Positions 1-32,828 of a DNA stretch of 32,828 nucleotides are shown here, one piece after another. Under the pieces are notes generated by a model that did not search any database, was not told the DNA's origin, and worked only from the letters and a program-made list of their open reading frames with translations. Location: IMG/VR virus record IMGVR_UViG_3300047552_000444, positions 1 to 32,828 of that record. One strand, written 5' to 3'. The stretch is from a virus. Every line of letters begins with the position of its first letter. Position 1 is the stretch's first letter. A program made the translations under genes and the position numbers.

Positions 1-2
1 CT

Positions 3-47
3 GGTACTAACGGGAACAGTACTTACTCAGGGAAGGAGGAAAGATGA
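3..47 (+). CDS. C-terminal end of an upstream gene (partial)
   Basis: An open frame enters from the left edge and reads GTNGNSTYSGKEER before a TGA stop. That stop overlaps the kdsB start codon in an ATGA arrangement, the coupling seen between many genes elsewhere in this window. The Shine-Dalgarno sequence of kdsB lies inside this frame. Only 14 residues are visible, so no function can be given. If real, it means kdsB is the second or later gene of a plus-strand operon that begins outside the window. Confidence 0.4.
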   Translation, partial: GTNGNSTYSGKEER

Positions 48-760
48 TAGCAGGAATCATACCAGCACGAATGGGCAGCAAGAGGTTCCCGGGCAAGCCC
101 TTGACTCCAATACTTGGTAAACCGATGATTCAGTGGGTGTGGGAGAGGGCCGCGTGGTGCAGTAGCCTGGATTATCTGTACATAACCACACCTGATCCTG
201 AGATCATAGAGGTAGCCAACGACTTCGGGGCGAGAACACTATTGACTGGCAAATGCACCAGTGGCACTGAGAGGGTGCTGGATGCAGCTTGTAAACTGTG
301 TTTGAGCCCAGACGACTACGTCATCAACATACAGGGGGATGAGCCCCTGGTAACTCCAGACATGCTTGACAGGTTGATCGCAGGAGTCATGAGGCCATGT
401 TCTGTTGCCACACTTTTTTACCGCTCAGACGCATGGGCCAACTTCCACAACCACAATGTGGTAAAACTGGTGAATGATTCCTACTACCAGGTGCTGTACT
501 TCTCCAGGGAAGGGATACCATCACTGCCGATAGGAAGGGTGGGTAGGTACAGCAAGCACATCGGCCTCTACGCCTACAAGGTGCAGGAGCTGAAGAGGTG
601 GACGTGGATGCCTGCAGGCAGACTGGAGAAGTTGGAGAACCTAGAGCAACTCCGATGGCTGGAGCACGGACTGAGTGTGGTGGCGGTGGAGTCTGAGACA
701 GATACCATATCAGTGGATGTTCCGGAGGATGTAACTAAGGTGGAAAGGCTCCTGATTTAA
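44..760 (+). CDS. kdsB: 3-deoxy-manno-octulosonate cytidylyltransferase (CMP-Kdo synthetase)
   Basis: The enzyme activates Kdo with CTP to give CMP-Kdo, the sugar donor for the inner core of lipopolysaccharide and some capsules; it acts in the cytoplasm. The 238 residues are close to the usual length of about 245-250. Visible family motifs, in order, are the CTP-binding loop IPARMGSKRFPGKPL (6-20), SGTERV (73-78), NIQGDEP with its metal-binding Asp (95-101), YFSR (152-155), KHIGLYAY (171-178) and LEQLRWLEHG (200-209). The start is set by AAGGAGG a few bases upstream. It converges on the late operon and shares a hairpin with it. It is intact, with no missing motif, so it should be active. A CMP-activated relative of Kdo is a possible alternative substrate. 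Confidence 0.93.
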   Translation: MIAGIIPARMGSKRFPGKPLTPILGKPMIQWVWERAAWCSSLDYLYITTPDPEIIEVANDFGARTLLTGKCTSGTERVLDAACKLCLSPDDYVINIQGDEPLVTPDMLDRLIAGVMRPCSVATLFYRSDAWANFHNHNVVKLVNDSYYQVLYFSREGIPSLPIGRVGRYSKHIGLYAYKVQELKRWTWMPAGRLEKLENLEQLRWLEHGLSVVAVESETDTISVDVPEDVTKVERLLI

Positions 761-769
761 ATTCTGATA

Positions 770-800
770 GGGCACGGCTTAGAATAGAATAGCCGTGCCC
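770..800. terminator. Hairpin between converging transcripts, probable bidirectional terminator
   Basis: GGGCACGGCT (770-779) and AGCCGTGCCC (791-800) form a perfect GC-rich 10-bp stem with an 11-base AT-rich loop. It lies 9 bases after the kdsB stop and 29 bases beyond the last stop of the minus-strand operon. The U-tract is poor on the plus strand (ATCTTGTCAT) and weak on the minus strand (TATCAGAATTTAAAT), so termination efficiency is uncertain. Confidence 0.6.
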
Positions 801-829
801 ATCTTGTCATACCCTATTACATCATTGGT

Positions 830-1042
830 TTAACGAGGCGGTTGCTTCGCACCAGAGACAGGCTTCGCACCATAGCCACAATAGCCGAAACACTTCTCAG
901 CCGCTGGAGAGTCTTTGATATCATCGGATTTGACTTCTTCCTTCCAGCGCCATCCAGCCAAGCAATGGAAAGCCACACAGAATTTGTCCTCCCCTTGGGG
1001 AACACACTTGTAAAGTCTTGCTTCTCTTGCAGTCACATACAT
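830..1042 (-). CDS. Small Cys-containing protein, last gene of the late operon
   Basis: A 70-residue product of unknown function. AAGGAG stands seven bases before the ATG, as strong as for neighbouring genes, and the upstream gene stops 14 bases before the start, so I take it as real. It has five cysteines (13, 22, 27, 51, 55) in a short sequence and a basic, Pro-rich end, but no signal peptide, unlike the genes just upstream. The cysteine spacing could suit a small metal-binding fold or disulfides, but no known motif is clear. Several overlapping frames in this stretch look like shadows. Confidence 0.6.
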   Translation of the reverse strand: MYVTAREARLYKCVPQGEDKFCVAFHCLAGWRWKEEVKSDDIKDSPAAEKCFGYCGYGAKPVSGAKQPPR

Positions 1043-1056
1043 AGGATGTCTCCTTC

Positions 1057-1383
1057 TTAGTGTTTTTGGATTCCCGCCAAGGTTGCCCTGAGTTCGTCGA
1101 GCAACCTACCATATAAAATGTGCTGTTCTCCGAGTGTGGAGTCATACCAAACTTGGAGATTGGTGATCTGACGCTGGATGAGAGTGGCGTTCTGGTCGAG
1201 TGTGGCATAGTCACAAGTCATATTGTCAATAGGATAGAAGTTATAGGTGGCGTATGAGATCGGAAGCCACTTTATCTTCACCTCAAAAGCCATCTGTCGC
1301 GCACAGCCTCCGAAGGGGATGATTGGCTCGGCACTGGCATTGACGCTGGAGAACAGCAGTATGAGGATCAGGACAATAATCAT
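1057..1383 (-). CDS. Small exported protein with Sec signal peptide
   Basis: A 108-residue product of unknown function. Residues 1-18 form a hydrophobic leader ending in an Ala-X-Ala type cleavage site (NASA, then EP), so the mature protein should be periplasmic or outside the cell. There is no cysteine at the cleavage point, so it is not a lipoprotein. The mature part has two cysteines (about 27 and 57) that could form a disulfide. The C-terminal half is helical in character (residues about 60-105). The ATG overlaps the preceding stop as ATGA. An i-spanin or Rz1 role was considered, but neither a lipobox nor an uncleaved anchor is visible. Confidence 0.65.
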   Translation of the reverse strand: MIIVLILILLFSSVNASAEPIIPFGGCARQMAFEVKIKWLPISYATYNFYPIDNMTCDYATLDQNATLIQRQITNLQVWYDSTLGEQHILYGRLLDELRATLAGIQKH

Positions 1384-1907
1384 TTCGGCTTCACGTCCTC
1401 CGCACTCGTTGACTTCGGAAACTCCTTCATCACACTCCGGAGTTGATTGCTGATATCCACCGCTGTGACATCGGCCTTGCTTGTGTCTGCAAGGGCGGTT
1501 GCTGATGTTGGGACTCCGATATACTCCAGATCGTATTTGAGTTTGTCCAATTCCACTTTAGTCTGCTTGGGCAAAGGCTCAACGGGTTTTGGAGCTTGTC
1601 CGATCTCACCCTTGGCAGGGACAGGTTGCGCCCAAAGGATGATGTAACCGTCAGATTTCATGGCTTCGAGCGTGGAATTGTCCGTCTCGATTCGCGCCAC
1701 GAAGAAGTTGGGCTCAGTTGGGATTTTCATACCGGGTTGCCCCGTCACATCCTCGTACTTATCAACCTTGTGAGTTTTCCAATCGGGGCGATTCGGATCT
1801 TCGTGCGTACCCTTTCCCGTCCAACTCAGAAGCACCTCGGCCTGATAGTTTGCCCCGAAGCAAAGAGTAGGGATTAGAAGCAGGATTGCCAATACGATTC
1901 GCTTCAT
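1380..1907 (-). CDS. Exported protein of unknown function, Sec signal peptide
   Basis: A 175-residue product. The ATG at 1907 is chosen because AGGAGG lies seven bases upstream and because it places a classical signal peptide (MKRIVLAILLLIPTLCFG) at the N-terminus; the longer frame adds unlikely residues overlapping the preceding gene. After cleavage the sequence continues ANYQAEVLLSW. The middle (about 100-125) is rich in Pro and Lys, and the C-terminal third is helical and charged. I do not recognise a family. It is coupled by ATGA to the next gene, also exported, which suggests a joint role. Confidence 0.7.
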   Translation of the reverse strand: MKRIVLAILLLIPTLCFGANYQAEVLLSWTGKGTHEDPNRPDWKTHKVDKYEDVTGQPGMKIPTEPNFFVARIETDNSTLEAMKSDGYIILWAQPVPAKGEIGQAPKPVEPLPKQTKVELDKLKYDLEYIGVPTSATALADTSKADVTAVDISNQLRSVMKEFPKSTSAEDVKPK

Positions 1908-1918
1908 TCTCGTTCCTC

Positions 1919-3283
1919 CTAATATCCGACACGGGCGAAGGCATTGTCGTATGCATTGCTGGTAATAGGCCATACGGAAAAGTTGTCAAATTTGGGGCAT
2001 TTATAGTTAGCGTCTGGATCTGACACTAGCCCAATAGTCTCTATCGTATCATTAAATGAATAGGTACTTGATGCTGAGTATGATGAATAATATATGATCC
2101 TTGTAGTACCATCGAACCTATAATGCACAAGATACTCAGTATCTGCTGAAATATCAGATATATTAGTTGAGGCCCTACTAGTAGTTATATTAGACTCAAC
2201 GCTAAAAATATTAATAGAATCTGCTGACAATACAACGTAGGATATATTTAATATCCAATAGTTCTGATTATCACTTATATTTGCAGCAAATCCTCCCCAT
2301 GACCCAAACGTTGCTGACTGCGGGGTTACATGCAAAGAAGCAAACACATTAACAGGGCTGCTTATGTACGAAATCACCCTTCCTGTAGTATCGGTAGATA
2401 CCTTATTTCCATTAACTATCCAGTCTCCGGTAAGCTCTGTCCACGCCCCGCCCACATCGGGAGTATAATCCCCCAATGCCGTATCATCAGCCGCAGTGAA
2501 GGTTGATAGATGCGCTGGCTGGAGTAGGTCGGAGAAGTCGATGTTGGGGATTAGGATATTGGATAAGGTATAAGTGTTTCCAGATATTGTATTAATTGAA
2601 GGGTAGACTGGAGACGTATTGCTGGTAGAAGCCTTCCAGATTAAAGTACAATTTGTATAGGCACCACCTTTTATGAGATGACCACCTCCATACAAAAAAT
2701 CTGCCTTGGGGTCACCTGCTTTATAGGGTACTCCAGAGGAGTTGTATCCTCCCAGTATTTGAAGCAAGCTATATACCGTACTTGCAGCTACGGTTCCCAA
2801 TTTTACGGCAGAGGATGGTGGAGTAACATAAATATTTGGATTGCTGGTAGTAAACATTGGCGAGTTTAAGTCACTAATTGATATACCCCCGCTCTCAGCA
2901 AATCCCAAGGCTACACCGCTTGGAGTATCTACAACACTTATATTCAACTTGCTAAATAGTCCGTAACCAATAGAGCGAGTTACGGAAGTTGTTGCCCCCG
3001 ATAGTCCAGTTTCATTCCATGATCCTGATGAGACTATCGGGCAATTATTGGAGCTTGAGCTTATTCCTCCAGTAGATGTGTCAACAACAGTCAAACTCCC
3101 ATCAGTACACCCCTCCACAGCCGTGTCAATTACCTGTGCGTTGGAGAAATCCTGATCTGCAACAACTAAATTAGTCGGCCAGCATCGTAGACTATAATTA
3201 GGCGCACCCCTTCCAGGATACCCCTCCCCGAACGCCATCACCGGCACCAGGAGCAACGCTATGATTATGATTAGTCGTTTCAT
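1919..3283 (-). CDS. Exported fibre-like protein, beta-rich, AT-rich gene
   Basis: A 454-residue product with signal peptide MKRLIIIIALLLVPVMAFG followed by a Ser/Thr/Asn/Gly-rich sequence typical of beta-structured fibre or adhesin proteins. Residues about 255-445 (FTAADDTALGDYTPDVGG, GDWIVNGNKVS, then alternating hydrophobic strands) resemble the concanavalin-like/LamG jelly-roll domains found in phage fibres and exported glycan-binding proteins. AGGAG stands eight bases before the ATG. The gene is visibly richer in A+T than its neighbours, with many ATA and AAT codons, pointing to separate acquisition. A role in binding host surface glycans is inference. Confidence 0.7.
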   Translation of the reverse strand: MKRLIIIIALLLVPVMAFGEGYPGRGAPNYSLRCWPTNLVVADQDFSNAQVIDTAVEGCTDGSLTVVDTSTGGISSSSNNCPIVSSGSWNETGLSGATTSVTRSIGYGLFSKLNISVVDTPSGVALGFAESGGISISDLNSPMFTTSNPNIYVTPPSSAVKLGTVAASTVYSLLQILGGYNSSGVPYKAGDPKADFLYGGGHLIKGGAYTNCTLIWKASTSNTSPVYPSINTISGNTYTLSNILIPNIDFSDLLQPAHLSTFTAADDTALGDYTPDVGGAWTELTGDWIVNGNKVSTDTTGRVISYISSPVNVFASLHVTPQSATFGSWGGFAANISDNQNYWILNISYVVLSADSINIFSVESNITTSRASTNISDISADTEYLVHYRFDGTTRIIYYSSYSASSTYSFNDTIETIGLVSDPDANYKCPKFDNFSVWPITSNAYDNAFARVGY

Positions 3284-3293
3284 GTTGTCACTC

Positions 3294-5132
3294 CTATTGA
3301 ATCGACCGATGCCATTTTATCTTGAGGAAACTCACGCCAATCGGTTGAGCGTAAGTGTCTTGATCGTCGTCGTGGTCACGGATGAGATGGCACACAATAC
3401 TCTCCCCGGCAGCGCCCGCAGAGATTACAAGCGTGCCCGAGTAGGACGTGACCCATCGGTCATACTGAACCTGTGCAGCACCGGCAACGAAGGTCGTCTC
3501 AACCTCGGTCCCCATTGCCCCGCTGAGAATGTCCGAAGTACCGTAGCTTGTGCAACTCATCTCCATCGATACAGATTCGTTCTCAGCCGGGCCCGTGGCT
3601 GAGGTGATCCAACCTGATACGGCGAAGGTAATGTTCCCGTCAGCAGCATCATAGGGTAGCTCAAAGTTGACCCAAACATCTTGGGAAGCCGTGCCGGAGA
3701 AGTCTCGATAGACAGCTTTGTTGGTGCTGGTAAGCGTCGCCAGTGGCCCAGGTGCGGCAGTCCCGTCGATGAGACTACCGACAGGGATTATCATTTCCTC
3801 TGTAACACCCGTGATCTTGTGGGTAGCTAGTGCGACATCCCCGGCAAGGTTACCACTCAGAGAGCCACCCCCACCCTCCTTGCAGTAGAACAAGTCAGCA
3901 TCGGCATCATACGCCACAAAGTAATCGTCCGTGCAGCCCTCAGCGGTTGCCGCTACCAGGTCAACAACCTGCCGGATATTAGTGCCGTCATGCCATCTGA
4001 GAGCGCCGTTAGCGTGATTCGTCACAGTGGAGTCGTGGCGCAGATAACCTGCCGTGGCAGTTGGGTTCGCATTACTGGAAGGAAGCCGGAACTGTCCCCC
4101 TGTTACAAGCAGATCGCCATTGAACGTGGAAACACCCTTGTCGATGCTTAGACCTGTAATTGGATTAGCAGCACCATCCACACTGGTAAAAATATCCAGC
4201 TTCGTGGGCACGTCATCGTTACTAGGTGTCCCACTCACCGTTGCGACAATAGACGCTCCCAGATCAAGTCCATCAGAAGTCTGTCCCCTAAAATAAATCC
4301 CGCCAAGCACGGATGTATCGACTACAGCCGCAGAAGCCGCAAGCGATCTCCAAAAGTCTAGTTTCGGAGGTTCTGTGTCACTAGTTGAACTTGCGGCAAA
4401 CGATAGCGTCGTTGATCTGCCTATGATCCTTCCAGCAACATCAACATCGTTAGCCGAACCAGTCTGGAAGATATTGCCAAGGATTTCTACATTTCCCTCG
4501 ACATAGGCATCTTCACCGTCCAACGTGTGAGCGGGAGTGCCGTTGCCAACCTTGAGATTCCCTGTGGTGATATTGAAGATATCAGTCGCAGCGACCAATG
4601 CAGCAACCATATCATCGCTTGAGTCCACCCCGAAGGTTGCATCGGTTCCAGTTGCCGCAATCTCCCATGCCAAATTCGTGGCGTTTGGAAGTCTAACCGC
4701 TCCGGCATCTGCAGCAGTTGCAGCACTACCAAGAATAAGAAAGGGAGACTCAATACTCGTGACGAACACAGGAGCCGTCAAGGACGGGATGTTTGTCCCT
4801 ATCACCAAACCATCCAGCCTTCTCGACTTAGTCGCGTTATCGCAGCCCCACACTCCGGCATCGACATAAGCACCAGTGGTACACGCAGAAGAGTCTATCC
4901 CAGTTCCACCGACGCTTGTTTTGATCTTATTGTCCGTAGCCCAATCAGCCTCTAGCATATCACCAGAACCTGCCGGACTGTCCCAACTGGCCACACTTCC
5001 ATCTGTTGTCAGGTACTTGCCGCTGTTCCCTGTCTGTACAGGCAAGGAGTAAGGAGGAGTAGGTGGTGCGCCCTCGACATAGTGGGCCAACAAGAGGAGA
5101 CCCAGTAAGAATACTCCAATGAACTTTTTCAT
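3294..5132 (-). CDS. Tail-fibre-like protein with Sec signal peptide
   Basis: A 612-residue product. It starts with a signal peptide (MKKFIGVFLLGLLLLAHYVEG), followed by PVQTGNSGKYLTTDGSVASW, the kind of repeat opening found in many phage tail fibres. The central part is Ala/Thr/Asp-rich and beta-structured. Residues about 460-610 form a separate C-terminal beta domain beginning near EEMIIPVGSL, which looks like a fibre tip or knob. AAGGAG lies nine bases before the ATG. A fibre meant for a virion is normally assembled in the cytoplasm, so a leader here is odd. Alternatives are an exported adhesin or a surface-decoration protein. Confidence 0.7.
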   Translation of the reverse strand: MKKFIGVFLLGLLLLAHYVEGAPPTPPYSLPVQTGNSGKYLTTDGSVASWDSPAGSGDMLEADWATDNKIKTSVGGTGIDSSACTTGAYVDAGVWGCDNATKSRRLDGLVIGTNIPSLTAPVFVTSIESPFLILGSAATAADAGAVRLPNATNLAWEIAATGTDATFGVDSSDDMVAALVAATDIFNITTGNLKVGNGTPAHTLDGEDAYVEGNVEILGNIFQTGSANDVDVAGRIIGRSTTLSFAASSTSDTEPPKLDFWRSLAASAAVVDTSVLGGIYFRGQTSDGLDLGASIVATVSGTPSNDDVPTKLDIFTSVDGAANPITGLSIDKGVSTFNGDLLVTGGQFRLPSSNANPTATAGYLRHDSTVTNHANGALRWHDGTNIRQVVDLVAATAEGCTDDYFVAYDADADLFYCKEGGGGSLSGNLAGDVALATHKITGVTEEMIIPVGSLIDGTAAPGPLATLTSTNKAVYRDFSGTASQDVWVNFELPYDAADGNITFAVSGWITSATGPAENESVSMEMSCTSYGTSDILSGAMGTEVETTFVAGAAQVQYDRWVTSYSGTLVISAGAAGESIVCHLIRDHDDDQDTYAQPIGVSFLKIKWHRSIQ

Positions 5133-5144
5133 TTCTCAGTCTCC

Positions 5145-5618
5145 TTATTTCACGAACCAGAGGCGAATAACCCCTGTAGCTCCGCTGTTGGTAGCCCCAG
5201 AAATCCCTAAAGTCCAGGTATCGCCCTTAGCCACACCTGGGTAACGCGAGCCAGTAGTGTTGGCAGGGAGCACTCCTTCTGTCACCGTGGCTGACCTGCT
5301 TGCCCCGCGACCACCGAGAACGTCGTAGGAGAATCCCGTATTGGCCCTCAAGATGGTCACCCCGTAGGAAGCCGGGGCAGGAGAACCAGGGTCGGTCTCC
5401 ATCTCGTACAAGTACATGTCCTGTAAGCTAGCTATGTAAGAAGCAGTTATAGCTCTGGAAGTCCAGGTGCCGTCAGTGTGGGCAACCCAGGTAATGGTTA
5501 CAACACACTGAGTCTTGCCATCAGAGCACTGCATCTTCTGAACATCAGTCCCTACTGCCCAGACTGATCCAGAAAGGGATAATATTACCAGAAGTGTAAT
5601 TGCTAGAACTTTCTTCAT
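5145..5618 (-). CDS. Small exported beta-rich protein
   Basis: A 157-residue product of unknown function. The start at 5618 is chosen over an ATG seven codons upstream because AAAGGAG sits ten bases before it and it begins a clean signal peptide (MKKVLAITLLVILSLSGSVWA). The mature part opens with two cysteines (CSDGKTQC, a likely disulfide) and continues as short beta strands ending in GVIRLWFVK, as in small trimeric fibre domains. It lies between other leader-bearing genes, so it may be a partner or accessory to the neighbouring fibre-like proteins. Confidence 0.7.
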   Translation of the reverse strand: MKKVLAITLLVILSLSGSVWAVGTDVQKMQCSDGKTQCVVTITWVAHTDGTWTSRAITASYIASLQDMYLYEMETDPGSPAPASYGVTILRANTGFSYDVLGGRGASRSATVTEGVLPANTTGSRYPGVAKGDTWTLGISGATNSGATGVIRLWFVK

Positions 5619-5652
5619 GTCTTTGGCACTCCTTTCCATCTAGGTAAGTGTT

Positions 5653-5850
5653 TTATACTTGATCCTTACATTTAATAATATTGCTAGGTCGTGTCTCTTT
5701 CTTGACTCGCAATATCTTGAAATCTGTGCCAAACACCTCCGATGCCAATCTTCTGGCACATTTTGCAGAGATTGCTTGTATGCAAAGATCACTCCTCTCA
5801 GGCATTGTTTCCCCTGTCGTTTCGATATAATATATACGGTATACGCTCAT
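5653..5850 (-). CDS. Small hypothetical protein
   Basis: A 65-residue product without a signal peptide, the only gene between two leader-bearing neighbours that lacks one. It starts directly after the preceding stop (TAAATG), with a weak GGAAG-like ribosome site. The pattern of an N-terminal strand, a helix rich in Ala/Lys/Arg (AISAKCARRLASEVFG) and a further strand (FKILRVKKE) suggests a small alpha/beta fold. It is basic at the end. No family is recognised. Confidence 0.55.
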   Translation of the reverse strand: MSVYRIYYIETTGETMPERSDLCIQAISAKCARRLASEVFGTDFKILRVKKETRPSNIIKCKDQV

Positions 5851-8439
5851 TTACGGAGCACTTCCACCTAGCTGAATCCAGGTAGTACTGCCCACAGCGC
5901 CATAAGAGATCCACGCCCTATTGTCGCCGGTAGTTGTGAGTAAGAGTTCACCAACCTTTCTGGATGCTGTTGCTCCTACCGGGGTGGTGATTGCCAGGCT
6001 TCTTATTCCTATCTGCCCAAGCTCCTGGAAAGTTGGCGGTGTGCCTGCGAAATCCCCTGCAACAGTACAGAGCCATCCTATAGGTTCGCCGACAGTAGCA
6101 GCCCCACCGTTTATGTTCCACACCAAATCCTTCGACCACCATATCCCGGAGGCAGGTTCCCCACTCCCACTGATTGCCTCTCTTCTTGTGGGTATATAGG
6201 AGCTTTGAGCCGTCATGGTCTTGCCCCTGCCAAGCATCACCTGAGCAATGTAAGCGGTCTGCCCAGCCCCAACCTGCACCTCTACATATGGCTTACAAGC
6301 TGAATCATCGATAGATTTAGAGGATGTCCCAAAGAATATCTCATACTTATCATCAGATTGAGAGCCGTGAAGGATGTTTTCAGTCCCCTCACACCCATTG
6401 AAGCCAATCTTCGATCCATTAAAATTCCCTCGCATGACGACTACGGCAGCTAAATGACCATCTATGTTGGACTGCTCATCGGCCAGGAATCTTACAGCAC
6501 ATGTCCCCACTGTTGGTCCGGTCACTTTCAGCACCATGTTATGTAGATTGCCTGAGTCAATCGCAGTGTCCGCATAGAGGGCCATGGTACTGTTATCAGC
6601 AGGATCAGTGGTCGAATTACCGCACTGGTTATATATCCCGGCACCACCAGTTATCCCCTTTGGAAGCCAAGCAGCCCCAACTGTATTGTACTCAAGAAAC
6701 ATCAAATGCGGGTTGCCATAGACATCCGTAGCTGGGAATAAAGCTCCACCAGTAGATCCTCTGTTAGCAGTGGTATGGATTTCATCGTAGGTGAATTTAG
6801 TATCATTGTCACCAGGTCCCATAGTGTCATCATAACCGGAAGTCTTTCTTGATGTATAGACATAAGATGCGTTAGCAAACTCAACCTTGCCGGTATGAGT
6901 TGACTCGTACTGCTCACAGTAGGACTGGTCTACATAGAACTCATAGCTATTCTCATTTTTGACCAGATACTGACTGTCGGACAGATCGCCCCCGATGAAG
7001 TGGTTATTCTGAGTATTGTGAGTTTTGTCCAGACCCAGGGTGGGAACTATCCTTATACTGGCATTGTCAGGGTCGTGCATGTCCCCACTGCCATCCGTCA
7101 GGGCACTTTTGATGTTGCACTCGACAAATCGGAGCAGGTTGATGCCAGAGTTTGAACGGGTAGCTGACGATAAGTTGTAGGCTCCTGGCGCCAGGATTGC
7201 CCCGTGAGCGTTTACCCTTCTCAGGGTAGTCCACCAAGTCCCATAGCCCGTATCCCCGTCATCAGGACTATCTGTGATGGTTATTGAATGCCCATAACGA
7301 TTAGTGCCTGAAAACTTGCCGCCACCCTCTTCAAAGGTGATATTCTCCCACTCGCAGCGCCAACAACCGTTAATCTCGCCGTATCCATCAACATAGAGAT
7401 TCTTCACCACAATGTCTTTGGACTTGTTAACGATCAGATTTCCGGTAATGATTGCGTCCTGACCATTCAAGGTCTTTGGATTAGTGGCCTCGGACAAGGT
7501 TACGTCTCCCAGATAGGTTTTGCCGGGACGACACAGCACAGTGCCCTTGGTGATTGCGTTCCAAGCTGCCATGATCCCGGCCCCATCCTCTGTCCAAAAG
7601 TCGGCGTAGATCTCGGAGGTGCTGTTTCCACCAATCGTTACCCAGGTATCACCAACGGAGTCATCATCAAACCTCTGTGTAGGAGGCCCAGACATAGGCC
7701 CATTAATAGTTAGAGAGGTAGAAGACGCCCCCTTAGTGAGCACTGCACCCTGCTGGAAGATTAGGTGGATAGTCTCTGGGATGGTGCAATCCTGGTCAAT
7801 AGTATAGACATGATTGCCTGGAAGTTCTACATCAGCGTAGTAACCGTCAATCTGATCAACCACCCACGCCAGGGAACCAGAAGTGGCGGAGTTGCACTGG
7901 TCTGTGATAGAGTCAGAGGGAGTTACAAACCACTTGCGATGGATAGCTGTACCATAAGGATTCACGTCCTCCCTGTAGACTATTAGAGCTTTAAAAGTAT
8001 CCCCGGTATTAGGGGATGAGCACCTGACCACAAAGTTAGTGATGGTCTGCTCAACGTAAATGTCTCCAACAGCAGCGCCTCTGGAGGTAGCGACCACCGC
8101 CACGGCATATTCGTTGATGGCATCAACTGTCTTCGGAAGGGTAATAGTGGTGCCGGTAGTGCCATTAAACGTACCAGTATCAACGTACATTTCCGGCAGA
8201 TTGCCGAGCCGAGCAACCAAGTCACCGTACTTTAGGAGGATCTGCTGGTACAGCCACTCATCATAGGCAACACGAGCCACAAACTCATTATCGATCAGGG
8301 TGAAGTTAGTATTGATCTTGGTGTCCCAGTTGGCAGCTCCACGAGCAGGCCTATTTAACCCGAGATAGGACGTGTTGGTGTCGGCATAGGAGATCCCAAT
8401 CATCCCAAGCAGTATCGCAATGACAATAAACTTCTTCAT
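5851..8439 (-). CDS. Tailspike-like beta-helix protein with tail-fibre N-terminus and signal peptide
   Basis: An 862-residue product. Residues 1-19 are a signal peptide ending ISYA, followed by TSYLGLNRPARGAANWDTKI (23-42), the short motif that opens many phage tail fibres. Residues about 85-165 form a small beta domain. From about 210 onward come repeated strands of a right-handed parallel beta-helix (for example KDIVVKNLYVDGYGEINGCW, 341-360). Residues about 290-830 are a divergent copy of the neighbouring spike-like protein. Beta-helix spikes often bind or cut polysaccharide; no catalytic set can be named from sequence alone. TAGGAG precedes the ATG at 8439. Function as a virion spike or an exported glycan-binding protein is unresolved. 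Confidence 0.78.
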   Translation of the reverse strand: MKKFIVIAILLGMIGISYADTNTSYLGLNRPARGAANWDTKINTNFTLIDNEFVARVAYDEWLYQQILLKYGDLVARLGNLPEMYVDTGTFNGTTGTTITLPKTVDAINEYAVAVVATSRGAAVGDIYVEQTITNFVVRCSSPNTGDTFKALIVYREDVNPYGTAIHRKWFVTPSDSITDQCNSATSGSLAWVVDQIDGYYADVELPGNHVYTIDQDCTIPETIHLIFQQGAVLTKGASSTSLTINGPMSGPPTQRFDDDSVGDTWVTIGGNSTSEIYADFWTEDGAGIMAAWNAITKGTVLCRPGKTYLGDVTLSEATNPKTLNGQDAIITGNLIVNKSKDIVVKNLYVDGYGEINGCWRCEWENITFEEGGGKFSGTNRYGHSITITDSPDDGDTGYGTWWTTLRRVNAHGAILAPGAYNLSSATRSNSGINLLRFVECNIKSALTDGSGDMHDPDNASIRIVPTLGLDKTHNTQNNHFIGGDLSDSQYLVKNENSYEFYVDQSYCEQYESTHTGKVEFANASYVYTSRKTSGYDDTMGPGDNDTKFTYDEIHTTANRGSTGGALFPATDVYGNPHLMFLEYNTVGAAWLPKGITGGAGIYNQCGNSTTDPADNSTMALYADTAIDSGNLHNMVLKVTGPTVGTCAVRFLADEQSNIDGHLAAVVVMRGNFNGSKIGFNGCEGTENILHGSQSDDKYEIFFGTSSKSIDDSACKPYVEVQVGAGQTAYIAQVMLGRGKTMTAQSSYIPTRREAISGSGEPASGIWWSKDLVWNINGGAATVGEPIGWLCTVAGDFAGTPPTFQELGQIGIRSLAITTPVGATASRKVGELLLTTTGDNRAWISYGAVGSTTWIQLGGSAP

Positions 8440-8449
8440 TCAGAATCTC

Positions 8450-10717
8450 CTATTCGATGTAGATGGTGGCATTTATCCTGACGTTTGTTGGATTGGTAGT
8501 GGCCCATGTCGGGCACACCCACTTCAGCGTGAAGTAATCCCCACGGGCAACTGCTATTGACAGTCCGGTTTTTTCGATCAAGACATCCTCGGTAGCGTGA
8601 TCTACGGCAGCACTCAACTCGGTGTCAGTGGAACTATTCAGCCGGAAATAAAGCGATGATGTAGCCGCATCTCCCAAGTTCGCATTGTTTACAAAGGTAT
8701 AGATAGTCTTTACAGCTCCACCCTTCGGTATGTATATCCTGCATCTCGACCCGTCAGTTAGAGCTATACTTCCAAAGCATCCACCCAGATAATAAGTAGC
8801 TCCATCGGCAGGGTCGGATTCCTTCATGCCAACTTGAAGAGTGTAGCCAGTATTGATCCGCTTCCAATCACTCTCGTTGTCATCAAACGCCATCCAAAAG
8901 TCGGTGTTGGCAGCAGTGGCATCTCCAGACTCATGAGTAAACATCACCTCACCACGCTGAACTGAACGGTAGGTAGGACTCCCCGAAGTCACGTGTTCGT
9001 TGTTCGTTATACCTAACTGACCAAAGGCACGGATAATCGGATCAGTATCGCCGAAAGTACCGCTCTCCTCCACATACCACCCGAGAGGCATGCCAGCAAA
9101 TCCGTGTGAGCCACCCCAGTAGTTTGTGTGACCGCTATTCCAGATTACGTCTCCTGACAACCAAATTCCACCACCATTTGTTGCGGTAGGAGGTCCGGTA
9201 GAACTGAACGCCTCTCTACGGTATGGGTACGACACTGACTGTGCCGTTGTTACAGTGCCCTTAGAGAGTACGACATTAGCAATATAGACAGTCTGACCAG
9301 CCCCAACCTTGATTTCAACATAAGGACGCTCCCCGGCAATCCGGGCATGACCACTGCTCTCTGCGCCAGCGAATAACTCATAACTGGTGTCAGAACGAGT
9401 TCCGTGAAGGACATTAGTCGAGTAGGTGCTGTCCTCACCCAAAGCAACATACCCAATGAGTGACTGCTCAAACTGTCCCTTCATCAACACGACTGCGGAT
9501 AGATGTCCTGGAGCATCCATATAGGACATATCTGCTTTGAACCGAACAGAGCAATTCTCTGTGGCCCCGCCGACAGCCTTCAGAACCATCCCATAGGGGC
9601 TTCCTGATTCCAGATCCTCAACCATCGAGATAGAGCTACCCTCCCGGTCCTCATCCCCGCATATCTCCTCCCACCCAGCACTTACATTCTGTGGAAGCCA
9701 TTGCTGAGAATCTCCAACATCAATCAGTTCCAGCTTCTGAAACCACGGATTACCGTAGATGTCCAGAGATGGGAAGAGGTCCACCCCGGTAGTTCCACGA
9801 TTGAGCGTGGAGAACCGCTGATCATAATCCAAAATAAGATCGCCATCCCCGACTTCGGGCAGGCTTGAGTAGATATAGGTGTCGAAAAAGATCACCGGAC
9901 CTGTATTAAGGACTTCATACTGCTCGATATACGAGCCACCATCTACCACAAAGGGCCATTGAGTATTGCCATTTCTGACAGCGTAGTGGGAGTCGCTGAT
10001 GTCACAACCAGTACATATATTGGCTTGTGAGCTGACCTCCGTATCCGTTCCGATTACACCAACTCGGATCGAAGCGTTATCTGTGTCGGTTAAGCCGCCA
10101 GTTCCGTCGGTTAATGCACCCTGGAACCGACACTTGCTGAAAGTATTGGTATTGATGCCATTGTCGCTGGTAGTTCCTCGGCCACCTGGGAGCAATATCA
10201 GTCCGTGTGCAGCTACTCGGTCGAAACTGTTCCAGAATGTCCCAAAACCAGCCCCGGAAGTGTCCGAACTATCCGTTATGAGTAGATAGTGATCAGCAGA
10301 TTTTGTCCTTCCAGCAAAAAAACCACCACCCTCTTCAAACACAATGTTTTCAACTTTGCATCGCCAGCACCCGTTGATTTCCCCGTATCCGTCAACATAC
10401 AAGTTCTTGACGATCACATCTTTCGATTTGTTGATAATAAGGTTGCCAGTCAACTTGGCGCCCTGGCCGTCAAGGGTGAGGGGATAGGTAGACTCAGACA
10501 GGGTAAGATTACCCACATAGGTTTGGCCTGGCTGAAGTTGGACTACACCTCCCTGAGTAAAGGCATCCCAAGCAGTCTGAATCGCAGTGGAGGTTAGAGT
10601 ATCGACGCTACAGACAAACGGAGTCTTTACCCCTGCCGGGAACTGGCTGACCCTCAGCCCATGAGCCGTGCCAAACAACACAAGAACCAGCACTATTGCT
10701 ATACTTAGTTTTTTCAT
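8450..10717 (-). CDS. Spike-like beta-helix protein with signal peptide, paralogue of the next gene
   Basis: A 755-residue product. The ATG at 10717, two bases after the preceding stop, is chosen because it begins a signal peptide (MKKLSIAIVLVLVLFGTAHG); the longer frame extends back into the upstream gene. The beta-helix starts almost at once (about residue 48), so there is no tail-attachment domain. Residues about 48-590 match residues about 290-830 of the neighbouring 862-residue protein, including KDVIVKNLYVDGYGEINGCW (99-118). The last 130 residues form a separate beta domain (YYLGGCFGS, SRCRIYIPKGG, then to NATIYIE), like fibre tips. It may be an exported polysaccharide-binding or depolymerising protein; activity is not proven by any visible motif. 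Confidence 0.75.
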   Translation of the reverse strand: MKKLSIAIVLVLVLFGTAHGLRVSQFPAGVKTPFVCSVDTLTSTAIQTAWDAFTQGGVVQLQPGQTYVGNLTLSESTYPLTLDGQGAKLTGNLIINKSKDVIVKNLYVDGYGEINGCWRCKVENIVFEEGGGFFAGRTKSADHYLLITDSSDTSGAGFGTFWNSFDRVAAHGLILLPGGRGTTSDNGINTNTFSKCRFQGALTDGTGGLTDTDNASIRVGVIGTDTEVSSQANICTGCDISDSHYAVRNGNTQWPFVVDGGSYIEQYEVLNTGPVIFFDTYIYSSLPEVGDGDLILDYDQRFSTLNRGTTGVDLFPSLDIYGNPWFQKLELIDVGDSQQWLPQNVSAGWEEICGDEDREGSSISMVEDLESGSPYGMVLKAVGGATENCSVRFKADMSYMDAPGHLSAVVLMKGQFEQSLIGYVALGEDSTYSTNVLHGTRSDTSYELFAGAESSGHARIAGERPYVEIKVGAGQTVYIANVVLSKGTVTTAQSVSYPYRREAFSSTGPPTATNGGGIWLSGDVIWNSGHTNYWGGSHGFAGMPLGWYVEESGTFGDTDPIIRAFGQLGITNNEHVTSGSPTYRSVQRGEVMFTHESGDATAANTDFWMAFDDNESDWKRINTGYTLQVGMKESDPADGATYYLGGCFGSIALTDGSRCRIYIPKGGAVKTIYTFVNNANLGDAATSSLYFRLNSSTDTELSAAVDHATEDVLIEKTGLSIAVARGDYFTLKWVCPTWATTNPTNVRINATIYIE

Positions 10718-10718
10718 T

Positions 10719-11054
10719 TTAGAACAACACCCTGAAAAGTTCATTCCACACCCCACCCCAACTCACCAGACCTAGAACATCCCCGGCATTCAGCGGAAGG
10801 TCCTCAGCACCAGCCAACTTGATCTTGGCCACATCATGCTTGATAGTTATAATTGCCGACGTTGACTTCATCATCAATATCCGTATCAGACCGTTACTCT
10901 CACTGGTGATATCAGTGAAGTCCCTGGCAGCTAGAGAGTATATCTCAACGGTCTCAATCTGTGCCGTACATGTGTTGGCCCAGGTATCCGTAGTCAACGT
11001 TTTCTCTGAATAAGATGGACCATCATAAGCCAGTTTCTTCCATGTCGCCGCCAT
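10719..11054 (-). CDS. Small tail-fibre-associated protein
   Basis: A 111-residue product. The N-terminus MAATWKKLAYDG is nearly the same as that of the 127-residue protein encoded at 11293-11676 (MAVTWKKLAYE), while the rest differs. That suggests a shared docking segment with exchangeable beta-rich bodies. The C-terminal half (IRILMMKSTSAIITIKHD, then AGDVLGLVSWGGVWNEL) reads as a beta sandwich. There is no signal peptide. It lies between the tail tip genes and the spike-like genes, so a virion fibre or adaptor role is likely. Confidence 0.65.
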   Translation of the reverse strand: MAATWKKLAYDGPSYSEKTLTTDTWANTCTAQIETVEIYSLAARDFTDITSESNGLIRILMMKSTSAIITIKHDVAKIKLAGAEDLPLNAGDVLGLVSWGGVWNELFRVLF

Positions 11055-11057
11055 CAG

Positions 11058-11291
11058 TTATTCCCCAACATATTGTCTCATCGCCTGGTCAACTGCCTCT
11101 CTCAATAAAATCTCCAGCACTATCACCACATGAGGCAATGGCAACTTGGACTCCGAGATAAAAGTTACGAAGCGATTATGCAAGTGCCCCATCGCATCGT
11201 CTAGTTTCATCGAATAGGCCTCGCCGAGCTTTTCCATTATGGCCTGTTGCTTCTCTAGTGCCGCTTCAACTGTCTGCTCAGTAATCTCCAT
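11058..11291 (-). CDS. Small helical hypothetical protein
   Basis: A 77-residue, almost wholly helical product beginning MEITEQTVEAALEKQQ. The start at 11291 is chosen because it sits two bases past the preceding stop (TAGTATGG); the longer frame runs over the upstream gene. The sequence has heptad-like Leu/Ile/Met spacing and a hydrophobic patch (LPLPHVVIVLEILL, about 52-65), but not a convincing membrane segment. Its place between two related fibre-associated genes suggests a fibre assembly helper or a structural linker; this is inference. Confidence 0.6.
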   Translation of the reverse strand: MEITEQTVEAALEKQQAIMEKLGEAYSMKLDDAMGHLHNRFVTFISESKLPLPHVVIVLEILLREAVDQAMRQYVGE

Positions 11292-11292
11292 A

Positions 11293-11676
11293 CTAAGCCG
11301 CCACCGTACAGATCCAGACTGATGCTTCTGAGGTAGCCCAAAGCAGCTTACCAAGAACAGGGGTCGCATAGGCGGCAACTGCTGCTTCATTCGCTACCGT
11401 ATGAACAACAAAATCAGTGCCCTGATACCCATTAAACGGAACATTACCAACCGCATTGGAGTGGGCACTGAGGGCATGGGCCAGGATAGTCAGGGCTTCT
11501 GACGCACTCAAGGCAACAATACCACCGGAAGCCTTACGACCAACGATAGTTGAAGCCCCTACTGTTAGAGCGGCTGGGGTATTGTCAGTATCCGCAGCCA
11601 AGATGCTATATGCATCATATAGAGTTTTGAGAACACAATCAGTTTCATACGCCAATTTTTTCCATGTCACCGCCAT
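11293..11676 (-). CDS. Small tail-fibre-associated protein
   Basis: A 127-residue product starting MAVTWKKLAYETDCVLK, sharing its N-terminal motif with the protein encoded at 10719-11054. The body is rich in Ala and Val (LTVGASTIVGRKASGGIVAL, then ALSAHSNAVGN) and ends in a beta segment (GKLLWATSEASVWICTVAA), a composition common in phage fibre and tail-tip accessory proteins. GGAGG stands seven bases before the ATG. No catalytic motif is seen. Confidence 0.65.
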   Translation of the reverse strand: MAVTWKKLAYETDCVLKTLYDAYSILAADTDNTPAALTVGASTIVGRKASGGIVALSASEALTILAHALSAHSNAVGNVPFNGYQGTDFVVHTVANEAAVAAYATPVLGKLLWATSEASVWICTVAA

Positions 11677-11678
11677 CG

Positions 11679-12665
11679 CTAAACCTCCGTGCAGACCATT
11701 ACAGATTTGGTGTCCGATTTGTAATAGATGGCTCCCTCGGCATCAATCAACGAAGCCAATGCCGGGGTAAGCACCAATCCAGCAAACTCAAAGGGCTCGC
11801 TCTTAACTTCCCACCCATTAAGATCACTATTCCACCGGATGATATCCCCGGTAACATTGCCTTCTGGAAGTACCCCTGTTATATCAAGAGGAACCCCATT
11901 GATCTTAAAATTCTTTCCAGTCGGCAGATTACAGTCCGTGGTCATATACTTACCAGCCACCGCTACCCACCTACCTTCGGCATCACCGTCAACTGTGTAG
12001 GGGATGTCCTCTTCTGCCTCAGCGCTATTATAGGCGCTGGTTAAGGCACTGTGGGCTGGGTGTTCATCCCAGGCATACAGAGTAACCTGATTTAAACCAA
12101 AATCATCCACCTGGTAAGCCAGTACCAGGGTAGTTTCATCAGTTCCTGCCAGCAAATTAAGCTCAGGAGAGGGATCATCTATGTTCTCTACCTCAACCGG
12201 AGTAATGTCCTGGCTGGAAAAGGTTAAGGCATTACGAATGGCCCTCTCAGTAGGCACATTGGTATGAGATCCGGGATCACCTATAGTTTCAACCAGTACG
12301 AGTCCGTCCTTGAGCTTCTGCTGGGTGGAATCCCACTGTGGAATCTTGTTCTCGGTAGTAGTAGCCGGGGCCAGGACATAATCATCTACAACAACATCCT
12401 CTTCGGTAGCGTACTTTCCACCCCTGGCCAGCCAGTACCCGGTCAGCCCTGCAAGAACCAACGGGTCAGCTGGGGAAGCCTCACTAGGGGTATGAGGGTC
12501 GTCATCCCACTCATACAAGGTGAACTCATCAGGAACATCAGTGTAGACAATGATCCACCCGGAAGAAGCACTGGCAGACCCATCTATTGCAGCCAGTTCA
12601 GTCCTCGGGTCATCTACCGAACTGACCAAGACCTTTGTTCCGGCATAAACTAGATGCTCACTCAT
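11679..12665 (-). CDS. Tail-tip-associated or fibre protein with an internal repeat
   Basis: A 328-residue product whose ATG overlaps the stop of the tail tip gene (ATGA). Two divergent copies of an 80-residue unit can be seen: about 17-90 (VDDPRTEL, then FTLYEWDDDP, then YWLARGGKYAT) and about 162-243 (IDDPSPEL, then VTLYAWDEHP, then RWVAVAGKYMT). The C-terminus (LTPALASLIDAEGAIYYKSD) resembles a closing motif common in phage fibre and minor tail proteins. It directly follows the J-like gene, the usual place of tip attachments and side-fibre proteins. Confidence 0.7.
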   Translation of the reverse strand: MSEHLVYAGTKVLVSSVDDPRTELAAIDGSASASSGWIIVYTDVPDEFTLYEWDDDPHTPSEASPADPLVLAGLTGYWLARGGKYATEEDVVVDDYVLAPATTTENKIPQWDSTQQKLKDGLVLVETIGDPGSHTNVPTERAIRNALTFSSQDITPVEVENIDDPSPELNLLAGTDETTLVLAYQVDDFGLNQVTLYAWDEHPAHSALTSAYNSAEAEEDIPYTVDGDAEGRWVAVAGKYMTTDCNLPTGKNFKINGVPLDITGVLPEGNVTGDIIRWNSDLNGWEVKSEPFEFAGLVLTPALASLIDAEGAIYYKSDTKSVMVCTEV

Positions 12666-15088
12666 ATCGGTGCCTCAGTGGTTAGGGCTGCAGATGTGAA
12701 GTACTGCCCAACCCCATCAATACGATAGTAGAACATATCCTCCACATACTCCGTAAAAGTGAACTCAATTGACTCGGCCTCATCATCACCAGAGGCAGGG
12801 ACAAACTTCTTCTTTGTTATCTGGTAGAGTAGCTTTTCGTCATTCGGCCTACCGATGGAAAAGGTATCAAACTGACTGCCAGTGTAGGTACTGCCTGATA
12901 TGGTGATAGTCTGGGTATCTACATCAAATGGCCCGGTTATGGTATGCTCGGCATAGGTGCCATCTGGGTCAATCGTATATAAGGTAGCCTTGTTGTGATA
13001 GTCTGCCCGAGGCATATTGATGATTTGATCCAGATAGATAGTAGTGGCTGCTGTATGGTCCCTGGCTAACTTGCCCCCGAACCCATAAGTATTGGTCGGG
13101 TGGATGATGTTGACTACCTCTCCCAACTCTATCTGCACGGCATCCAGGCCAGACTTGAATACCCCATGCCGGGTAATCATCTCGGTCTTCTGCATCCTAA
13201 AGACTGCGTGCCTCAGAGCTTCGTCCTTATCATTGCAAGCCCGCAGCTGTACGGAGGCGATGTTCGGAGGGTAAGCCAGGGTCTCAAACCAGGAGGCTTT
13301 CGCCCTCACGGTGTTCTTCTTAAACTTCCTTGCCTTGTCCCAGAATACCACATCTACGGCATCAACCTTTTCAGGATCTTCATAGCTCTCCCACTGGAAG
13401 GAACCAGGCAGCATGTTACCACTAGAGAAGGTATAGGAGGCGGTCCTCGGTTTGTCAATGATTGGGTACCAAGTATCCCCCAGGCGCACTATCCTGGCCC
13501 TGCCTACATCCTCGATATGCTTGATTTGATCAGCCAGGGAAGCCCTTGTTTCAAGAACTACATTACAACGACACCTATAATGAGCAATCCCATCTCGATC
13601 ATAAATCTGCTCATTGCACCAGGTATACCACTCCGTCCATAAGCTCTGTGACATCTTGGTTGGGCTAATCCCACGCCCGTTGTACTTATTGGTGTACATG
13701 TCATAGGCGGCATTCGCTGGATTCTGCGGGTCAAGACTGAGGTCATTTGCCGTATCAGCCCAGTTACGACAAGAGATTGAAGTACGCGTATGCTCAACAG
13801 TTATGGTCCCAAGATTACCGCTGACATTCTCGGTAGCCTTGACCCCAAGCAGCCCAATCTGAATACCGGGGTATGTCTGTCCTGTCGCCAGGACTTCCAG
13901 GAAACCTGTGACTACTGACTCCGTACACAGCCTTTCCTTAACGGTGGGAGCATTATAGTCATCGGCGGTGCTGCGCCTAACGACGATGGTCCAGATATCT
14001 CGCTTTGGAAGATAGACCCAGTATTGCTCGATGTGCTGCTGAATCTTGTCAGCGTCAGCCCTGACTATCCAGGTGCCACCTTCTACGTTATCGCTGTCGA
14101 TAGCTGAGATGTAGAAATATACACCACCATTCTTAGAGCTCACCCACCGAGTAATGCCATTGGAATCAATCCAGTACAAACCTTTAGGGAAGGTAATAGT
14201 TACGGCAACCGCATCTGCCATGCCATTCGTGGTGGTATAGAAGGCATTCGGGTCATCCAGGTAATACTGCGCCTGCACGTGCTCGACCTTCTTCTCGAAC
14301 GCCCGGTCATGGTATGTATAGTGAAACTCAGCAGCTAGGATCTTGGCTGCATCTGCCCCAGTAGGGAGCAATGCTCCAGAGGTCACAGACCATTCAGCAC
14401 TTTCATAAGACGACACCAGTTCTTCCCCGGCTCTGACTTTGCCGATGACTATTGGATTATTGGTTTCTCCTGCACTCAAGGCCAACATAAAGTACTGCCA
14501 GGTATCCCATCCACCGTAAGGCTGTATTCCAGCATTCCATTTTAACTTGCGATATGACCCAAGAACACTTGGAACCTGCATCACCTCACCATAGATGACC
14601 GGTACGGGGTTGCCAGCAGTGACTGGGTTCTTAGCCCCAAAGGTGTAGGATGTAGACTGATTACCAGATTGACTAGGATCATCAGGAGTAGGAGGCGCCA
14701 GGAAGGTGTTGATCATCATCCCTACACCAACCATAACTGCTGTAGCTATAACATAAGAAATAACATAAGCAGCCGTATTGATCCCGGCATACATTCCAGC
14801 TGCATATAAAGCAGACCACACAAGGGCAGTCAATGAACCAGCTTCACCATGGTATACTGAAACCGAGATGAAGTCTCCTGGCTTTACCGGAGCAGTCAAA
14901 TCACGCGCCCGACGACCATTGACCAGAACTACAAAGTCCTTGAATCCCTTATCAGACAGCTCGGCAATAGAAGGAGCCACAGCATCGGCAACAGTCATCG
15001 CCGGCACCATAGGGTAGTGCCTCACGTCCTTATGCTCAGGTGTAAGCAGGTATGGGACTTTGGAGACTGTTATTAGATCGTTCGGCAT
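12662..15088 (-). CDS. Tail tip protein, fused lambda I-like and J-like (host specificity) protein
   Basis: An 808-residue product. Residues about 25-80 (FVVLVNGRRARDL, VKPGDFISVSVYHGEAG) resemble the beta-grasp domain of lambda tail assembly protein I. They are followed by a hydrophobic stretch (about 88-128) like that in gpI, then NPVPVIYGEVMQVP (160-173) and a long J-like central tip body. So I and J, separate genes in lambda, are fused here. Lambda J is about 1132 residues, so this J part is short and lacks long C-terminal fibronectin repeats; receptor binding may be left to the following genes. The ATG overlaps the end of the NlpC gene by 16 bases with GAGGG upstream. Confidence 0.85.
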   Translation of the reverse strand: MPNDLITVSKVPYLLTPEHKDVRHYPMVPAMTVADAVAPSIAELSDKGFKDFVVLVNGRRARDLTAPVKPGDFISVSVYHGEAGSLTALVWSALYAAGMYAGINTAAYVISYVIATAVMVGVGMMINTFLAPPTPDDPSQSGNQSTSYTFGAKNPVTAGNPVPVIYGEVMQVPSVLGSYRKLKWNAGIQPYGGWDTWQYFMLALSAGETNNPIVIGKVRAGEELVSSYESAEWSVTSGALLPTGADAAKILAAEFHYTYHDRAFEKKVEHVQAQYYLDDPNAFYTTTNGMADAVAVTITFPKGLYWIDSNGITRWVSSKNGGVYFYISAIDSDNVEGGTWIVRADADKIQQHIEQYWVYLPKRDIWTIVVRRSTADDYNAPTVKERLCTESVVTGFLEVLATGQTYPGIQIGLLGVKATENVSGNLGTITVEHTRTSISCRNWADTANDLSLDPQNPANAAYDMYTNKYNGRGISPTKMSQSLWTEWYTWCNEQIYDRDGIAHYRCRCNVVLETRASLADQIKHIEDVGRARIVRLGDTWYPIIDKPRTASYTFSSGNMLPGSFQWESYEDPEKVDAVDVVFWDKARKFKKNTVRAKASWFETLAYPPNIASVQLRACNDKDEALRHAVFRMQKTEMITRHGVFKSGLDAVQIELGEVVNIIHPTNTYGFGGKLARDHTAATTIYLDQIINMPRADYHNKATLYTIDPDGTYAEHTITGPFDVDTQTITISGSTYTGSQFDTFSIGRPNDEKLLYQITKKKFVPASGDDEAESIEFTFTEYVEDMFYYRIDGVGQYFTSAALTTEAPI

Positions 15089-15459
15089 CTATAGAATCCC
15101 TCAATCAGCTGTATGGTCAATGGGCTGTCCCACCTAGTTTTGCCTACACCTATGTTGCGGTTGGCCTGCAGGAAGTGATACTGGTCAATCATAATGCCGA
15201 AGTGCAGCTTACCATCCACCTCCTTGTAAACCACAATATCACCGGCTTGAGGAACCTCAACTTTATCAAACTCCGGGGCATGCTCCCGATACTGGTTTCT
15301 GACTCCTACCTCATCCCAATACTCAGTGCCGTAGTCCTGTAGTTGAATGCCAAGACGATTACCTACAGCCATCACCAGCCCCCAGCAGTCATAACTGTCC
15401 GGTCCCCGGCCCATCTCGGAGAACGGTTTACCTATAAGATCATGAAAGGTCGGATTCAT
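15073..15459 (-). CDS. NlpC/P60 peptidase, lambda K-like tail tip protein
   Basis: A 128-residue cell-wall peptidase-like protein of the tail tip. In the family it cleaves peptidoglycan cross-links during entry or acts in tip assembly. The catalytic Cys is in SYDCWGLVMAVG (about 22-33), and the His is in KLHFGIMIDQYHF. The start at 15459 is chosen because GGAGAG lies upstream and family members begin at this point (MNPTFHDLIGKPF); the frame stays open to 15522, but that part overlaps the C-terminus of the L-like protein. Lambda K has an N-terminal JAMM domain as well; none is present here, so this is a single-domain version. Confidence 0.85.
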   Translation of the reverse strand: MNPTFHDLIGKPFSEMGRGPDSYDCWGLVMAVGNRLGIQLQDYGTEYWDEVGVRNQYREHAPEFDKVEVPQAGDIVVYKEVDGKLHFGIMIDQYHFLQANRNIGVGKTRWDSPLTIQLIEGFYRCRTI

Positions 15460-15607
15460 CTTGTAACTCTCCAAGCAGGCCCAGTTGCCCACCAAAGGGA
15501 AGTAAACCAAGCTCAAGTCCATTCGGCCACCTGACTATACAATCTGCCAGGGTGCGGTTACAGGTAGTGTAGGGACTGGCAATGGGGTATCGAGGGTCAA
15601 TCCCGTT
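15440..15607 (-). CDS. C-terminal part of the L-like minor tail protein, in the +1 frame
   Basis: This 55-codon open stretch has no usable start codon of its own but continues the L-like protein. It reads from NGIDPRYPIASPYTTC through CNRTLADCIVRWP to LPFGGQLGLLGELQ, matching the Cys-containing end (C..TL..C, then LPFGG) of the lambda gpL family. It lies one base ahead (+1) of the frame ending at 15606. Skipping one base at the stop would give TEDI-NGIDPRYP. In gpL relatives these cysteines help hold an iron-sulfur cluster. It ends 20 bases inside the NlpC gene, the overlap style of this operon. Either an indel or a programmed frameshift explains it. Confidence 0.6.
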   Translation of the reverse strand, partial: NGIDPRYPIASPYTTCNRTLADCIVRWPNGLELGLLPFGGQLGLLGELQDESDLS

Positions 15608-16115
15608 AGATGTCCTCCGTATTGCTGGGAAACTTCGGATACTGACAGATAGAACCATGAAGCTGGGCAGACGGAAAGTTCAATAGCATCGGATTCTGGA
15701 CACTCAGCTTAACAGAGGCGACATCTACCGAGCACTGAACCTTCATCACATTAAAAGTTGCCGAGAATATAGGGATAGTCTCAGCCAGTAGTACGGAGCT
15801 CACAAAGTATATTACAGCATCATCCCCGTCAAGGTTGTCTCTTGCCAGCAGTTCGGCTTCCACTAAACCACCGATATTGGATATCCTGACCCACAGTTCA
15901 GGAGAGTTGCCGGATGATTGTTCCTCTATCGCTTCAAGCTCAAAGGAGGATGCAGTCCACACCTTGCTGTCCCAGGTGACGTTCTCCAGATCAGTAGCCA
16001 ACCTGACATCAAGGGTGTGATTGGCATGGTGCAAAACTTCCAACAGGGTAATAATACTCCCACTAGAGGATAGCTTTCTGATCTCAGTCGCTAGAGATGT
16101 AGGTAAAGTAAGCAC
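15606..16115 (-). CDS. Lambda L-like minor tail tip protein (main frame)
   Basis: A 169-residue product. The start is the GTG at 16115, which overlaps the preceding stop (TAGTG) and has GAGGT seven bases upstream; the longer frame would start at a TTG inside the M-like gene. The pattern, with TLPTSLATEIRK near the N-terminus, strands VWTASSFELEAIEE and WVRISNIGGLVEAELL, and the ending NPMLLNFPSAQL then SICQYPKF, fits the gpL/DUF1833-type tip proteins. The frame stops soon after the first of the conserved cysteines, and the rest of the family domain is in the +1 frame downstream. As it stands this frame alone would be truncated. Confidence 0.75.
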   Translation of the reverse strand: MLTLPTSLATEIRKLSSSGSIITLLEVLHHANHTLDVRLATDLENVTWDSKVWTASSFELEAIEEQSSGNSPELWVRISNIGGLVEAELLARDNLDGDDAVIYFVSSVLLAETIPIFSATFNVMKVQCSVDVASVKLSVQNPMLLNFPSAQLHGSICQYPKFPSNTEDI

Positions 16116-16576
16116 TATAAGGACCTCAGCTGGATCTCGGCTGCCCAATAGTTGTTTGCCACCTGCTGTACACGGTCTGCCGAAAGTTCATCCATGTCAA
16201 ACCGACATAGGTATGTAGGACTCTCCCCAAACCCAGGTTCCACCTCAGAAGACCATGGACTCACACCCCCAGGGTCAGCAAAATACATCTGTGGTGGTAT
16301 GCCATACAAACCAACCGGCCAGGTAAAATAAAAAGCCACCCCACCCCGGTGATCATAGAAGAAGTCTACCAGATAGATATATCCCGATGGGTGCAAGGTG
16401 TCCCACCCGACCGTGAATATCCAGTAGTCCTTGGTGAACTTGGGGCGAGTGACCGTATACCCAGCCTCAACAGATTGCTTCCTAAGAGGGGAGATCCTTT
16501 TAGGATTAAACCGTTGAGGATACCCTACCCCTTGTGCATCATCAGTTAAAGCCCATGCCCAGGTGTCGTATGCCAT
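16115..16576 (-). CDS. Minor tail protein, lambda M-like position
   Basis: A 153-residue product placed between the tape measure and the L-like gene, where lambda M lies. The ATG overlaps the tape measure stop (TAATG). The sequence has many aromatic residues (YDTWAWALTDD, FTKDYWIFTVGWD, YIYLVDFFYDHRGGVAFYF) and beta strands, as in M-like and other tip-ring proteins. The strand-loop run GGVAFYFTWP is typical of distal tail/tip ring folds. Sequence identity to lambda M is not obvious, so the call leans on gene order. Confidence 0.65.
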   Translation of the reverse strand: MAYDTWAWALTDDAQGVGYPQRFNPKRISPLRKQSVEAGYTVTRPKFTKDYWIFTVGWDTLHPSGYIYLVDFFYDHRGGVAFYFTWPVGLYGIPPQMYFADPGGVSPWSSEVEPGFGESPTYLCRFDMDELSADRVQQVANNYWAAEIQLRSL

Positions 16577-19242
16577 TATCCGCTAATCCCTCTTTTCATT
16601 CCTGCCTGGAAGTTCTGATCCCGGGTGACCCCATCCAGCACTATGCTAAGCACCATACTCTTAGTATCCATCTTAGGTGTTGCTCTGCCTACCTCAGCTG
16701 TGGTCTTGTTGATGATCTGAACACTCATCGGAGCAGTTGGTTGACTACGACCGCCCGATATCTCCGAGTTGGGGATAATTCGACCAGCAGCCTTGGTAGT
16801 AAACAGCTCAGGACCTCTCTCCCCTACAGTATAGACTGGTCCTGGATGTACAGGACCTCCAGCAGCATGCCCGGTCCTGGTCTGCCCAAGCCAAGTAGCG
16901 CCAGGATTGGTGGCTGACCCGAAAGTGCCTCCACCTGAGAAGTAATTTCCTATGGCAGATATTCCCATACCCACCAATCCGCCGATCTTATTAGTCTTCC
17001 CAAAATCACCGAACAGGGCGATAGAGGCCTGGGCTGCAGCAGCTTGGGCAACCATCTTCAACATCAGCTGAGCAAAGGACTTCCCGATGTTGTCGAAGTT
17101 ACCAGTCATGGCGTCATACAGAGTATCACCGAAGGCCGTCTGAATGTTCCTAGCAGCTTGGATAGCAAACTCAGACATCGAGCTAGCCGTCTTTTCCTGT
17201 TCGTAGGACAGTTTGCGATACCACTCGGCAATTTCCTGCGGCTTATCAACCAAGTTCTTGCGGTACACAGCCTCTATGTACTCGTTGGTAGCCTGAGTAC
17301 TCTCGTCAATTGAGCCAGCTATGTCGTAGTAGGACTTCTTCAGACCAGCAAGTTCAACCTCATCAGCCGTCCTGACCGTCCTCATATACTGGGAGAAGCT
17401 GTTCTCCTCGAGCTTCCAGGTTTGACCCTGGAACTTTGACTCGGTAGCCCATACTTCATCGAGAGCTGCCTTGGCCTTGGTTTCCTCTGCCATAGCCTCC
17501 GGAGTGGTGCCACCCTTACGATCTTTCCTTAACTTCTCACCGAACTCTTGATATTCAAGCTGTGCGTCAGACACCCTCTTCCAAGACTCCTGAACCCCAT
17601 CCAAAGCTGACTTCTCCAGCTTCAGCCATTCGGCATCTACCGGCTTGTTCTCTCCCTGTTTTTGAAGGACAGCCAAGGAGTATTGAAGATCCATCAAAGA
17701 CTTGGAGGACTCGGAAGCCCTCTCGCTCATCTTGGCGATTTCCTGATTAACATCCTCAAGGCCGATGGCTTTACCTCCACCTTTGTCCTTTGGGGAATGC
17801 TCTCCGGTCTTATATAGTTTATCCCAGATACCCTGTTGTACCTTATCAATATCGGTCTTAGCCCAGGGAACCTCAGCTGTCTCCATAGCAGTACGAGCTT
17901 CAGCGGCTTCCTTAATGGTCTTCTCCATCGGGGTCATGCCATATTGCTCAAAAGCCTTGGTGCCGGCCTTCGTGAGCTTCTCCTGCTCGGTCTTATCCGG
18001 CTTGTATCCACCTCTGGACGCTGCTATTCTTGCCTTCTCCCTGGCCTTCTCAGCATCAGTCATACTCTCCCTAGAGGCCTTCATTATGTCTTCATATTGG
18101 GAACGAGCTTCACGGCTGGCATACAGTTGCTGACGTCCTTTGGGTGCTGTTAACTTTTCCTCAGCACCAAACAAATCTCCATAAACATCTGGAGGAGCTT
18201 TTGAAACCTTGTAAACAAGAGAAACAACGGTCTCTACAACAGGCGGGATATTCTTGAGCGAATTGATATATTCCAGAATCGAAGTATTGCCTATATTAAT
18301 GCGTGTGTTTACTGTTTCAAATATCTTAGTCCACATCTCCATCGAAGAAGATGTCTCTTCCACAGTCCTACCAAATCGATTGACAGTAGTGTTGCCAGTA
18401 CCGATTGAAGAAACCATCGCAGCAGAACTATTTGTAGTCTCAGCAAGCCAACTTACAAAAGCCGTATAAGCAGGTTCGCCTTTCTTCCACACTGCGTCTT
18501 GTAGTTCAGCCATGGCATTGGCAAGACGGTTTGTAGCAGCCTGGGCGCTCTTGGCTGAGTCAACCGCCCCTTTCCCATAGGTCTCGTGCATGGCTTTTGA
18601 GAACTTAGGCAAGAAGTCCTCGGTCATGATCTTGCCTTCACCCAGCATCTTGTCAAACTCCATGGTAGTCATACCCATAGCGTCTGCTGCTATATTGAAG
18701 GCGCCAGGCAAATTCTCACCCAACTGCTGCCGGAGTTCTTCCGAGGACACCTTACCTTTAGAGATCATCTGAGACAAGGCATAGAGAGACCGACCAGTCT
18801 GTTCAGCGGACAAACCCAGGACGGTTGATGCCTCCATCACCGAGGTGAAAACATCCCGGGTGGCCTTACCCTCCAGAGTGGTTCCTTTGGCTGCTGCTGA
18901 GATGCCTTTATAGGCATCAGCAACTGTTATGAAGGACTGGCCCATAGAGTTCGCCATGCCCTTGACAAACCCCATCTCCTCGCCAGCTGCCTGAGTGCTC
19001 CCAGTAATGGCCTTGAAGGAGAGGGACAGCTGCTGGAGCTTCATACCAGTCTGAATGGCGTCTCTGATAAATTTGCTTATTTCATTTCCAGCAAAAGCAG
19101 CTACAGCAATCTTGGCAGCTGAACCTACACTGATAAGAGACTGGCTCATAGCTCCGGCAGATCGCTTTACGTCTGCCTCAGCCTTGCGCAATGGGGAAGT
19201 ATCAGCTCCAACCTGGAACATTAAGCTACCGAGATTTGCCAT
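16576..19242 (-). CDS. Tail tape measure protein
   Basis: An 888-residue product that sets tail length and is ejected with DNA. The N-terminal 250 residues follow the tape-measure N-terminal domain (VGADTSPLRKAEADVKR, MGQSFITVADAYKG, GKVSSEELRQQLGENLPGAF). A long Lys/Glu-rich helical middle follows (about 370-650). The C-terminal part has hydrophobic Ala/Gly-rich segments (about 740-790) and the lambda-type motif GGPVHPGPVYTVGERGPELF then GRIIPN. At roughly 1.5 angstrom per residue, a tail of about 130 nm is expected (inference). It follows the G/GT chaperone genes, as in lambda. Confidence 0.93.
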   Translation of the reverse strand: MANLGSLMFQVGADTSPLRKAEADVKRSAGAMSQSLISVGSAAKIAVAAFAGNEISKFIRDAIQTGMKLQQLSLSFKAITGSTQAAGEEMGFVKGMANSMGQSFITVADAYKGISAAAKGTTLEGKATRDVFTSVMEASTVLGLSAEQTGRSLYALSQMISKGKVSSEELRQQLGENLPGAFNIAADAMGMTTMEFDKMLGEGKIMTEDFLPKFSKAMHETYGKGAVDSAKSAQAATNRLANAMAELQDAVWKKGEPAYTAFVSWLAETTNSSAAMVSSIGTGNTTVNRFGRTVEETSSSMEMWTKIFETVNTRINIGNTSILEYINSLKNIPPVVETVVSLVYKVSKAPPDVYGDLFGAEEKLTAPKGRQQLYASREARSQYEDIMKASRESMTDAEKAREKARIAASRGGYKPDKTEQEKLTKAGTKAFEQYGMTPMEKTIKEAAEARTAMETAEVPWAKTDIDKVQQGIWDKLYKTGEHSPKDKGGGKAIGLEDVNQEIAKMSERASESSKSLMDLQYSLAVLQKQGENKPVDAEWLKLEKSALDGVQESWKRVSDAQLEYQEFGEKLRKDRKGGTTPEAMAEETKAKAALDEVWATESKFQGQTWKLEENSFSQYMRTVRTADEVELAGLKKSYYDIAGSIDESTQATNEYIEAVYRKNLVDKPQEIAEWYRKLSYEQEKTASSMSEFAIQAARNIQTAFGDTLYDAMTGNFDNIGKSFAQLMLKMVAQAAAAQASIALFGDFGKTNKIGGLVGMGISAIGNYFSGGGTFGSATNPGATWLGQTRTGHAAGGPVHPGPVYTVGERGPELFTTKAAGRIIPNSEISGGRSQPTAPMSVQIINKTTAEVGRATPKMDTKSMVLSIVLDGVTRDQNFQAGMKRGISG

Positions 19243-19245
19243 TAG

Positions 19246-20039
19246 CTAAAACTTCCTCTTACCAGACTTTGCAGACTTACCACGTTTGCCCAGCCTACGG
19301 ATGGCTGGAGCTTCTCCTTCATACACCCGAATGGCACCCTTTGGAGCAGCACTTATCAGGGTCTTCTCAGCAGCCTTGATTGCTGCATCTTGGTCCTCGT
19401 CCTTGAGATACAGTCTGTCAAAGTGTGGCATAAAGTCTGTGACTTGAAATGCTTTCGTATTCTTGCCTCTGTTTACATTGGCAATCACAGAACAGATTTG
19501 AGCAGCTCGGATATCAGCTCGTGTTTCACCAAACGGTTCCAAGACCCCGTAGGCCATCCACATGCTGAGTTCCTCGCTGCTCATACTGCTCAAAAGCTCC
19601 TCAACGGTTCTTCCCAGGGCCAGGGCTAGTCTGTGGTAGAATCTTCGCTCTGGCCTCCTGGCAAGTTTTTTGTTAATGCCTCTACGTCAGCAGGCAGCAT
19701 CCTGGAAAGCCTCTGGGCGATATCACACAGATAGTCCAGGGCGCCGGCATGCTTCTCGCTCAAGGCATCCACGTCCTCTTCGCGAAACAGACGCTTGGCC
19801 TTACTGTTATCCCCGTCCACCACACAGGCTACCAGGATCTTGGCCCGGAACTTCTTCTGGTTCTCCTGTAGTACATCACCAACCACGGCCTGCATGTCGT
19901 ACTCAAACTGGCCTCGTTCCTTGCCAGTCATGCTCTTCACCCATACGAATCCACCCCACCCGAACGGAGTCATGTCGGCCTTCTCGAACCGTATGTCCTC
20001 AGCCCGCAGGATGTCGTCTCTATTCAGCAACTTGGTCAT
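19246..20039 (-). CDS. Tail assembly chaperone, G-T fusion made by -1 frameshift
   Basis: The frame upstream of the tape measure gene has no good start of its own: its first codon is a TTG without a ribosome site. It becomes a natural continuation of the G-like gene if ribosomes slip back one base at A AAA AAC (19671-19665). The joined product has 264 residues and reads LTKK-LARRPERRFYH across the junction, then LALGRTVEELLSSMSSEELS and WMAYGVLEPFGE, the typical start of the T/DUF4035 domain. The C-terminus is Lys/Arg-rich. In lambda, G and GT coat the tape measure and recruit tail tube subunits. Gene order, slippery site and domain match agree. Confidence 0.85.
19626..20039 (-). CDS. Tail assembly chaperone, lambda G-like (unshifted product)
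   Basis: A 137-residue product, the more abundant partner of the frameshifted G-T protein. It has the usual features: a small protein between the tube gene and the tape measure gene, an N-terminal beta part (IRFEKADMTPFGWGGFVWVK) and a helical rest (GQFEYDMQAVVGDVLQE, LFREEDVDALSEKHAG) ending in an acidic tail (SEDSTTD). AGGAG stands seven bases before the ATG. Residues after K124 differ between the two products. Confidence 0.82.
   Translation of the reverse strand: MTKLLNRDDILRAEDIRFEKADMTPFGWGGFVWVKSMTGKERGQFEYDMQAVVGDVLQENQKKFRAKILVACVVDGDNSKAKRLFREEDVDALSEKHAGALDYLCDIAQRLSRMLPADVEALTKNLPGGQSEDSTTD
19665..19671 (-). promoter_or_regulatory. -1 ribosomal frameshift slippery site A AAA AAC
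   Basis: Read on the minus strand the G frame is ACA AAA AAC TTG, so the heptamer A AAA AAC fits the X XXY YYZ rule in the correct phase. Slippage by -1 leads directly into the T-like domain with no stop for 139 codons. The zero-frame stop is 37 bases downstream. GGAGG follows shortly after the site (minus strand 19660-19656); any stimulatory RNA structure was not established. Confidence 0.85.
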
Positions 20040-20053
20040 TTGTGACTCCTACT

Positions 20054-20500
20054 CTAGGTGCCGGAGGTCTCAACCGGAGCGCCGGTGATCTTGACTTCGA
20101 TGATCTGGTTGACCTTGTCGTCCACCGTAATGTCGCCCAAGGACACCTTCTGGATGAAGGCGGTGAACTCCCAGGTATACTTGATTGTGACCCCGGCCTT
20201 CAGCACGATGCGGCAGTCAATACTATCTGCCTCTTCGTCCTGAGACTCAAACAGGTCACGGAACCGGTCCCAGTTGGCCACCGTAAAGTTCATGTTCAGG
20301 GTGATGACGTCACCATCTCGGAAGGTGGGGAGCCAGGTACAATAGCCGCCAGTGGTGTCCAGGGTGGTGGTCTCGATCATATTCCTGGTCCACCCAAGAC
20401 CACTGATACTGTTGACCTCACTTACGGCCACGAAGGTTTCTGCCGAATGCTGATCCCCGATCTGGAACTGAGTACCAATAGGCACAAAAGCGTTGCTCAT
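20054..20500 (-). CDS. Major tail tube protein
   Basis: A 148-residue product, the likely tube subunit that stacks as hexameric rings around the tape measure. The sequence fits the tube fold: IGTQFQIGD at the start, a loop rich in Thr (MIETTTLDTTGGY), strand pairs (GDVITLNMNFTVANWDRF), a second half with ADSIDCRIVLKAGVTIKYTW, and a closing helix-strand (SLGDITVDDKVNQIIEVKIT). AAAGGAG lies ten bases before the ATG at 20500. It directly precedes the chaperone genes, the lambda V position. Confidence 0.87.
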   Translation of the reverse strand: MSNAFVPIGTQFQIGDQHSAETFVAVSEVNSISGLGWTRNMIETTTLDTTGGYCTWLPTFRDGDVITLNMNFTVANWDRFRDLFESQDEEADSIDCRIVLKAGVTIKYTWEFTAFIQKVSLGDITVDDKVNQIIEVKITGAPVETSGT

Positions 20501-20515
20501 CTCATATTACTCCTT

Positions 20516-20932
20516 TCAAATAGTGCGTTGAATCTCACAGTTAAAGGTCCAGCGAAGCCGTCCCCTGTCATCCTCGCCAAGGGGCAACGGCCCGTTGACG
20601 ACCTTCACCATCAGATATTTTATCGAGCCTACTGTCCCGACGTACCCGTGAAGAGCATTCATCAGTGTCAGTACTCGGTGCTGTGCAGCTCGTTGATTTC
20701 CACCTTTGCGACGAACCCTTACCTGTATCGTGGGGTACTCGTAATTGTAATCAACTTCGGGTGGTTTACTGTGTCCGGTATCATACAGCACTATGATGTT
20801 GTCAAGTATCCGGGAAGCATCGTCAGGCTCCTTCCAGACAAAGATGTCGGTGTTGATGGTCCCATATCCCAAGGAGGAAAGCAGGGTAGCCATGTCCTCA
20901 GCCGGTGTGGTTACTGCGATCAGGTTGCTCAT
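20516..20932 (-). CDS. Tail terminator protein
   Basis: A 138-residue product, lambda U-like in position. It should cap the tail tube and connect it with the head. The pattern of an N-terminal helix, NIIVLYDTGHSKPPEVDYNY, YPTIQVRVRRKGGNQRAA and a closing RLRWTFNCEIQRT is that of minor capsid/tail terminator proteins in siphoviruses. Its ATG overlaps the stop of the gp10-like gene (ATGA). Confidence 0.8.
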   Translation of the reverse strand: MSNLIAVTTPAEDMATLLSSLGYGTINTDIFVWKEPDDASRILDNIIVLYDTGHSKPPEVDYNYEYPTIQVRVRRKGGNQRAAQHRVLTLMNALHGYVGTVGSIKYLMVKVVNGPLPLGEDDRGRLRWTFNCEIQRTI

Positions 20933-21441
20933 AGTTTGGCAAACCTCTTAACGGTGGTGAGAATCTGACCCTGACCTTCCGAGATAGCTTTTTCCAAGAA
21001 TTTTGCAGTTGCTTCTCCCTGTGGATCCCAGTAGAAACCCTTATGGGGTTTGTGTCTTGGAAGACCTTTCCATTTCATCTCTACATTTTCATGAACATAA
21101 ACAGCATAGAAAGCCGTGCACCCAATCTCGGCAAACGGGGTCTGCTTTCTGGCTGCATTGGATTTTGATTCTGATATGTGACCTTGGTGCTCAGCAGCAA
21201 CCTTTGCTCCACTAGAAGTACTAGAGTTAAAATTGGCAGAAGTATCTACCTTACCATCCCCTGTTACCAGATAATGACTTGCCCGTAGATTACCGACATC
21301 AACTGGAGTCTTACTCATAGACTTGCCCTTGATCACAGTCATAGCCAATGTCAAGCCCTTCTGCACATTGCCCTTGAGCTTGGACAACTCCTTGTTTAGG
21401 TTCTTTAGTATATTGTCAAGACCTTCTACGTGAGTAGCCAT
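20929..21441 (-). CDS. HK97 gp10-like neck/tail completion protein
   Basis: A 170-residue product. It begins MATHVEGLDNILKNLNKEL and has the motif SKTPVDVGNLRASHY of the HK97 gp10 family, followed by FAEIGCTAFYAVYVHENVEM (near residues 104-123) and a C-terminal helix. The start at 21441 is chosen because the ATG overlaps the preceding stop (TAATG) and AGGAGG is upstream; the TTG three codons earlier is too close to that ribosome site. It is part of the neck between head closure and tail terminator. Confidence 0.88.
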   Translation of the reverse strand: MATHVEGLDNILKNLNKELSKLKGNVQKGLTLAMTVIKGKSMSKTPVDVGNLRASHYLVTGDGKVDTSANFNSSTSSGAKVAAEHQGHISESKSNAARKQTPFAEIGCTAFYAVYVHENVEMKWKGLPRHKPHKGFYWDPQGEATAKFLEKAISEGQGQILTTVKRFAKL

Positions 21442-21779
21442 TATACCCAAGCCCTCCTGAGAAACTCGGCGCCTGCCAGATCCGGAATCTTGTCAAACCG
21501 CTTGATCGGCATTGCTGCTTCCATACTGACAGGTGAACCGGAGGCGCTGGTAAGATCATCGGCATCCCCTAGATAGATATAGTCACCAACCTTTACATCC
21601 TGCCCCAAGAACACCTTAGCATTGCAGTTAACCCGCTCACCAGAGGAATCAATAAACATCTCAGACGACTGCTCCCACCGGACATCTATCTCCACCGGAT
21701 CCTCCCAGGTATAGCCCCCATAGCCATCTGGGGCTAACCGTTCCCAATACACCGCTACCTGATTAAGCTCAAAATCCAT
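21441..21779 (-). CDS. Head closure (stopper) protein
   Basis: A 112-residue product of the SPP1 gp16/head-tail joining type. It has YWERLAPDGYGGYTWEDPVE near the N-terminus, a central strand-rich barrel (DVRWEQSSEMF, AKVFLGQDVKVGDYIYLGD) and a closing part (IKRFDKIPDLAGAEFLRRAWV). These are typical of small beta-barrel connectors that close the head after packaging. It overlaps both neighbours by one base (TGATG before, TAATG after). Confidence 0.78.
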   Translation of the reverse strand: MDFELNQVAVYWERLAPDGYGGYTWEDPVEIDVRWEQSSEMFIDSSGERVNCNAKVFLGQDVKVGDYIYLGDADDLTSASGSPVSMEAAMPIKRFDKIPDLAGAEFLRRAWV

Positions 21780-22180
21780 CAGTCAAAGTCCTCGTGATCA
21801 GCCCCGAATCCTCGTAGGACGGCTTTCTGCCTACCTAGGGAGTTCAAACTACCCATGTAGTCCAGAATAAGGGCTTGTTGACCATAGGGAGAGGTCTCCA
21901 GGGAAAAAGACACATTGCTCCCACGGCTGACCTGATAGGTCTCACTGGCCTCACCGATGGACTTACTGACCAAGGCTGACTTGCTCGGGTCGCGTACAGA
22001 GGTGAAATGAGCCGATAGCCATCTCTCGATTTCCTTTAGCTCCGCAACAGAGTACCCCGCAGGCACACACTTCGCAGTAACCAATAGATTTGCCGCTGTT
22101 ATCATAGGTGCTAATTGGACTGAGGTCAGCGTAGTACTGATGATCTCTTTCACTTCGTCCCCGGTAACCCTATTAGCCAT
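21779..22180 (-). CDS. Head-tail adaptor (connector) protein
   Basis: A 133-residue, mostly helical product at the gp6/gp15-like adaptor position. Helices such as VTGDEVKEIISTTL, MITAANLLVTAK and LKEIERWLSAHFTSV, then SKSIGEASETYQVSRG, fit small adaptor proteins that bind the portal. It is the first connector gene after the glycan island. The ribosome site is weak (GGA about 12 bases before the ATG). The family call rests on fold-like pattern and order, not on a decisive motif. Confidence 0.7.
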   Translation of the reverse strand: MANRVTGDEVKEIISTTLTSVQLAPMITAANLLVTAKCVPAGYSVAELKEIERWLSAHFTSVRDPSKSALVSKSIGEASETYQVSRGSNVSFSLETSPYGQQALILDYMGSLNSLGRQKAVLRGFGADHEDFD

Positions 22181-22185
22181 ATCTG

Positions 22186-22863
22186 TTATCCATTCCAGAG
22201 TTGAGGTGATACAAACTCACAGACCTTCTCTTCATCCCACCCAAGGCCAAGCTTGGTCACTAAGGTGCAAGCCCTAGAGTAATCCTGAACGATGTCATCC
22301 GACCATACCTCACAGGAGGCATTGACCGATTTGAAGATCTCGCTAAAACACCATTTGTGGTAGTCAATCCACTCCTGCCACGACTCCCGAGACTTCCGCT
22401 TGCTCATAAACCGGGTCTTCATACAGGAGTCAATAATCTTCTCATCATCTCGGCGCACTATGACCCACCGAGCTTTGGGGAAGGCTTTATGCCAGACCGG
22501 CCAAATCAAACATGCCTTAGCTCCCTTGAATGCCCAAGTAGAGGTGCCGTCATAGCCTTCGGAGTGAATTACCTTCAGGACCCTCTGCCTCCAATGGGGC
22601 TCACACAAGGTCATCGTAATGTCGGGCAAGGGTATCTGCCCCATCGGATCACACCCTATGGACTTGAGATAGGGCTTAGTAAGCTTGTCCCGGATGGCGA
22701 CATTTTCAAACTGCCCCTTCTTATTCCACTGGGTAGGCCCGGTCATGTTGCCCATCCAAGCCCCTGAGCTATGCATAATGCCAGCAATAAGGCTGGTCCC
22801 GGAGCGAGCGCACCCAGTAATGATAATAGGCTCAAGCGAAAAGTCCTTAAAGACATCATGCAT
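22186..22863 (-). CDS. PAPS-dependent sulfotransferase
   Basis: A 225-residue product. Residues 12-30 (PIIITGCARSGTSLIAGIM) are the 5'-phosphosulfate-binding loop of sulfotransferases, and ARWVIVRRDDEKIIDSCMKT (131-150) fits the 3'-phosphate-binding segment. The family moves sulfate from PAPS to a hydroxyl, often on a glycan. ATG at 22863 is chosen over the upstream GTG because AGGTGG stands five bases before it. It is the last gene of the glycan island, next to the cupin gene and directly before the connector genes. A glycan acceptor is inferred from the neighbours; a protein tyrosine or nucleotide acceptor is not excluded. Confidence 0.83.
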   Translation of the reverse strand: MHDVFKDFSLEPIIITGCARSGTSLIAGIMHSSGAWMGNMTGPTQWNKKGQFENVAIRDKLTKPYLKSIGCDPMGQIPLPDITMTLCEPHWRQRVLKVIHSEGYDGTSTWAFKGAKACLIWPVWHKAFPKARWVIVRRDDEKIIDSCMKTRFMSKRKSRESWQEWIDYHKWCFSEIFKSVNASCEVWSDDIVQDYSRACTLVTKLGLGWDEEKVCEFVSPQLWNG

Positions 22864-23395
22864 AGCCGCCACCTATCTTGTTCTCAGAACAGGTTGGGTC
22901 ATATTCCTTGTGTAAAGTCTCATATAGGGTCTGATTGCTGCACTTTGGGACAAACTTATTCTCAGCACACTTGCGGCACCTGGACCAGTGGGCTCCTATG
23001 CCTGGCTGAGTCATGTCCTCCCAGTCATGATCGCATACAGTACTCTCTATCACCGTCACCGCCAAGCTCCCACCTTTAATCCGGCGTTCGATGTCCTCGC
23101 ATTCATACTTGACATACATGATTTCCTGGACAAGAGCCTGGCTGTCAGGGGTCTGAAACTCATGCCATTGAAGTGGATTGGTGGTGAATACCTGCCCTTG
23201 GTTCACCTTTGTCTCTCCATCCTCGGTCTTAATGGTCAATGATCCCTCAATAACATAGAACTGGTTCCACTTGCTGCGATGACGGTGCCAGGAGCACCTT
23301 TGTCCGGCATTAAGCTGAAGTACTGACACCTCGCACAAGTCATTCTTGAACAGTTCTGTCTTTACTCCCCACGATTTGTGAAGTACCCTCATCAT
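22856..23395 (-). CDS. Cupin-domain protein with a Cys-rich C-terminal part
   Basis: A 179-residue product. Residues about 10-95 form a cupin: CSWHRHRSKWNQFYVIEG (34-51) carries the metal-binding His pair, and PLQWHEF (74-80) the later His. This resembles the isomerase-type cupins of sugar nucleotide pathways. A second part (118-152) has CDHDW, CRKC and KCS, which could bind zinc. ATG at 23395 is chosen because AAGGAG is eight bases before it and it overlaps the previous stop (ATGA). A sugar epimerase/isomerase or binding role fits the island, but the substrate is unknown. Confidence 0.72.
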   Translation of the reverse strand: MMRVLHKSWGVKTELFKNDLCEVSVLQLNAGQRCSWHRHRSKWNQFYVIEGSLTIKTEDGETKVNQGQVFTTNPLQWHEFQTPDSQALVQEIMYVKYECEDIERRIKGGSLAVTVIESTVCDHDWEDMTQPGIGAHWSRCRKCAENKFVPKCSNQTLYETLHKEYDPTCSENKIGGGYA

Positions 23396-24051
23396 CTCCA
23401 GTTCTCCTTGATCCATTGTTCATTCACTTGGTGAGGTCGTGGCTTACCGTGAAACCGGACTATGCTGGCGCCAGGCTGATAGCCGTCAACCTTATAACTC
23501 AGGACTGTGTTAGGATACAGATCTTGCCAATAACGGATATTCAGCCACCCGAGGTCTTTCAATATGTGATAGAACTTTCGCTCACTTCCCCTAGTCAGTT
23601 CCTCAACTGCTTTCTTATTCCTCCTGAGGTACTCAGCTATCTCGGTAGTCCATTGCTGATTAGGGTCAAACGCCACCACACTGCCCCCTGGGTTCTGGTT
23701 CAGGTAGGCTCCCCTGCATGTGAGGAGGTCTGTAGAACGACACTTCAGTATAAAGTCCAGGCTTCCTGTCACAATCAGATCCAAGTCCAGCGCAACAACC
23801 CATTCATAGCCCTTTAAACCAGCCTCCTCCGAGAACATGAACATCTTCTTCAGATTCCATCGGTACTGGGAGAACTCGCTTGGTATGGCTCTGGAGTTGA
23901 TCAGGTTGCCAAAATTCACCCAATCGAATGGGGTCAACGTATTCCTCAAAACAGAAGAATGCAGCTTGCGCACATACTCTGCGCCCAGTCTGGGGTTGTC
24001 CTCAGGCCACTCACCCCACAAAAAGCTGATTACCGCCACCTTTTTAGACAC
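23392..24051 (-). CDS. GT-A glycosyltransferase-like protein
   Basis: A 219-residue product. The N-terminus KVAVISFLWGEWP, followed by helix EYVRKLHSSVLRN, and the motif EWVVALDLDLIVTGSLDFIL (83-102) fit GT8-like GT-A enzymes, where DLD is the DxD metal and nucleotide-sugar site. Near the end, SIVRFHGKPRPHQ gives the His commonly found in the C-terminal part of such enzymes. It is related in style to two other enzymes in the island (24488-25258 and 27246-27902). Donor and acceptor are not known. Confidence 0.8.
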   Translation of the reverse strand: MSKKVAVISFLWGEWPEDNPRLGAEYVRKLHSSVLRNTLTPFDWVNFGNLINSRAIPSEFSQYRWNLKKMFMFSEEAGLKGYEWVVALDLDLIVTGSLDFILKCRSTDLLTCRGAYLNQNPGGSVVAFDPNQQWTTEIAEYLRRNKKAVEELTRGSERKFYHILKDLGWLNIRYWQDLYPNTVLSYKVDGYQPGASIVRFHGKPRPHQVNEQWIKENWR

Positions 24052-24054
24052 TAG

Positions 24055-24162
24055 CTACCTCTTGCCCTTACGGTCTCTGTTTTTAGCCTGGCGCCTCTGT
24101 TTGGCCTCTTCCTGGAGAGCTTTTGCCTTTGCTTTGGACTTCTTGCCCTTGTTTGCTGCCAT
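24055..24162 (-). CDS. Very small basic protein (35 residues)
   Basis: A 35-residue frame, MAANKGKKSKAKAKALQEE continuing to DRKGKR, starts directly after the preceding stop (TGAATGG) with AAAGGAG upstream and ends before the next gene. About half of its residues are Lys or Arg. Such proteins may bind nucleic acid or membranes, or be a helical tail; nothing specific can be said. Placement and ribosome site argue that it is translated. Confidence 0.6.
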   Translation of the reverse strand: MAANKGKKSKAKAKALQEEAKQRRQAKNRDRKGKR

Positions 24163-24495
24163 TCAGGTATCTCCTTTTGGTTCTGGATCTGGAAATAGAA
24201 CTTCCGACACAAACTCCTCAGCAGGTGGGTCAGGTTCCCTCTCGTTAACCAACTTGAAATATTCCCTCAGCCGGTAGTGCATCCTCTTACCCATCTTAAA
24301 GGACTTCTCCAGGAGGTCATTCAGCTCAGCAAGCTTTTCCTCCGGGATATAGCCATTTAGGTCAACATTCACAACCATCCAAATCATTCGCTGAATGCCA
24401 CAAATAGTCTTCTGGTACCCTGGGTCTTCTTCCGACCTGGCCAGTTCCCGCAGGGTAGCCTCTGGGTTAAGGTTCCATTTGTAAGGTTCAGCCAT
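24163..24495 (-). CDS. Hypothetical helical protein in the glycan island
   Basis: A 110-residue product, MAEPYKWNLNPEATLRELAR at the start. The ATG at 24495 overlaps the preceding stop by eight bases; the longer frame lies over the glycosyltransferase gene. The sequence is mostly helical with charged Glu/Lys repeats (IPEEKLAELNDLLEKSFKMG) and ends in an acidic Pro-rich tail. No family is recognised. It could be a small partner of the neighbouring transferases. Confidence 0.6.
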   Translation of the reverse strand: MAEPYKWNLNPEATLRELARSEEDPGYQKTICGIQRMIWMVVNVDLNGYIPEEKLAELNDLLEKSFKMGKRMHYRLREYFKLVNEREPDPPAEEFVSEVLFPDPEPKGDT

Positions 24496-25258
24496 TCCAA
24501 TGATCCCGTATCCAGGGGTAATCTCGCTGTAAAACAGTCTGACTTGGATCATACCTGCCATTAAAGAACACCAACCGGGCATCTCCAGGCAGTGACCCAT
24601 CTATCCTCTTAGGGGTAATCTGTTTGCCATTATGGGTAGGCAGTAGTAAAAACTGCCTCCTTATCCGGGTGTTGAAATTATAGATCCCGTCCTCAACCTC
24701 CCAGGTGGCCTCATGACGATCAAACAACTGGGCGCTGATGTGGGCTTGATCCGTGCCAATGAACTTCAACCTCCTCATCAGTTCAACCGACATGTGAGGG
24801 TCGGTGGAGAACTTATCCCACACTTCCTGCCTCGCCCCGGCCCGCATGCCCCAGAGACTTCCACAGAACGGGGTGCGGCGGCGATGCTTGTCCTTCCACA
24901 TACGGAAATCTTCCTTGAATCCCAGTATTGGGTCAAGATCCCCCACAACCAACACATCAAGGTCAATGGAAATAAACCTGGGGCCGAATAACGCAAGAGC
25001 CGTAGCCTGATCAAAGGACTTCAACCTCCTGTAACATCCTCCCCAGTCCTTGAAATCGCCAAAATGACGGTCTATATTCACAACCCCTACCGAACTATGG
25101 AGTCCTTTCCAATCGTCGGTTACACACACGAATTCATGGCTTAAAGCAGTGTGCCTGCTTATGGCTGCTTGGAGTTTGTTGACGTGCTCGGCGGTAAACA
25201 GGAGCTTCTTCTTTGGATGAAGTCCGTTGTTCCATTTCCAGCACACTACTGTAATCAT
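24488..25258 (-). CDS. GT-A glycosyltransferase-like protein
   Basis: A 256-residue product. The N-terminus ITVVCWKWN, then HEFVCVTDDW (41-50) and FISIDLDVLVVGDLDPIL (95-112), place it with GT8-like GT-A enzymes; DLD at 99-101 is the DxD-like site. In the second half, FCGSLWGMRAG and TDQAHISAQLF are acceptor-side motifs known from related enzymes (GxxxxR and a D in a TDQ context). The start overlaps the methyltransferase stop (ATGA). Substrate unknown. Confidence 0.82.
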   Translation of the reverse strand: MITVVCWKWNNGLHPKKKLLFTAEHVNKLQAAISRHTALSHEFVCVTDDWKGLHSSVGVVNIDRHFGDFKDWGGCYRRLKSFDQATALALFGPRFISIDLDVLVVGDLDPILGFKEDFRMWKDKHRRRTPFCGSLWGMRAGARQEVWDKFSTDPHMSVELMRRLKFIGTDQAHISAQLFDRHEATWEVEDGIYNFNTRIRRQFLLLPTHNGKQITPKRIDGSLPGDARLVFFNGRYDPSQTVLQRDYPWIRDHWNG

Positions 25259-25842
25259 CTCGCCCGCCCATACCAGATAGTGGTGTCTGGGACAATTTCC
25301 ACTTTGCCTATAATTCGATCAACGGCCTCAATTACCTCTGGATACTCATCAGAATAATCATGTCCGCACAAAATCTTAACAGAACTGGTAGTAGACCAAG
25401 CTAACAGGTCGCTGTCTATCTGTTTAGTACCACCATCTATGAATACCATACCAGGGGCTAGAACCGGACCTAATACCGACACCACAGCAGACGGGAGTTC
25501 TATCAAATTCAGATTGGGAAAATACCCGACTCTCTGAAAGAACTGCCGACGCCTATCCAGGTCCTTCTTATTGTAGTCAAACTCGTCCTTGGTGCCTTTA
25601 ACAAAGTGAGGCCAGGGATCAACGCAGTACACCTTTCCGTCATCCCGGAATGAATTGAAGTTACCACTCAGCAGGGCGTGGGAAGATCTCCCGAAGGCCG
25701 AGCCAATCTCTATGATCACTTTATGCTCCCCCGCCCTCTGGTAAAGCCATTCCAGCTCAGGACCGGACATCCACCCAGGGATAGGAATATAGGGAAAGCG
25801 ATATGGTCCGTAGTAGTTCTTGATCACAACACACGCTCCCAT
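25255..25842 (-). CDS. Class I SAM-dependent methyltransferase
   Basis: A 195-residue product. Residues 43-53 (IIEIGSAFGRS) are motif I for S-adenosylmethionine, VYCVDPW (71-77) is the following acidic strand, and GMVFIDGGTKQIDSDLLAW (131-149) is the Methyltransf_24-like strand-helix. The start at 25842 is chosen over an upstream codon at 26034 because that longer frame lies within the GT2 gene. It has a relative in the same island (26587-27249), so two methylation steps are likely. A sugar O-methyl role is inferred. Confidence 0.82.
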   Translation of the reverse strand: MGACVVIKNYYGPYRFPYIPIPGWMSGPELEWLYQRAGEHKVIIEIGSAFGRSSHALLSGNFNSFRDDGKVYCVDPWPHFVKGTKDEFDYNKKDLDRRRQFFQRVGYFPNLNLIELPSAVVSVLGPVLAPGMVFIDGGTKQIDSDLLAWSTTSSVKILCGHDYSDEYPEVIEAVDRIIGKVEIVPDTTIWYGRAR

Positions 25843-26597
25843 GGAAACCGGAGGATCCCTCCGCCAGGCTTTGCCTCCTTCAGTTCGCCCTTGCGCCGAA
25901 AGGCCTGACGGTACACTTCCCGGTACTTTTCGCGAAACTCTGATGGCTGGCTGGCGTCTGGGATGACCTCTCTGGTCCATCTGATTAGATTGACCTCTGG
26001 GATGTGGGTGCGCTGGGCAACCCGGTCCATCCACCTCATAAAAGGACCATCACCACCATACATCCCGCAATAGTCTTCGTCATAGCCCCCGGTCTTCCAG
26101 AACTTCGTACGGGTAACCATGAAGGTATTAGGATGGGGCTTAGACTTTCCATCATTGCCCAGCATCAGCTCGTACCGGAATGAATGGTCATTGTCCTTTA
26201 TGGCAGTCAACCGCTGTAGGGTGTAGAACCTATCCTGGTCCTTCTCCATCTCCAACAAATAAGCCAGGGAAGGAGTAGGCAGGGTGTGGTCGATATCTGA
26301 CATAAACAACCACCCGTTCGGGGCCATCTTTGCACCAAGGTTCCTAGCACCATGCTGATTCCAGGGGATATCCTTCAGGATTCGGTACACCTGGAGTTGG
26401 AAGTCAACAGGGCCTGATTTATCAATCACATCCAATACCGGGATCTGGCTGCAATCATCCACCAGTATGACCAACACCTTCTCTTTCATCCAATCCGGCA
26501 TCATATCCCACCCGGAAAGCTGTATCTGTAGCATCCCTGAGCAGTTGTAGCACGGATATATCAAGGTGAAGAGGTCCGAGAATTTGCTACTCACCAT
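25824..26597 (-). CDS. Family 2 (GT-A) glycosyltransferase
   Basis: A 257-residue product with the classical GT2 pattern: FTLIYPCYNCSGML at the N-terminus, VLVILVDDCSQIP (41-53), WNQHGARNLGAKM (79-91), the DxD motif in LFMSDIDHTLP (97-107), and GGYDEDYCGMYGGDGPFM (170-187), as in enzymes with an ED-type acceptor loop. It transfers a sugar from a nucleotide donor in the cytoplasm. There is no membrane anchor. It lies between the two methyltransferase genes. Confidence 0.9.
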   Translation of the reverse strand: MVSSKFSDLFTLIYPCYNCSGMLQIQLSGWDMMPDWMKEKVLVILVDDCSQIPVLDVIDKSGPVDFQLQVYRILKDIPWNQHGARNLGAKMAPNGWLFMSDIDHTLPTPSLAYLLEMEKDQDRFYTLQRLTAIKDNDHSFRYELMLGNDGKSKPHPNTFMVTRTKFWKTGGYDEDYCGMYGGDGPFMRWMDRVAQRTHIPEVNLIRWTREVIPDASQPSEFREKYREVYRQAFRRKGELKEAKPGGGILRFPWERVL

Positions 26598-27249
26598 TCA
26601 CCACCAATCCTGGAGGAATCCAATCCTTAGTTTTAGATCGAGTCCACCATATCCATCCACCACCAGCAGGCCTGATATCCCCAGGCTTGCCAAGATATAC
26701 CGTAGGGCTTTGGTTACCTATCCAGTAACCTTGCGAGTTTTTCCCTGCCTGGCATTCTGGGCCGAAGAACTCTTCCACTGCCTTTCTGACTCCGCCGTGA
26801 ATAAGGTCATCCCCACCCATCCAACCCCCATACTTCAGCTTGGGCCAGAAGTTCCTGATATCTGCTATAGCTCCTGGGTAACGATGGTCACCGTCTACCC
26901 AGACAAAACTTAAGGATTCATCAGCAAACTCCTTGTGCAAGATGCCGCTGTCTCCTCGCATAGGGATTATAGTTACTTTTCCCTCGCCCTCCCTATTTAC
27001 TGGAAGAGTAGTTTTAATGAAGTCTTCAACTGGGACATAGATCTTGTTGTTAGAATCCCATATGTCGATGGCGTAGATGATTATTTGCTTGCCACTGTTG
27101 ACAGCCTCTACCCCAAGACAGGAGGTGGACTTGCCTAGGTGGCACCCGATTTCCACAAACAAGGCCGGGTCCGGAGCCATTGCCACTGCTCTTTGGTACA
27201 TTTCAGGCCAGTTGAACCAGCCTTTAATCTGTTGATAATAGTGTTTCAT
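26587..27249 (-). CDS. Class I SAM-dependent methyltransferase
   Basis: A 220-residue product. FVEIGCHLGKSTSCLGVEAV (31-50) is motif I, IIIYAIDIWD (56-65) the second strand, and FVWVDGDHRYPGAIADI (115-131) with GGDDLIHGG (145-153) is typical of Methyltransf_24 enzymes. Its ATG overlaps the preceding stop (ATGA). The C-terminus carries an aromatic extension (WIWWTRSKTKDWIPP). Such enzymes in sugar clusters often methylate sugar hydroxyls. Confidence 0.85.
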   Translation of the reverse strand: MKHYYQQIKGWFNWPEMYQRAVAMAPDPALFVEIGCHLGKSTSCLGVEAVNSGKQIIIYAIDIWDSNNKIYVPVEDFIKTTLPVNREGEGKVTIIPMRGDSGILHKEFADESLSFVWVDGDHRYPGAIADIRNFWPKLKYGGWMGGDDLIHGGVRKAVEEFFGPECQAGKNSQGYWIGNQSPTVYLGKPGDIRPAGGGWIWWTRSKTKDWIPPGLVVNGE

Positions 27250-27902
27250 CTCCAGTAATCCAATATCCAGGTGTGCCCGTCAAGTATTAGTTGCTTATTC
27301 TTACCACCCTGAATTAGCAGTGATACTATCTCCCCATTTATCGGGTGCTGTGTTCCGGCTTTAGGCAAATATTTGCTTATCCACTTACTCGGGAAAAGGT
27401 CTACTCGCATCGGCAGAGAAGACAACCATTGCTGATCTCCAGCAAAGTGTATATACGGAATCTTCCCTAACTTACTTCTGATCAGTTTAATCTGTTCGGA
27501 GCTACCACTCCAGGACATCACAGACGAGTTGAAGTCATGCCCTCGCATGGGAACTCCGCTAGACGGGGCAGTACAGAAATCAGTAGGAAACTCAATCAGT
27601 GGCACAATACTTCTCATGATTACCACATCAAGGTCGAAGTATAGAACCCTCGGAGCATCAAGGTTGAACAAGTTGACCTTATACCAATGGTTCTCGACAT
27701 TCTTGGGCGGGATGATAGTCGGTGGTATAGCTCGGACCCAATCGTAAGACTTCAGTTCATCAGTATGCGGGGTGACACACACAAACTCAAATGGTCGGTG
27801 TAGCAGTCCTACTCGCCTATCCACCATCCGATACAGCTTCCACACCCACTCCACCGTATCGAACACTTCCGACTTCACCCACACGCAAGCAACTGTTAGC
27901 AT
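27246..27902 (-). CDS. GT-A glycosyltransferase-like protein
   Basis: A 218-residue product. FEFVCVTPHTDEL (38-50), WYKVNLFNLD and PRVLYFDLDVVIMRSI (84-99) mark a GT8-like GT-A fold, with the DLD motif at 90-92. FNSSVMSWSG and FAGDQQWLSSL are later motifs (acceptor side and a conserved DQ). It starts seven bases inside the GT-D gene. It shares its general plan with the enzymes encoded at 23392-24051 and 24488-25258, so they may have arisen by duplication; this needs an alignment. Confidence 0.83.
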   Translation of the reverse strand: MLTVACVWVKSEVFDTVEWVWKLYRMVDRRVGLLHRPFEFVCVTPHTDELKSYDWVRAIPPTIIPPKNVENHWYKVNLFNLDAPRVLYFDLDVVIMRSIVPLIEFPTDFCTAPSSGVPMRGHDFNSSVMSWSGSSEQIKLIRSKLGKIPYIHFAGDQQWLSSLPMRVDLFPSKWISKYLPKAGTQHPINGEIVSLLIQGGKNKQLILDGHTWILDYWR

Positions 27903-28819
27903 CGGTCGGTCACCCCTTTGACATAGCCAGGATCAGACGGTCGATGATTCCAAACCTGTCTATCCGCCATGTCCTCTATCCCCCAGCAACGGCGATAAAA
28001 AAGCCCAAGATGCCCCAAGTCCACTCCCTGTCTACCTACAGAGGCAAGGTCGTAAGCGAGGACCGTAGCAGTTGGCCCCACACACAACAAGAAAAGGTCG
28101 GTCTTAGGTCTCAACAGGCAGTCTACCATTATCTTATCATAGTTCTTCCAGGCGTGGGTAGACGGAACAGCGATCTGATAAATGGACCGGGCTGACTTCA
28201 TCATATCAATGTTTGCCCGCTTTTCATGCCCCCTAACCAGTGTCACGTCCCTGTCCCGCCAGATTTCTGATATCAGTACCCAGTAGCTGGGCCAGGACAG
28301 GTAACCACACAGGTCCCCTCTGGTAATGTAGGAGCTACCATATAGGTGATTGCGGTCACTGATCTTGTAGAACTTTCTCCGCATGCTCTTGATGTAGTCC
28401 TCTGGGACCTCGGTAAACTGCCTACCATTCCATACATTAGGGATGGCAACGATATGGTTGGGCAAACGGCTATGAAACACCTCAGTCAGCCTCTCTTGGA
28501 GGGACTCAAAGAATATCTGACTGACGTTGCGCTTACCCGCCATGTGCTTCAGTTCCCCATCCCCATACCTGGAGATTGATTTGCCCTGGATGATCTGCCT
28601 GATCGTGTCCCACTCATTCATCACCTTGATATGAAGCTTCTTGATAGGAATCCGGGGCCGCTCTTCTTCCTCCAGAGCAGCGTCTTCTGCCAGGTGAGAA
28701 AATAGCCTGCTGTAAAGAGCCCGCCTCTTCTCAAGACTATCCTTGGCCTCCTGTAGTCTAGCCATTCTCCTATCATGTGCTGCCTTCTTGACCATAGCCT
28801 TGGTAAGAGCCACACTCAC
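27896..28819 (-). CDS. GT-D fold glycosyltransferase (DUF1792-like)
   Basis: A 307-residue product. SISRYGDGELKHM (81-93) is the hallmark motif of the GT-D/DUF1792 family, where the DGE acids bind the donor and metal. LFLLCVGPTATVLAYDLASV near the end and the following GVDLGHL are also typical. Residues 1-55 are a highly charged helical extension that could be a coiled coil or partner-binding segment. The start is a GTG overlapping the preceding stop (GTGA), with GAAGGG upstream; an inner GTG or ATG is possible. Confidence 0.85.
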   Translation of the reverse strand: MSVALTKAMVKKAAHDRRMARLQEAKDSLEKRRALYSRLFSHLAEDAALEEEERPRIPIKKLHIKVMNEWDTIRQIIQGKSISRYGDGELKHMAGKRNVSQIFFESLQERLTEVFHSRLPNHIVAIPNVWNGRQFTEVPEDYIKSMRRKFYKISDRNHLYGSSYITRGDLCGYLSWPSYWVLISEIWRDRDVTLVRGHEKRANIDMMKSARSIYQIAVPSTHAWKNYDKIMVDCLLRPKTDLFLLCVGPTATVLAYDLASVGRQGVDLGHLGLFYRRCWGIEDMADRQVWNHRPSDPGYVKGVTDRC

Positions 28820-29532
28820 CAGCCCTTCTTGATAAGTTCCTCGATGGGAACCACCGTAAATATGTTGAGGGCTGAGCCTGGGGTAGCATTGGCGATCTGA
28901 AGTCCGGTCACTTTCATCGCATCACTCATTGGCTTCAGGAATGGCATCATACTATTCTGGTAGATCTTGTCGCGCTCAACCTTCTGGTGATTCTCATGCC
29001 AGTTGTGATGTCCATCCACCATGCGCATATCAAAGCCAAGTAGTACAATCCTAGCAGCACCAAGAAGATAAGCGGCATTGATAGCAGTACCACCACAGCC
29101 CCTATTCCAGCAAAGAGTGTCCTGCTCCACGCTAAGACCAAAGCGAGCCTCATCCCTACGCAGTATCCTGAGCCACGGCCACTTGACATTCCGCTCCTCC
29201 AATAGCTGAGGTACGCAACAAATGACTTGCTCCCTATTCTTCCACTTAGTCAATTCGATTTCATTCCAATGAAACCACCGCTTGTCGGCGAACACACACC
29301 AGTCAACCCAATCCCCAAGCTTGAAGGCATCGTTACAGCCTACCACCGGCCTATTCCTAACCAGGTCCAGGTTGGTATGTTTGAGAGAAGGCCCACCACC
29401 CAGGACAAAGACAGTCTGGCCATCATACGGTCGTGGCAGGGAATCATACTCCTCTCGGATCTCAGGTATGAACCAGTCGAGCCACTTGCCATACTTACCG
29501 TCCGATGATCCGATCTTGATAGTTCCACCCAT
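28816..29532 (-). CDS. GT42/DUF115-like protein (norphogenetic-type), copy 2
   Basis: A 238-residue product. After a short N-terminus it has TVFVLGGGPSLKHTNLDL (about 42-59), then VVGCNDAFKLGDWVDW and CVFADKRWF, a central WNRGCGGTAINAAYLLGAAR and LLGFDMRMVDGHHNWH. This pattern is shared by phage proteins similar to MAF_flag10/DUF115 proteins and family 42 sialyltransferases, which use CMP-sugars. ATG at 29532 overlaps the preceding stop (TGATG). It is a tandem paralogue of the next gene upstream. Transferase activity is inferred, not proven. Confidence 0.72.
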   Translation of the reverse strand: MGGTIKIGSSDGKYGKWLDWFIPEIREEYDSLPRPYDGQTVFVLGGGPSLKHTNLDLVRNRPVVGCNDAFKLGDWVDWCVFADKRWFHWNEIELTKWKNREQVICCVPQLLEERNVKWPWLRILRRDEARFGLSVEQDTLCWNRGCGGTAINAAYLLGAARIVLLGFDMRMVDGHHNWHENHQKVERDKIYQNSMMPFLKPMSDAMKVTGLQIANATPGSALNIFTVVPIEELIKKGW

Positions 29533-30242
29533 CACAGCAGCTCCGATATCGGCTTGAAAGGGAATGCCTTTAGTTTACTGCTCTGGTTTATATTCCAGAC
29601 AGTAACCCCCAGCTTGGCAAAGTCATCAGCCACACTGGTAAAGGCATTCAGCATCATCTCTTGGTAAATGTTCAACGATGGCTCAGGCATCCATCGGTCA
29701 TTGCTGTCCTTGGTTCGCTTGATGTAGTAAGGGTCGTAAGCCCGATGCCAGTTGTGGGATTTACCGTTGGCAGTCTGATCAAACCCTAACAGCACCATGT
29801 CCTTGGAACCGAGCAGGTAAGCAACGTTCATGGCGCAAGCCCCAGTGGACCTGTTCCACCTCACCATATAAGGATCATCGCTGATGCCCCAGGCCTTGCG
29901 CCCATTTAACCGACGCACATGAAGCATCCAGTCCTCGTCCGGTCTTGGGTCTCTACCGGAGGCATTGATTAGCTTACCTCCTTCATCAACATATTTGTGT
30001 AAATCTGACCGAAAGTTGCGCAGGAAAGCCTTATCTCCGAATACAGCCCACTGGACCATACCTCGGGGCAGTAGGAATGCAGCGGCATTACATCCCAGCA
30101 CACATTGACCTTCCAGCATTCTCCAATCAAAGTTACTCAAAGACGATCCCCCACCCACGATGAAGACCCGCTTACCAGGCCACACTTTTGGGATTGCCGA
30201 CCAAACCACTTCACCAAAGCCCTTATTCCGATGCAGCATCAT
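29532..30242 (-). CDS. GT42/DUF115-like protein (norphogenetic-type), copy 1
   Basis: A 236-residue product with the same motif order as copy 2: RVFIVGGGSSLSNFDW (25-40), VLGCNAAAFLLPRG, WAVFGDKAFL, WNRSTGACAMNVAYLLGSKD and VLLGFDQTANGKSHNWH. The start is taken at the ATG at 30242, 20 bases inside the preceding gene; an in-frame TTG at 30284 is possible but poorly supported. Two tandem copies suggest two different acceptors or donors. The neighbouring presence of a CMP-Kdo synthetase in the window makes a CMP-sugar donor worth testing. Confidence 0.72.
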   Translation of the reverse strand: MMLHRNKGFGEVVWSAIPKVWPGKRVFIVGGGSSLSNFDWRMLEGQCVLGCNAAAFLLPRGMVQWAVFGDKAFLRNFRSDLHKYVDEGGKLINASGRDPRPDEDWMLHVRRLNGRKAWGISDDPYMVRWNRSTGACAMNVAYLLGSKDMVLLGFDQTANGKSHNWHRAYDPYYIKRTKDSNDRWMPEPSLNIYQEMMLNAFTSVADDFAKLGVTVWNINQSSKLKAFPFKPISELL

Positions 30243-30660
30243 ACCCAGTCTCAGCCCAGGCCTTCGCCCTATCCTCCCGAACAAAACCCCGACTCACCTT
30301 GGTACCAACCGGCAAAACAACTCCGTCAGGAGCTGTATAATTCAGCCCTGGAGTCTCAATTACCACTTTCCAGTTCTTACCAGTCACCTGTATAGCCTTG
30401 AGTTTGGCTTGGGGAAGACACTCACCTACCCCCATGTAGTCCTTCTTTGGTTTGGGTACGGGAGCCAATTCTGAGACTGGTTCAATGAGCTCCCAGCCAT
30501 GCCAAGCATTCGGGTAGCCGGGCAGCTGCTCCTTGCTCTCAACTTGAATGGTGTCGCCAGGATAAAAGGTTTTCATTGAAGCCTGACGAGCCTTATGCCC
30601 ACCTTTGCGACTCCCCATGAACAACTTTCCGCTATCTTTCCTTCGTCTGTACGTCAGCAT
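30223..30660 (-). CDS. Hypothetical protein after the major capsid gene
   Basis: A 145-residue product, basic at the N-terminus (MLTYRRRKDSGKLFMGSRKG). A beta-structured middle follows (FYPGDTIQVESKEQLPGYPN, then WHGWELIEPV), and a second beta part (AIQVTGKNWKVVIETPGLNY, VLPVGTKVSRGFVRED). AGAGG precedes the ATG. It is separated from the capsid gene by a hairpin and leads into the glycan island. It may be a small head-associated protein; no family recognised. Confidence 0.6.
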   Translation of the reverse strand: MLTYRRRKDSGKLFMGSRKGGHKARQASMKTFYPGDTIQVESKEQLPGYPNAWHGWELIEPVSELAPVPKPKKDYMGVGECLPQAKLKAIQVTGKNWKVVIETPGLNYTAPDGVVLPVGTKVSRGFVREDRAKAWAETGYDAASE

Positions 30661-30679
30661 GGAAACCTCTCTTAGTACT

Positions 30680-30715
30680 AGCCAGGCTGGACCGTTGATG
30701 GTTACCAGCCTGGCT
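30680..30715 (-). terminator. Hairpin downstream of the major capsid gene
   Basis: AGCCAGGCTGG (30680-30690) and CCAGCCTGGCT (30705-30715) form a perfect 11-bp stem, with three further pairs possible in the loop (ACC 691-693 with GGT 700-702, last three digits). It starts 55 bases after the capsid stop. There is no U-tract on the minus strand, so it may act as an attenuator, a partial terminator or an mRNA-stabilising end rather than a strong terminator. Confidence 0.5.
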
Positions 30716-30769
30716 GTGTCTGGGCTACAAAGAAACCGAGAAAACTGGCCTCAACAGTTAAAGGTTAGG

Positions 30770-31984
30770 TTACGAAGTTGTCGCCACCACGATGCCACAG
30801 TTAGTATCGGCATCAGCCCGAAACTGAGGGACCATGATCGCCATGATTTTGTATTCAAACTGCATGCCACCATGGCTGGTCCACTCCACCATCATCGGAG
30901 CAAAACCCACGACCATTCTTACGGTCTCAGCCTTCAGCTCGGTGAAGATCACCACATCGTCATACAGCTTGTCGGCAACCTTGATCCCCTCAATACCGGA
31001 AATCTCCATGATGCGTTGCCGGGTGGACTTGTCCGAGTTGGTCTTAAAATCGTCGTCAAGCACCGTCTCATAGGCCGTAGGGATGTAGATCATGTACGGA
31101 CCATAGTGCTTGTCGTCGATCAGCTTCTGCTTCATGTTGAGAACGTCTTTGAGAACTTCCTCACCAGTCACGCCGCTGGAACCCCAGTCGGCCATCGTGG
31201 TGTAGGTGTTGGCATTAGCTGCATTGCGGTAGCCGTAAATAGTACCACCACCATAGGCGAAGGTACCGACCGTGGCGCCACCACCAGGACCGTTGAACAG
31301 CATGTTCTCGATATACTCGGTTACATTACGAGTCCCCATCTCAGCACGCAATGTGTCAAGCGGGGTACCACGTTTGCGGGATGCCGTCAGGTGCCGTATC
31401 GTCAGATAGAAATCGTCGTGAACGATTGGCAACGGCAGGTAGTTAATGGTGTACTCGGGGATGTCAGCCCGGCCACGAGCAATAGCATCCATGCTCATCT
31501 GTGCGGCCTCAACATCCGTTACATGCTCATACTCAAGCACCGTAGTACCCATAGCATTAGGCACATTCAGCACCAGGCCCCGAGCAAGAAGGTCCCCTAC
31601 GCCCACGAGTCTTTCCTGGGCGACCCGGAGGACCACATCGTCATACTGTTTCCACTCGTCCTTCAGGAGGGTGGCAGCGTTGACCTTGAAGTTCTTACCA
31701 TTGACCGTCACGAAGGCATCCAGTCCGCCCATGAACTGGTCAACATTCATGCCGGCATCATTGGCCATCAAGGCGATGTCCATGAGATTGGCCCTTACTG
31801 CCGATGCCTGCTTGGTCATGTTAATCCAGGGCCGAAGAGCCTGGGGATTCATCCCCAAGTTCATAAAGGCCGACATCGCCCCTGCACCCATATTAGCCAT
31901 AAGGTGCTCGGTACCAGGAGCCCACGCCCCAGTCTGGGCATTAATCGTGAAAGGGCTTGCTACCAACGATGGTTTATTTTCCAT
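30770..31984 (-). CDS. Major capsid protein, encapsulin-like HK97 fold
   Basis: A 404-residue product that should form the icosahedral shell. YLPLPIVHDDFYLTIRHL (182-199) and PLDTLRAEMGTRNVTEYIEN (208-227) followed by MLFNG, then the helix VLKDVLNMKQKLIDDKHYGP, the strand-loop YMIYIPTAYETVLDDDF and a closing FAPMMVEWTSHGGMQFEYKI, follow the encapsulin/linocin-type HK97-fold pattern. There is no obvious long scaffolding domain at the N-terminus. A full-length Shine-Dalgarno sequence, AGGAGGTGA, stands seven bases before the ATG, as expected for a very abundant protein. It follows the decoration gene. Confidence 0.88.
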   Translation of the reverse strand: MENKPSLVASPFTINAQTGAWAPGTEHLMANMGAGAMSAFMNLGMNPQALRPWINMTKQASAVRANLMDIALMANDAGMNVDQFMGGLDAFVTVNGKNFKVNAATLLKDEWKQYDDVVLRVAQERLVGVGDLLARGLVLNVPNAMGTTVLEYEHVTDVEAAQMSMDAIARGRADIPEYTINYLPLPIVHDDFYLTIRHLTASRKRGTPLDTLRAEMGTRNVTEYIENMLFNGPGGGATVGTFAYGGGTIYGYRNAANANTYTTMADWGSSGVTGEEVLKDVLNMKQKLIDDKHYGPYMIYIPTAYETVLDDDFKTNSDKSTRQRIMEISGIEGIKVADKLYDDVVIFTELKAETVRMVVGFAPMMVEWTSHGGMQFEYKIMAIMVPQFRADADTNCGIVVATTS

Positions 31985-31991
31985 TGTCTCC

Positions 31992-32000
31992 TCACCTCCT
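31992..32000 (-). promoter_or_regulatory. Extended Shine-Dalgarno site of the major capsid gene
   Basis: AGGAGGTGA pairs with nine bases of the 16S rRNA 3' end and stands seven bases before the ATG. A second GGAG lies just downstream of it. Confidence 0.75.
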
Positions 32001-32004
32001 TCTC

Positions 32005-32463
32005 TTATCGAATACGCTGGACACGGATGCGAGCAGCGGCACCACCAGCAGAATTGTTAACGGATTCCAGAGCCATGAAGTGAACCCCGGTGCCCAACTG
32101 AGCAGAAGACTGCTGAGCATTGCCCAGGCACCCAGGACCTTCATAACCGGCAAAGGTCAAATAACCGCCACAAGTCACATTGTGCCCATCGGCAACCCAG
32201 GCATACACCTCAGCACCAAGCCCAACCCAACGGGCGAGGCACTGGGAACCATTGGTGTAAACGGTATCAATCTCACTGCCCTGCAGGGTATCCACATCAG
32301 CCACCAGCAAGGGGCCAACGGTCTCGGACTCATCCTGAATCTCAAAGTCCAGGTCAGACTGGAACTTGAGGAACATGCCGGGGTAAATACCGGCTTCACC
32401 TGCCTTGGCAATTTCCTGCGGGCAAAACTCCTGACCTCTCAAAATGATCGTTTTGTAAGCCAT
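32005..32463 (-). CDS. Capsid decoration-like protein
   Basis: A 152-residue product lying directly before the major capsid gene, the usual place of head decoration or cement proteins. GIYPGMFLKFQSD near the N-terminus, a middle GLGAEVYAWVADGHNVTCGG with a Gly-rich loop, and VHFMALESVNNSAGGAAARI followed by RVQRIR fit the small beta-barrel decoration family found next to many HK97-fold capsid genes. Exact family is uncertain. Confidence 0.65.
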   Translation of the reverse strand: MAYKTIILRGQEFCPQEIAKAGEAGIYPGMFLKFQSDLDFEIQDESETVGPLLVADVDTLQGSEIDTVYTNGSQCLARWVGLGAEVYAWVADGHNVTCGGYLTFAGYEGPGCLGNAQQSSAQLGTGVHFMALESVNNSAGGAAARIRVQRIR

Positions 32464-32469
32464 TTTCGG

Positions 32470-32478
32470 TCACCTCCT
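32470..32478 (-). promoter_or_regulatory. Extended Shine-Dalgarno site of the decoration-like gene
   Basis: AGGAGGTGA, the same nine-base site as before the capsid gene, stands six bases before the ATG at 32463. Both head genes thus carry the strongest ribosome sites in the window. Confidence 0.7.
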
Positions 32479-32494
32479 ATGTATGGCTAAAGGG

Positions 32495-32828
32495 TTATCG
32501 TTTCAAGTTCGACTTGAAAGCCTCGGCCAGATCCGGAACCACCAAAGGTTCGGGCTGATCGGGCGTCTTATCATTAGCTGCCGGTCCTACACGCATACCA
32601 AAGAACTGACCAGCAGGTTTTTCCTCAGCCACAGCTAGAGGCTTCACGAAAGCAGACAGAGCCTTGAGCTCGGCGGTGGACTTAGACATCAGGCTCTCAT
32701 TCGTGAAGGTGTTACGGGGATCCTTCACGATGGACTCGATGATCTCAGCCCGCTGCATAGCATTCAGGGCGATCCCTTCCAGGATGCTGTCCCGAACTTC
32801 CTTGGGCATTTGCTCCTGGGTGGAAAGC
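32495..32828 (-). CDS. C-terminal part of a probable scaffold or prohead protease protein (partial)
   Basis: The frame is open to the right edge, so the gene starts outside the window; an internal Met at 32809 is probably not the start. The visible 110 residues include PKEVRDSILEGIALNAMQRA and NTFTNESLMSKSTAELKALS, then a Pro-rich linker and a short helical end (DLAEAFKSNLKR). This helical pattern is reminiscent of C-terminal regions of phage protease/scaffold proteins (for example DUF2213-type) that precede decoration and capsid genes. The call depends mainly on gene order. Confidence 0.5.
   Translation of the reverse strand, partial: LSTQEQMPKEVRDSILEGIALNAMQRAEIIESIVKDPRNTFTNESLMSKSTAELKALSAFVKPLAVAEEKPAGQFFGMRVGPAANDKTPDQPEPLVVPDLAEAFKSNLKR

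Follow-up and report, generated by a model that had tools for sequence, protein, structure and literature searches.

A variable gene slot between the capsid and adaptor genes

We analysed a viral contig of 32,828 nucleotides (IMG/VR record IMGVR_UViG_3300047552_000444), here called the window; the source record consists of this 32.8 kb contig only, the genome is incomplete, and the window holds only structural genes. Family searches identified a DUF6260/Linocin-type HK97 capsid protein on one side of a 13-gene island and adaptor, closure, neck and tail-terminator genes on the other (Table 1). All 13 open reading frames share the minus strand and follow one another closely, most of them with overlaps, and for methyltransferase 2 and the small ORF near 24495 the true starts probably lie downstream of the longest-ORF starts. 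The longer version of that small ORF (24163-24600) gave no match in family searches. An island of this size and position had been predicted from the DNA alone, and it is borne out by the open reading frames, the domain calls and its recurrence in more than 50 contigs. The predicted enzyme classes likewise hold, with two matches to phrog_4603, one to PF08759, three to phrog_1962, one to PF00535, two to Methyltransf_24 and one each to Cupin_2 and Sulfotransfer_3. The island's first gene encodes no enzyme but a small head-module protein that is conserved in relatives.

Table 1. Genes of the slot, its boundaries and the putative donor-supply gene
Feature	Position	Strand	Basis and remarks
KdsB-type CMP-Kdo synthetase, probable donor-supply gene	44..760	+	NF003952 246 bits vs cut-off 193; PF02348 8.5e-39
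Head-tail adaptor	21779..22180	-	phrog_302 3.1e-5, DUF4054 weak, synteny; right slot boundary
PAPS-type sulfotransferase, slot's constant last gene	22186..22872	-	PF13469 above cut-off, conserved motifs, fold model
Cupin, possible sugar-modifying enzyme	22856..23416	-	Cupin_2 5.9e-10, MannoseP_isomer weak
GT-A-like glycosyltransferase, DLD motif	23392..24051	-	phrog_1962 4.9e-14
Small ORF, no function assigned	24163..24495	-	start inferred, read from sequence
GT-A-like glycosyltransferase, DLD motif	24488..25258	-	phrog_1962 1.1e-16
SAM methyltransferase 2	25255..25842	-	PF13578 (Methyltransf_24) 4.1e-5; start inferred at 25842; missing in L005
GT2 glycosyltransferase	25824..26597	-	PF00535 5.2e-7
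SAM methyltransferase 1	26587..27249	-	PF13578 (Methyltransf_24) 6.1e-14; missing in L005
GT-A-like glycosyltransferase, DLD motif	27246..27902	-	phrog_1962 6.8e-6
GT-D fold glycosyltransferase	27896..28819	-	PF08759 4.7e-40
GT42/DUF115-like glycosyltransferase b, slot's core enzyme	28816..29535	-	phrog_4603 1.5e-28; MptE-like/DUF115; CstII-matching family profile
GT42/DUF115-like glycosyltransferase a	29532..30284	-	phrog_4603 4.5e-13; member of slot-protein profile A3
Small post-capsid protein, 145 aa	30223..30660	-	N-terminal domain also present in empty-slot phages, C-terminal one characteristic of phages with a GT42 slot (divergent in the window)
Major capsid protein	30770..31984	-	DUF6260 7e-20, Linocin_M18 8e-9, phrog_771 4.8e-24; left slot boundary

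A search for the same synteny, proposed with the original prediction, recovered the slot in 71 distinct related contigs, where it is 0.3-10.3 kb long; it is empty in outgroup phages. A GT42/DUF115-like glycosyltransferase directly follows the small post-capsid gene in the slots of 57 of these contigs, and of 135 sulfotransferase genes 118 are no more than 60 nt away from the adaptor. Since the layout occurs in more than 50 distinct contigs, it is neither chance nor an assembly artefact. Between the two boundary enzymes, related contigs carry varying sugar, methyl, radical-SAM and epimerase genes, and the recognisable cargo is mostly glycan chemistry; some slots also contain an HNH/NUMOD-type gene. 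Relatives below 70% capsid identity share on average a fraction of only ~0.1-0.2 of this cargo, and the nearest relative, L005, lacks both methyltransferases with a capsid protein 83% identical to that of the window. The smallest natural slots consist of the GT42-like and sulfotransferase genes alone (L015, L017, L063, L071, L076 and L141), while L089 and L090 keep the sulfotransferase in the absence of a GT42-like gene. Methylation is the part of the slot that varies; what stays constant is a GT42-like enzyme at its start and a sulfotransferase at its end. One contig, L149, had been given the slot state 'E', which is a labelling artefact; the adaptor precedes the GT42-like gene there. A literature search with partial coverage found no description of this slot.

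Boundary enzymes and their probable donors

Both DUF115-like proteins of the window match phrog_4603, annotated as 'alpha-2,3-sialyltransferase'. A profile built from 13 slot-type GT42-like proteins matches CstII (1ro8 and relatives) among PDB sequences at 3.6e-6, with the GT42 CMP-binding motifs GxGPS, Asn, S/T-G and LxG[FI]D aligned. H180 of glycosyltransferase b is invariant and may be the catalytic histidine; the stretch aligned to CstII stops before CstII His188. This resemblance to CMP-sialic-acid transferases links one end of the slot to what is predicted to be an activated donor.

A candidate source of such a donor is encoded at the edge of the contig, outside the range of the original prediction and on the strand opposite to the slot. 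The protein exceeds the NF003952 cut-off for KdsB and falls slightly under that of the stricter equivalog TIGR00466 (148.7 vs 155.2). In addition to the window, 5 of 49 clade contigs encode KdsB, as against 7 of 50,697 phage records, two rates that come from different search methods. In the clade the gene is mostly located between terminase and portal, and in one contig it is accompanied by KdsA. NeuB was found in none of the 49 clade contigs, and phage-made sialic acid is therefore unlikely. The presence of KdsB points to Kdo as the probable donor sugar.

At the other end of the slot, the sulfotransferase scores 1.1e-7 (32.7 bits vs a curated cut-off of 27) against Sulfotransfer_3. Its P-loop RSGTS and an RR...S..C motif are invariant, and across 35 sulfotransferases the residues R23-S24-G25-T26 of the 5'-phosphosulfate loop and R141 and S149 of the 3'-phosphate site do not vary. 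A profile search against PDB sequences gave no match, but a fold search did: the structural model (pLDDT 91) has a tyrosylprotein sulfotransferase as its best PDB match (1.4e-5), and Foldseek assigns a probability of 1.00 to TPST2, TPST1 and Stf1 with TM scores of 0.45-0.62. Other classes (Stf1, Stf9 and Cpz8) score comparably, and the substrate is therefore not fixed by the fold. The donor of the sulfotransferase is a product of APS kinase. This kinase scores above its family cut-off in 4 of the 49 clade contigs, and in two of these its gene adjoins the sulfotransferase. The sulfotransferase family itself occurs in none of the 50,697 phage records.

A proposed virion glycan and its alternatives

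We consider it reasonably probable (about 0.6) that this modular cassette decorates the phage head with a ulosonate-linked glycan that varies and is often sulfated. The slot would be expressed late. In the cytoplasm, the GT42/DUF115-like enzyme encoded beside the capsid gene would attach an acidic sugar of the ulosonic type, probably Kdo donated by CMP-Kdo, to freshly synthesized head protein; the interchangeable genes in the middle would then extend and decorate the glycan with further sugars, methyl groups and epimerised or oxidised sugars; and the sulfotransferase beside the adaptor would add sulfate from PAPS. The resulting surface coat would be negatively charged and would vary among close phage relatives. 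The prediction of a methylated, sulfated glycan made at assembly gains from the head-operon slot, the PAPS-sulfotransferase fold and the donor genes, although methylation is better regarded as optional.

As to the acceptor, no Ser/Thr-rich C-terminal tail was found on the capsid protein, whether the slot was filled or empty, and no Ser, Thr, Tyr or Asn column in the capsid, decoration, adaptor or closure proteins convincingly tracked the GT42-like gene. Glycosites of other types may exist. The small post-capsid protein, which gave no match in Pfam, PHROG, PDB-sequence or fold searches, is the leading candidate for an acceptor or docking factor, speculative as this is. Its C-terminal domain is novel and almost confined to GT42-like company (51 of 57 GT42 slots vs 0 of 14 other slots), the window's own copy being too divergent to score. 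The link between domain and gene rests on few independent events: an independent-pairs test had three usable pairs, of which ~2/3 agreed, and was not significant.

The original prediction left open whether the target was capsid or tail proteins or the host surface; the evidence favours the virion, with the host surface as the main rival. On that account, which we regard as unlikely, lipopolysaccharide (LPS) or another envelope polymer would be decorated late in infection, against re-adsorption to debris or for phage exclusion, with the Kdo and GT42 chemistry directed at the core of lipooligosaccharide on the inner leaflet. In its favour, phages often alter host glycans, Kdo is a natural LPS sugar, the closest solved enzymes are the GT42 lipooligosaccharide sialyltransferases, and host lipooligosaccharide is the substrate of characterised GT42 enzymes. 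Against this, genes for GtrA, a lipid-carrier sugar-phosphate transferase (WbaP-type) or a flippase are above cut-off in 0 of 40 contigs, and TM-like segments occur in just 13 of 392 slot proteins. The slot also lies inside the head operon, not among lysogeny or moron genes, the accompanying domain change falls in a head-module protein, and late expression would leave an envelope change little time.

Still less probable is direct sulfation of protein tyrosine, with the glycosyltransferases producing a separate decoration. The human tyrosylprotein sulfotransferases are the best fold matches and two contigs have the sulfotransferase without a GT42-like gene, but the comparable scores of other sulfotransferase classes weaken the first point, and the virion proteins hold no convincing cassette-tracking tyrosine, as judged against the GT42-like gene and not the sulfotransferase alone. 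We give very little credence to the reading that the glycosyltransferases act on DNA or a small molecule, in the manner of hypermodified phage DNA. Some glycosyltransferases of phages do modify DNA (Pyle et al., 2024, as cited in PMC12619734) and slots do carry methyltransferase and radical-SAM genes, yet the head-operon location argues otherwise and the boundary genes suit CMP-sugar and PAPS chemistry. Equally improbable is that the space behind the capsid gene is merely permissive for horizontally acquired genes of no common function. Strong cargo differences between relatives and the HNH/NUMOD-type genes would fit such accidental cargo, but glycan chemistry predominates, the boundary genes are positionally fixed and donor genes travel with them.

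If the virion-glycan reading is true, phage heads would be coated by variable acidic sulfated sugars from a modular slot, resembling a capsule locus on a virus particle, which would be relevant to encounters between particles and antibodies, surface sticking and persistence. It would also provide a function for the morphogenesis genes orf7 of D3 and pmgO of P1, both long unassigned, and could account for some phage sulfotransferase and kdsB genes. Our literature search found neither a report of phage-particle sulfation nor a phage that coats its own particle with a variable sulfated glycan. More tentatively, Kdo-linked, sulfated glycoprotein capsids may be made by a large, uncultured group of tailed phages, with the GT42-like and sulfotransferase genes as a two-gene core, the exchangeable middle genes as a locus resembling one for capsid serotype and the post-capsid domain as the acceptor or docking site.

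Comparison with known systems

Phage O-antigen conversion (gtrABC) also relies on phage-coded glycosyltransferases but requires the membrane proteins GtrA and GtrB, whereas a GtrA-type flippase is above cut-off in none of 40 contigs. Chlorovirus PBCV-1 makes its capsid glycan with soluble virus-coded glycosyltransferases and methyltransferases; it is a virus of eukaryotic algae, its enzymes are unrelated to those of the slot, and we know of no sulfotransferase in chlorovirus capsid glycosylation. Campylobacter CstI and CstII have the GxGPS, Asn and LxG[FI]D motifs in common with the slot GT42-like enzymes, but use CMP-Neu5Ac as donor and lipooligosaccharide as acceptor, whereas NeuB is absent from the 49 clade contigs and KdsB points to Kdo.

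Mycobacteriophages Che8, Corndog and Myrna encode glycosyltransferases that add glycans to their capsid and tail-tube proteins (Freeman et al., 2023, as described in PMC12363180 and PMC12619734). The likeness is that the glycosyltransferases are phage-coded, those of the window slot lying within the structural operon, whereas the mycobacteriophage glycans are at protein C-termini and window-type capsids have no Ser/Thr-rich tail. The summaries in those two articles mention neither a GT42-like enzyme nor a CMP-Kdo synthetase nor a sulfotransferase for these phages; the window has all three.

That phage glycosyltransferase genes mostly lie outside the head module does not hold generally. Among cultured phages, D3 (orf7), PAJU2 (gp10) and U7 have a GT42-like gene within that module, and P1 (pmgO) has one in a late morphogenetic operon; pmgO, pmgP and pmgQ are non-essential in P1 (PMC10695390). 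These sets are smaller than the window slot and lack this sulfotransferase family, but D3, U7 and PAJU2 also have a methyltransferase and P1 an annotated glycosyltransferase, and in D3 and U7 the GT42-like gene lies exactly between capsid and adaptor, as in the window.

Composition and recurrence of the capsid-adaptor slot

The original prediction of a packed island of about 13 coupled genes bounded by the major capsid gene and the adaptor is borne out, as the window carries 13 closely spaced genes there, all on the minus strand. The sugar-transferring types confirmed by family searches are two DUF115/GT42-like proteins and one GT-D, one GT2 and three DLD glycosyltransferases; the same searches confirmed a pair of methyltransferases, one cupin and one sulfotransferase. 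The island opens with a gene for a small head-module protein, present in related phages, which is not an enzyme, and a KdsB-type CMP-Kdo synthetase (246 bits, cut-off 193) lies beyond the predicted range. Past the tail module, seven consecutive genes have signal-peptide-like hydrophobic N-termini (for example MKKLSIAIVLVLVLFGTAHG), unusual for tail proteins, which assemble in the cytoplasm; two encode large paralogous proteins in tail-fibre/tailspike position.

Positions of features in the window and in two related contigs
Contig	Feature	Positions	Remark
Window	KdsB-type gene	44-760	
Window	Seven genes past tail module	1057-10756	On the minus strand, with ORFs at 8450, 5851, 5145, 3294, 1919, 1380, 1057
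Window	Adaptor	21779-22180	
Window	Predicted island	22186-30660	
Window	Sulfotransferase	22186-22872	
Window	Core GT42-like enzyme	28816-29535	
Window	Small post-capsid protein	30223-30660	
Window	Major capsid gene	30770-31984	
L149	Shifted cassette	6142-10642	Adaptor before GT42-like gene; sulfotransferase before head-closure gene
L153	HNH/NUMOD-like gene	1879-2412	Directly after capsid gene, preceding small post-capsid protein

Relatives were gathered by capsid protein and sulfotransferase from viral and genome contigs (L numbers), and the synteny comparison proposed with the prediction recovered the same slot, in complete form, in 71 of them, no two of which have the same capsid protein. 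This slot is real, widespread and modular. It spans 0.27 to 10.3 kb and contains a GT42-like gene in 57 contigs (L149 assignment corrected), with 14 lacking one; of 135 sulfotransferase genes, 118 lie ≤60 nt from the adaptor, the exceptions being mostly contig ends, second copies and inserted genes. The smallest filled slots comprise the small gene followed by the GT42-like and sulfotransferase genes only (L015, L017, L063, L071, L076, L141), and outgroup phages (L003, L020-L027, L092, L095) have the capsid gene, small gene and adaptor with no other recognised gene between. One clade of the capsid tree (support 99) takes in nearly all filled slots, with L149 outside it and slot losses nested inside (L075, L099/L102). 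The whole L149 cassette is shifted by one gene. Genome assemblies of Zixiibacteriota contain two filled-slot relatives, L098 (CP070742.1) and L105 (DSEQ01000021.1), which hints at a host for some of the clade.

Among 74 slot proteins (one large labelled ORF and 73 representatives of clusters of ORFs that had no other label), the Pfam types included methyltransferases (11), GT2 enzymes (7) and radical-SAM proteins (5), alongside epimerases, one GDP-mannose-dehydratase type, one UDP-glucose-dehydrogenase type, hexapeptide transferases and a CmcI-type O-methyltransferase. Two phages share about 10-20% of their cargo below 70% capsid identity; the shared fraction climbs to about 60% in the identity class above that and about 90% in the one after. 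L153 and L158, with capsids 85.5% identical, have slots of 9.6 versus 2.5 kb, and L005, the nearest relative of the window, keeps the glycosyltransferase order and is missing both methyltransferases.

Donor chemistry and the small post-capsid protein

Campylobacter CstII is hit by the GT42-like profile at 3.6e-6, and the CMP-binding motifs of the two line up. KdsB-type genes occur in 5/49 clade contigs versus 7/50,697 phage records (Fisher p about 5e-13), an enrichment that is only indicative because the latter rate comes from a protein search and the two methods differ. The gene usually lies between terminase and portal (L045, L046, L057, L059, L069/L070, L081, L087), and is immediately ahead of the portal in L047 and L048; in L147 it is found upstream of the capsid gene, preceded by a KdsA-type gene. 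APS kinase, which produces PAPS, is above cut-off in 4/49 clade contigs and directly adjoins the sulfotransferase in two phages (L189, L190). The sulfotransferase structure, predicted with confidence (pLDDT 91), matches PAPS sulfotransferases, the tyrosylprotein type best. LR756500.1, a 462-kb uncultured phage record, has separate matches to the GT42-like, KdsB and APS-kinase queries together.

The N-terminal part of the small post-capsid protein is common to empty-slot phages. Its C-terminal domain (about 42 residues, GxxYDVVNxxTGxxINDxxLxxxEA) was found in 51/57 GT42 slots and 0/14 others, the two sulfotransferase-only phages having only weak remnants; the window's own copy is divergent and fails to score. 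This association is partly due to relatedness, and an independent-pairs test with three usable pairs (about two agreeing, none disagreeing) was not significant. Pfam, PHROGs and PDB sequences yielded no match to the domain, and a fold search gave nothing convincing.

Possible acceptor of the proposed glycan

We consider it somewhat probable (roughly 0.6) that the cassette glycosylates the virion, and a cytoplasmic cassette acting on the particle would be the simplest account. The GT42-like enzyme would move an ulosonic sugar onto a head protein, the variable genes would extend the glycan, and sulfate would be added last. No Ser/Thr tail was found in the capsid protein, and no convincing residue tracks the GT42-like gene in the capsid, decoration, adaptor or closure proteins. 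The main rival is still modification of host LPS, given that the GT42 enzymes characterised target lipooligosaccharide. No GtrA, lipid-carrier sugar-phosphate transferase or flippase scored over cut-off in 40 contigs and membrane segments are scarce (13/392 slot proteins), which argues against a classical envelope pathway.

Comparison with known phages

No description of the slot was found in a partial paper collection. The function of phage sulfotransferases is called unclear in a paper on an OM43 phage (PMC10580990). A protein search with the U7 protein placed GT42-like genes in cultured phages including D3, PMG1, U7, PAJU2 and P1. The D3 genes run capsid, orf6.5, orf7 (GT42-like), adaptor. 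The GT42-like gene of P1, pmgO, shares a late operon with pmgQ, which is annotated as a glycosyltransferase; knockdown showed pmgO, pmgP and pmgQ to be dispensable (PMC10695390), as would be expected of a decoration. Mycobacteriophages use enzymes of their own to glycosylate the capsid and the tail tube (PMC12363180, PMC12619734), and the slot, if its target is confirmed, would be a new version of such phage-coded particle glycosylation.
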